Source: Polaromonas sp. (GTDB taxonomy: Bacteria; Pseudomonadota; Gammaproteobacteria; Burkholderiales; Burkholderiaceae_C). Taken from it: a stretch of DNA of 57,008 bases. The position numbers and the translations under genes are program-made. Below the pieces are notes generated by a model, which did not search any database, had not been told where the DNA came from, and was given only the letters and a program-made list of their open reading frames with translations. Where the stretch lies: the NCBI RefSeq assembly GCF_012927415.1, contig NZ_JABBPF010000021.1, positions 1 to 57,008 of the forward strand. The letters run 5' to 3'. This document shows, one piece after another, positions 1 to 57,008 of this stretch; the stretch's first letter is position 1, and each line of letters opens with the position of its first letter.

Positions 1-1
1 G

Positions 2-658
2 AAAATCCCCTACAACCCGCTGACGGATTTCACGCCCATCATCAATATCGCCGCGACGCCCAACATCATTGCCGTGCACCCCAGCTTCCCCGCGCGCAAC
101 TACAAGGAGTTTGTTGCCGAGCTGAAAAAGAACCCCGGCAAGTATTCCTTTGCGTCCTCCGGCTCGGGCAGCATCGCCCACCTGCAGATGGAACTCTACA
201 AAAACCTCAGCGGCACTTTCATCACCCATATTCCCTACCGCGGCTCGGGCCCGGCACTGAACGACACGGTGGCCGGCCAGGTACCGATTATTTTTGACAA
301 CCTGCCGTCCACCTTGCCCTTTGTGCAGCAAAAGCGCCTGATTGCGATTGTGGTGGCAGCGCCGCAGCGCCTTGCCGTCCTGCCCGATGTGCCGACCTTC
401 AAGGAAGTTGGCCTTGAGCCGGTCAATCGCATGGCTTATTACGGCATCGTAGGGCCCAAGGGCTTGCCTAAGGAAGTCATCGAAAAAGTTAGCGCAGGGG
501 TGAAGAAGTCATTGGAAGATCCAGCCGTCCGCAAACGCATTGAGGACACCGGCTCGCTGGTGGTGGCGAATACACCGGAGCAGTTTGCAGCGCAAATCAA
601 GGCCGAATACGAGGTATACAAGAAAGTCGTGACAACTTCCAAACTCAGTCTCGAATAA
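2..658 (+). CDS. Bug-family tripartite tricarboxylate transporter substrate-binding protein (5' truncated by window edge)
   Basis: Frame 2 is open from the window edge (KIPYNPLTDFTPIINIAATPNIIAVHPSFPA...) and joins the listed ORF at 74; SSGSGSIAHLQMELYK, HIPYRGSGPALNDTVAGQVPIIFDNLPS and LPDVPTFKEVGL are typical of Bug/TctC receptors. Confidence 0.9.
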   Translation, partial: KIPYNPLTDFTPIINIAATPNIIAVHPSFPARNYKEFVAELKKNPGKYSFASSGSGSIAHLQMELYKNLSGTFITHIPYRGSGPALNDTVAGQVPIIFDNLPSTLPFVQQKRLIAIVVAAPQRLAVLPDVPTFKEVGLEPVNRMAYYGIVGPKGLPKEVIEKVSAGVKKSLEDPAVRKRIEDTGSLVVANTPEQFAAQIKAEYEVYKKVVTTSKLSLE

Positions 659-746
659 TTCATTGCCGCTGGCCAGCACCATTTTTCAGGCCGTCCTGGC
701 AGGCATTGCTTGCAAGGGCGGTATTTTTTTTGCTATCGTCAAGCCC

Positions 747-1655
747 ATGCACCTTCCCGACGCCAGCCAGAGCCGCATAGATGGATTTATCGACGCCCTG
801 TGGCTGGAAGACGGCCTGAGTAAAAACACGCTCGACGCCTATCGGCGTGACCTGTCGCTCTATGCGGCCTGGCTGGGCGCCAAAGAGCAGGCCGGCCGGC
901 TGCTCGATGACACGGTTGAACACGATCTGAATGGCTATTTCTCCGCCAGGCATGCGGTGACAAAGGCCACTTCGGCCAATCGGCGACTGACGGTTTTCAA
1001 GCGCTACTTCCGCTGGGCGCTGCGTGAGCGTTTCATTGCGGCCGACCCAACACTCAAACTCCAGTCGGCGAGGCAGGCCTTGCGCGTGCCCAAGCTGATG
1101 TCCGAGGCGCAGGTCGAGTCCCTGCTCGCGGCGCCGGCTGAAGACAGCCCGCTGGGCCAGCGTGACCGCGCCATGCTGGAGTTGATGTATGCCAGCGGCC
1201 TGCGCGTCAGCGAGCTGGTCGGGCTGAAGACTTTTCATGTCGGTCTGAATGAAGGCGTTCTGCGAGTAATGGGCAAGGGCAGCAAGGAGCGGCTGGTGCC
1301 GTTCGGGCAGCTGGCACGCGAATGGATAGAGCGATATTTGGTTGAGGCGCGACCGGCGATTCTGGGCCGGCAACAGACCGACGATCTTTTTGTGACCAGC
1401 CGCGGCCATGCGATGAGCCGGGTGATGTTCTGGAAGCTGGTCAAAAAGTACGCCAGCGTGGCCGGCATCGCATCGCCACTGTCGCCACACACCTTGCGCC
1501 ATGCGTTTGCCACCCATCTTCTCAATCACGGTGCTGACCTGCGCGCCGTGCAGATGCTGCTCGGTCACGCGGATATTTCGACCACGACGATTTATACGCA
1601 TGTGGCGCGCGAACGGTTGAAGTCGCTGCATGCGCAGCACCATCCGCGGGGTTGA
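747..1655 (+). CDS. xerD: Tyrosine recombinase XerD
   Basis: Site-specific tyrosine recombinase: ELMYASGLRVSELVGL, GKGSKERLVPFG, SPHTLRHAFATHLLNHGADLRAVQMLLGHADISTTTIYTHV; ATG at 747 preferred over the ORF start at 663. Confidence 0.93.
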   Translation: MHLPDASQSRIDGFIDALWLEDGLSKNTLDAYRRDLSLYAAWLGAKEQAGRLLDDTVEHDLNGYFSARHAVTKATSANRRLTVFKRYFRWALRERFIAADPTLKLQSARQALRVPKLMSEAQVESLLAAPAEDSPLGQRDRAMLELMYASGLRVSELVGLKTFHVGLNEGVLRVMGKGSKERLVPFGQLAREWIERYLVEARPAILGRQQTDDLFVTSRGHAMSRVMFWKLVKKYASVAGIASPLSPHTLRHAFATHLLNHGADLRAVQMLLGHADISTTTIYTHVARERLKSLHAQHHPRG

Positions 1656-1697
1656 GAAAGCGCGGCTGATCCTGGCAATGCGCCGGGCAAAATCGCA

Positions 1698-2241
1698 GTG
1701 CTTTACTTAGCCAAGATTTTTATGTCCCTACCGAACCTACGCCATCAGCTGTTGACCCCGTTTCTGTTGGCGTTGTTCACCAGTGGGCTACCTTCTGCCG
1801 CCGCGGCCCAGGCCGGCATGCTGAAACAGCGGCTGGGCACGCCGATGCTGGTGGAAAACCGCGCCGATGCGGATTGCAGCCTCGGCATGGATGCGTTGGC
1901 CAAGGCCGCACCCGACGGCTCCACGACAGGGTTTTAGTCAATCAGCCTGCTGGCCCTGAACCCGCACCTGGCCAGGCTGTCGTATGACGCGCTGAAAGAG
2001 ATTGGCCCGGTGCCCAGCGACACGCAGTCGCCGCTGCTGGCCACCAAACACCGGCCAAAACGCGCCCCTCGCCATGCCCTTGCGGCTCAGCGGGAAGATC
2101 AACCTGGCGCTGCAATTGCCATTGCTGCGCGACCGCCTGCTCAACGCCGGCAGTGTACCGACCGGCGGCAGTTCGGCTGAGTTTGCCTGGCAGATGACGA
2201 TCGAATTCGACAATAACGCCCGCATCGTCAAGGCGGCGTAG
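1698..2241 (+). pseudogene. Degenerate Bug-family substrate-binding protein (stop codon, frameshift, large deletion)
   Basis: N-terminal part ...MLKQRLGTPMLVENRADADCSLGMDALAKAAPDGST..F then TAG, in-frame continuation SISLLALNPHLARLSYDALKEIGPV, then in another frame a Bug-like C-terminus LPLLRDRLLNAGSVPTGGSSAEFAWQMTIEFDNNARIVKAA. Confidence 0.8.
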
Positions 2242-3601
2242 ATTCGGGCCGGCTGAAGTTCTGGCTGGGGCGTGTGATGCCGGCCGAAACGGCAGTGCCG
2301 TACATATAGTCCCGGCTGAAGGGGTAAAGCGACTGGGCGCCGAGGATTCGCGTGTCATGCACGAGGCTGGATGGCTTGGTGGCCAGCACCTGGTGGAGCG
2401 CGATCCAGCCCTGCTCAAAACTCATGGCGCTGCCCGCCAGGTAGAGGCGGTAGGCGCGCAGGGTTTTCTCGGCGCGCTCCGGTCCTCCATCTTTTAATAG
2501 CACTAGCCGCGCCGGGTCCAGCGTCGCCTCCAGCGCGTCTGACCAGTCCCACAGGGTTCGGGCATAGTGCGGGCGCAGGTTTTCGGTGTCCACCATCTCC
2601 AGCCCGGAGCGGGCCAGATGTCCCAGCACCGCGCTGACATGCAGCAATTCGCCACCCGGAAAAATGTATTTTTCGATGAAGTCGCCCATGCCTGCACCGA
2701 GCTGCCGGTTTTCCAGTCCGCCGGCGGTGATGCCGTGGTTCAGCATCAGTCCGCCAGGCGTCAGCAGGCGCATGATTTTGCTGAAGTAGGCGTCCATGTT
2801 GACCTGACCGACGTGCTCGACCATGCCGACAGACGAGATTTTGTCAAAGGCAAGGTCTTCCGGCAGGTCACGGTAATCGCGCAGTTCCATGCGCACGCGC
2901 TGCCCCAGGCCTTTTTCGGAAATCAGTTGCTGGACGTGCGCATGCTGGTTTTTCGAGAGTGTGATGCCGGTGGCGTCGACGCCGTAGTGCTCGGCCGCCC
3001 ACAGCAACAATCCGCCCCAGCCGGCCCCGATATCCAGAAAACGATCGCCGGGCCTGAGCATGAGCTTGCGGCAAATATGGTCCAGCTTGGCCTCCTGCGC
3101 CTGGGCAAGTGTCATCGCCGCGTCGCGGTAATAGGCGCAGGAATAGACGCGGCGCGGGTCCAGCCAAAGCGCATAAAAGGCATCCGAGACGTCGTAGTGA
3201 AATTGCACTTGCGCGGCGTCCTTGGCGAGGGAGTGGGCCGCCATGGATTTGGCCCGCTGCAGCCAGCCCGACCACCAGCCGGTATCGCTCTGTACCGGGT
3301 TGCCGGGCAAGAGCTTGGTGACCACGCGCATGACGTCGCGCATCGCGCCCTCAAGCTGTAGTTTGCCTTCGACATAATCCTCGGCCAGGGCGCCGATCTG
3401 GCCGGCCTTCAGGCGAGCAATGCTCGACCAGCTGGAAAACGACAGCTTGACCGGCGCATCTACCGCGCCCAGGCGCTGGCCCTGCGGCAACTGCAGTGCG
3501 ATGCCTGCGGGAATACCCGGCAGTTCTGATGAAATGCGGGAAACCAGGTGCCGGATCATGCGCATACTCCTACGGTTAAAGCGCAGTCTAGCGCGCTTCA
3601 A
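2228..3601 (-). CDS. cfa: Cyclopropane-fatty-acyl-phospholipid synthase family SAM-dependent methyltransferase
   Basis: VQFHYDVSDAFYALWLDPRRVYSCAYY, FLDIGAGWGGLLLWAAEHYGVDATGITLSKNQ, ISSVGMVEHVGQVNMDAYFSKIMRLLTPGG; true start may be 3565 or 3559. Confidence 0.9.
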   Translation of the reverse strand: MKRARLRFNRRSMRMIRHLVSRISSELPGIPAGIALQLPQGQRLGAVDAPVKLSFSSWSSIARLKAGQIGALAEDYVEGKLQLEGAMRDVMRVVTKLLPGNPVQSDTGWWSGWLQRAKSMAAHSLAKDAAQVQFHYDVSDAFYALWLDPRRVYSCAYYRDAAMTLAQAQEAKLDHICRKLMLRPGDRFLDIGAGWGGLLLWAAEHYGVDATGITLSKNQHAHVQQLISEKGLGQRVRMELRDYRDLPEDLAFDKISSVGMVEHVGQVNMDAYFSKIMRLLTPGGLMLNHGITAGGLENRQLGAGMGDFIEKYIFPGGELLHVSAVLGHLARSGLEMVDTENLRPHYARTLWDWSDALEATLDPARLVLLKDGGPERAEKTLRAYRLYLAGSAMSFEQGWIALHQVLATKPSSLVHDTRILGAQSLYPFSRDYMYGTAVSAGITRPSQNFSRPESTPP

Positions 3602-3644
3602 CTATTTTTGTCGCCCGACGTTTCAGGATTAAAAAGGCTGAACT

Positions 3645-4517
3645 TCAAGCGTTTTCGCGCAAGATCGCCAGCTCGGCCTCGTTAAAGCCGGCTTTGCGGC
3701 GGGCATCCAGATTCAGCGGACCCTTCAGGCGGGGCGCACTGTACTGGTGGGCCAGCAGCGCGTAGGTCGCGATGGGCTCCAGCCCGCGCTGGACACACAG
3801 GTAACGGTACCAGTGGTTGCCAATGGCCACATGTCCGATTTCATCGCGCAGGATGATGTCCAGGATAGCCACCGCGCGAAGGGCGTCGGGCGTGCCAACC
3901 TTGCGCAGCTTGGTCTGCATCGGAGGCGTCGCGTCCAGGCCCCTGGCTTCCAGCGTGCGCGGCACCAGCGCCATGCGAGCGAGCACGTCGGCTTCAGTCT
4001 TGCGGCTCATGTCCCATAAGCCGGTATGGGCGGGAAAGTCACCATAATCACGGCCCATGCCCTGCAGCAGTACGCGCAGCAGGCTGAAATGTTGCGCTTC
4101 TTCCGCCGCCACCTTCAGCCAGTCCAGATAGTAGGCGTGTGGCAAGGCGGCAAAACGCCAGACGGCATCCAGCGCCAGATTGATGGCATTGAACTCGATA
4201 TGCGTCACCGCATGGAGCAGGGCCGCCAAGCCTTCGGACGTGAAAGGCGAGCGCCTGGCGACATCGAGATGCGAGCGCAACTCCGGTCTTGCGGGGCAGC
4301 CAGGAAGACTGGCAGGTGCCTGAAAGCCGCCGGTAGTTGCTATTAAAAACATAGCTGAATGAAGCCGTAAATACTGGACAAGAGCCACTTTTTTCTCTAA
4401 ATCAGGCTCCAGCCATGCCGCCAGGGCAAGCTGGCGAAGTTCTGCGGTGGCGGGCGTAGCGATCATGGCTGGATTGTCGGCGATCGGCTTCTTGGCGAGC
4501 GGCTGTTCGCCAGCCAT
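3645..4517 (-). CDS. DUF455 family ferritin-like protein
   Basis: Ferritin-like pattern: HIEFNAINLALDAVWRFAALPHAYYLDWLKVAAEEAQHFSLL...DIILRDEIGHVAIGNHWYRYLC; start MAGEQPLAKK at 4517 chosen within the longer ORF. Confidence 0.85.
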   Translation of the reverse strand: MAGEQPLAKKPIADNPAMIATPATAELRQLALAAWLEPDLEKKVALVQYLRLHSAMFLIATTGGFQAPASLPGCPARPELRSHLDVARRSPFTSEGLAALLHAVTHIEFNAINLALDAVWRFAALPHAYYLDWLKVAAEEAQHFSLLRVLLQGMGRDYGDFPAHTGLWDMSRKTEADVLARMALVPRTLEARGLDATPPMQTKLRKVGTPDALRAVAILDIILRDEIGHVAIGNHWYRYLCVQRGLEPIATYALLAHQYSAPRLKGPLNLDARRKAGFNEAELAILRENA

Positions 4518-4568
4518 CCTTACAATGAAAAAAACCGGTTTCGAAGACCATTTCCTCAAGGACTCCCC

Positions 4569-5093
4569 ATGGCCATTTATCAGCTGGACGATTTCATCCC
4601 TTCCATTCACGGCTCCGCCTGGGTGGCCGACAGCGCTCAGGTCATGGGGCAGGTGACTCTGGCCGAAAACAGCAGTGTCTGGTTCGGCGTCGTGGCGCGG
4701 GGAGACGTCGAATCAATCAGCGTTGGCAAAGGATCCAATATCCAGGACAACAGTGTGCTGCATGCGGACGAAGGCTCGCCGTTGCTCATAGGCGAGAACG
4801 TGACGGTGGGCCATCAGGTCATGCTGCATGGCTGCACCATTGGTGATGGGTCGCTGATCGGCATCCAGGCGGTGGTGCTCAACGGCGCAAAGATTGGCAA
4901 GAACTGCCTGGTCGGCGCCGGCTCACTGATAACCGAGGGCAAGGAGTTTCCCGACGGCTGCATGATCCTGGGAAGCCCGGCCAAGGCGGTGCGGCAACTT
5001 TCGCCAGAACAGATCGAGGGTTTAAAAATGAGTGCGCAGCACTATATGAAGAATGCCCGGCGTTACAAAAGCGGGCTCAAGAAGCTGGGCTGA
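4569..5093 (+). CDS. Gamma carbonic anhydrase family protein (YrdA-like, left-handed beta helix)
   Basis: Hexapeptide repeats: VTLAENSSVWFGVVARGDVESISVGKGSNIQDNSVLHADEG..VGHQVMLHGCTIGDGSLIGIQAVVLNGAKIG. Confidence 0.92.
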   Translation: MAIYQLDDFIPSIHGSAWVADSAQVMGQVTLAENSSVWFGVVARGDVESISVGKGSNIQDNSVLHADEGSPLLIGENVTVGHQVMLHGCTIGDGSLIGIQAVVLNGAKIGKNCLVGAGSLITEGKEFPDGCMILGSPAKAVRQLSPEQIEGLKMSAQHYMKNARRYKSGLKKLG

Positions 5094-5138
5094 TCGACCG
5101 GTTTTCCTTTTTTCCCTCCTGCACCCTACTTTTTCGAC

Positions 5139-6107
5139 ATGTCCGAACTCCATAAATTTATCTTTGACGGCCTCCCGGTACGCGGCATGCTTGTGCGCCT
5201 GACCGACTCCTGGCAGGAAATCCTCAAGCGCCGGCAAGTCGCCGGCGGCTATCCGCTCGAGGTCATGCACCTGCTCGGCGAAATGACGGCGGCCGGCGCG
5301 CTGATGCAGAGCAACATCAAGTTCAATGGCGCGCTGATCCTCCAGATATTTGGCGATGGCCCGGTCAAACTGGCGGTGGCGGAAGTGCAACCGGACCTGA
5401 GCCTGCGCGCGACGGCGACCGTGACAGGCACGGTCGATGCGGGCAGTTCATTAAGCCAACTGGTCAACCTGAATAACGAGGGGCGCTGCGCCATCACGCT
5501 CGACCCGAAAGACAAATTGCCGGGCCAGCAGCCCTACCAGGGCGTGGTGCCGTTATATGGCGATGGCCGTGAAAAAATCGAGAACCTGAGCGAAGTACTT
5601 GAGCATTACATGCTGCAAAGCGAGCAGCTTGACACCCGGCTGATTCTGGCTGCCGATGGCAATGTGGCGGCGGGTCTGTTGATTCAGCGTTTGCCCGTCA
5701 AGGGGCAGGGAAATCTGGCAGGTCGGCTCGATCGGGAGGCGAATGAAGACCAGATCGGCATCAATGAAGATTACAAGCGCATTGCCATGCTGGCCGGCAC
5801 GCTAAAGCGTGAAGAGTTGCTCACGCTGGATGTCGATACGATCTTGCGCCGGCTGTTCTGGGAAGAGCCGCACACCCGCTTCGAGCCGCTGAGCCCGAGC
5901 TTTGGCTGCAGTTGCTCGCGCGAGCGCGTGGGCAACATGCTGCGTAGTCTGGGTACGGCTGAAATTGAAAGCATCATCGCCGAGCGCGGCAAGGTTGATG
6001 TTGCCTGTGAGTTTTGCGGTGCGCAATACGAGTTTGATCCGGTCGATGCAGCGCAAATCTTCACCCATCAGATTAGCCAGCAACCACCCACGCCAACGGT
6101 TCAGTAA
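5139..6107 (+). CDS. hslO: Hsp33-family redox-regulated chaperone
   Basis: C-terminal zinc-binding cysteines FGCSCSRERVGNML...DVACEFCGAQYEFD; GQQPYQGVVPL. Confidence 0.92.
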   Translation: MSELHKFIFDGLPVRGMLVRLTDSWQEILKRRQVAGGYPLEVMHLLGEMTAAGALMQSNIKFNGALILQIFGDGPVKLAVAEVQPDLSLRATATVTGTVDAGSSLSQLVNLNNEGRCAITLDPKDKLPGQQPYQGVVPLYGDGREKIENLSEVLEHYMLQSEQLDTRLILAADGNVAAGLLIQRLPVKGQGNLAGRLDREANEDQIGINEDYKRIAMLAGTLKREELLTLDVDTILRRLFWEEPHTRFEPLSPSFGCSCSRERVGNMLRSLGTAEIESIIAERGKVDVACEFCGAQYEFDPVDAAQIFTHQISQQPPTPTVQ

Positions 6108-6163
6108 GCGGCGCCCAGACCGCAAAGCCGGCAGGGCCGCAAGCGTGTCAGCAACGCTCCGGG

Positions 6164-6658
6164 TCAAGCCGGTCTGGCGCGCCGGCTCAGCAAATCAGTG
6201 AGTAGTTGATGCTCACATAGCGGGTCGCTGCATTTGTCGCACATTCGCACCCATCGCCCCATCTTGTTGCCATTTTCAAGCTCGTCCATTTTGGTGCTGA
6301 CACTGCTGCCTCGGGCTGCTTGCATTTCCTGCTCAAACAGACTCTCACAGGCGTGAATGGCGTTTTGCAAACGTTCCTCGCCCTGGCCATAGATGACCCG
6401 ATAAGCAATGCCGGCCCGGTCGAGCGTCGCGCGAATGAACTGGTCTGCCGCTTCCCGGGTGAGCCGGGCAGTCTTTGAGCTGGTGTCCAGGCCCATAAGC
6501 AGTGTCAGGTCATGGTTTGTCAGATCAGGCTGAAGGACTGCTAAGTCGATCAGCGCGATGGCCGCGTCCCTGCCAGACGCCTTCAGCGCATCGCTCAGGT
6601 AGGCGGCGAGTTGCGATTGTCCGCTGTCTGGCGCGCCGACCAGTGCAATTTTCAGCAC
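6164..6658 (-). CDS. P-loop-like ATPase/NTPase family protein with degenerate Walker A
   Basis: MLKIALVGAPDSGQSQLAAYLSDALKASG resembles a Walker A region, but the expected Lys is Gln. Confidence 0.55.
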   Translation of the reverse strand: MLKIALVGAPDSGQSQLAAYLSDALKASGRDAAIALIDLAVLQPDLTNHDLTLLMGLDTSSKTARLTREAADQFIRATLDRAGIAYRVIYGQGEERLQNAIHACESLFEQEMQAARGSSVSTKMDELENGNKMGRWVRMCDKCSDPLCEHQLLTDLLSRRARPA

Positions 6659-6720
6659 GCTGTCAGGAGCGGGGCAGGCACGAGGGGATGCTGCCAGATT
6701 CGCCTTGCATGCAACCGGGC

Positions 6721-6996
6721 TTACTTGGTAATCTGCACAAAAATTTCATTTGGCTTGACCATGCCGAGTTCGCTGCGCGCTTTTTCCTCAACCATTTCAA
6801 GGCCTTCCTGCAAATCTTTGACCTCGGCAGCCAGCTGGTCATTGCCGAGTTGCTCCTGGGCATTTTTCGCGAGCTGCTCGTCAAGGCGCTGCTGCATGTC
6901 ACGCACGCGGGGAAGGCTGCCCCTGCCAGTCCAGAGCTGCGCATGGAATAGCACCAGCAGCACAACCAGGATGGCAGGAACGATGCGATTTCCCAC
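6721..6996 (-). CDS. ftsB: Cell division protein FtsB
   Basis: 91-aa protein with N-terminal TM segment, coiled coil and ...ARSELGMVKPNEIFVQI; located immediately downstream of eno. Confidence 0.88.
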   Translation of the reverse strand: MGNRIVPAILVVLLVLFHAQLWTGRGSLPRVRDMQQRLDEQLAKNAQEQLGNDQLAAEVKDLQEGLEMVEEKARSELGMVKPNEIFVQITK

Positions 6997-7014
6997 GGGT
7001 CAGGCGCGAAGGCG

Positions 7015-8298
<1,284 letters not shown>

Positions 8299-8349
8299 TT
8301 ATGTTCTTTCAAATCAGAAAATACAAAAACAGAACCCGTATACAAAAGC

Positions 8350-8637
8350 TTAGACGCCTTCAACCACCACCATCTGCATGATCGCAGCGCCTTGCCGCGC
8401 GGCTCTGGCCTTGCCGTATTCTGGCGAAGCGTCAAACGCCTTTGCGGCTTCAAACGTCGGGAATTTCAAAATAACGATGCGACCGGGTTGCCAGTCGCCC
8501 TCAAGTACCTCTAGCTTGCCGCCACGCACGCAAACTTCGGCACCGTGCACCTGCATCGCTGCGCTCGACCATCTTTTATAGTCTTCGTACTGCAACGGGT
8601 TGGTGACCGTTACATTGGCAATGATGTAGCCGCTCAT
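8350..8637 (-). CDS. DUF1330 domain-containing protein
   Basis: [22 protein letters not shown]...[36 protein letters not shown] is characteristic of DUF1330. Confidence 0.9.
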
Positions 8638-9488
8638 ATGAAATCATTCTCCAGAAAGCCATTTTTCTTGGTCACGCGGTCGAGTTCGAGCAGCGTTTCC
8701 AGCAAGGCTTTCATATGCTTGAGCGGGACGGCGTTGGGGCCGTCGCTCAGCGCTTTGGCGGGATCAGGGTGAGTTTCCATGAAGAGTCCGGCAATACCCG
8801 CCGCCACTGCGGCGCGCGCCAGGACCGGCACCATTTCACGCTGGCCGCCGCTGCTGGTGCCGTTGCCGCCGGGCAACTGCACCGAATGCGTGGCGTCAAA
8901 CACCACCGGCGCATGGGTTTCGCGCATGATCGCCAGGCTGCGCATGTCGGACACCAGGTTGTTGTAGCCAAAACTGGTTCCCCGTTCGCAAGCCATGAAG
9001 CGGTCTTCGTCCAAACCTTTTTCGCGTGCCGCAGCCCGCGCCTTGTCGATGACGTTCTTCATGTCGCCGGGCGCCAGAAACTGGCCTTTTTTAATGTTGA
9101 CGGGTTTGCCCGATTGCGCCACGGCATAAATGAAGTCGGTCTGGCGGCACAAAAAGGCCGGAGTCTGCAATACGTCCACCACAGCGGCCACGGTAGCGAT
9201 CTCGGTTTCAGAATGAACATCAGTCAGGATCGGCAGATTCAGTTCGCGTTTGACTTTGGCGAGAATCTCCAAGCCTTTGAGCATGCCCGGACCGCGAAAA
9301 CTGCTGCCGCTGGAGCGGTTGGCCTTGTCATAGCTGGATTTGAAAATAAAAGGAATGCCCAGGGACGCGGTGATTTCCTTGAGCGTGCCGGCCGTGTCCA
9401 TCTGCAATTGCTCGGACTCCACCACGCAAGGTCCAGCAATCAGAAAAAAGGGCTGGTTCAGGCCGATCTCGAATCCGCACAACTTCAT
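8634..9488 (-). CDS. kdsA: 3-deoxy-8-phosphooctulonate synthase (KDO8P synthase)
   Basis: [66 protein letters not shown]. Confidence 0.97.
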
Positions 9489-9573
9489 ACGTCCTCCATA
9501 CGAGTCACTTTGTGCACCGCGCTGGCTCCAGTGGGGTCTCCAATGTGTTGAGCCGGTTCAACGGCGCGTATGT

Positions 9574-11304
<1,731 letters not shown>

Positions 11305-11448
11305 TTATACGGGTGGACTGATTCAGCGGCGCCGCTCATCCTGTCAAACCGGCTACTTCTTCATTTCAAGCTTGCCGGCAAGAAACGCCCTGGAGAGTTC
11401 GCCTATTTCAAGCAGCAAAAAAGCGCCCGGGCCTGCCTTGCTGATACA

Positions 11449-12735
11449 TTGTCATTCATGATAAATCAAGCCGATGTGCCGTGTATGGAAGCAGAAGAGC
11501 TGGAACTGGCGGGGAAACATATTGTGCTCGGCCTTTCGGGTGGAATCGCTTGCTACAAGGCGGCCGAGTTGTGCCGTGCCTTGATCAAGGCGGGTGCGAC
11601 GGTGCAGGTGGTGATGACGGAAGCGGCGGAGCAATTCATCACTGCGGTTACCCTGCAGGCACTTAGCGGGCGGCCGGTTTACACCAGCCAGTGGGACCGC
11701 CGTGAGAGCAACAATATGCCGCATATCAACTTGACGCGCGAAGCTGACGCGATTGTGGTCGCGCCCTGCAGCGCCGATTTCATCGCCCGGCTGCTTCACG
11801 GAAGTGCCGACGATCTGCTGAGTTTGATGTGCCTGGCGCGACCCATGGTTAAAGTGCCGCTGCTGCTGGCACCAGCGATGAACCGCGAGATGTTCGCGCA
11901 TCCGGCCACGCAGCGTAACTTCGCGCAACTGGCGGCCGATGGGGCAACGGTGCTGGGCGTGGGCAGTGGCTTTCAGGCCTGCGGTGAAACCGGTGACGGC
12001 CGCATGCTCGAACCCGAGCAGCTGCTCGAAGACATCGTTGCGTTTTTTACACCGAAAGTGCTGGCGGGCCAGCGCGTGCTAATTACGGCCGGTCCTACTT
12101 ACGAGGCAATTGATCCGGTGCGCGGCATCACTAATCTTTCGAGCGGCAAGATGGGATTTGCGATTGCGCGAGCAGCGCGCGAAGCCGGTGCCGATGTCAC
12201 CCTGGTTGCGGGCCCGGTAAGCCTGCCCACGCCGCGCGGGGTCGCCCGTATCGACGTGAAATCAGCAAAAAATATGCTGGATGTCGTGACGGAAGAAGTC
12301 CAGCAAGCTAGCGTATTTGTAGCAACAGCCGCCGTGGCCGATTGGCGACCGGCCACACCGTCGGCCCAGAAAATCAAGAAGGACGGCTCGGGCCGCGCGC
12401 CGCAACTGGAATTTACAGAGAACGTCGACATTCTTGCCGCCGTCGCCCAGTCAGCTGCGGCTCAACTGGGCACGCTGTTTTGTGTGGGCTTTGCCGCGGA
12501 AAGCCATGACCTGCTTGAAAACACCCAAGCCAAGCGTTTGCGCAAAAAAGTGCCGCTGCTGGTTGGCAATATCGGCCCCGATACCTTCGGGCAGGATCAC
12601 AACGCGCTGCTGTTGATTGACGGGCAAGGTGCACTCCAATTGCGCAGGGCGTCCAAACTCTCACTCGCACGGCGGCTGGTTCAGGAGATCGCGACCAGGC
12701 GGCGGGCAACCGGCGTACTGCACTCCCAAGCCTAA
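11449..12735 (+). CDS. coaBC: Bifunctional phosphopantothenoylcysteine decarboxylase/phosphopantothenate-cysteine ligase
   Basis: HIVLGLSGGIACYKAAELCRALIKAGATVQVVMT, APAMNREMF, GPTYEAIDPVRGITNLSSGKMG, exact start uncertain (11449-11485). Confidence 0.95.
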   Translation: MSFMINQADVPCMEAEELELAGKHIVLGLSGGIACYKAAELCRALIKAGATVQVVMTEAAEQFITAVTLQALSGRPVYTSQWDRRESNNMPHINLTREADAIVVAPCSADFIARLLHGSADDLLSLMCLARPMVKVPLLLAPAMNREMFAHPATQRNFAQLAADGATVLGVGSGFQACGETGDGRMLEPEQLLEDIVAFFTPKVLAGQRVLITAGPTYEAIDPVRGITNLSSGKMGFAIARAAREAGADVTLVAGPVSLPTPRGVARIDVKSAKNMLDVVTEEVQQASVFVATAAVADWRPATPSAQKIKKDGSGRAPQLEFTENVDILAAVAQSAAAQLGTLFCVGFAAESHDLLENTQAKRLRKKVPLLVGNIGPDTFGQDHNALLLIDGQGALQLRRASKLSLARRLVQEIATRRRATGVLHSQA

Positions 12736-13157
12736 TGACCCGTTCTTCCAATACCCCACCCGATGGTGATTTTGCACGCTACATTGAACGTCTCACGGAT
12801 GCCCGCGCTGCGGCTGGTACGCGCGAAGATTTGCTGAAACCTGGGGCGGATAATGCAGCCGACACGTCGTTTGCGGCTGGCTCCGGCATGATGCGGGTCA
12901 AACCGGACCCGGAAGTTTTTGCCGGAAAGACGTTTCTCGAACACATTAAGTGGGTGGTCGTGGCGTGGCTGGTGACGCAAGCGCTGGCAACACTCATGCC
13001 CGGTGCGGATGCCCTGTTTATTCCCATTCTGGTGATTTACGCCACCTGGGTCGTTTTCAGGCGCACTCGAAACTTTTCTCAGGCCATGATGACCCGTTTT
13101 TCGGAGGCTGGCCCAAAAAGTCCAGGACGAAACCATAAAAACTCCACCCGAGCATAA
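12735..13157 (+). CDS. Hypothetical protein with one or two predicted TM segments
   Basis: ORF abutting coaBC (TAATG overlap) and followed closely by dut; hydrophobic stretch WVVVAWLVTQALATLMPGADALFIPILVIYATWVV. Confidence 0.6.
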   Translation: MTRSSNTPPDGDFARYIERLTDARAAAGTREDLLKPGADNAADTSFAAGSGMMRVKPDPEVFAGKTFLEHIKWVVVAWLVTQALATLMPGADALFIPILVIYATWVVFRRTRNFSQAMMTRFSEAGPKSPGRNHKNSTRA

Positions 13158-13166
13158 AAATAGCCC

Positions 13167-13613
13167 ATGAAAATTGACGTCAAGATATTGGACTCCCGCC
13201 TTCAGTGCAATCTTCCAACCTACGCGACGCCCGGGAGTGCCGGGCTGGACCTTCGTGCCTGCCTGGATACTCCGCTTACATTGGGCGCTAACGCCTGGCA
13301 TCTGGTGCCCACGGGCATCGCCATTTACCTGCACAACCCCGCTTACGCAGCGCTGATTTTGCCGCGTTCCGGGTTAGGTCATAAACACGGCATCGTCCTG
13401 GGCAATCTGGTGGGACTGATTGACAGCGACTATCAGGGCCAACTGATGGTGAGCGCATGGAATCGCAGCGATATTCCCTTCACTATAGAACCCATGGAGC
13501 GCATTGCGCAACTGCTCATCGTCCCGGTTGTGCAGGCGCAATTCAATATTGTTGCCGAGTTCCCGGCCAGCGCGCGTGGCGAGGGCGGCTACGGATCAAC
13601 TGGCAAGGGATGA
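13167..13613 (+). CDS. dut: Deoxyuridine 5'-triphosphate nucleotidohydrolase
   Basis: [55 protein letters not shown]. Confidence 0.97.
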
Positions 13614-13817
13614 ATCGTTCGGGCTCGTAGTCCCTCCGTCAGGCTTCGCCTACAGAAATTGCCCGCAGTTTCCCACATGGTCAGAGCACCGGAGCTCACC
13701 TGCCGGATGAACAACTGCACATTTAATTGGCAATTAGTGGTAGCGAGTCATCTGTCCTCTTGCCTAGGGCGTTGAGTGAGTCGGCAGACCATGAATATTA
13801 ACTAAAAGGGGATCTCA

Positions 13818-14396
13818 ATGCATCGTGCTTTTCGAATCATTTCCACCGCTTCCACCGTACTGGTGATCACCACTCTTGCAGCATGTGGCTCAGTGCCCAT
13901 GGATTCACAGGGGCCGATCTCCTCCTATCCGGCATCGCCTTATTCAAATCAAAATCAATATCCGGCACAGTATCCGTCCCAATATCCGTCCCAATATCCG
14001 TCCCAGTATCCGGCGCAGAATCAGTACCCCGCGCAGAATCAGCAAAGCGCCTATGTTGAATATGGGAGGGTAAGTAACGTGGAGGTTTTCCAGACCCAGG
14101 AGCAAGCCAGAGGGACCGGACTTGGCGCCATCCTTGGCGGCGTGGCTGGCGGGGTAATTGGCCATCAGATTGGCCGGGGAACGGGACGCGATGTGGCGAC
14201 GGTCGCCGGTGCCGTAGGCGGCGCTGTTGCCGGTAATGCCATCGAGAAAAATCGCAATCCCAATATAAGTCAGGTCTACCGGGTCACCGTCCAGCTTGAC
14301 AATGGGCCAGCTCGTGCCTACGACGTTCCATCCACCGGCGATCTGCGTATTGGCGACCGAGTGAGAATTCAAAACGGGCAGCTCTTCCGGTATTGA
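13818..14396 (+). CDS. Glycine-zipper 2TM domain outer-membrane lipoprotein (SlyB/YmgG-like)
   Basis: Signal peptide/lipobox LAACGS; GAILGGVAGGVIGHQIGRGTGRDVATVAGAVGGAVAGNAIEKN; Gln/Tyr/Pro/Ser repeat region. Confidence 0.85.
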   Translation: MHRAFRIISTASTVLVITTLAACGSVPMDSQGPISSYPASPYSNQNQYPAQYPSQYPSQYPSQYPAQNQYPAQNQQSAYVEYGRVSNVEVFQTQEQARGTGLGAILGGVAGGVIGHQIGRGTGRDVATVAGAVGGAVAGNAIEKNRNPNISQVYRVTVQLDNGPARAYDVPSTGDLRIGDRVRIQNGQLFRY

Positions 14397-14416
14397 AAAG
14401 GCACTTGACAGTTATT

Positions 14417-14457
14417 AAAAGCGTTGCGACAGCAAAACTGTTGCGGCGCTTTTTTTT
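14417..14457. terminator. Rho-independent terminator-like hairpin (possibly bidirectional)
   Basis: aaaagcgttgcgacag-caaaa-ctgttgcggcgctttttttt: imperfect stem with T tract, between convergent genes. Confidence 0.65.
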
Positions 14458-14474
14458 ATACCTCAAATATTTGT

Positions 14475-14999
14475 CTAATGAAGCGTGCCGTTGCCAGGCA
14501 TCGATGGCTCCAGCTTGAAAAAGCCGGTACCTAGCGAACCCTGTCCAATTTCTTGTTCGGTGGCATCGCGCACAGACTCCACCTTGAGCGACAGCCGGAT
14601 GGCAATGCCGGCCAGTGGATGATTGCCGTCAAGCACGACGTGTTCCGGGTAAATGTCAGTCACGGTGTAGATGTACGAATGGGGAATCTGGTCGCTTGTA
14701 CCCGCAGGCATCGCTGCGCCGTCGAAGGTCATGCCTTCTTCAAGTCCTGCCGGGAAGACGCTGCGGGGTTCGAGAAAGACCAGGTTTTCATCGTATTCGC
14801 CAAAAGCGTTTTCGGGTTCCAGGTGCAACTCAAGTTGGTCCGAAGGACCGCGACCTTGCAGCGCTTCTTCAATTTTGGTAAGCAAATCACTGCCGCCAAG
14901 CAAAAACTCTACTGGCTCGTCCAACTCGTCCAGTAGATCGCCCAGAGTATCTTTCAGTGTCCATGTGAGAGCGACGACGCATTGCGGGGTGATTTTCAT
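14475..14999 (-). CDS. FKBP-type peptidyl-prolyl cis-trans isomerase (SlyD/FklB-like)
   Basis: VEFLLGGSDLLTKIEEALQGRGPSDQLELHLEPENAFGEYDENLV, VTDIYPEHVVLDGNHPLAGIAI. Confidence 0.9.
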   Translation of the reverse strand: MKITPQCVVALTWTLKDTLGDLLDELDEPVEFLLGGSDLLTKIEEALQGRGPSDQLELHLEPENAFGEYDENLVFLEPRSVFPAGLEEGMTFDGAAMPAGTSDQIPHSYIYTVTDIYPEHVVLDGNHPLAGIAIRLSLKVESVRDATEQEIGQGSLGTGFFKLEPSMPGNGTLH

Positions 15000-15013
15000 C
15001 GCACAATTGTCCC

Positions 15014-16237
15014 ATGGATGTAAATCAGCCCCTAGCCCTTCTCGGCGGTCTCAGCCCCGCCCAATTCATGCGCCGTCACTGGCAAAAAAAGCCGCTTCTG
15101 GTTCGCCAGGCGATTCCGGGCTTTCAGCCCTTTCTCAATCGCGCCGGCCTGGTAAAGATGGCCGCTCTGGAGCAGGTTGAGTCTCGCCTGATTGTCCAGC
15201 AGGAAAAAAGCTGGAGCATGAAAAAGGGACCTTTTGCGCCCAAAAGCTTGCCGTCGCTTGGCAAGGAGGGCTGGACCCTGCTGGTGCAGGGTGTCGATTT
15301 GCATGAGCCTGCCGGTCATGCGCTGCTGCAGCAATTCCGCTTTGTGCCGGATGCACGGCTCGATGACCTGATGATTTCGTTTGCCACTACCGGCGGCGGC
15401 GTGGGGCCGCACTTTGACAGTTACGACGTGTTTTTGCTGCAGGCCAGTGGCCGTCGGCGATGGAAGATCGGCCTGCAAAAAGACTTTTCCTTGCAGCAGG
15501 GCGTGCCGCTAAAAATCCTGCAGAACTTTGAAGCTGATGAGGAGTTTGTGCTGGAAGCGGGCGACATGCTCTATCTGCCGCCGCGTTATGCGCATGACGG
15601 CATTGCCGAGGAGAGCGTCGGGCTGGACAGGAAAGCTGCTGATTGCATGACCTACTCAATTGGATTTCGCTGTCCTGAACAGACTGAGCTGGCTGCAGCG
15701 TTGTTGCATCGCCTGGCCGAATTTGGGGAAGATGCCGCTGAACCAGACAGCGAAAAAGAGGGTAGCGGGACTGCTGTTCCCAAGCGCATGTACCGCGACC
15801 CCGCCCAGTCCGCGACAGAAACGCCAGCGGCGATGCCTGATGGCTTGGCAGATTTCGCCGCGAAAGCGGTGCTCGAGGCGCTTAAGAAACCATTGGCGTT
15901 GGCCTGTGCGCTTGGTGAATGCATGACTGAGCCTAAACCTTCGGTCTGGTTTGATGAGGCAGAGCAGGCCTGGGATGGCGAGGCAGTTAAGGCCGGTCGG
16001 ACGGAAATTGAGCTCGATTCGCGCACCCGCATGATGTATGACGGCGAGCACATTTTTATTAATGGCGAAAGCTATCGCGCCAAGGGAGCCGATGCGAGCC
16101 TGATGCGTCGGCTGGCCGACCAGCGCCGTCTTGCGGCGCGCGAGTTGCGCAAGGCGGGTGTATCCGCCATCATATTGCTGGGCGACTGGCATGACGCAGG
16201 CTGGCTGCGGCAAGTGCAGCCCCGGTCTTTAGTCTGA
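15014..16237 (+). CDS. Cupin/JmjC-domain ribosomal-protein oxygenase (RoxA/YcfD-like)
   Basis: KKPLLVRQAIPGF, TGGGVGPHFDSYDVFLLQASGRRRWKIG, EAGDMLYLPPRYAHDGIAEE. Confidence 0.88.
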   Translation: MDVNQPLALLGGLSPAQFMRRHWQKKPLLVRQAIPGFQPFLNRAGLVKMAALEQVESRLIVQQEKSWSMKKGPFAPKSLPSLGKEGWTLLVQGVDLHEPAGHALLQQFRFVPDARLDDLMISFATTGGGVGPHFDSYDVFLLQASGRRRWKIGLQKDFSLQQGVPLKILQNFEADEEFVLEAGDMLYLPPRYAHDGIAEESVGLDRKAADCMTYSIGFRCPEQTELAAALLHRLAEFGEDAAEPDSEKEGSGTAVPKRMYRDPAQSATETPAAMPDGLADFAAKAVLEALKKPLALACALGECMTEPKPSVWFDEAEQAWDGEAVKAGRTEIELDSRTRMMYDGEHIFINGESYRAKGADASLMRRLADQRRLAARELRKAGVSAIILLGDWHDAGWLRQVQPRSLV

Positions 16238-16292
16238 AGAGGGCAAAATTTGCGCCCTGAACCGTGTAAAGTCATTTCAAGGGGGAAATCGC

Positions 16293-16805
16293 ATGACACC
16301 TGAAAATGCAGGCGCTGCGTCGGCTACCTTGCTGCAAGGGCGATTCAGCGGCCGCGGCGACTTTACGGCTAATGTTCGGCAGGCCTTTGCGGCTGCGGCA
16401 TCACAGGGATGGCGCGAAATTATTGTGTGCGATGCCGACTTTGCGGACTGGCCTTTGGGTGAACGCGAGGTTGCCCAATCCTTGAATGAATGGTCCAGGA
16501 CGGGCCGCAAATTGACGATGCTGGCTAGAAATTACGATGAATTGCGACGAAAGCACGCCCGCTTCGTGACTTGGCGCCAAACCTGGGCGCATATTGTCGA
16601 GTGCCGAACCATTGCTGCTACGCCAGCTGACAACATGCCCAGTGCATTCTGGAGTGCGGGCTGGCTACTTGAGCGGCTCGATTTGCAACGCTGTAGCGGC
16701 TTCGCCGGATCAGAACCTGGAAGGTGTGTTGCCTTGAGGGAGCGATTGAAAGAGCGGCTTATGAACAGTTCGCCTGCGTTTGCAGCAACTACTTTAGGGC
16801 TTTAA
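16293..16805 (+). CDS. Conserved-looking hypothetical protein
   Basis: 170-aa ORF co-oriented with the upstream JmjC gene; no recognised motif. Confidence 0.6.
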   Translation: MTPENAGAASATLLQGRFSGRGDFTANVRQAFAAAASQGWREIIVCDADFADWPLGEREVAQSLNEWSRTGRKLTMLARNYDELRRKHARFVTWRQTWAHIVECRTIAATPADNMPSAFWSAGWLLERLDLQRCSGFAGSEPGRCVALRERLKERLMNSSPAFAATTLGL

Positions 16806-17011
16806 TGTGGTTTTCTGGTCGCCGGTCGTTGCAGTGCTGCGTCGTTTGGACCACTAAGGGTTTTCAGGCTTGAATTATCCGGCATATAATTTAAAGCTGG
16901 GAAGAAAGAGCTCGAGTCCTTTCCCCGGTCAAAACATAACTTGAATTTTGGTTTGGGTTTCTTTTGGCAATTTCCGGAAATTGTTTTCTTAATTCATCAA
17001 GGATAGTAAAA

Positions 17012-17299
17012 ATGAACAAGACCCTCGTTTTGGCAGCCATTGTTGCCGCTGTTGCACTGGCTGCTTGCGGTAAAAAAGAAGAAGTAGTTGTACCCGTACC
17101 CGCACCTGCACCTGCTGTTGTCGTGGTGCCCGCACCTGCGGCTCCTTCTGCTGATGCTGCCGCCGCTGCCGCTGCTGGCGCTGCTTCCGCCGCTGCCAGC
17201 TCTGCTGGTACCGCTGTGGACGCTGCCAAAGACGCAGCTTCTGCTGCTGGCGCTGCTGGTGCTGCTGCTGGCGCCGCCGCCGACGCTGCAAAGAAATAA
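17012..17299 (+). CDS. Small alanine-rich predicted lipoprotein
   Basis: MNKTLVLAAIVAAVALAACGKKEE: signal peptide with lipobox (LAAC), followed by a Pro/Val/Ala then Ala/Gly/Ser-rich tail; own terminator downstream. Confidence 0.75.
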   Translation: MNKTLVLAAIVAAVALAACGKKEEVVVPVPAPAPAVVVVPAPAAPSADAAAAAAAGAASAAASSAGTAVDAAKDAASAAGAAGAAAGAAADAAKK

Positions 17300-17315
17300 T
17301 TTTTCTGCATGCCGC

Positions 17316-17343
17316 AAAAAAGCCGCCCAAGGGCGGCTTTTTT
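17316..17343 (+). terminator. Rho-independent terminator
   Basis: aaaaaagccgcccaagggcggctttttt: GC-rich stem (aagccgcc/ggcggctt) flanked by A and T tracts, 17 bp after the lipoprotein stop. Confidence 0.88.
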
Positions 17344-17408
17344 CATGTTGAGGGGAGTGACACACCGGGCGTTTTTCCGCGACCGTGAATATTCGCCTCT
17401 CATGTAAT

Positions 17409-18182
17409 TCAAATGTGCAGCCAAGGCGTTCCGTGACTTGCTCCTGCGACCACGATGTCCCTGCTGTTGCAGCCCAACGCGCTGGCCATTGCCTCCTGCG
17501 CTAATTCCGGCCGGTTGTTTTGCTGGCTTAAATGGGCCGCCACCACATGCTTGAGGCCGCTATGCGTCACGGCACAGGCGATCCCCGCTGCGGCAGCGTT
17601 TGACAGATGCCCGTAATCTCCACCCACGCGCCGCTTCAGAAATGGCGGGTAAGCCGATTGACTCAGCAAGGCGGTATCGTGGTTGCATTCAAGCAGCATC
17701 GCATCGCACCCCTGCAGATGAGCCATGACATGCCCTGTCGCATGCCCAAGATCAGTCAAAAGGACCAATTTTGCCGAACCATCGGTGCAGCTGAGCTGCA
17801 GAGGTTCCCTCGCGTCGTGCGGCACGGTAAATGGCGTGAGTTGCAAGCCGCCCATGTCTATCGTTGCGCCATCGCGAGCCGTGTGCAGCAAGCCATCAAA
17901 ATCGGGTGAGCCAATTGCGGCATGCGTGCCGCGGCTCATCCAGACCGGAATCCGGTAGCGCAGTGACAGGGATCGGGCGCAACCGATGTGATCGCCGTGT
18001 TCGTGCGTGATGAATACTGCGTTAATGTCTTCCGGCTGCAAGCCGGCTTCGCCCAGCCGGCAAAACAGGTGTTTAAGGCCCAGCCCGCAATCAATAAGCA
18101 CCCTTAGCGGCGCGATTCCCATGGCCTCAACCACCGTTGCGTTGCCACCACTGCCGCTGCCCAGGCTCCTGAATCTCAGCAC
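17409..18182 (-). CDS. MBL-fold metallo-hydrolase (YycJ/WalJ-like)
   Basis: MLRFRSLGSGSGGNATVVEA, AVFITHEHGDHIGCA, LLLTDLGHATGHV, LECNHDTALL, GGDYGHLSNAAAA. Confidence 0.9.
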   Translation of the reverse strand: MLRFRSLGSGSGGNATVVEAMGIAPLRVLIDCGLGLKHLFCRLGEAGLQPEDINAVFITHEHGDHIGCARSLSLRYRIPVWMSRGTHAAIGSPDFDGLLHTARDGATIDMGGLQLTPFTVPHDAREPLQLSCTDGSAKLVLLTDLGHATGHVMAHLQGCDAMLLECNHDTALLSQSAYPPFLKRRVGGDYGHLSNAAAAGIACAVTHSGLKHVVAAHLSQQNNRPELAQEAMASALGCNSRDIVVAGASHGTPWLHI

Positions 18183-18222
18183 CGGTAGACCAAACTAGCG
18201 CAGGCTGGAATACCTTGCACCG

Positions 18223-19377
18223 CTACTTCAGGTCGTCGGCAATCACCTGCACAATGCGCTGGGCATTGGCAGAGGATTCGGGCGCACCCTGGGCATTCAT
18301 GACGGAAACAGTGGTGTTTTCGCCCTGACTCTTGACGGCGATACGGTACTTCAGTGGAGGCGTAGTGGCTGAAGCGCCACTGAACAGCTTGCTGAAGAAT
18401 CCGGGTTCACTCTTGTTGGTGACGGGTTCGACGTAACGCACGAAGTAGGTGCCCTGGCTGCGGTCGCGATCCTCGACGGTAAAGCCGGTGCGGTCCAGCG
18501 CCAGACCAACCCGGCGCCACGCGCGATCAAAACCCTCATCCAGCTGTACCGTGGGCAGGTTGTTCACCATCGCCACGCGAGACGTTTGCCGGTTTACGCC
18601 AGCAGCAATCAGGGCTTTGGATTGTTCCTGCGTTACGCCGAGCCTGACCATCAGACGTCGCAGGAACTCTGCCTCCAGTTCCGGGTCGGTGGGGCGGGGT
18701 TGCCAGATGGTGCTGTCGCCGGTGCTGGCGCTGCCGGCTTTGACGCCGGTTACCACTTCCACCATGCCGCGATGGCTAATGTAAATTTCGGTGCCGCCGT
18801 CAGGCCTGCGCTCCAGACGCGTGCGAAATTTATCGCGCTCGCCGGTGGAGTACAGGCTTTCAAATAGCTTGCCGATGGTGCTGCGAATAAAATCCTGCGG
18901 CAATTTGGCGCGGTTCTCTGCGTAGTCGGTTTCCATGATGCCGAGGTTTTCCTGGTCTTGTGCCAGCAAAAAGCCATTTTCAAGCCAGAAATCACGCACG
19001 GGCGTCCAGAGCTTGTCGGCTGGTCGGTTGATGAGCCAGCGCTGGGTGCCTGCGCGCTCGATCTTCACGTCACCCACCGCATTGGCGGCGGTTGTCACGG
19101 CTTGGGTGGGCTGGCCGATCTGGTAACTGCTGGCAGTCACGGCCGTGCCGGGCACTACATAGCGCGTATCGCGGCTGAGCTGCGTCAGGTCCGGCGGAAT
19201 ATCCAGCGAAGGCCCTTTGTTGCCGCTAGATTTGTAATCGACCCGTTCGCCTTCCATGGTGTCCCTGATGGTGGAGCAGCCCGCAAGCAGGCTGATGGCG
19301 AGCAGTGCTCCCAGTGCCGCACTGCTGCGGTCCTTCAGGAATGCAGGGCGCTGGTGTATCGTCGGCAATATCTTCAC
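18223..19377 (-). CDS. bamC: Outer membrane protein assembly factor BamC
   Basis: Lipobox LLAGCST, DYKSSGNKGPSLDIPPDLTQL, AENRAKLPQDFIRSTIGKLFESLYSTGERDKFRTRLERR; adjacent to dapA. Confidence 0.92.
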   Translation of the reverse strand: MKILPTIHQRPAFLKDRSSAALGALLAISLLAGCSTIRDTMEGERVDYKSSGNKGPSLDIPPDLTQLSRDTRYVVPGTAVTASSYQIGQPTQAVTTAANAVGDVKIERAGTQRWLINRPADKLWTPVRDFWLENGFLLAQDQENLGIMETDYAENRAKLPQDFIRSTIGKLFESLYSTGERDKFRTRLERRPDGGTEIYISHRGMVEVVTGVKAGSASTGDSTIWQPRPTDPELEAEFLRRLMVRLGVTQEQSKALIAAGVNRQTSRVAMVNNLPTVQLDEGFDRAWRRVGLALDRTGFTVEDRDRSQGTYFVRYVEPVTNKSEPGFFSKLFSGASATTPPLKYRIAVKSQGENTTVSVMNAQGAPESSANAQRIVQVIADDLK

Positions 19378-19393
19378 GTGGATTCCTTAAAAA

Positions 19394-20278
19394 TCAAATC
19401 AGTCCGCAGGCGCGCAGCGCGTTTTCAACGGCAGCTTGGTTGGCTGTTTCAAGCGGTGTCATGGGCAGCCGCAATGTCCCGCCACACAAACCCATCCGGG
19501 CCATCGCCCATTTGACGGGAATCGGGTTGGCTTCAACAAACAGGTTTCGGTGCAGCGGCAGCAGCCTGAACTGCAATTCCATCGCGCTTCGAGTGTCACC
19601 CGCCACGGCAGCCACGCACAATTGATGCATTAAACGCGGCGCGACGTTGGCCGTCACGCTGATGTTGCCCTGGCCGCCGCAAAGCATCAGCGCAACGGCG
19701 GTCGGATCATCGCCGGAATAAACGGCGAAGCCTTGGGGGACTTCCTTGATGAGCCACTGCGCGCGCTCTATATTGCCGGTTGCTTCCTTGATGCCCACAA
19801 TGCCGGGCACCTCGGCCAAGCGCAGCACGGTGGCATGCGCCATATCGGCAACCGAACGGCCTGGGACGTTGTACAGGATGATCGGAAAATCGCCCACCGC
19901 CTCTGCAATCGCCTTGAAATGCAGATACTGGCCTTGCTGTGTCGGCTTGTTGTAGTAGGGCACGACCTGCAACTGGCAATCGGCACCCACCTGTTTGGCA
20001 AACCTTGCCAGCTCTATGGCCTCCGTAGTTGAATTGGCACCGCAACCGGCCATGATGGGCACCCGCTTGCCCGCCTGCTCGACCGAGACGCGGATGATTT
20101 CGCAGTGTTCTTCAACGTTGACGGTCGGCGATTCGCCGGTGGTGCCCACCACGCAAATGCAGTCAGTGCCCTCGGTGACATGCCAGTCAACGAGTTTGCG
20201 TAATGCGGGGTAATCCACGCTGCCGTCTTCATGCAAAGGCGTTGCCAGTGCAACGATGCTGCCAGTAATGGGTTTCAT
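19394..20278 (-). CDS. dapA: 4-hydroxy-tetrahydrodipicolinate synthase
   Basis: [73 protein letters not shown]. Confidence 0.97.
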
Positions 20279-20369
20279 GTCTTGCTTGTAACGTGGGTGG
20301 CTGGAGTGATGGGCCGCGTCATCGGCCTCAAGACCAGCCCAAAAGTCAATTGTGCATTCTACCCAGAGC

Positions 20370-21008
20370 TTAAAGCAGTGAATAGCGAAGCGGCCTGCGG
20401 CGGGCTGGCTCAGGCGGTCCGGATGATGCCGCTGGGTCGGTGGCCATGTCGGCCGCTTCCCGGACGGCAGCAATACGCTGGACAAAGCGGGCTGCCTGTG
20501 CCGGCGTTGCAGCCTCAAAACCGTCTTCAAACGCCACCACCCGCAAGCCGCGGCACAGCGCCAGCAGTTCGCCCGGGCGCAGCAAGAAGTCAGGCCGGGA
20601 GGGCTTGCCGACCGTTTCGTTACCTTGGGCAAAGGTTTCGTAAATCAGCACGCCGCCCGGTGCCAGACTGTCCAGCAGTGTGGGAAGCAGCGGGCGCCAG
20701 AGGTAATTGGTCACGACGACCGCGGCAAACTGTCGACCGGCAAAAGGCCAGGGCCCGTTCTCGATATCGGCCACCACGGCCTCGCAGGCATGGGCTGGAA
20801 TTGCTATGGATTCAATAGCTTCCAGTGACCGGTCTACCGCGACAAGCCGGTGATTTCTCGAATAAAACCAGCGGGCGTGCCGGCCGTGTCCACAAGCCAC
20901 GTCCAGCACGACGCCCGAGTTGGCAACCAGGCCCGACCAGCGCTGAACCCAGGCAGAAGGCAGCTCCAGGCCGTGCGCGCCTTGTGTTTTCAGGGCCGGT
21001 GCTTTCAT
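20370..21008 (-). CDS. Class I SAM-dependent methyltransferase
   Basis: [36 protein letters not shown]...[29 protein letters not shown]; start MKAPALKTQ at 21008. Confidence 0.85.
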
Positions 21009-21156
21009 CACAAGCGCATGCCGAAAGCGGGCGCGGCCGGCGCCAAGGCGCGGCGAGGGTAGTTTGCAGTCTCTGCATTTACTATCATTTTCATAGCTAC
21101 TGGTGCCGATACTTGTTGGACTTGATGCCGAAATGATCAAAAAACCAGACTTTGGC

Positions 21157-21240
21157 TTAAAAACATGCCCACACCTGGTTGGCCAGCGTGAACATGAAGT
21201 CAGGCCGGGTGTAGAGGAAAAAGACCGCCAGCGATGCCAT
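21157..21240 (-). CDS. Putative 27-aa small hydrophobic protein (39 aa if TTG at 21276 is used)
   Basis: Reverse-strand reading MASLAVFFLYTRPDFMFTLANQVWACF*; lies just after the MFS transporter stop on the same strand. Confidence 0.35.
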   Translation of the reverse strand: MASLAVFFLYTRPDFMFTLANQVWACF

Positions 21241-21277
21241 GATGGCGGCAGCCCATAAAGCAATTTTGCGGGCCAAT

Positions 21278-22519
21278 TCAGGCTTCCTGCGGCAGTTTAC
21301 CGTGATGGCTGCGTGAAATGGGTGCTTCGCGCACCGGCAAATTCACCAGCGCCGCGAAGATTCCCAACGCTATGGCGATGTACCAGACGATGTCATAACT
21401 GCCTGTGCGGTCATACAAATAGCCGCCCAGCCAGACGCCCATGAAGGAGCCAATCTGGTGGCTGAAGAAAATAAAACCGCTCAACATTGACAAATGCTGG
21501 ATGCCAAAGATTTGCGCCACCATGGCGTTGGTTGGCGGAATGGTTGACAGCCATAGTAGGCCCATGAGGCTGGCAAAAAGGTAGACGCTGGCCGGGCTCA
21601 GTGGCGCGGCCAGAAACACCGCAATGACGATGGTCCGCGACAAATAAATTGTCGCCAGAATTTTCTTCTTGGCGATTCGTTGGCCCAGTGCGCCTGCGGC
21701 ATAGGTGCCAAAGACATTAAAAAGGCCAATCAGCGCCAGCGCGTAACTGGCCACCTGCGGCGACAGGCCCTTGTCCCTGAGGTAACTGGGCATGTGTACG
21801 CCAATGAAGACCACCTGAAAGCCGCAAACAAAATAACCGGCCATCAGCAACTGGAAGCTTGGGTATTTCAGCGCCTCGCGCAGCGCCTGGCCGATGCTTT
21901 GTTGGCGCCTGGCGGAGCTGATGCCTGCAAAACTGCCCTCGCGCAGGCCCAGCGCCATTGGCACTATCAACAAGACAGCGCCGCTCAGCACCAGCAAGGC
22001 GGTCTGCCAGCCCAGACTGCTGATCAGGAAACCTTCGGTGGGCACCATCAAAAACTGGCCGAAAGAGCCTGCAGCAGCCGCCACCCCCATTGCCCACGAG
22101 CGCTTCTCAGCCGGAATATTGCGGCCGATCACGCCGTAAATCACGGCATAGGTGGTGCCTGCCTGAGCTGCGCCGATCAATACCCCGGCAGTCAGCGTAA
22201 ACAGCAGGCCGGTCGGCGAAAGCGCCATGCCGGCCAGGCCGAGCGCGTACAACACAGCGCCGCCCGCAATCACCCGGAAAGCGCCAAACCGGTCGGCCAC
22301 CATGCCCGCGAAAATGCCAAAAATTCCCCACGAAAGGTTTTGTATAGCAATCGCAAAGGCAAAGGTTTCGCGCGTCCAGCCTTGCGCTTGGGTGATAGGT
22401 TGCAGCCACAGACCGAAACCGTGCCGAATGCCCATCGAGAGCGTGACAATGGCCGCGCCGAAGGCCAAAACCTGCAACATCGAAAGTTTTCGGGGGGAGA
22501 AAAGGATGCTTGTAACCAT
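21278..22519 (-). CDS. Major facilitator superfamily transporter
   Basis: 12-TM-like hydrophobic protein: IRHGFGLWLQPITQAQGWTRETFAFAIAIQNLSWGIFGIFAGMVADRFGAFRV. Confidence 0.9.
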   Translation of the reverse strand: MVTSILFSPRKLSMLQVLAFGAAIVTLSMGIRHGFGLWLQPITQAQGWTRETFAFAIAIQNLSWGIFGIFAGMVADRFGAFRVIAGGAVLYALGLAGMALSPTGLLFTLTAGVLIGAAQAGTTYAVIYGVIGRNIPAEKRSWAMGVAAAAGSFGQFLMVPTEGFLISSLGWQTALLVLSGAVLLIVPMALGLREGSFAGISSARRQQSIGQALREALKYPSFQLLMAGYFVCGFQVVFIGVHMPSYLRDKGLSPQVASYALALIGLFNVFGTYAAGALGQRIAKKKILATIYLSRTIVIAVFLAAPLSPASVYLFASLMGLLWLSTIPPTNAMVAQIFGIQHLSMLSGFIFFSHQIGSFMGVWLGGYLYDRTGSYDIVWYIAIALGIFAALVNLPVREAPISRSHHGKLPQEA

Positions 22520-22576
22520 CGGGCGACCTTAACGAAAATGCCTGACGGCGCTGTTACTTTTGAAAAATCTGGTGGT

Positions 22577-22822
22577 TCAGGAGGCTGTTGCCTCAGGTTC
22601 GGTTTTCATGGCGCCCCGGATGTTCATGATGATCAAACCCACCTGAAGCACGACCAACGCCCACGACTGCGACTTAACGCCCCAAATGATCCAGAGCAAG
22701 TTGCTGATTAAAAAAACCCAGAATCCCCAGTTCCGCTTGCTGATTCCCCTGGAGGCCACCAGCCAGGACGCAATGAGCGTGACCGCCATCGCAGGCCACT
22801 GAAGCAAGTCCAAATAGTCCAA
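22577..22822 (-). CDS. Small multi-TM membrane protein
   Basis: 81 aa with about three hydrophobic segments; MDYLDLLQWPAMAVTLIASWLVASRGISKRNWGFWVFLISNLLWIIWGV. Confidence 0.65.
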   Translation of the reverse strand: MDYLDLLQWPAMAVTLIASWLVASRGISKRNWGFWVFLISNLLWIIWGVKSQSWALVVLQVGLIIMNIRGAMKTEPEATAS

Positions 22823-22916
22823 TTGGTCCCCTCTGGTTGTGTTATTTCAACCTACCTATTGTGTCAAAAAAGCGTAATTCGTATTTGAATCCGCCATAAA
22901 ACGGACAGACGTAAGG

Positions 22917-22950
22917 TAACTTCACTAACTTCACTAACTTCACTAACTTC
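22917..22950. repeat. 9-bp tandem repeat (ttcactaac)x3 plus flanking partial copies
   Basis: taac-ttcactaac-ttcactaac-ttcactaac-ttc read directly. Confidence 0.95.
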
Positions 22951-23083
22951 CCAAGACGCCAAGGCCGAGTGAGCGCAGTCTTACCCCGATGCACAGTAGC
23001 GAAGTTTTCAGCTAGTTGGGCTGTATATTTGTACAGTAAGCCAAACAGCCCGGCTTACAATTGGCGTAATTATTTCAATTGCC

Positions 23084-25063
23084 ATGGCCGACAAAAATTC
23101 CAGAGATGCCCCTGTTTATTCCGAAAGCTCGATCCGCGTGCTCAAGGGCCTGGAGCCCGTCAAGCAGCGCCCAGGCATGTACACGCGCACCGACAACCCG
23201 CTGCACATCATCCAGGAAGTGCTGGACAACTCGGCCGATGAAGCACTTGCCGGGCATGGAAAAAAACTCAAGGTCATCTTGCACACCGACGGTTCGGTGA
23301 CGGTGGAAGACGACGGCCGCGGCATCCCGTTTGGCCTGCACCCGGAAGAAAAAGCGCCGGTGCTCGAGTTGGTGTTCACCCGGCTGCACGCGGGCGGCAA
23401 GTTTGATAAGGGTAAGGGCGGCGCCTACAGTTTTTCGGGCGGTTTGCATGGCGTGGGTGTTAGCGTGACAAATGCGCTGTCCAAACGGCTTGAAGTCAGC
23501 TCTTACCGTGACGGCAAGGTCGCCATTCTGGCTTTTTCCGGCGGGGACGTCATTGAGCCGTTGGTCTTGCGCAAAAGCGAAGGCGGCGACCGCAAATCCG
23601 GCACCACGGTGCGCGCCTGGCCCGACGCCAAATATTTCGAATCCCCGGCTTTGCCGATGGCCGAGCTGACGCATCTGCTGCGCAGCAAGGCAGTGCTGAT
23701 GCCGGGAGTCACTGTCACGCTGACAAACGAGAAAACGAAGGACATACAAACCTGGGTTTTTAAGGGTGGCCTGCGTGACTACCTGATGCAGACACTGAGC
23801 GCTGACCTGGTGATTCCGATGTTTGAAAGCGAAGGCTTTGCCGATGCCTCGCACGAGGCCTTTGCTGAAGGCGAGGGCGCCAGCTGGTGCGTCGCCTTCA
23901 CTGAAGACGGCCAGTCGGTGCGTGAAAGCTACGTCAACCTGATTCCGACCAGCGCTGGCGGCACGCATGAAAGCGGTCTGCGCGATGGCCTGTTCAATGC
24001 TGTCAAAAGCTTTATCGAGCTGCATTCGTTGCTGCCCAAGGGCGTCAAACTGTTGCCCGAAGACGTGTTCGCGAGAGCAAGCTATGTGCTGAGCGCAAAG
24101 GTGCTGGACCCGCAGTTCCAGGGCCAGATCAAGGAACGCCTGAATTCGCGCGATGCCGTTCGCCTGGTCTCAAGTTTTGTGCGTCCGTCGCTTGAGCTGT
24201 GGCTGAACCAGCATGTCGAATACGGCAAAAAGCTGGCCGAGCTCGCCATCAAGGCAGCGCAGACGCGCCAGAAGGCGGGCCAGAAAGTTGAAAAGCGCAG
24301 GGGCTCGGGCGTGGCCGTGCTGCCAGGCAAGCTGACCGATTGCGAAAGCAAGGATCTGGCGAACAACGAGGTGTTCCTGGTTGAGGGTGATTCGGCCGGC
24401 GGCAGCGCCAAGATGGGCCGCGACAAGGAAAGCCAGGCGATCCTGCCGCTGCGCGGCAAGGTGCTCAACACCTGGGAGGTCGACCGCGACCGCCTGTTTG
24501 CCAACACCGAGATTCACGACATCGCCGTTGCCATCGGGGTTGACCCGCACGGTCCCGACGACACGCCGGACCTGAGCGGCTTGCGCTACGGCAAGGTCTG
24601 TATCCTGAGCGACGCTGACGTGGACGGCTCGCACATCCAGGTGCTGCTGCTCACGCTGTTTTTCCGCCACTTCCCCAAACTGATAGCAACCGGCCATGTC
24701 TATGTGGCGCGGCCGCCACTGTACCGAGTCGATGCGCCGGCGCGCGGCAAAAAGCCGGCGTCCAAGGTCTATGCGCTGGATGAGGGCGAATTGAGCGCCA
24801 TTCTGGATAAACTGCGCAAGGACGGCGTGCGCGAAGGCGCGTGGAGCATCAGCCGCTTCAAGGGCCTGGGCGAGATGAGCGCTGAACAACTGTGGGACAC
24901 CACGCTTAACCCCGACACCCGCCGCCTTCTTCCCGTGCAACTGGGCAACCAGGATTTTCTGCAGACCGAGAGCCTGATTACCAAACTGATGGGCAAGGGC
25001 GAAGCGGCAGCCCGCCGCGAACTGATGGAGTTGCACGGCGACGCCGTGGAAATTGATATTTGA
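23084..25063 (+). CDS. parE: DNA topoisomerase IV subunit B
   Basis: VKQRPGMYTRTDNPLHIIQEVLDNSADEALAG, LHGVGVSVTNALS, EVFLVEGDSAGGSAKMGRDKESQAILPLRGKVLN; paired with parC downstream. Confidence 0.96.
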   Translation: MADKNSRDAPVYSESSIRVLKGLEPVKQRPGMYTRTDNPLHIIQEVLDNSADEALAGHGKKLKVILHTDGSVTVEDDGRGIPFGLHPEEKAPVLELVFTRLHAGGKFDKGKGGAYSFSGGLHGVGVSVTNALSKRLEVSSYRDGKVAILAFSGGDVIEPLVLRKSEGGDRKSGTTVRAWPDAKYFESPALPMAELTHLLRSKAVLMPGVTVTLTNEKTKDIQTWVFKGGLRDYLMQTLSADLVIPMFESEGFADASHEAFAEGEGASWCVAFTEDGQSVRESYVNLIPTSAGGTHESGLRDGLFNAVKSFIELHSLLPKGVKLLPEDVFARASYVLSAKVLDPQFQGQIKERLNSRDAVRLVSSFVRPSLELWLNQHVEYGKKLAELAIKAAQTRQKAGQKVEKRRGSGVAVLPGKLTDCESKDLANNEVFLVEGDSAGGSAKMGRDKESQAILPLRGKVLNTWEVDRDRLFANTEIHDIAVAIGVDPHGPDDTPDLSGLRYGKVCILSDADVDGSHIQVLLLTLFFRHFPKLIATGHVYVARPPLYRVDAPARGKKPASKVYALDEGELSAILDKLRKDGVREGAWSISRFKGLGEMSAEQLWDTTLNPDTRRLLPVQLGNQDFLQTESLITKLMGKGEAAARRELMELHGDAVEIDI

Positions 25064-25941
25064 TGAATTCTTGCGCGAATGTTTTGACGGTCCTAAATCT
25101 GCTATTCCGCTGGATTATGCGGACACGCCCAAGCGGTAGCCATACCGGCTGGTGCGCGCTGGGCTTGCCCTTGCTGGTTCTGGTTGCCTGGCAGCCGACG
25201 ACCGCCCGCGCCGACATGTGGCGCTACGTGGATGCACAAGGTGTTTCCCATTTTTCCGGGGCGCAACTGGACAGGCGCTATCAGCTGTTATTCCGCGGGG
25301 CAGAGAATTTCACTGCGGGTGTCGGCAAGGCCGCAGTCGGCGGAGCCAGCCGGCCAAGCTTCGGGGCTGCTGCCTCGCCAAAGCAGCTCACCTATTTTGA
25401 TGTGTCGCCCAATTACAAGGCCGTCAAGCATCTGCTGCGTGAAGCCTCGCAGACGCATGGCATTGATTACGAATTGCTGCAGGCGGTGATCGCCACCGAG
25501 TCTGGCTTCAACGCCCAGGCGGTTTCCCCGAAAGGCGCGGTCGGGCTGATGCAGCTGATTCCCCCAACGGCGGAGCGGTATGGAGTGAAGGCCGACAAGG
25601 ATTCCCCGATCAAGAAAAAGCTCACGGATCCGCGCACCAATCTTCGCGCCGGCTCCAGCTACCTCAGTGACCTCATCAAGCTGTTTCCGGGCCAGCTCGA
25701 ACTGGCCATCGCAGCCTATAACGCCGGAGAGGGCGCGGTGCAACGGGCGGGCAACAAGATACCGAACTACCCCGAAACCATAAACTACGTCAAAACCGTG
25801 ATGCAGCTCTACACCCTGCTCAAGCCGCCGGCCGTGGGTGGCGTTGCTTCATCCGGCAGGATCCGCATGGAAATGATGGGCGGCAGTCCGGCCGCAGTGC
25901 TTTCCAGCGCTGCGCCAGAGGCCCAGACCGTGCGGGATTGA
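25063..25941 (+). CDS. Lytic transglycosylase (SLT domain) family protein
   Basis: ITPRE-like HGIDYELLQAVIATESGFNAQAVSPKGAVGLMQLIPPTAERYGV...LAIAAYNAGEGAVQR; TGATG overlap with parE. Confidence 0.92.
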   Translation: MNSCANVLTVLNLLFRWIMRTRPSGSHTGWCALGLPLLVLVAWQPTTARADMWRYVDAQGVSHFSGAQLDRRYQLLFRGAENFTAGVGKAAVGGASRPSFGAAASPKQLTYFDVSPNYKAVKHLLREASQTHGIDYELLQAVIATESGFNAQAVSPKGAVGLMQLIPPTAERYGVKADKDSPIKKKLTDPRTNLRAGSSYLSDLIKLFPGQLELAIAAYNAGEGAVQRAGNKIPNYPETINYVKTVMQLYTLLKPPAVGGVASSGRIRMEMMGGSPAAVLSSAAPEAQTVRD

Positions 25942-25946
25942 CGGTC

Positions 25947-27143
25947 ATGCACCTTGCGTTCAGTCCAGGCGTTTTTGCGCTCGGTATCGTGGCGGGCGTG
26001 CTGGGTCTGGTGCTGCTGCTCAGCCTGATTGTTGGCTATGCTTATGACGAGCAAACACTGCTGGGGCTGGCGGCGTATCTGTCCTTCATGGTGGTAGCCG
26101 CGCTGGTGGCTCAGCGCCTGCAGGTCAATGACGAACTCATCCAGCGCGGGTTGCTGGTGGTCGGTCCTGCATTGATTGCCGGGCTGCAGATGTGGCTGCT
26201 GAAAAACCGGCAGGCCACTGCGCAGGTCAAGCTTGGCCTGGCGGTCATGATGCTGGTCAGCTTGGGCTTGTTGGGCTTTTATGCATGGCTTGGTCCCGGG
26301 GAATATGCGCCAGCCGCAGCTTTCGCATGGGTTGCAGTGCTGCTCGTTTTTTCCGCGTATCTGGTGCGGCAGTCCCGGGATACCGCAGGTCCCTGGAAAT
26401 GGTGGTTGGTGATCGGGCATGGAGGCGGGCTGGCGACAGCCCTATGTTTTCTGGCTGGCCTGGCACGGGCGAGCCAGGCCTACTGGCCAGTAGTGCTGAT
26501 GCTTTTGTTGCAAGTGCCGCCGATTTACCTGTCGCTGGTGTGGCGCAGCCGCTTGCTCAATGAAAGCCGCTTGCGCAGCTTCTGGGCCAATGTCACCGAC
26601 CCGCTGACCGGTTTGGCGACCACCAATGTGTTGGTGGAACGGCTGATGCGGGTGATGTCGCGTTCCCAGCAAGGCGCTGCCGGAAGCGCACTGTTCCTGA
26701 TTGAAGTGAAGAACTGGCAGGGCCTGCTGAACCAGCTGGGTGCGGAATTCAATGAAAAAATGCTGCTGGAAGCGGCGCTGCGATTGAGACGCCCGATCGG
26801 GGACAACGATCTTGCCGTGCGCATTAGCGGCGGGCGATTTGCAGTGCTTGCACAAGGCCTGTCGGGGGCAGAGGAGATCAATGCGCTGGCGACCCGCCTG
26901 GTGGTGAGCGGTTTGCGGATCGACAGTCCACTGCTGTCCGGCGTGGAGTTTCATTTTCGTGTGATTGTCAGCGACCTTAAGGCAAGTCCGCCGCTGGCGC
27001 TGGCGGCGACGCAGGCCTGGCTGACGGCATTGACCGAGCATTTCAAACGCTGGCCCGGCAGTCACCGCTCGCGCAGCATACTGATAGTCGCCAATAGCGG
27101 AATGAAGCCGCCCGATGGACCGAAAATCGACTCTGAATATTAG
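25947..27143 (+). CDS. Membrane protein with C-terminal degenerate GGDEF-like domain
   Basis: Multiple N-terminal TM segments; C-terminal NVTDPLTGLATTNVLVERL...LAVRISGGRFAVLAQGL with SGGRF at the GGDEF position. Confidence 0.75.
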   Translation: MHLAFSPGVFALGIVAGVLGLVLLLSLIVGYAYDEQTLLGLAAYLSFMVVAALVAQRLQVNDELIQRGLLVVGPALIAGLQMWLLKNRQATAQVKLGLAVMMLVSLGLLGFYAWLGPGEYAPAAAFAWVAVLLVFSAYLVRQSRDTAGPWKWWLVIGHGGGLATALCFLAGLARASQAYWPVVLMLLLQVPPIYLSLVWRSRLLNESRLRSFWANVTDPLTGLATTNVLVERLMRVMSRSQQGAAGSALFLIEVKNWQGLLNQLGAEFNEKMLLEAALRLRRPIGDNDLAVRISGGRFAVLAQGLSGAEEINALATRLVVSGLRIDSPLLSGVEFHFRVIVSDLKASPPLALAATQAWLTALTEHFKRWPGSHRSRSILIVANSGMKPPDGPKIDSEY

Positions 27144-27212
27144 TGCTTTGCCTGATGCCATCGGTGTGCAGAGCCATCGCACAACACCCTGTCCAACCTG
27201 AGCAAATTCACC

Positions 27213-29567
27213 ATGGATCTTTTTACGCCGGACGCTCCAGCCCGGGACCCCGAACCCGCCGACCAGGATTGCCTTGCCGCCTACGCGCAGCGCGCCTACT
27301 TGGAGTATGCGCTGAGCGTTGTCAAAGGCAGGGCTCTGCCCGATGTCTGCGATGGCCAAAAACCGGTGCAGCGGCGCATTTTGTACAGCATGGCGCGCAT
27401 GGGCCTGGGTTTTGGCGGGACCAACAACGCCACCGGTGCGCGACCGGTCAAAAGCGCGCGCGTGGTGGGCGATGTGCTGGGCCGCTTTCACCCGCACGGC
27501 GACCAGGCTGCGTATGACGCGCTGGTGCGCATGGCGCAGGACTTTTCGCAACGCTACCCGCTGATCGACGGGCAGGGCAATTTCGGCAGCCGTGACGGCG
27601 ATGGCGCCGCTGCGATGCGTTACACCGAGGCGCGCCTGAGCCGCATCACCAGCTTGCTGATGGAAGAGATCGACGAAGGCACGGTCGACTTCATCCCCAA
27701 CTACGACGGATCGACCGAAGAGCCGCGCCAGTTGCCGGCACGCCTGCCCTTCACGCTGCTCAACGGAGCGAGTGGTATTGCGGTCGGCCTGGCGACCGAA
27801 ATCCCGAGCCACAACCTGCGTGAAGTGGCCAATGCATGCGTCGCCCTCATCAAAACCCCCAAGCTCGGCGACGAAGAGTTATATACGCTGATCGCGGGCC
27901 CCGACTACCCTGGTGGCGCGCAAATTATCTCCAACGACGCAGAGATTGCCGCGGCTTACCGCACCGGGCGCGGTTCGCTCAAGGTGCGCGCGCGCTGGAA
28001 GATCGAAGAACTGGCGCGCGGCCAGTGGCAACTGGTGGTGCAGGAGCTGCCGCCCGGCGTTAGCACGCAGCGGGTACTGGAAGAAATTGAGGAAATCACC
28101 AATCCCAAGATTAAGCTCGGCAAAAAGGCGCTCAGCCTGGACCAGGTGCAACTCAAACAGTTGATGCTGTCGGTGCTCGATGTGGTGCGCGACGAATCGA
28201 GCAAGGACGCGGCTGTGCGCCTTGTTTTTGAGCCTAAGACCAGCAAAATATCTCAAGCCGAACTCATCAATACTCTGCTGGCGCACACCAGTCTGGAGAG
28301 TTCGTCTTCCATCAACCTGACGATGGTCGGCCTGGATGGTCGGCCGACTCAGAAATCTCTGCGACAGATGCTGACCGAGTGGATCGCGTTTCGCCAGATC
28401 ACGATTGAAAAGCGCTCGCAGCATCGGCTAGACAAGGTGCTGGCTCGCATCCATATTCTTGAAGGGCGGCAGCTAGTGCTGCTCAATATCGACGAAGTGA
28501 TCGCCATCATTCGTCAGTCTGACGAACCAAAGTCGGCACTGATGGAACGTTTCAGCTTGAGCGACCGACAGGCCGAGGACATTCTTGAAATCCGCTTGCG
28601 CCAGCTCGCCCGACTGGAAGCCATCAAGATCGAGCAGGAGCTCAAATCCCTGCGCGAAGAGCAGGGCAGGCTCGAAGAAATCCTGGGCAGTCCTACGGCG
28701 CTGCGCCGCTTGATGGTCAGGGAAATAGAAGCAGACGCGAAAATGTTTTCTGATCCGCGTCGCACGTTGATACAGGCCGACAAAAAGGTGGTGCTGGACG
28801 TCAAGGTGCTTGACGAGCCCGTCACCGTCGTTGTCAGCAGCAACGGTTGGGTGCGTGCCCGCAGCGGCCATGGCCATGATTCGGCAAGTTTTGCCTTCAA
28901 GGCGGGAGATGCGCTTTACAGCACTTACGAGTGCCGCACCGTCGACACCTTGCTGGCCTTTGGCAGCAATGGCCGCGTTTACTCAGTAGCCGTGGCGATA
29001 TTGCCCGGCGCGCGCGGCGACGGCCAGCCGGTTACGACGCTGATCGAGCTGGAATCGGGCACGCAATTGCGGCACTACTTTGCCGGGCCTGCCGTTGCGA
29101 CGCTGCTGCTGTCCAGTTCGGGCGGCTACGGCTTCCTGGCCACGGTAGAGGGGTTGAGTTCACGCAACAAAAGTGGCAAGGCCTTTATCGTGCTGGGCGA
29201 AGGCGAAACGGTTTGCCGTCCGTCGCATGCCAAGGGTAGCACCGGCGCCCAGCCGCTATTGTCGGCGACGCATGTGGCATGTGCTTCCACCAGCGGACGC
29301 ATCCTCACGTTTGACATCAACGAACTCAAGCAGATGGACAAAGGCGGACGGGGGCTGGTTTTGATTGACCTGGACACCAAAGATACGCTGGCCGGCGCGG
29401 CGGCGTACACCCGAAGCGTGAGTATTGAAGGCATAGGGCGGGGCAGCAAGTCGCGCGAGGAAACGCTGGAAATCCGCAGCTTGAACAATGCTCGGTCGGC
29501 GAGGGCACGCAAGGGCAAGGCGGCGGATCTGGGTTTCAAACCGACTGGAATTGTTCGGGTTGAGTGA
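27213..29567 (+). CDS. parC: DNA topoisomerase IV subunit A
   Basis: [80 protein letters not shown]. Confidence 0.96.
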
Positions 29568-29785
29568 TGAGAGTTGCCGCCGGCACGGTAGAGTTAAATT
29601 TTTTCAGCTAAGTCGTTTCATACGGAACTGGCGTCGTGGAAAGACTAGATGCTTTTTTCCTTTCGGGTCAACTCGCGGCGACCAGTCGCATTTTTTACGG
29701 GTGAAGCTTGCTCAGAACTTTGAACCTACTTTGCGGAGCGGAACCCGTCGAGTCGCCGGTTTTTAGCGATTAGAGGGACATCTCG

Positions 29786-29940
29786 ATGGGTTGCTGCCGG
29801 TTTCGTAGACACCTTGTTACGGTGTAAGGATGAAACCGCAAAGGGTTATGGAAAAGAGGCGGCAATTTCGCCGGGAATTCAAGCGAGAGGCTTTGGAGCT
29901 GGTCAGTAACCGAGGCGAGTCAGTGGCGCAAGCCGCACAT
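29786..29940 (+). mobile_element. IS3-family-like remnant: probable left end plus N-terminus of orfA (transposase_8-like)
   Basis: tgggttgctgccggtttcgtagacacc resembles an IS3-type end; ATG at 29830 gives MKPQRVMEKRRQFRREFKREALELVSNRGESVAQAAHAF, then homology stops. Confidence 0.65.
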
Positions 29941-30277
29941 GCTTTCCGGCAGCTGGCGCTAAGCGGTCGAGCGCCCCCGCCAGTCGGTGAGTGAGGCGGT
30001 TAACCAGCGCGTCGAAAGCCGCTAGCGCACGGATATGCTGGCCGCGCTGGTGATGGGTGACCGCAATGAAAATGAACGCGCCGACCGGGATGTGTTTTGG
30101 GCAACCCGCCATGGTCAATCTTATGGGCAGTTCTGGCTTGCGCAGCACCTTGTTTGCCTGGCTGGTTTCTGTTGGTAGCCGGCTTGTGGCGAAGCGTCAG
30201 CGACGCTGAAATTTCCGCGCGTGCCTTGCATCTCCTGCCCGCAGCGCCGGGGCCTTGGGGGGCTCATGCTGGCGGTT
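29938..30277 (+). pseudogene. Decayed fragment of a second comEC-like gene
   Basis: Near-colinear similarity to comEC at ~49493-49826, e.g. cgccagtcggtgagtgaggcggttaaccagcgcgtcgaaagccgc vs cgccagtcggtgcgcgaggcgatctaccagcgggtcgaaaaccgc; in-frame stops and indels. The antisense ORFs 29903..30148 and 49029..49673 share HIPV..F...VTHHQR.QH and FD.LV.RL.HRLA. Confidence 0.85.
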
Positions 30278-30388
30278 TTAAATTGATCGCAGCGGTCCAT
30301 TTTTCACGTTTTTTTTCCATAACTGAACCAGAAGCCAGAAAAATAAAAAATCAATCTTTGTTGATGCCGATATTCTCTTTTGATGTCC

Positions 30389-30406
30389 AAAGCCTCAAAA
30401 GGCTTT
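30389..30406 (-). terminator. Hairpin at the 3' end of paaE (weak terminator candidate)
   Basis: aaagcct-caaa-aggcttt perfect 7-bp stem overlapping the paaE stop; no clear downstream U tract. Confidence 0.35.
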
Positions 30407-31509
30407 TAGCGTTCGTCGTAACTCACCACCAGTCTTTCGCTGGTCGGACGGGCCTGGCAGGAAAGCACAAAGCCCTTTTCGGTTTCCCAAGGTTCTAGCC
30501 CGAAATTCTTGTCCATATACACACTCCCTTCCAGCACCTTGACACGGCAGGTGGAGCAGACTCCTCCCTTGCACGAAAAAGGCAGGTCCAGACCAGCAGC
30601 GAGAGCTACATCCAGCACATGCTGGTCAGAGTCCATATGCAATTCGTGAGGTTTGCCATCCACCACCACAGTCAGCGCAATCTTTCCAAGGACTGGAAGT
30701 TTGTGACTCGCCACGGCGGCCTGCCGGGCAGCCGGTGTGAGCTCTTCCAAAGTCGGCGAAGTGAAACGTTCAGAGTGCACACGGTCGGGGGGAACACCGG
30801 CGGCAAGCAATGCCGCTTCGGTAACTTCGATCATGACTTCGGGGCCGCATATGAAGACTTCGTCCATACTGCCCACAGGCAGTAGTGCGTCGATGATGGC
30901 GCGAATCTTGTCGCCGTCGATGCGGCCTTGCAGAAGATCGGCTTCCTGCGCCTGGCGCGAGAGGATATGGATCAGTGTGAGGCGATCAGGGTAGCGATCC
31001 TTCAGGTCCTGCAGCGACTCATTGAACATCACGCTAGCCATGCTGCGGTTGCCGTAAATAAGGGTGAACTTCGACTCTGGCTGCTCTTCCAGCGTACTCG
31101 CCATGATGGACAGAATCGGCGTGATGCCCGAACCCGCAGCAAAACCGACGCGATGCAAAGCTCGTGGGCGTTTGGACACGAAGCGGCCGTCTGGCGGCAT
31201 GGCGGCAAGTGTGTATCCTGCTTTGAGCTCATTGACTGCCCAGTTGGAAAATACGCCACCCTCCATCGGACGGATGCCAACCATTAATTCATGGTGGGTC
31301 GCCAAATGGCTGCGGGTGCTGCATATAGAGTAGCTGCGCCGTAGATCGGCGCCGTCGATGGTCGCTCGCAGGGTCAAATACTGGCCTGGCTGGAAAAAAA
31401 AAGTTTCGCTCAGATTTTGCGGAATGGTGAGCGTGATGGCGACAGACCCCGCGGCGTCGGGGCTGATGCGTGCGACCTTAAGGTCGTGGAAATGGGGGAT
31501 TTTTGACAT
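30406..31509 (-). CDS. paaE: 1,2-phenylacetyl-CoA epoxidase reductase subunit PaaE
   Basis: Ferredoxin reductase fold RRSYSICST, GSGITPILSIMASTL, C-terminal 2Fe-2S PFSCKGGVCSTCRVKVLEGSV; last of paaABCDE. Confidence 0.95.
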   Translation of the reverse strand: MSKIPHFHDLKVARISPDAAGSVAITLTIPQNLSETFFFQPGQYLTLRATIDGADLRRSYSICSTRSHLATHHELMVGIRPMEGGVFSNWAVNELKAGYTLAAMPPDGRFVSKRPRALHRVGFAAGSGITPILSIMASTLEEQPESKFTLIYGNRSMASVMFNESLQDLKDRYPDRLTLIHILSRQAQEADLLQGRIDGDKIRAIIDALLPVGSMDEVFICGPEVMIEVTEAALLAAGVPPDRVHSERFTSPTLEELTPAARQAAVASHKLPVLGKIALTVVVDGKPHELHMDSDQHVLDVALAAGLDLPFSCKGGVCSTCRVKVLEGSVYMDKNFGLEPWETEKGFVLSCQARPTSERLVVSYDER

Positions 31510-31528
31510 GGTGCGGACGCAGGAGCGC

Positions 31529-32104
31529 TCAATAAGGTTTGAAGTAATCAAACGGTTCCATGCAATTCAGGCAGCGGTACAGCGCTTTGCAAGCCGTGGA
31601 ACCAAAATGCGAGGTTTCTGTGGTGTTGACTGACCGGCATTGGGGGCAAATTACCGCCGGCTTTACATAGTCAGCTATTTTTTTAGTAGCAAATTGCACC
31701 ACGTTGATGCCCTTGCTAGCGCAGCTACTGGCCTGCGGTGGGGCAATGCCGTAGCTCTGCAGCTTCACCCTGGCCTCGGGCGTCATCCAGTCGGTGGACC
31801 ACGCGGGAGCCAGTTGGGTGACCACGCGGGCTGCAACACCGGCTTGCGCCAAAGCCGCGATAACGTCGTCTTCCATCTGACTCATGGCCGGGCAGCCACT
31901 GTAGGTGGGGGTGATCACCACCTCCAGTCCCTCCGGGCTTTCCCTCACACTCCGCAAGATGCCCATTTCGCGCAGCGACACTACCGGGATTTCCGGGTCG
32001 GTCACTGACTCCAGCAGCGCCCACACTGCGTGGTGCGGCTCAAACGGTTGCTTTTCAGCGATGGGTCCCTCGGGTAATGGCATTGCATTCATGGGGTTTA
32101 CCAA
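31529..32104 (-). CDS. paaD: Phenylacetate-CoA oxygenase subunit PaaD (DUF59/SufT-like)
   Basis: WALLESVTDPEIPVVSLREMGILR, VVITPTYSGCPAM, C-terminal cysteines CPQCRSVNT...CKALYRCLNCMEPFDYFKPY. Confidence 0.95.
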   Translation of the reverse strand: MVNPMNAMPLPEGPIAEKQPFEPHHAVWALLESVTDPEIPVVSLREMGILRSVRESPEGLEVVITPTYSGCPAMSQMEDDVIAALAQAGVAARVVTQLAPAWSTDWMTPEARVKLQSYGIAPPQASSCASKGINVVQFATKKIADYVKPAVICPQCRSVNTTETSHFGSTACKALYRCLNCMEPFDYFKPY

Positions 32105-32883
32105 ACAGCTTGGGGATGAGCGCGGGCCAGACTTTGCATTTCGGCCAGCACGAAACCCAAGTGCTCAGAATGCAGGCACTGCTTGCCAGTGGAGACATGG
32201 CCATCCGTGCTGGAGCGCCTGAGCGTGGCCCGGGCCAGCGTGTCGTTGACAACTTCGTTCCAGGCCGCTTGCAGGCTGGTCGTCGCTATGCCCACACCAG
32301 CATCAACTGCTGAAGTTTCCATGGCGCACGACGTCCAGAACTCCTGCGTGTAAGGCATTAAATGGTCCAAGGCCGCTTGAGCCCGGGCCTGCGATTCGTC
32401 CGTGCCATCGCCCAAACGCAGTAGCCAGTCGCGCGAGTGGCGCAGGTGGTATTGCGTTTCCTTGAGCGACTTGGCGGCAATAGCGGCCAGTTGGGCATCT
32501 TTGGACACCTTGAGCGCCTCCCACGTCAGCACCATCAGCGCGCTGTAGAGGAAGTTGCGCGCGATGGTCACCGCATAGTCGCGGTCTCCCGCTGCGGTGG
32601 GTGCCAGCGCTGTGCTGTGGGGCAACTCCAGCAGGGTGTAGTTACGGAAATCCGGCACGCCGCGGAAGTAGGCCAGTGTGTCTTCAGTGGTGCGACCATC
32701 GTTGTGCAGGGCGGCGACATGCTGGTAAATTAGCCGCGCCTGGCCAATCAGGTCCAGGCTGTTGTTGGCCAGCGCCAGATCTTCTTCAAGAATCGGCCCA
32801 TGACCACACCATTCGGCATTGCGCTGCCCGAGGATCAGTGCGTTGTCGGCCAGATGCAGCAGGTAGTCGGTGTGCGCCGACAT
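32098..32883 (-). CDS. paaC: 1,2-phenylacetyl-CoA epoxidase subunit PaaC
   Basis: YLLHLADNALILGQRNAEWCGHGPILEEDLALANNSLDLIGQARLIYQH; HLGFVLAEMQSLARAHPQAVW. Confidence 0.95.
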   Translation of the reverse strand: MSAHTDYLLHLADNALILGQRNAEWCGHGPILEEDLALANNSLDLIGQARLIYQHVAALHNDGRTTEDTLAYFRGVPDFRNYTLLELPHSTALAPTAAGDRDYAVTIARNFLYSALMVLTWEALKVSKDAQLAAIAAKSLKETQYHLRHSRDWLLRLGDGTDESQARAQAALDHLMPYTQEFWTSCAMETSAVDAGVGIATTSLQAAWNEVVNDTLARATLRRSSTDGHVSTGKQCLHSEHLGFVLAEMQSLARAHPQAVW

Positions 32884-33179
32884 TACATGTGCCCCACTTC
32901 GTCAGGGATTTTGTAGAAGGTGGGGTGACGGTAGATCTTGTCGGCCGCTGGCTCGAACATCGATTCCTTGTCGTCTGGCGCGCTGGCCGTGATGCTGGCC
33001 GAAGGCAGCACCCAGATGCTCACGCCTTCCTGGCGGCGGGTGTACACATCGCGCGCCATCTGCAGCGCCTGCTTGGCATCGGCGGCATGCAGGCTACCGC
33101 AATGCTTGTGCTCCAGACCTTGTTTGCTGCGGACAAAAACTTCCCAGAGGGGCCATTCTTTCAACGCGGGTGTGCTCAT
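32883..33179 (-). CDS. paaB: 1,2-phenylacetyl-CoA epoxidase subunit PaaB
   Basis: [53 protein letters not shown]. Confidence 0.96.
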
Positions 33180-34189
33180 GCTGCTTCCTTAATGGCCTGT
33201 GTTTGCCGTTTGCGGGAATAGGCCAGCGCGGCATCGCGCACCCACTGGCCATCGTTGTGTGCCTTGACGCGTGTCGCCAGGCGCTCCTTATTGCAGGGTC
33301 CGTTGCCGTTCACGGTAGACCAGAATTCGTCCCAGTCAATTTGCCCGTAGTCGTGGTGCTGGCGCTCTTCGTTCCACTTCAGATCAGGATCGGGCAGGGT
33401 CACGCCGAGAACCTTGGCTTGTGGCACGGTGGCATCGACAAATTTTTGACGCAGGTCGTCATTGGAGATGCGCTTGATGCCCCAGCGCATGGCCTGGGCG
33501 CTATGTGGGCTGTCGGCATCTGGCGGCCCAAACATGGCCAGGCATTTCCACCACCAGCGGTTGACGGCATCCTGCACCATGGCTTTTTGCTCGACGGTTC
33601 CCTTCATCATCACCAGCAGGGCTTCATAACCCTGACGCTGGTGGAAGGATTCTTCCTTGCACACGCGGATCATGGCGCGCGCATAAGGGCCATAACTGCA
33701 GCGGCACAGTGGAATCTGATTCATGATGGCCGCGCCATCCACCAGCCAGCCCACCACGCCCAGATCGGCCCAGTTGAGCGTCGGGTAGTTGAAGATGGAG
33801 CTGTATTTGGCTTTGCCACTGTGCAAGCCTTCCAGCATCTGGTCGCGGCTGGTGCCCAGTGTTTCGGCAGCGCTGTACAGGTACAACCCGTGCCCGCCCT
33901 CGTCTTGCACTTTGGCAATCAGAATGGTCTTGCGCTTGAGACTGGGGGCTCGGCTGATCCAGTTGCCTTCCGGCAACATGCCCACTATTTCGCTGTGTGC
34001 ATGCTGGCTGATCTGCCGCACCAGGGTTTTGCGATAGGCCTCGGGCATCCAGTCCTGTGGCTCGATCTTGCCATCGGCGTCGATCTTGTTGTCAAACCGG
34101 GCTTGCGATTCTGCAGATTCTGTCGAAGGGGCCAGTGGAACCGACCTCAGGCCGGGAGTGTCCGGCACATTGAATGATTGGGTATACAT
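33176..34189 (-). CDS. paaA: 1,2-phenylacetyl-CoA epoxidase catalytic subunit PaaA
   Basis: [69 protein letters not shown]; start [10 protein letters not shown]. Confidence 0.96.
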
Positions 34190-34247
34190 ATTGGCTATCT
34201 CCTGTGTAGTGACAAAAAAACTCTGCATCAACCTTCGCTGCTCTGTC

Positions 34248-34616
34248 TTATCCCCATTCAAGAAGCCATGCCGGCCTGCGTTTCTCAACGACCGCAAAAA
34301 TTCCATCCTGGGCTTCATCCGTTGCCCGCTGCCGGGCAGCGCGTTGTGCCGTTCCGCAAATACCAACATCGTCGATGCGCCGTCCGTTGACGGCCGTAAT
34401 CAGATCCTTCGCCGCTTTCCGGGCCTGCGGTGCCCCTGCAATCAGTGCCTCAGCCAAGGTCGCGACGTTTGCATCCAACGCATCGTCGGGTGTCACTTCG
34501 TTGGCCATACCCAGATCAACAATCAGTTGCTTGTTGAAGGCGTTAAAAACCGACAGACGATTCATCCAGATCGTGGCTATCCGGCCGCTGCGGTCAATTT
34601 CGAAAGTTTGATACAT
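34248..34616 (-). pseudogene. Enoyl-CoA hydratase/isomerase-family gene with large internal deletion
   Basis: 122-aa ORF joins a crotonase N-terminus (MYQTFEIDRSGRIATIWMNRLSVFNAFNKQLI) directly to a crotonase C-terminus ([40 protein letters not shown]...[19 protein letters not shown]); the oxyanion-hole core is missing. Confidence 0.8.
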
Positions 34617-34676
34617 ACGAATGTTTGTTTCAACCTCAATCGCAGGCCGTAAGCGACCGTTTTTTAGCTCTCGCCA

Positions 34677-35822
34677 TTAGTGGGAAATTGTCCAGTCACC
34701 ACCCTTGACTTCCAGCATGCGGAAGGAGGAAAGGTCCAGGCCCAGATGGTCGGTTGCCGACATAGTCACGTTCCCACTCGAACCCACATAACCTTTAGTG
34801 GCTTCGATGGCGTCACGCACTTTGGCTTTGTCCGTCCCCCCCGCCCGTTTGATCGCATCGACGGCAATCATCAGGCCATCGTACGCATAGCCACCGAAGG
34901 TTGACACATCCTGCTTGTAACGCTCCTTGTAAGCCTTGTCATAGGCTGTCACAACCGGTTTTTGAGGATCGTTGGCGGCCAATTTTTCCGGGATCAATTG
35001 AGCGGGGGAAGGCAGACGCACGCCTTCGGCTGCCGGGCCGGCCAGTTTCAAGAAGTCGCTAGAAGCTACGCCGTGCGACTGGTAAAGCGGTAACGTGATG
35101 CCGAGCTGCTTGTAGTTCTTGGTAACGATGGCCGGACCCTGCCCCAAGCCGAACACGAAGACCGCCTGCACACCCGCCGTGTTCTTGATTTTGGTCAGCT
35201 GCGGGCTCGCGTCGGTATCTTTCGGGCCATAGGTTTCATTTGCAACCAGGGCGACGCCGTACTTGGCTGCCACACCCTCGGTTTCCTTCTTGCCAGACTG
35301 GCCGAAACCACTGGTTTCAGAGAGTAGCGCGACCTTGCTGATGCCTCGCTTCTTCATGTCATCAAACACCTTTTCGGCCGCCATGCGGTCGGTGTGCGGC
35401 GTCTTGAAAACCCACTTTTTCACTGGCTCAATAATGACGACAGCGCCGGCCAAGGAGATGAAGGGAATGTGGGCCTTTTCAACCAGCGGCACCATGGACA
35501 TGGTGGCGCCCGTAGTAGTCCCGCCCACCAGAATATCCACCTTGTCATCATCGATCAGGCGTTTCGCAAAGCCGTTTGCCTTGTTGGCGTCGCTGCCATC
35601 ATCGTAGTGAACCAATTGCAGTTGACGGCCAAGCACGCCGCCTTTTTTGTTCAATTCTTCAATGTAAAGTTGCAGCGTCTTCAGTTCAGGGTCACCAAGG
35701 AAGGCAGCTGGACCCGTGACGGACAGTACGGATCCAATCTTGATGGGCTCTGCGGCATAAGCACTCAAGGCGCCGAAGGCCAGAGTGGCACCGATGACCA
35801 GCGTTTTCAGTTTAAATTTCAT
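34677..35822 (-). CDS. Branched-chain-amino-acid-type ABC transporter substrate-binding protein (LivK-like)
   Basis: Signal peptide MKFKLKTLVIGATLAFGALSAYAAEPIKIGSVLSVTGPAAFLGDPELKTLQLYIEELNKKGGVLGRQLQLVHYDDGSD. Confidence 0.92.
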   Translation of the reverse strand: MKFKLKTLVIGATLAFGALSAYAAEPIKIGSVLSVTGPAAFLGDPELKTLQLYIEELNKKGGVLGRQLQLVHYDDGSDANKANGFAKRLIDDDKVDILVGGTTTGATMSMVPLVEKAHIPFISLAGAVVIIEPVKKWVFKTPHTDRMAAEKVFDDMKKRGISKVALLSETSGFGQSGKKETEGVAAKYGVALVANETYGPKDTDASPQLTKIKNTAGVQAVFVFGLGQGPAIVTKNYKQLGITLPLYQSHGVASSDFLKLAGPAAEGVRLPSPAQLIPEKLAANDPQKPVVTAYDKAYKERYKQDVSTFGGYAYDGLMIAVDAIKRAGGTDKAKVRDAIEATKGYVGSSGNVTMSATDHLGLDLSSFRMLEVKGGDWTISH

Positions 35823-35847
35823 GGTTTTGTCTCCGTTGTAATAAGTC

Positions 35848-37053
35848 TTAAATTCGCTCAATGATCAGGGCGATGCCCTGCCCAACACCGATACACATCG
35901 TGCAAAGCGCATAACGTCCGCCACGCCGAGCCAACTCGTAACTCGCAGTCGTCACCAGCCGGGCGCCGCTCATGCCGAGCGGATGTCCCATGGCAATCGC
36001 ACCACCATTCGGATTCACCCGTGCCTCATCGTCAGCCAGGCCGAGGTCGCGCAAAACAGCCAGGCCCTGCGCCGCAAAGGCTTCATTCAGTTCGATGACG
36101 TTCATCTGATGGAGCGTCAGGCCGGCCTTCGCCAATACCTTGCGCACGGCAGGGGCTGGACCGAAGCCCATGACGCGTGGCGCCACGCCAGCCGTTGCCA
36201 TCGCAACGACTCGGGCACGCGGCGTAAGTCCATGATGACGGGCAGCGGTCTCGGAGGCAATCAGAAGTGCGCAGGCACCGTCATTGACTCCTGAAGCGTT
36301 GCCTGCGGTCACGGAAAGCGCCGGGCCATTCACACCTTTTAGCTTGCTTAGCATTTCCAGCGTGGTTTCCGGGCGCGGATGCTCGTCGGTATCGACCACC
36401 ATCGACTCTCCCTTCTTGTGCTGTATCACCACCGGCACAATTTCGGGGGTGAAGCGACCCGCCGCATGAGCTGCTGCCCAGCGTTGTTGCGAGCGCAGCG
36501 CGAAAGCATCCTGATCGGCGCGAGAAATATTGAATTCAGCAGCCACGTTATCCGCCGTTTGCGGCATCGAATCAGTGTCGTAAAGCTTTTTCATCAATGG
36601 ATTGGTGAAACGCCAGCCGATGGTCGTGTCAAAGATGGCAGCGTTGCGCGAGTAAGCGCTTTCTGCCTTGCCCATGACGAAGGGCGCGCGTGACATGCTT
36701 TCGACGCCACCTGCGATCATCAATTCGGTGTCGCCGGCCTTAATTGAACGAGCGGCCAAACCGATGGCGTCCATGCCAGAGCCGCACAGGCGGTTGATCG
36801 TGGTACCCGGCACTTCGACGGGCAGACCCGCAAGCAGGCCGGACATGCGGGCGACGTTGCGGTTATCTTCGCCGGACTGATTGGCACAGCCGTAAATGAT
36901 GTCTTCCACGGCGGTCCAGTCAACCTGCGGGTTACGCTCAATTAACGCCCTGAGCGGGATGGCGCCGAGGTCGTCAGTACGCACACCGGCAAGCGCGCCA
37001 GCGTAACGACCGATGGGGGTGCGAATGGCATCGCAAATAAAAGCTTCGGTCAT
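35848..37053 (-). CDS. paaJ: 3-oxoadipyl-CoA/acetyl-CoA thiolase (PaaJ/PcaF-like)
   Basis: [94 protein letters not shown]. Confidence 0.92.
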
Positions 37054-37063
37054 TTCATTTCTG

Positions 37064-38389
37064 TCAGGTTTGCTTGGGACGCTCATCAATCACTCGGCGG
37101 GCTTTGCCGGTCAGCGTCCGCGGAATTGAGTCGTGGTCCATCACCCTTACTTTTGTAGAAATTCCGGCAATAGTCTTGATGTGGTGCTGCAATTCCTTGC
37201 TGATCAACTCTATCTCCACGGGCGACAAGTGACCTGAAAACTCTCGTTGCAACTCGCAACGTACTTCAACGTTGTCAAGGTGACCATCACGGGAAAGAAA
37301 TATCTGATAAGTTCCCGCCAGACGTTTGTCTCGCAGGATCTGCTCTTCAATCACGCTCGGGAAGACGTTGACGCCACGCACTATCAGCATGTCGTCAGTG
37401 CGACCAGTGATTCGGTCCATGCGCCGGAAGCTGCGCGAGGTCGGCGGCAACAAACGGGTCAGGTCGCGGGTGCGGTAGCGAATCACCGGCATGGCTTCCT
37501 TGGAAAGTGAGGTGAAAACCAGTTCGCCTTCCTCGCCATCGGCGAGCACTTCACCAGTATCCGGGTTGATGATTTCTGGATAGAAGTGATCCTCCCAAAT
37601 CACCGGACCATCTTTGGATTCAATGCACTCACAGGCAACGCCAGGGCCCATGACTTCAGTCAAACCGTAGATGTCGATGGCGTCAATGCCCAGCTTGCGT
37701 TCAATCTCATCGCGCATACCGCGGCCCCAGGGTTCGGCGCCAAAGATGCCAATTTTCAAGGAGATGTCTTCGGGTTTGATCCCTAGACGCTCAAACTCCT
37801 CAGCAATGACCAGCGAGTAAGACGGGGTTACCATGATGATCTCGGGCTGGAAATCCTGGATCAACTGCACTTGCTTTTCTGTTTGACCGCCGGACATCGG
37901 CACCACCATGCACCCGGCGCGCTCGGCGCCATAGTGTGCACCCATGCCGCCGGTAAACAAACCGTAACCGTAGGCGATGTGACAGGTGTCGCCAGCGCGC
38001 CCACCTGCAGCACGAATCGAGCGAGCCATCAGATTGGCCCAGGTATCAATATCTTTAAGCGTGTAACCGACAACAATCGGTTTGCCGGTTGTGCCAGACG
38101 ATGCATGAATGCGTGCCACCTTTCTGCGTGACACGGCAAACAGGCCAAACGGATAGTTATCACGCAAGTCGATTTTGGTGGTGAAGGGGAATTTGGCCAA
38201 GTCCGCCAAGGCTTTCAAGTCGTCTGGATGAACTCCCTTTTCGTCAAACTTGTTTTTGTAGTGCGGAACGTTGTCGTAAGCATGCTTTAACGTCCACTTA
38301 ATGCGCTCCAGTTGCAAAGCAGAGATTTGGTCACGGCTGGCGGACTCAATTGGCTCAAGGTCGCCGGGCATCGGATTTTTAACGGACAT
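37064..38389 (-). CDS. paaK: Phenylacetate-CoA ligase
   Basis: IHASSGTTGKPIVVGYT, AYGYGLFTGGMGAHYGAERAGCMVVPMSGGQTEKQ, IDIYGLTEVMGPGVACEC. Confidence 0.97.
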   Translation of the reverse strand: MSVKNPMPGDLEPIESASRDQISALQLERIKWTLKHAYDNVPHYKNKFDEKGVHPDDLKALADLAKFPFTTKIDLRDNYPFGLFAVSRRKVARIHASSGTTGKPIVVGYTLKDIDTWANLMARSIRAAGGRAGDTCHIAYGYGLFTGGMGAHYGAERAGCMVVPMSGGQTEKQVQLIQDFQPEIIMVTPSYSLVIAEEFERLGIKPEDISLKIGIFGAEPWGRGMRDEIERKLGIDAIDIYGLTEVMGPGVACECIESKDGPVIWEDHFYPEIINPDTGEVLADGEEGELVFTSLSKEAMPVIRYRTRDLTRLLPPTSRSFRRMDRITGRTDDMLIVRGVNVFPSVIEEQILRDKRLAGTYQIFLSRDGHLDNVEVRCELQREFSGHLSPVEIELISKELQHHIKTIAGISTKVRVMDHDSIPRTLTGKARRVIDERPKQT

Positions 38390-38413
38390 GGTGGTCTTCC
38401 CTTGATGATTTTG

Positions 38414-38878
38414 CTATTTGGCGTATTCGCCCTGTTGCAAGCTGGCAATCACTTCACCGCCGACGCGGTAGCTCTTGCCCCGAAATAGGGCGATGGTTTT
38501 GCCTCCACGCACGCTCACGGTGACGTCATAAACGCCGGTGCGACCGGCCTGCGAGCGTTCGACGGCTTCGGCCTCCAGCAAGTCACCTTCTCCGGCGGGT
38601 GCCAAAAAATCAATATGACAGGCCGAGGCCACGGTGTTTTGGTTGTGACTGTTGCAGGCATAGGCAAATGCACTGTCGGCTAACGTAAATAGGTAGCCGC
38701 CGTGACAAGTGTGGTGGCCATTGAGCATGTTCCCATGCACCGGCATTGAGACCAAGGCGTAACCCGGTTTGACGCTGAGTATCCGCATGCTCAACGCTTG
38801 AGAAGCCCGGTCGCGAGACCACATGGCAGCACACACTTCTTCCGCCAGTGCTTGAGGATCGGAATGTGGCGCAATCAT
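38414..38878 (-). CDS. paaI: Hydroxyphenylacetyl-CoA thioesterase PaaI
   Basis: MLNGHHTCHGGYLFTLADSAFAYACNSHNQNTVASACHIDFLAPAGEGDLLEAEA hot-dog fold. Confidence 0.94.
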   Translation of the reverse strand: MIAPHSDPQALAEEVCAAMWSRDRASQALSMRILSVKPGYALVSMPVHGNMLNGHHTCHGGYLFTLADSAFAYACNSHNQNTVASACHIDFLAPAGEGDLLEAEAVERSQAGRTGVYDVTVSVRGGKTIALFRGKSYRVGGEVIASLQQGEYAK

Positions 38879-38880
38879 GA

Positions 38881-40116
38881 AAATTCCTTCCTTCAAAAAC
38901 GTTGTCTTGGATCAGCGGCGAGACGCGGTGGCGGTATTCACCGCAGGTTTGACCGAGGTGGGTGAGCACCTGGCATATCTTTGGCAGTCCAACGGTGTTC
39001 GCCCTCGCAAGGAAGCCGCAGGGCAATTGACATCGAGCCGCACGGCTACATCGGCCCTTTTCGTATCGCGGACTCCTTGATTAACGGCGTCCGCAGCTTT
39101 ATTGACCAGTATGGCGACGCTGCGCATCGCAGCCAGACCCGGCATATCGTTGAAGCGAGAAACCGCTATCCCATTGGCTTGAAGCGAGCCGATGCCCTGC
39201 GCTGCATTGGCTGAATTGCATTGCGCCGCAACGCTTACAGCAAGACCTGTCGCCCGGCTGTAATCCAGCGCCAAATCGACCTGCATGGTATTGGCAATTC
39301 CGGTACCAAAGGCGCAGCGCGTCACCGTGCGGCCATCGATGACATACGCTCCAGCGTTAACTGCCTCAGCAATCAATTCGCAGTTGGTCTCGGTAAAATT
39401 GATGTCACATCCGATCATGTACATCAGCTCCAACGGCGCCATGCGGAAATCGCTGGCTTCGCAACAGCAGGCGTCGACGGTGACAGAGTCAGCCCCGCCT
39501 TCATGACGCATGCGCAGGGTTTTGACGTCATACGGTCGGGCGACACGGTTGACAATGAAGCCAGGCGTTGATTTGGCGTGGAGCGGAATTTTCCCCATTT
39601 GCTGGCCGTAATGAACAGCGTTTTGGCCAGCACAGGATGATTGGTAGCCAGATCTGAGACAGTTTTTACCAGCACCATCAAGGGGGCTGGATTGACGAAA
39701 TGCAGGCCGGAAAACCGCCCTGGATGCTGCAGGGTCGCACCGACCGTGTTGACGGAAATGAAGGATGGGTTGGTGCTAAAAAGGCGGTTCACACCCACGA
39801 CAGCTTCGAGATCGCTGTAAAGCCTTTGCTTGGCTTCCGGATTTTCGACAATCGCCTCAACAACCGGAGTTGCGCTGGCCAGATCGGATAATTCGTTAAC
39901 GGCAATCAGTCGCTCACCCGCATTGGCGGCGGCTTTCAATGCCAACTTGCCTTTTTCGACTAATTTTGCGAATGGGGCGCCGACATTAGCGCCTGCATGT
40001 TCAATTGCCTGTGCGCGGATATCCAGCAGTTTCACCGGATGACCCGAGGCTGCCGCAACCTGGGCAATACCGGCACCGGCACCGGCAACCGCCCACTTTG
40101 AAAGAGGAACACTCAT
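38881..40116 (-). pseudogene. paaH: 3-hydroxyacyl-CoA dehydrogenase PaaH, multiply frameshifted
   Basis: Three consecutive reading frames carry PaaH-like segments: GAGAGIAQVAAASGHPVKLLD..LHFVNPAPLM (ORF to 40203), KSTPGFIVNRVARPY..DLALDYSRATGLAV..NKAADAVNQGV (ORF 38912..39598) and HLGQTCGEYRHRVSPLIQDNVFEG (ORF 38610..39026). Confidence 0.88.
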
Positions 40117-40120
40117 CCGC

Positions 40121-40918
40121 TTAAGCCCCTGTAAAAATCGGGGCGCGCTTTCCTTTGAAGGCTGCAACACCCTCGGAGAAATCCGCACTCCAGCCCAATT
40201 CACGCATGAAACCGGCTTCCATTGATAACTGCTGTTCCAGAGTGTGGCCCGGGGCTGCTTGCATGGCTTGACGGGTGCGCACCAGCGCTTTGGTGGGAGC
40301 TATGGAAAGCTGTGCGGCCAGGGCATCAACTGTCGGCGCGAACTCGGCATCCTCCACGGCGGCCCAAATCAACCCCCAGTCGGCAGCCTTCTCGGCTGAC
40401 AGCTTGCCCGCCAACAATGCCAAACCCATGGCGCGCGCCATCCCAACGCGTTGCGGCAGGAACCAGGTTCCACCGGTGTCTGGAACCAGCCCGACCTTGG
40501 AGAAGGCCTGAAGGAACGACGCCGATTTGCAGGCGATCACCAGATCGCAGGCCAGCGCAAGACTGGATCCGGCACCAGCCGCAATACCGTTAACGGCAGC
40601 AATCGTCGGCACCCGCAGATTTTGCAGACGCAGAATCAGCGGCTTGTAGTCCTTTTCAACGACGTTGCCCATGTCTGGCGGTGGCCCGCCCTGTATGACC
40701 TGCACCTGCGGGTCTGACAAATCCTGCCCGGCACAAAAACCTTTTCCAGCTCCTGTCAGCACCAGCACACGGATGGTTTGGTCTTGCTGAACCTGATCAA
40801 GTGCGACACGCAGCTCAGCGTGCATGGCTCCATTGAAGCTGTTCATCTTGTCGGGACGGTCCAGCGTCAGGCGGGCAATATTGCCCTGCAGTTCAAACCG
40901 GATATTTTCAAAAGTCAT
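40121..40918 (-). CDS. paaG: Ring-1,2-epoxyphenylacetyl-CoA isomerase PaaG
   Basis: Crotonase fold: LTGAGKGFCAGQDLSDPQ, VNGIAAGAGSSLALACDLVIACKSASFLQAFSKVGLVPDTGGTWFLPQRVGMARAMGLALLAGKLSAEKAADWGLIW. Confidence 0.92.
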   Translation of the reverse strand: MTFENIRFELQGNIARLTLDRPDKMNSFNGAMHAELRVALDQVQQDQTIRVLVLTGAGKGFCAGQDLSDPQVQVIQGGPPPDMGNVVEKDYKPLILRLQNLRVPTIAAVNGIAAGAGSSLALACDLVIACKSASFLQAFSKVGLVPDTGGTWFLPQRVGMARAMGLALLAGKLSAEKAADWGLIWAAVEDAEFAPTVDALAAQLSIAPTKALVRTRQAMQAAPGHTLEQQLSMEAGFMRELGWSADFSEGVAAFKGKRAPIFTGA

Positions 40919-40927
40919 GGCAATGCC

Positions 40928-42631
40928 TCAACCGTGATAACGGCGCTGGATAACCCGGAACCGATTGGCGACGAAAGCCGAATCTGAATAGGAGGCGTTA
41001 GCTGCAGGATTGCCGCCGGTGCCGTGGTAGTCGGAGAAGGCTGAGGACTGGTTGACATACACGCCACTGGTCAGGTTGATTGACAGCGCTACCTTGGAGC
41101 GCCAGGTAGCTGCGGTCATGGCATCAATCACATCCGGCTTGGTCGAGTAAATACCGGCAGTCAAGGCGCCGTGGGTGCTCACTACGCGCTCCGACAAGGC
41201 GATAGCCGCCGCTGTATCAGCCACTCTCACCACAAAAGTGATTGGGCCGAAGCGCTCTTCCATGTAGGATTTTTCGTCGGCAGCGTCACAAGCCAGCAGC
41301 GCCGGCGTGCGTACTTCAGCGTTCGGGAATTCTGGATTAACAAGTTTTTTCGATGCCAAGATCACTTGGCCTAAAGTGCCGCTGTTGGCCTCGTCAATGC
41401 GCCTCAGGGTGTCGGCAGACTGGACAGCGCCGAGTACGGCAAGAGCAACTTCCGGCTTTGCCAGCGTGCCCTCAATGGTTCGGGCGAGGTCATCGCAGAC
41501 ATCCTCGCAGGACTTGTGGCCTTCTTCAGTTTCAATCCCGCCGGCGGGTACAAAAAGGACTTGCGAGGTGGTACACATCTGACCGGAATACAAGGACAGC
41601 GTGAAGGCCAGGTTACGCAGCATTGACTTATAGGCGTCTGTGGAGTCGATCACGATGTTGTTCACGCCGGCTAATTCGGCATAAACCTGGGCTTGCCGAC
41701 AGTTGTCAATCAGCCACTGACCAAAGACATTGCCGCCGGTAAAGTCGATGGACTTGACCGCCGCATGGGTCACCAGCTGTTGTGTAGTTTCGTGAAGGGC
41801 CGCGACACACAGGGTGACCAGATTGGGGTCGATGCCATTTTCAGCCAGCACAGTCCTGACAATGCGCACGGTCATGGCCGCCGGCAAGATCGCGTTGCTA
41901 TGCGGCTTGACGATCACGGCGTTGCCTGTCGCGAGCGCCGCAAACAGGCCAGGGTAGGTATTCCATGTCGGAAACGTGCCGCAACCCACGACGACACTGA
42001 CACCCCGCCCAACCACCTCAAAATGTTTTTTCATCACCAGTGGTGGGTTTTTGCCCTGCGGCTTCTCCCATATCGCCTCGGTCGGCACGAAGCTTTGTTC
42101 CCGGTAGGCATAAGTCACGGCTTCCAGGCCGCGATCCTGTGCGTGCGGTGCCCCCGCCTGAAAAGCCATCATCCAGCCCTGGCCGGTCGTCATCATGACA
42201 GCGTGCGCCAATTCAAAGCTCTGCATATTCAAGCGATCGAGCATTTCGATACAAATGCCGGTGCGCCCTTCGCAACCCGCAGCCTGCCAGCCCAGCATGG
42301 CCTTTTGACCGGCATCGATCAAGGCTTGTGCCTCACACACTGGGTACTGCACGTTCAGTTCAACGCCGAACGGTGATTGCTCACCCCCCATCCAGCCAGT
42401 CTGCCCCGGCTGATCGATTTCAAATTTCTGACCCAGTTGCGCCTCAAAAGCATGCTTGCCGTCTTCAGCCGCTGTCTCACCATAAGTCTTCGGGCTGGGG
42501 ATTTCGTTATACGCAGCCCAATAACCGCGGGTCTGAATCGCCTTGAGCGCGTTTTCAAGTTTGGTGCGGTGTTTTTCGAACAGTGGGTGGACCATTGATT
42601 TTTCCTGAATGAGGGGTGTGTTCGATGACAT
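40928..42631 (-). CDS. paaN: Phenylacetic acid degradation protein PaaN (aldehyde dehydrogenase family)
   Basis: ALDH-fold: VVVGCGTFPTWNTYPGLFAALATGNAVIVKPHSNAILPAAMTVRI, LAFTLSLYSGQMCTTSQVLFVP, FSDYHGTGGNPAANASYSD. Confidence 0.92.
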   Translation of the reverse strand: MSSNTPLIQEKSMVHPLFEKHRTKLENALKAIQTRGYWAAYNEIPSPKTYGETAAEDGKHAFEAQLGQKFEIDQPGQTGWMGGEQSPFGVELNVQYPVCEAQALIDAGQKAMLGWQAAGCEGRTGICIEMLDRLNMQSFELAHAVMMTTGQGWMMAFQAGAPHAQDRGLEAVTYAYREQSFVPTEAIWEKPQGKNPPLVMKKHFEVVGRGVSVVVGCGTFPTWNTYPGLFAALATGNAVIVKPHSNAILPAAMTVRIVRTVLAENGIDPNLVTLCVAALHETTQQLVTHAAVKSIDFTGGNVFGQWLIDNCRQAQVYAELAGVNNIVIDSTDAYKSMLRNLAFTLSLYSGQMCTTSQVLFVPAGGIETEEGHKSCEDVCDDLARTIEGTLAKPEVALAVLGAVQSADTLRRIDEANSGTLGQVILASKKLVNPEFPNAEVRTPALLACDAADEKSYMEERFGPITFVVRVADTAAAIALSERVVSTHGALTAGIYSTKPDVIDAMTAATWRSKVALSINLTSGVYVNQSSAFSDYHGTGGNPAANASYSDSAFVANRFRVIQRRYHG

Positions 42632-42709
42632 ACAGGGAACTTCAGTCAACAACATTTTTTTTAAATCAGCTATATTTAATTTAGCTCGAGGTTATCACAT
42701 AACGATTCA

Positions 42710-42746
42710 TTTTGTTGTTACAAAACTTGAAATGTGTATCGCTTTT
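42710..42746. promoter_or_regulatory. Candidate operator region in divergent paaN/paaX intergenic segment
   Basis: ttttgt-tgtt-acaaaa inverted repeat (42710-42725) and gtgtatcgctttt (42734-42746), which resembles motif copies upstream of livH. Confidence 0.4.
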
Positions 42747-42881
42747 GTGCTAATAGCATGAGTTAAGCAAGCACGACGAAAACCATGATTTTTGTCAGTG
42801 AGAGAAAAACGACCCGGGCTCGTAAAGGCGTGTGGGCAGCTAAGATTCATGTTTTTATGTCAGTAGCCCCCGGTAATTACC

Positions 42882-43835
42882 GTGATTGATCCCATCCAGA
42901 AACACCTTGCCGACTTTCGGCAGCAAAGCCGCATGAAGGCAGGCTCACTGATAATTTCAGTTTTTGGCGACGCGGTTTTGCCGCGCGGTGGACGCATCTG
43001 GCTAGGCAGCCTGATTGGTTTGCTCAAACCGTTGCAACTGAATGAGCGACTCATCCGGACTGCGATTTTCCGCCTCGTCAAGGATGAGTGGATGTACTCC
43101 GAAGCCATCGGTCGTCGTGCAGATTACATGCTGACACCCGCGGGGCAGCGTCGCTTTGAAGAAACAGCTCGCCATATTTACGCGTCCAACTCTCCCATCT
43201 GGGATCGCCGCTGGCGACTGATCCTGACCGTCGGGGAGCTTGAGCCCAAGCAGCGTGAACGACTGCGTCGCGCCTTTTTCTGGCAGGGTTTTGGGGTCGT
43301 CGGCCCAGACTGTTTCGTGCACCCCAGCACGGATCTGACAACTGCCTTCGATGCGCTGATTACTGACGGCATGAGCGATTTGCTCAGGCATTTGATGCCC
43401 TTGCTTGCCGCCCGAGCTGGTTCAGACCTCTCTGCCAGTGATGCTCATATGGTGCGGCGTGCGTGGAACCTGGAACAGCTCGGTACGTCTTATGCCGACT
43501 TCGTGACTCGTTACCACCCTATTCTGGATAAGCTGCGCCACGGTGTGCAAAATGAAATTGACGACGAAAGCGCTTTCTTGTTGCGCACACTGCTAATTCA
43601 CGATTACCGGCGACTGTTGCTTCGGGATCCAGAGCTTCCCGATGTACTGCTGCCCGGCAACTGGCCGGGGCAAAAAGCCCGTCTGCTATGCAAGGAGCTT
43701 TACCGACGCCTGCTCGCACCTTCCGAGCGTCACATTGAACTGCATATGAAACTGTCCAGCGGCGTGACACCTGGCGCGTTACCCATGTTGGCTGAACGTT
43801 TTCAAACCGAAGATCCGCTGACGACCCCGGTTTGA
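42882..43835 (+). CDS. paaX: Phenylacetic acid degradation operon transcriptional repressor PaaX
   Basis: MKAGSLIISVFGDAVLPRGGRIWLGSLIGLLKPLQLNERLIRTAIFRLVKDEWMYSEAIGRRADYMLTPAGQRRFEETARHIYA; PaaX-like C-terminal region HDYRRLLLRDPELPDVLLPGNWPG. Confidence 0.95.
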   Translation: MIDPIQKHLADFRQQSRMKAGSLIISVFGDAVLPRGGRIWLGSLIGLLKPLQLNERLIRTAIFRLVKDEWMYSEAIGRRADYMLTPAGQRRFEETARHIYASNSPIWDRRWRLILTVGELEPKQRERLRRAFFWQGFGVVGPDCFVHPSTDLTTAFDALITDGMSDLLRHLMPLLAARAGSDLSASDAHMVRRAWNLEQLGTSYADFVTRYHPILDKLRHGVQNEIDDESAFLLRTLLIHDYRRLLLRDPELPDVLLPGNWPGQKARLLCKELYRRLLAPSERHIELHMKLSSGVTPGALPMLAERFQTEDPLTTPV

Positions 43836-43938
43836 CGCGCCCGTTGTGCCATACCTGCCTGATTCCGGTCCAAGCCAGACATTTGACCCATCCATTTTTT
43901 GCGCTGGATTGCTGTCCCGCAAACAAGGGAAAACCCTC

Positions 43939-43996
43939 TTGACAACTTATAAAGCGATACAAATATGGTAAGTAAATCGTGTTTTTGTATCGGTTT
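43939..43996 (+). promoter_or_regulatory. Candidate livH promoter with overlapping operator palindrome
   Basis: ttgaca (43939-43944) and possible -10 tatggt (43964-43969, 19-bp spacing); perfect inverted repeat cgatacaaa (43955-43963) / tttgtatcg (43984-43992). Confidence 0.5.
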
Positions 43997-44128
43997 ATTG
44001 ACAGAATGTTTGCTGCGTTTCAAAATCGCAAAGTTTGGGCGCGAAGCCCTTTACTGAAACGAGAAGGACAAAATGCTCAAGCAATCGGCCAGCAGGTTGG
44101 GTTTCACTCTAACGGGACAAGGCGCGTG

Positions 44129-45004
44129 ATGCTGGCCCAATTCCTTCAATTCCTTTTTTCGGGCATCACTGTCGGCGCAACCTACGCCTTGGCGGCGCTC
44201 GGTTTCACGCTGATCTACAACGCAAGCAACGTCATCAATTTTGCACAGGGTGAATTCATCATGCTCGGCGGCATGCTGGCGGTGTACTTCTCCCAAGCTG
44301 GGCTACCGTTGTCGGTCGCGTTAGTGCTGGCCATCCTGGTGCCCGCCATCGTCGGCGTGCTGCTGGAAAAGCTGGCAATCGAACCAGTCAAAGGGGCGGA
44401 GACGGTGACCCTGATCATCATCACCATTGGAGCTTCCCTGGTCATTCGCGGATTGATTCAGGTTTGGCTGGGCAAAGGCACGCACAGCCTGCCAGCGTTT
44501 TCTGGTGATGTCCCGATTGAAATTCTCGGCGCCACCCTGATGCCCCAAAGTCTCTGGGTGCTGGGCGTCACCGCTCTGGTCGTGGTGGCTCTCTGGTACT
44601 TCTTCAGCCGTACCCTGCACGGCAAAGCCATGCTGGCCACCTCATTTAACCGGCTGGCCGCAGAGTTGGTTGGCATTAACACCAGTTGGGTGCTGTTCAT
44701 GAGCTTTGCCATGTCGGCAGCACTGGGCGCTGTGGGTGGCATCCTGGTCACCCCGATAACGCTGACTTCTTATGACGTGGGCATCATGCTCGGCCTTAAA
44801 GGCTTTGTTGCCGCCGTCGTCGGTGGTCTGGGCAACGGACTGGGTGCCGTGCTTGGCGGCTTGCTGGTGGGCATCCTGGAGGCGATGGGCGCGGGCTACA
44901 TCTCTTCAGCTTACAAGGATGCGATTCCTTTTGTACTCATTTTGTTCATGCTGTTCTTCATGCCTCGTGGCCTGTTTGGCGGCAAATCAACGGACCGGGT
45001 GTAA
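44129..45004 (+). CDS. livH: Branched-chain-amino-acid-type ABC transporter permease (LivH-like)
   Basis: MLAQFLQFLFSGITVGATYALAALGFTLIYNASNVINFAQGEFIMLGGMLAVYF; VGGLGNGLGAVLGGLLVGILEAM. Confidence 0.95.
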   Translation: MLAQFLQFLFSGITVGATYALAALGFTLIYNASNVINFAQGEFIMLGGMLAVYFSQAGLPLSVALVLAILVPAIVGVLLEKLAIEPVKGAETVTLIIITIGASLVIRGLIQVWLGKGTHSLPAFSGDVPIEILGATLMPQSLWVLGVTALVVVALWYFFSRTLHGKAMLATSFNRLAAELVGINTSWVLFMSFAMSAALGAVGGILVTPITLTSYDVGIMLGLKGFVAAVVGGLGNGLGAVLGGLLVGILEAMGAGYISSAYKDAIPFVLILFMLFFMPRGLFGGKSTDRV

Positions 45005-45006
45005 GC

Positions 45007-45939
45007 ATGAAAAAGAGTGCTTATTTCGGTCTCTACATCGTTATTGCCATTTTGCTGGTGCTGCCTTTTGTACTGCCCAACAGTTTTTACGTCGATCTGG
45101 CGATTCGCATGGCCATTAACGCCGTGATTGTCCTGGGCCTGAATCTGCTGATCGGCTTTGCTGGCCAGATCAGCATGGGGCATGCAGGATTCCTGGGAAT
45201 TGGGGCCTACGCTTCTGCCGTGCTGCCAACCCACTTCGGCTGGCATCCGCTGCTTGCCATGGGGTCCGGTGCTGTTGCCACTGGCCTGCTGGCTGCGCTG
45301 GTAGCCAGGCCGATCTTTAAATTGAAGGGCCATTATCTGGCCATGGCTACCCTGGGTTTAGGCATCATCATCAACATTGTGTTGCGCACGGAGGCGGCCC
45401 TGACCGGTGGCCCGGACGGCATGCCAGTACCTGCGTTGGGCTTGCTGGGCTTCGAGTTGTCGAGCGACAAGCACTGGTACTGGGTCGTTGCGCTGCTGCT
45501 TTCGGTCAGTGTCTGGACCTCGCTTAACCTGATCGACTCGCCGTTTGGCCGAGCGCTGCGGGCTTTGCATGGCTCGGAAGTCGCTTCCCAGGTCGCCGGT
45601 GTCGATGTGGTTCGCTACAAGGTCTCAATCTTCGTCATCTCAGCGGTCTTTGCCAGCCTGATGGGCAGCGTGACCGCACATTATGTGGGTTTTGTCACGC
45701 CCAACTTCGCCGACTTCTTTCATTCCATCGAACTGGTCACCATGGTGGTGATTGGCGGCATGGCCTCGGTCTATGGCTCCCTGGTCGGCGCCGTACTGCT
45801 GACCGCACTGCCGCAGGCGCTAGCTACTTTCGAAGGCTGGGAAACCGTCGCCTTCGGCGCCATCCTGATGATTTTCATGATCTTCATGCCCCGCGGCCTG
45901 GTGCCCACGCTGGCGGCTAAATTTGGCAAGGCAGCCTGA
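45007..45939 (+). CDS. livM: Branched-chain-amino-acid-type ABC transporter permease (LivM-like)
   Basis: LNLLIGFAGQISMGHAGFLGIGAYASAVL, FGRALRALHGSEVASQVAGVDVVRYKVSIFVISA, VIGGMASVYGSLVGAVLLTALPQ. Confidence 0.95.
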   Translation: MKKSAYFGLYIVIAILLVLPFVLPNSFYVDLAIRMAINAVIVLGLNLLIGFAGQISMGHAGFLGIGAYASAVLPTHFGWHPLLAMGSGAVATGLLAALVARPIFKLKGHYLAMATLGLGIIINIVLRTEAALTGGPDGMPVPALGLLGFELSSDKHWYWVVALLLSVSVWTSLNLIDSPFGRALRALHGSEVASQVAGVDVVRYKVSIFVISAVFASLMGSVTAHYVGFVTPNFADFFHSIELVTMVVIGGMASVYGSLVGAVLLTALPQALATFEGWETVAFGAILMIFMIFMPRGLVPTLAAKFGKAA

Positions 45940-45941
45940 GC

Positions 45942-46703
45942 ATGGCACTCCTTGAAGTCAAGCAACTCTGCATTCAGTTTGGTGGTGTCAAGGCGGTACA
46001 AAACGTCAGTTTCAGCATTGAGCCTGGCATTGTCTATGCCGTCATCGGCCCCAATGGTGCGGGCAAGACCACCCTGTTCAACCTGATCACCGGGGTTTAC
46101 ACCCCCACCAGTGGCTCCATTTTGCTGGACGGTGAATCCATCGGTGGAAAACCGCCGAACGAATTGGCCAGGCGCGGCGTTGCCCGCACGTTTCAGAACC
46201 TGCAGATCTGCATGAACATGAGCGCCCTGGAGAACGTGATGGTGGGAGCTCACTTGCGGCTGGACCGCAATCCGCTGAAAGCGGCGCTGCGTCTTCCTTC
46301 CATCACGCGCCGTGACGCTGAACTGCGCGAAGAGTCTGCGGAACTGATGCGCTTTGTGGGTCTGGAGAAATACATCCAAGCTCGCGCTGACAGCATGCCC
46401 TACGGAGCCCTGAAACGGCTGGAAATTGCCCGGGCGTTGGCTTTGAGGCCACGCATCATCTTTCTGGATGAGCCCGCAGCGGGCCTGAACCCGAAGGAAA
46501 CCATCGAAGTCGATGAGCTGGTGCGCAAGGTGGCCGATTCTGGCGTCACCGTGGTGCTGGTGGAGCACGACATGAAGATGGTCATGAACCTTTCCGACCG
46601 AATCCTGGTGCTTGACTACGGCAAGAAGCTCGCTGAGGGCACGGGCGATGAGGTTCGCAAAAATCCCGACGTGATTGCCGCCTACCTCGGAACGCACGCC
46701 TAG
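45942..46703 (+). CDS. livG: Branched-chain-amino-acid-type ABC transporter ATP-binding protein (LivG-like)
   Basis: Walker A GPNGAGKTTLFNLITG, RGVARTFQNLQI, YGALKRLEIARALALRPRIIFLDEPAAGLNP. Confidence 0.95.
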   Translation: MALLEVKQLCIQFGGVKAVQNVSFSIEPGIVYAVIGPNGAGKTTLFNLITGVYTPTSGSILLDGESIGGKPPNELARRGVARTFQNLQICMNMSALENVMVGAHLRLDRNPLKAALRLPSITRRDAELREESAELMRFVGLEKYIQARADSMPYGALKRLEIARALALRPRIIFLDEPAAGLNPKETIEVDELVRKVADSGVTVVLVEHDMKMVMNLSDRILVLDYGKKLAEGTGDEVRKNPDVIAAYLGTHA

Positions 46704-46713
46704 AAAGAACTGC

Positions 46714-48030
46714 ATGCAAGCACTACGCATCATCAGCGAAGACCATAGCAATATGTGGCGCCTGGCCACCACCATCGACCAGGTCGCCTTGGAAATCGAG
46801 GCAGGCGCAGCGGTCGACCCGGTCTTTTTTAACTCGGTTTTTGATTACATTGAGCAGTTTGTCGATCATTCGCACCACGCCAGGGAAGATGACCATCTGT
46901 TTCGCCTTCTGCGTTTGCGCAGCACGGAGGCAGCCGCCATTCTTGATCCTTTGCAGGAGGAGCATCGCAATGGACCGCAACAACTCAAGACTCTGCGCGC
47001 CTGTGTACTGCAAGCTGCCCAAGGCGATCTGAACGTCCCAGAATTTGTCGCCGTCCTGCGGGTCTACACGGCCGGGCTTAAAAGCCATATGCACCACGAA
47101 GAAAAGTTCGCGTTGCCGCTGGCGCGCGAGGTATTGACCGCTGACGATTGGGCCGAGATTGACCGCGCCTTCCTCAATAACGATGACCCGCTGTTTGGCG
47201 ACAAAGCGAAAGCGGAATTTCGCGAACTGTTTCACCGCATCGCCAGTTTGGCCCCCGAGTCGATTGGACTGGGTGCGCACACAGCCGGCAAATTGCAGCC
47301 GGATTCAGCGCCGGGAAAGGCCGATGTCCTGTTGCGCGTAAGTAGCATGGAGAGTTGCTATGGCCGCATCAAGGCCCTGAAGGGTATCAGCCTGGAAGTC
47401 CGGCGCGGTGAGACGGTGGCCCTGGTTGGGGCCAATGGCGCCGGCAAGACCACCTTTCTGCGTACGTTATCGGGCGTACAGCCGATGAGCGCTGGCAACA
47501 TTCATTTTGACGGGGAAGACATCAGCAAGCTGCGTTCTGATATGCGCATGCGCCGGGGTATCTGCCAGAGCCCGGAGGGTCGCCAGGTGTTCGGGCCCCT
47601 GTCGATTGACGACAACTTGCGCCTGGGTGCCTACACGCAGCCCAGGCACCAGGTGGCAGGCGATCTGGAAAAGGTGTTTGCCATGTTTCCGATCCTCAGG
47701 GAAAAGCGCAAGTTGCCTGCTGGCACCTTGTCGGGTGGTCAGCAGCAGATGCTGGCGATTGGCCGCGCCCTGATGGGGCGGCCCAGGATGCTGCTGCTCG
47801 ACGAGCCCTCGATGGGGCTTGCGCCGCTGCTGGTGGAGGAAGTTTTTAACGTGGTCAAGACACTCAAGGCCCAGGGCATGACGATTTTGCTGGTCGAACA
47901 AAATGCTTTTGCCGCGCTGGCCATCGCCGACCGCGGCTATGTGCTGGAGACCGGCAACGTCACCCTGACCGGCACCGGCCAGGAACTTATCAATAATGAA
48001 CAGGTGCGTGCGGCATATCTTGGCATGTGA
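46714..48030 (+). CDS. Fusion protein: N-terminal hemerythrin-like HHE domain plus C-terminal LivF-type ABC transporter ATPase
   Basis: Single 438-aa ORF. HHE residues H11, H54xxxE58, H84, H125xxxE129. LivF part VLLRVSSMESCYGRIKALKGISLEV, Walker A GANGAGKTTFLRTLSG, LSGGQQQMLAIGRALMGRPRMLLLDEPSMGLAP. Confidence 0.93.
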   Translation: MQALRIISEDHSNMWRLATTIDQVALEIEAGAAVDPVFFNSVFDYIEQFVDHSHHAREDDHLFRLLRLRSTEAAAILDPLQEEHRNGPQQLKTLRACVLQAAQGDLNVPEFVAVLRVYTAGLKSHMHHEEKFALPLAREVLTADDWAEIDRAFLNNDDPLFGDKAKAEFRELFHRIASLAPESIGLGAHTAGKLQPDSAPGKADVLLRVSSMESCYGRIKALKGISLEVRRGETVALVGANGAGKTTFLRTLSGVQPMSAGNIHFDGEDISKLRSDMRMRRGICQSPEGRQVFGPLSIDDNLRLGAYTQPRHQVAGDLEKVFAMFPILREKRKLPAGTLSGGQQQMLAIGRALMGRPRMLLLDEPSMGLAPLLVEEVFNVVKTLKAQGMTILLVEQNAFAALAIADRGYVLETGNVTLTGTGQELINNEQVRAAYLGM

Positions 48031-48045
48031 TTGACTGAAATCCTA

Positions 48046-48504
48046 TCAAGCAATTTCTGCAATCAGCTCAATCTCCACGCAAGCCCCCATTGGAATCTGC
48101 GCCACTCCGAAGGCGCTGCGCGCATGCTTGCCGGCGTCGCCAAACACGTCGGCAAGCAATTCGCTGCAACCGTTGGTCACCAGATGCTGCTCGGTGAAGT
48201 CTGGCGTGGAATTGACCAGACTCATCACTTTGACGATGCGCTTGACCTTGCCCAGGTCGCCCACGGCGGCGTGCAGCGTACCCATCAGGTCAATGGCGAT
48301 GGCGCGGGCTGCCAGCTTGCCCTCTTCGGTGGTCATGGTCTTGCCGAGTTGGCCGAGGATGACTTGGCCGTCCTTTTTGGCCAGGTGGCCGCTCAGGAAT
48401 ACCAGGTTGCCGGTCTGCACGAAGGGCAGGTAAGCGGCTGCCGGAACGCTGACAGCGGGCAGGGTGATGTTCAATGCCTTAAGTTTTTCATAAATGCCGT
48501 GCAT
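48046..48504 (-). CDS. RidA/YjgF family protein
   Basis: LPFVQTGNLVFLSGHLAKKDG, ALHAAVGDLGKVKRIVKVMSLVNSTPDFTEQHLVTNGCSELLADVFGDAGKHARSAFGVAQIPMGACVEIELIAE. Confidence 0.93.
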   Translation of the reverse strand: MHGIYEKLKALNITLPAVSVPAAAYLPFVQTGNLVFLSGHLAKKDGQVILGQLGKTMTTEEGKLAARAIAIDLMGTLHAAVGDLGKVKRIVKVMSLVNSTPDFTEQHLVTNGCSELLADVFGDAGKHARSAFGVAQIPMGACVEIELIAEIA

Positions 48505-48782
48505 GGATGTCTCCTGGGGGTAAACGCTGAAAATAGTAGTCAAATTCGGCGCTAGTCCAACAAATATCGCTATATCTTGCTATAAAAAACAGAGCTAGCG
48601 AGGATGGGTCGAATTGCCATGGTAACGCAGGGCTTTGTGCTCGACGGCTAAATTTTCAGCGCTTTTAGGGGCTGCCAGACGTTGCCCTACGCTTGCGCCG
48701 GACCGGTCGTGTCGGCGTTTGCCTGCACTGGCCCGTTGAACGGGTTCTGGCAAAAACAACAACCATCAAGGGGCGGCAAGAC

Positions 48783-51347
48783 ATGGGTATTTCTGGTTTG
48801 TCCAGGCCTTCGGCCGTTCCCCTGAGTTTTGGCTTTGTGTTTGCCGGCTTTATCAGTGGCGTGGCGCTGCAGCTGCAGCAGACCCGGCTATGGCCTGCCG
48901 CCGGTTATGGCGCGCTGGCGGCTCTGGCTTTTGTCGTGGCGGGCTTTTTCTATGGCTGCAGGGCCATCAGGCTTGTTGAACACCGCGGGCCGCGCCGTAC
49001 TCGCCTGACGCTGTTTGTGCTGGCTGCGCTACTGGGTTTTGCCCTGACGGGCTGGCGTGCGGGCGCTTTTCATTCCAGCACGCTCGACCCGGCGCGGGAA
49101 GGGCGCGATATTGCGGTGACGGGCGTGGTGCTGGCCATGCCGCAGCTCAATGAGGACGCCGTGCGTTTTCGCCTTGGCATTGAATCGGCCCGCCTGAATG
49201 GTCAAGCCGTCAACCTTCCGCCGCAAATCTTGCTGGGCTGGTATTCGGGCTTTGGCGGGCGCGAAACCAGAAGCTCGTCGGCCGAGTACAGCGACGCTTC
49301 GGAGCTGGCGCTGGAGTTGCAGCGCAAGCCGCAGCCGCTGCGCGCCGGCGAGCGTTGGCAGATGACGGTGCGGCTGAAAGCGCCGCATGGCAACAGCAAC
49401 CCATACGGCTTTGACTACGAGCTCTGGCTTTGGGAGCAGGGCATCCAGGCGACCGGTTATGTGCGCGCCGGACCGCATGACGCGCCGCCGCTCAGGCTTT
49501 CTGCCAGTTGGCGCTATCCCGTTGAGCTCGCTCGCCAGTCGGTGCGCGAGGCGATCTACCAGCGGGTCGAAAACCGCCAGCTGGCCGGCGTGCTGGCGGC
49601 GCTGGTGGTGGGTGACCAAAATGCCATCGAACGTGCAGACTGGGATGTGTTTCGCGCGACTGGCGTGGCCCATTTAATGAGCATCTCCGGCTTGCACATC
49701 ACCATGTTTGCCTGGCTGGCTTCGCTGCTGCTGAGCAGCCTGTGGCGGCGCTCGGTCAGCTTGACGCCCCGCTTGTGCCTGGCGCTTCCGGCGAGCAGTG
49801 CCGGGGCGCTGGGCGGGCTCATGCTGGCAACGCTGTACGCGCTGTTTTCGGGCTGGGGTGTGCCGGCCCAGCGCACCATCTGGATGCTGGCCACTGTGGT
49901 GTTGTTGCGGCAAAGCGGCAGGCAGTGGCCCTGGCAGCAGACCTGGCTGCTGGCCATGGCCGTGGTGGTCGCGCTGGACCCATGGGCCTTGATGCAGGCT
50001 GGCTTCTGGCTGTCGTTTGTCGCCGTGGGTGTTTTATTTGCTACAGATTCAGGAGCGAATGAAGGCCGTAATTTAACGACCACCGCATTGTCTTCTTCAA
50101 TAAATCGGCTCGTTCCGAGGTTTTGGCTAGAGCGCCTGTCTGGCGGTCTGGCCAGCCTGCTGCGAGCCGTGCGCGAGCAATGGGTCGTCACGCTGGCGCT
50201 GACGCCGCTGTCGCTGCTGCTGTTCAACCAGGTGTCGTTGGTCGGTCTGCTGGCCAACGCCGTCGCCATTCCCTGGGTGACGCTGCTGGTCACGCCGCTG
50301 GCCATGCTGGGCGTGTTGTGCTCGCCGGTGTGGGATGCCGCGGCCTGGACGGTCGGGCTGCTGGCCCGGTTTCTTCAATGGCTGGCGAGCTGGCCGATGG
50401 CGTCCGTCAGTGTGGCCGCTGCACCGTTGTGGTGCGCTGCAGCCAGTGTGCTGGGCGGTGGCCTGATCGCGATGCGGCTGCCGTGGCATTGGCGCGCACT
50501 CGGCATTCCGTTGCTGTTGCCGGTGCTCCTGTGGCAACCGGTGGGTGTGTCGCCGGGGCAGTTCGAGCTGCTGGCCGCTGACATCGGGCAGGGCAACGCC
50601 GTCTTGGTGCGCACGGCCAGCCACACCCTGCTGTACGACACTGGACCGCGCTTTTCCCGTGAAAGCGATGCTGGCAACCGGGTGCTGGTACCACTGCTGC
50701 GCGCGCTTGGCGAACGGGTCGACCTACTGCTGCTTAGCCACCGTGACAGCGACCATATCGGCGGCGCGCCCGCCGTGCTGGCGATGCAGCCGCAGGCCAC
50801 TTTGTTGAGCTCGATCGAAGACAGCCACGAGTTGCAGGCCTTGCGCAAATCAACGCGTTGCGTGGCGGGCCAACATTGGGACTGGGATGGCGTCGCTTTT
50901 GACGTGCTTCATCCTACGGCTGAAGATTACGATCTGGTGAGTAAATCCAACGCCATGAGCTGCGTGCTGCGCGTCTCCAACGGCGCGCAGACCGCTTTGC
51001 TGGTTGGCGATATTGAGGCAGCCCAGGAACTGAGACTGGCCACAAACGTGCCGGAGCGTCTGAAAGCCAATGTCTTGCTGGCCCCGCACCACGGCAGCAA
51101 GACCTCATCGAGCGCGGTCTTCCTGGATGCGGTGCAGCCGCAACTGGCACTGGTCCAGGCAGGCTACCGCAACCGCTTCGGCCATCCGGTCGCCATGGTG
51201 GTGGCGCGCTATGAAGCGCGTGGCATCCGGCTGGTCAGGTCAGCGCAGTGCGGCGCGGCCAGCTGGCAAAGCAGCCGTCCTGCTGATGTCCTCTGTCAGC
51301 GGCAGCAAGGCCAGCGTTACTGGCATCATGCGCAGTCTGAACCGTAA
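48783..51347 (+). CDS. comEC: DNA internalization-related competence protein ComEC/Rec2
   Basis: LVVGDQNAIERADWDVFRATGVAHLMSISGLHITMFAWLASLL; C-terminal metallo-beta-lactamase LLLLSHRDSDHIGGAPAVL, VLLAPHHGSKTSSSAVFLDAV. Confidence 0.94.
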   Translation: MGISGLSRPSAVPLSFGFVFAGFISGVALQLQQTRLWPAAGYGALAALAFVVAGFFYGCRAIRLVEHRGPRRTRLTLFVLAALLGFALTGWRAGAFHSSTLDPAREGRDIAVTGVVLAMPQLNEDAVRFRLGIESARLNGQAVNLPPQILLGWYSGFGGRETRSSSAEYSDASELALELQRKPQPLRAGERWQMTVRLKAPHGNSNPYGFDYELWLWEQGIQATGYVRAGPHDAPPLRLSASWRYPVELARQSVREAIYQRVENRQLAGVLAALVVGDQNAIERADWDVFRATGVAHLMSISGLHITMFAWLASLLLSSLWRRSVSLTPRLCLALPASSAGALGGLMLATLYALFSGWGVPAQRTIWMLATVVLLRQSGRQWPWQQTWLLAMAVVVALDPWALMQAGFWLSFVAVGVLFATDSGANEGRNLTTTALSSSINRLVPRFWLERLSGGLASLLRAVREQWVVTLALTPLSLLLFNQVSLVGLLANAVAIPWVTLLVTPLAMLGVLCSPVWDAAAWTVGLLARFLQWLASWPMASVSVAAAPLWCAAASVLGGGLIAMRLPWHWRALGIPLLLPVLLWQPVGVSPGQFELLAADIGQGNAVLVRTASHTLLYDTGPRFSRESDAGNRVLVPLLRALGERVDLLLLSHRDSDHIGGAPAVLAMQPQATLLSSIEDSHELQALRKSTRCVAGQHWDWDGVAFDVLHPTAEDYDLVSKSNAMSCVLRVSNGAQTALLVGDIEAAQELRLATNVPERLKANVLLAPHHGSKTSSSAVFLDAVQPQLALVQAGYRNRFGHPVAMVVARYEARGIRLVRSAQCGAASWQSSRPADVLCQRQQGQRYWHHAQSEP

Positions 51348-51389
51348 GTTTGCGCTCAGAGCGTACTGGCTGGCGGTGGGTACACGGGT

Positions 51390-51900
51390 CGCCATCCGCG
51401 TTGCCAGAGCGAAAGGTGATCGGTGGTCCGCAGGGCGCTCAAGGCGCAGCGAACGCCGTGGGTGGCGTCCGCGTCCAGGACATTCATGGCGTCCCAGGCA
51501 CTGCCGGTCCCATCGGTCCCACCGGTGCTGCAGGAGCCAATCGAGCCAATCTAGGCAATGGGTCAATGGAAACAAAGGGCAAGGGGTCAACTGAACTGCC
51601 AGAGCGAGGGCCGGAATGAACGGAGCAACGGCGGTTACGGAAGTCACTGAGCAGATCTGCGCTGCCGGGCTTACGGGCTCTGCCAGTGCAACCGGCGCTG
51701 CGAGATCCGCTGGCCGTGCTGGCAGCGTGACGATTGAAGAGACCGTTAATGTCCCTGTTAATTTTCACGGATACGGCGGCGAACAGATCGCCATTGCGAT
51801 CTACGCAGAAGGTGAAAAGATTGTCAGCGGCGGATACAAGATTACCGATAGAAAACCATTGGTATCTTTCGACTCTTCATACAGGTTTAACGACAAAATG
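51390..51900 (+). pseudogene. Degenerate collagen-like (Gly-X-Y) repeat protein remnant
   Basis: GGPQGAQGAANAVGGV...GVPGTAGPIGPTGAAGANRANLGNG in one frame, then a frame change to ...VSGGYKITDRKPLVSFDSSYRFND; no intact ORF. Confidence 0.6.
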
Positions 51901-51946
51901 TGGGCATGTGGGCATGTGGGCATGTGGGCATGTGGGCATGTGGGCA
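51901..51946. repeat. 8-bp tandem repeat tgggcatg, five perfect copies plus one partial
   Basis: tgggcatg at 51901, 51909, 51917, 51925 and 51933, then tgggca. Confidence 0.97.
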
Positions 51947-52308
51947 CAGAAGTTCGTCGACCCTGTTGCTTTGCGCGACGGCCTACGCCCTTGTTTATTG
52001 TCAGTAGAACAATCCCTCTGCTAAATTGATTGGAAAGCAGGGTTTGGTTATCTAGTCAAAGCACTTTGCTGCCAATATGGTTAGCGACAAGTTCCGCCAG
52101 GGCTGGGACGCCGCTGGCCTCTGTTGACAGATGCCTGGCGCGCGTGGCTTGCCACATGGCGCGTCAGGCGCCTCGCATCGCATGCGGACTGGTCGGGCCA
52201 AATCGGTAAATTATTCTTCGTCATGCACCTGCATGGCGTATAACTTGCTAGTTTTGTTTAAGTTGCATTTCAACTAGCAGTCGCACCACTTGCCGGAGAC
52301 ACCCGCCC

Positions 52309-53799
52309 ATGAGCCGCCCGATGTTTGACGAGATGAATGCCACGGCATCCAGCGTTCGTGCCCACTACCAGTGCTATCAGCGCTGGCTGGCCGGGCAGCC
52401 AGCCGATGTGATGCAGGCGCGCCGCGCCGAAGCGGAAATGATTTTCCGCCGCGTCGGCATCACCTTTGCCGTGTATGGCGCCAAAGACGAGGACGGCGCG
52501 GGCACCGAGCGGCTGATTCCGTTTGATTTAATTCCGCGCATCATTCCGGCGGATGAATGGGCCATCATGGAAAAAGGCCTGGTGCAGCGCGTGACTGCAC
52601 TAAACCGCTTCATTCACGACGTTTACCACGGCCAGGAGATCATCAAGGCAGGTGTAATTTCGTCCGAGCAGATTTTTCAGAATGAGCAGTTCCGCCCTGA
52701 AATGATTGGCGTGACGGTGCCGGGAAACATCTACTCGCACATCAGCGGCATCGACATTGTCAGGGTTCCCAATGCGCAGGGCGAGGGTGAGTATTACGTG
52801 CTGGAAGACAATCTGAGCGTGCCCAGCGGCGTGAGTTACATGCTGGAAGACCGCAAAATGATGATGCGTCTGTTTCCCGAGCTCTTCAACCAGAACCGGG
52901 TGGCGCCGGTGGCTCACTATCCCGATTTGTTGCTGGAAACGCTGTACGCCATGGCACCGCCCGCCACCGCAGAGCCGACCGTGGTGGTGCTGACGCCCGG
53001 CATGTACAACTCGGCCTACTTTGAACATGCGTTTCTGGCCCAGCAGATGGGCGTCGAACTGGTCGAGGGGCTGGATCTTTTCGTCAAGGACAACTTTGTC
53101 TATATGCGCACCACTCGTGGACCCAAGCGCGTCGATGTGATTTACCGCCGGGTTGATGACGATTACCTTGACCCGCTGGCTTTCAAGCCGACTTCGACGC
53201 TGGGTTGCGCCGGGCTGCTCAATGTCTATCGCAGTGGCAATGTGGCCATCTGCAATGCCATCGGCACCGGCGTGGCAGACGACAAGTCGATTTATCCCTA
53301 CGTGCCGAAAATGATTGAGTTTTACCTGGGTGAAAAACCCATCCTCAAGAACGTGCCGACCTATATGTGCCGCCATGACGAAGACCTGCAATACACTTTG
53401 GCCAACCTGAAGGACCTGGTCGTCAAGGAAGTTCATGGCGCAGGTGGCTACGGCATGCTGATCGGCCCTGCTTCGACTCAAGGCGAGATTGAGGAATTTC
53501 GTCGCTCCCTCATCGCCAATCCTTCAAACTACATTGCCCAGCCCACGCTGAGCCTGTCCACCTGCCCGACCTATGTCGAAAGCGGCATCGCTCCGCGCCA
53601 CATCGACCTGCGGCCCTTTGTGCTGAGCGGCAAGGAAGTGCAGATGGTGCCCGGTGGGCTGACGCGGGTGGCGCTCAAGGATGGCTCGCTGGTTGTTAAT
53701 TCATCGCAGGGCGGCGGCACCAAGGACACCTGGATTCTGGAAGCGGATTCGGCTATTTCGGCAAAATCACCAACGCAGTCATTAACGGGAGGTGCCTGA
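52309..53799 (+). CDS. Circularly permuted ATP-grasp family protein (DUF404/DUF407-type)
   Basis: FRRVGITFAVYGAKDEDGAGTERLIPFDLIPRIIPADEW, ALNRFIHDVYHGQEIIKAGVI, YVLEDNLSVPSGVSYMLEDR, VKEVHGAGGYGMLIGP. Confidence 0.93.
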   Translation: MSRPMFDEMNATASSVRAHYQCYQRWLAGQPADVMQARRAEAEMIFRRVGITFAVYGAKDEDGAGTERLIPFDLIPRIIPADEWAIMEKGLVQRVTALNRFIHDVYHGQEIIKAGVISSEQIFQNEQFRPEMIGVTVPGNIYSHISGIDIVRVPNAQGEGEYYVLEDNLSVPSGVSYMLEDRKMMMRLFPELFNQNRVAPVAHYPDLLLETLYAMAPPATAEPTVVVLTPGMYNSAYFEHAFLAQQMGVELVEGLDLFVKDNFVYMRTTRGPKRVDVIYRRVDDDYLDPLAFKPTSTLGCAGLLNVYRSGNVAICNAIGTGVADDKSIYPYVPKMIEFYLGEKPILKNVPTYMCRHDEDLQYTLANLKDLVVKEVHGAGGYGMLIGPASTQGEIEEFRRSLIANPSNYIAQPTLSLSTCPTYVESGIAPRHIDLRPFVLSGKEVQMVPGGLTRVALKDGSLVVNSSQGGGTKDTWILEADSAISAKSPTQSLTGGA

Positions 53800-53801
53800 C
53801 C

Positions 53802-53859
53802 ATGTTATCTCGCACCGCTGATCACCTTTTCTGGATGTCGCGCTACACGGAAAGAGCCG
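53802..53859 (+). repeat. 58-bp perfect direct repeat, copy 1 (copy 2 at 53983-54040)
   Basis: atgttatctcgcaccgctgatcaccttttctggatgtcgcgctacacggaaagagccg occurs at both positions. Confidence 0.97.
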
Positions 53860-53963
53860 GCGACATGCCGCAGGCATTCGCGGGGCTGACTCATCAACTG
53901 CGCAAAGCGCTTGTGACGTCATCACCAAAACCCGCCAAGCGCGTCAGCGCTTTCGGTGTTTGA
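53802..53963 (+). pseudogene. Truncated duplicate of the alpha-E gene start (53-codon ORF)
   Basis: MLSRTADHLFWMSRYTERA followed by unrelated GDMPQAFAGLTHQLRKALVTSSPKPAKRVSAFGV*; first 58 bp identical to 53983-54040. Confidence 0.75.
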
Positions 53964-53982
53964 GGCTTAGGAAGGAGAAAAA

Positions 53983-54942
53983 ATGTTATCTCGCACCGCT
54001 GATCACCTTTTCTGGATGTCGCGCTACACGGAAAGAGCCGAAAACACCGCCCGTCTGCTCGATGTCAACTATCAGACTTCGCTATTGCCGCAATCAACCG
54101 CCGACGCGCAGACCGGCTGGCGCGGCCTGCTCAGCATCAGCGAGCTAAAACCAGCCTACGCTGCAAAATATGGCGAAAGAATCACTGCGCAGGATGTGAT
54201 GGAATTCATGGTGCGGGATGAAAAAAATCCGTCCAGCATTGTTTCCTGCCTGAAAAATGCGCGCGAAAACGCCCGTGCCGTGCGCGGCACGCTGACCACC
54301 GAGGTATGGGAAACGCAGAACCAGACTTACCTTGAAGTGGTCCGCATGCTGCGCAACGGCGACTTCGAACGTGACCCCGGTCAGTTCTTTGAATGGGTCA
54401 AGTTCCGCTCGCACCTTTCGCGCGGCGTGACGGCGGGCACCATGCTGCAGGACGAAGCCTTTCATTTTTTGCGGCTGGGCACTTTTCTAGAGCGCTCCGA
54501 CAACACCGCCCGTCTGGTGGACGTGAAGTTCCATGCCATCCAGAGCGATTTTCCCAACAGCGACGATGAGGATCAGGAATACGATTTTTACCACTGGAGC
54601 GCGATATTGCGCAGCGTGTCGGCCTTTGAGGTCTACCGCAAGGTGTACCGCGACGTCATCAAGCCCGAGCGGGTGGCCGAATTGCTTATCTTGCGCGCGG
54701 ACATGCCGCGTTCGCTGCTGGCCTGCCTTAATGAAGTGATCATCAACCTGTCTATGGTGACCAGCGATCCACTTAGTGAAACCCAGCGCCGTGCCGGAAA
54801 ATTGCGGGCTGATCTGCAGTACGCTCGCATTGACGAGATACTTGCTTCTGGCCTTCATGCTTTCCTGATGCAGTTCCTGGACCGCGTCAACGAACTCGGC
54901 GCGCACATCAGCCGGGAGTTCCTGGTCCCGGTTACCCGTTGA
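53983..54942 (+). CDS. Alpha-E domain-containing protein
   Basis: MLSRTADHLFWMSRYTERAENTARLLDVNYQ, HFLRLGTFLERSDNTARLVDVKFH. Confidence 0.94.
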   Translation: MLSRTADHLFWMSRYTERAENTARLLDVNYQTSLLPQSTADAQTGWRGLLSISELKPAYAAKYGERITAQDVMEFMVRDEKNPSSIVSCLKNARENARAVRGTLTTEVWETQNQTYLEVVRMLRNGDFERDPGQFFEWVKFRSHLSRGVTAGTMLQDEAFHFLRLGTFLERSDNTARLVDVKFHAIQSDFPNSDDEDQEYDFYHWSAILRSVSAFEVYRKVYRDVIKPERVAELLILRADMPRSLLACLNEVIINLSMVTSDPLSETQRRAGKLRADLQYARIDEILASGLHAFLMQFLDRVNELGAHISREFLVPVTR

Positions 54943-54982
54943 AAACGGTGCTGGACAGCACCTCTGCGAAGGCCTTTTTCAG

Positions 54983-55804
54983 ATGAAGCTGCACGTCAGG
55001 CACACGACCGATTACCGCTACACCGAGCCCTTGCGCTATGCGCTGCAGACGCTCTGGCTGACGCCGCAATCCGGCACCGCGCAGACGGTGAATTTCTGGA
55101 GCGTGGGAGCGCCCGAAAAGCTCTTTTCACAGCGCGACGCCTTTGGCAACGTCATCCATTCCTATACCTTCGTCGGCCAAGCCGCTGACAACGTGCGCTG
55201 GAGCCTGGTCAATGCCGCTGGCAGGGTTGAAACCCTGGGCATTGCCGAGTTCACCGACGACGCCAGCCTGCCGCTTCCGCAGCTCTATCTGCGCGCCACC
55301 GAGCTGGCCCGCCCGCACCCCCTGCTGGCGGCATTTGGCCGGCGCTTTGTCACGCGGGGCAGCGCTGGCGGAAAGGCCGATTTGAGTGAGCTGCTGGCCT
55401 TGAGCCTGGGCATAGCGGGCGCGGTCAGCTACCGGCAATACAGCACCAATGTCACCACCACGGCCTTGCAGGCCTTTGAATCTGGCGCCGGCGTGTGCCA
55501 GGACCAGGCCCATGTGATGGTGGCAATTTGCCGAAGCCTGGGGATTCCGGCGCGCTACGTCAGCGGTTATTTTTACGCTGCCAACGAACCCGACCTTGCC
55601 AGCCATGCCTGGGCAGATGTTTGCCTCGACGTGGCAAGTCGCCGTTGGGTCAGCATTGATATCACGCACAGCTGCCTGATCGACGAGCGCCATGTGCGCC
55701 TGGCGATGGGCACTGACTACAACGCCTGCCCGCCGATCAAAGGCGTGCGGCATGGTGGCGGGCTGGAGTCCATGACGGTGAAGATCACGATTGAGCCGGT
55801 TTAA
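54983..55804 (+). CDS. Transglutaminase-like family protein
   Basis: MKLHVRHTTDYRYTEPLRYALQTLWLTPQSG, GAGVCQDQAHVMVAICRSLGIPARYVSGYFY, SHAWADVCLD (Cys-His-Asp triad). Confidence 0.94.
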   Translation: MKLHVRHTTDYRYTEPLRYALQTLWLTPQSGTAQTVNFWSVGAPEKLFSQRDAFGNVIHSYTFVGQAADNVRWSLVNAAGRVETLGIAEFTDDASLPLPQLYLRATELARPHPLLAAFGRRFVTRGSAGGKADLSELLALSLGIAGAVSYRQYSTNVTTTALQAFESGAGVCQDQAHVMVAICRSLGIPARYVSGYFYAANEPDLASHAWADVCLDVASRRWVSIDITHSCLIDERHVRLAMGTDYNACPPIKGVRHGGGLESMTVKITIEPV

Positions 55805-55816
55805 GCACTGAACGGT

Positions 55817-56908
55817 TCAGGGCTTCATCTGCTCCGCCACTTTCCGCCCCAGCTCGATCACTGCCATGGCGTAGTAACTGCTCCAGTTGTAACGGGTGAT
55901 GGCGTAAAAATTCTCGGTGCCGGCCACATAGCTCGGCGCATCGGGCCCGTTGAGCAGCTCGATTAATGCGAGCGGTCCTTTGTGATCCAGCGCGGCGCCT
56001 TCCAGCACCGCGCCCTTGGCGGTGAGGCTGGCGACGCTGAAGGTGGGCAGGATGTCGGGCGCCATCAGCGCGTCCAGGTCCAAATGGCGGTTGTCAAAGC
56101 TGACCGGGTAGTGCGTTGGCATGCCGGGCTGCCAGTTGAAGGCCTTGAAGTAGTTGGCGACCGATCCGATCACGTCGGCCGGGCTGTTCCACAGGTCTAC
56201 CGTGCCGTCACCATCAAAGTCGACCGCGTACTTGACCCAGCTCGACGGCATGAATTGCGGCATGCCCATTGCGCCGGCATAGCTGCCCCTGGCTTCAAAC
56301 GGGTCGGCGCCCTTGCGGTTTTCCAGCGTCAGGAATTGTTCAATTTCCCCCTTGAAGTACTCGCTGCGCTCCTTGGCGCGCGGGTGGTTGGCTGGAAAGT
56401 CGAAGGCCAGCGTGGTGAGCGCATCCATCACGCGAAATTTGCCAGTGTCCCGGCCATAAATCGTTTCGACGCCAATGATGCCGACGATGATTTCGGCGGG
56501 CACGCCGTACTCCTGCTCGGCCCGCGCCAGGGTTTCGCGGTTGGTGCGCCAGAAGTTCACGCCGGCCTGAATGCGGATGGGGTCGATAAAACGGCTGCGG
56601 TACACGCGCCAGTTTTTGACAAAAGCCTGGCTGGGTGGCTGCATCAGCCGCGCGACGCTGGCGTTGTAGCTCGACTGGCCGATGGTCTGGCGCACCCACT
56701 CCTGGTCGAGGTTGCGGCGGCTGGCCAGGTCGTCAGCAAACTGCATGGCATCGGGACGGGTGGCGTACATCGGACCCTGCGCTTGTGCTGCGCTCTCTGA
56801 AACCCTGTATTTCAGAGGTTTTGCCTCACAGGTCCAGGAAGTACCGGCAAGAGTAGCTATCAAAAAAATAGCAAGGCTGAAGCGGCGAAAAGGTGTTTTG
56901 AGTGTCAT
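55817..56908 (-). CDS. mltB: Lytic murein transglycosylase B family
   Basis: YGVPAEIIVGIIGVETIYGRDTGKFRVMDALTTLAFDFP, GSYAGAMGMPQFMPSSWVKYAVDFDGDGTVDLWNSPADVIGSVANYF. Confidence 0.93.
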   Translation of the reverse strand: MTLKTPFRRFSLAIFLIATLAGTSWTCEAKPLKYRVSESAAQAQGPMYATRPDAMQFADDLASRRNLDQEWVRQTIGQSSYNASVARLMQPPSQAFVKNWRVYRSRFIDPIRIQAGVNFWRTNRETLARAEQEYGVPAEIIVGIIGVETIYGRDTGKFRVMDALTTLAFDFPANHPRAKERSEYFKGEIEQFLTLENRKGADPFEARGSYAGAMGMPQFMPSSWVKYAVDFDGDGTVDLWNSPADVIGSVANYFKAFNWQPGMPTHYPVSFDNRHLDLDALMAPDILPTFSVASLTAKGAVLEGAALDHKGPLALIELLNGPDAPSYVAGTENFYAITRYNWSSYYAMAVIELGRKVAEQMKP

Positions 56909-57008
56909 GCGAAAGAAGGTGTGGGCTGCAGGATTTTAAGCAGGCCAGACCAGCCGCTTGAGTTGCAGCTTCAGTTGCCGGAGCTGGACATGCTGAGGGG
57001 CCGGTGTT

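Follow-up and report, generated by a model that had tools for sequence, protein, structure and literature searches.

Duplicated pseudogene fragments of the dead-on-arrival kind, and the direct-repeat footprints of Campbell-type integration or tandem duplication, are already well known in bacteria. The locus described here is a further example: it contains an ordinary pseudogene, a fragment of comEC which, like dead-on-arrival duplicates, is truncated, carries nonsense codons and frameshifts, has diverged evenly and keeps no intact frame. Nothing essential sets it apart from such duplicates; what is unusual is its place, at the ancestral locus of the gene and parted from the intact copy by an operon-sized insertion. 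As in Campbell-type integration and in tandem-duplication direct repeats, two copies in the same orientation flank a block of DNA. It differs from these, and from partly deleted tandem repeats, in that the left copy is reduced to 342 bp, so that the reciprocal junctions by which the mechanism would be recognised have disappeared. The part of the literature on comEC pseudogenes and duplications that was covered yielded no mention of this locus. The window, that is the whole stretch of 57,008 nucleotides analysed, is contig C110 of a Polaromonas assembly of 219 contigs and 3.65 Mb; its features are collected in Table 1.

Table 1. Coordinates of the features discussed (window positions, unless a genome is named)
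Feature	Position	Strand	Evidence or remarks
parC (subunit A of DNA topoisomerase IV), anchoring the ancestral parC-ridA-comEC order on the left	27213..29567	+	Pfam PF00521, E 6e-130; 84-91% aa identity to relatives' parC
Spacer, 216 bp, parC to transposase stub	29568..29783		Matchless in fetched loci and own genome
Remainder of an IS3-type element (left end, orfA to about codon 30)	29784..29936	+	73-75% match to G052, G001
comEC pseudogene fragment	29932..30273	+	73% to 49487-49828; nonsense codons, frameshifts, flat codon-position divergence
Palindromic dispersed intergenic Polaromonas repeat (~170 bp), old left-truncated copy	30280..30410	+	70-92% to L144-L149, L184-L187
Phenylacetate catabolism/ABC-transporter block	30406..48030		17.6 kb, between parC and ridA; order collinear in G095 and G102
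ridA, putatively of the RidA family by its sequence; ancestral left neighbour of comEC	48046..48543	-	76-86% aa identity to comEC-adjacent gene of relatives
Intact comEC, 884 aa	48693..51347	+	PF03772 E 4e-57, PF13567 E 1e-26, PF00753 E 2e-11
comEC segment homologous to the fragment	49487..49828	+	Pairwise BLASTN
Direct repeat copies in G081	G081:C1:2093688-2120640, 2137171-2164119 (L241-L244, L210, L211)		One edge just upstream of comEC

The initial annotation had proposed a decayed comEC fragment, and a pairwise alignment bears it out. Comparison of 29500-31000 with 48500-52500 by BLASTN gave a single strong match, with 256 of 350 positions identical (73%) on the same strand (E 6e-53), and the same pair was the strongest repeat in a self-comparison of the whole window. 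The local alignment scored 216 and the best of 300 dinucleotide-preserving shuffles 32, and the similarity is therefore not a chance effect of GC-rich sequence. The start that had been given, 29938, falls 6 bases inside the true edge at 29932. The 342-base fragment covers ComEC residues ~265-379 and so overlaps the beginning of the Competence domain (PF03772, from residue 304). In the comEC frame, the in-frame stops and small indels already noticed are two nonsense codons, both early, TAA for Tyr and TAG for Gln, followed by frameshifts of +1, -2, +2 and -1. The antisense ORFs over both regions (29903-30148 and 49029-49673, minus strand) had been put forward as an independent check; their resemblance is not independent, being this one DNA similarity seen on the other strand. 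With its homology, its broken frame and the absence of purifying selection, the sequence is a comEC pseudogene fragment. No Rfam family reached the gathering threshold in 29400-30500, and there is no sign of function, nor of a present role beyond that of spacer DNA.

Relatives of the window were fetched by ComEC similarity and proved to be Polaromonas. In 11 of them a single contig carries parC and, no more than ~15 kb further on, comEC on the same strand; ridA lies between the two on the opposite strand in the relatives examined, and the genes downstream are also the same. The distance from parC to comEC is 0.8 kb in KJH.2 (G092), 1.3 kb in UBA4122 (G085), 2 kb in G013, 4.5 kb in G027, 6 kb in G095, 8 kb in RYN_542 (G111), 9.4 kb in P. 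jejuensis (G084) and G099, and about 14 kb in P2-4. The parC-ridA-comEC interval is variable in content across Polaromonas, its cargo in L248-L252 being what we take, by eye, to be patatin-like, amidase-like and transglutaminase/ATP-grasp-like genes. In the window, DNA homology to the relatives ends at the parC stop codon, the fragment begins 364 bp after parC, and no more than ~130 bp separate its other side from the start of the phenylacetate (paa) block. Given the order in relatives and this layout, the fragment therefore lies where comEC once began: beside parC it occupies the ancestral place of that gene, in the same orientation. This position had been missed, as had the fact that the intact gene is the one parted from parC, by the paa block. 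The 19.6 kb earlier quoted as the distance between fragment and gene accordingly measures an insertion together with its edges, and not a jump. Downstream of comEC, the window also holds a 58-bp perfect direct repeat (53802-53859 and 53983-54040), the second copy of which overlaps the start of an ORF at 53983.

Second copies of comEC were searched for in 87 genomes of the genus, own genome included. The latter contained two comEC-like stretches only, the fragment and the intact gene. The fragment found matches in 63 other genomes of the genus, and in none of the 86 others did a second comEC fragment lie at its place. Two comEC matches were also scored in G081, G100 and G115, for reasons other than such a relic. 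In G100, the second comEC (L209, G100:C2:3000-16000), which is followed by genes of its own and is 64% identical to that of the window, is possibly a contamination or a true second locus. In G115, comEC is split at residues ~310-315 over two contigs (L206, L207); an insertion into the gene is likely, because neither piece reaches its contig end. The comEC of G013 (L216:9881-10200) carries a ~200-bp insert in which a GC-rich unit of ~84 bp is repeated in tandem about three times, and similar units are found at L146:2239-2318.

The fragment breaks off sharply at both edges, as the end points of deletions would, the left edge joining the IS3-type stub and the right one the truncated repeat. The stub gives a weak match to PF01527 (HTH_Tnp_1, E 0.0011, below the gathering cut-off), and a longer orfA is present at L022:1565-1912. 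Full copies of the repeat have inverted ends, CTAGGAGCCTGTCGG...CCGACAGGCTCCTAG, and the window copy lacks the first ~36 bp. This repeat, which occurs between genes in several Polaromonas, was also seen at L144:2928-3096 and at homologous places in L145-L149, with 7 matching places in G004. On the parC side, the spacer 29568-29783 had no match in the fetched loci (E<=0.01), no remnant of ridA or of the comEC 5' part was detected in its 216 bp, and no other copies of spacer or stub were found in the own genome.

Where the copy came from was left in the initial annotation as a choice between an old intragenomic duplication and the acquisition of a foreign fragment. Among all comEC sequences compared, the nearest to the fragment is the own comEC (72.9%, next best 70.8%), and not that of another genus. 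At discriminating sites the fragment sides with the own gene over each of 93 others, the counts being 24:17 against P. jejuensis and 29:20 against AER3_5, neither of which is significant. A first tree left out P. jejuensis and RYN_542, owing to a strict extraction filter; the later tree, which has both, is less resolved and is the one used. Own gene and fragment were joined with UFBoot values of 99, 99 and 92 in three trees (SH-aLRT 0, alternative AU p 0.51), and AU tests of the fragment's exact branch, over 348 columns, rejected neither the alternatives nor the neighbours, so that topology is a weak guide here. That the fragment was brought from another genus on a mobile element is suggested by the IS3-type stub abutting it, but we hold this to be very improbable: every non-Polaromonas sequence is farther than the own comEC, plasmid records match the stub alone and not the comEC part, and the best tree puts the fragment in a 27-row Polaromonas-centred group (support 96/97). 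An AU test holding it outside this group did not reject that placement (p 0.30). Of the two origins first proposed, the foreign one from another genus is thus unsupported.

A stronger argument than tree topology comes from codon positions. At consensus sites conserved among neighbours, the divergence of the fragment is 0.26/0.19/0.25 at the three positions (chi-square p 0.45), against 0.05/0.02/0.22 for the own comEC, which is constrained; branch lengths agree with this contrast between fragment and gene. With divergence even over codon positions, nothing indicates that the fragment was ever under selection as a gene of its own. The neutral distance computed from changes at positions 1 and 2 is 0.248. 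Under the assumption of independent sites and a uniform rate, a copy imported from a lineage at the distance of the closest sampled comEC should show a third-position distance of 0.46 to the own gene; the distance observed is 36/113 or 0.32 (P 0.0014). The copy was therefore near identical to the own comEC at its birth; the distance is too small for import from any sampled relative, and an intragenomic duplication is favoured. The figures also bear on the reverse scenario, in which the original comEC would survive as the fragment, having been replaced by an intact ridA-comEC that came from another Polaromonas, alone or together with the paa block. The ancestral parC neighbourhood kept by the fragment, and the non-significant site counts against P. 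jejuensis and AER3_5, speak for such a replacement. We nevertheless find it improbable, as a near-zero divergence at birth would call for a nearly identical donor, and the genes after comEC, from 52309 onward, are in standard order with ordinary divergence.

The block contains paaE, D, C, B and A, a substrate-binding protein, a thiolase, paaK, paaI, a broken paaH, paaG, paaN, paaX and a branched-chain-type ABC transporter; these names are presumptive, taken mostly from family resemblance by eye, while the PaaE domains come from a Pfam run. The same gene order is found in G095 and G102, where the block lies at another place in the genome. At the right edge, DNA homology to G095 stops at ~48023, about 20 bp before ridA, and the left flank of paaE in G102 and G095 has no similarity to 29570-30405. 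Recent horizontal transfer of the block was considered and not retained, third-position divergence from G095 and G102 being mixed: paaA, C, D, E and livM, G, F are below the core, and the middle genes equal it. To the broken paaH (38900-40200), the PaaH of G095 (546 aa) aligns in three frames, with 59-72% identity; the neighbours of paaH are mostly at 87-97% versus G095.

Our preferred reading, held with moderate confidence, is that the fragment is the functionless relic of a direct-repeat comEC duplication formed when the paa block entered. Integration of the single-crossover type, or a transient tandem duplication, would have brought the block between parC and ridA and left a second comEC copy on the parC side. 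The comEC 5' part of this copy, with the neighbouring ridA copy, would then have been deleted at the IS3-type element and its 3' part lost at the palindromic repeat, the rest decaying by neutral mutation. In the window, same-orientation copies indeed flank the edges of the block, the fragment on one side and ridA/comEC (48046-51347) on the other. Since the predicted ridA copy and comEC 5' part are gone, the link between fragment and block rests on position and orientation. No second comEC match was detected in the relatives G085, G090, G092, G027, G013 and G095, whose parC-ridA interval is without the block, and no intermediate genome for the direct-repeat model was found among the 86 other genomes of the genus.

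The main rival is that illegitimate recombination or repair synthesis placed a copy of a short piece of comEC beside parC, in a local event independent of the block's arrival. The fragment is small, and its abrupt ends both touch mobile or repeat sequence, as such local copying would produce. It must then be a coincidence that the piece landed less than 0.4 kb from parC, in the parental orientation and at the exact edge of the block, and we regard this explanation as possible but rather unlikely. An artefact of assembly, either a chimeric contig or a misplaced contaminant, is brought to mind by the 219 contigs of this fragmented assembly. It is scarcely credible here: reads of one sequence, whether collapsed or used twice, cannot yield a copy diverged by 27%, and the genes on either flank, parC and paaE, are coherent; a chimeric junction may exist elsewhere in the contig.

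Returning to the direct-repeat reading, a more specific version, which we consider unlikely, would make the fragment the scar of an operon-sized single-crossover integration at comEC, and the interval a recurrent integration site. A large direct repeat that includes comEC was observed in the single-contig Polaromonas genome G081: its two 27-kb copies, 99.9% identical, lie 16.5 kb apart, and may be a real duplication or an assembly artefact.

What is known of ComEC and competence is unchanged by this locus, the intact gene being present and the fragment without sign of function. If the preferred reading is right, the fragment would be a small record of the arrival of a catabolic cluster in a conserved chromosomal neighbourhood. 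The most useful by-product of the analysis is the variable interval itself: in Polaromonas, the stretch between parC, ridA and comEC tolerates cargo.
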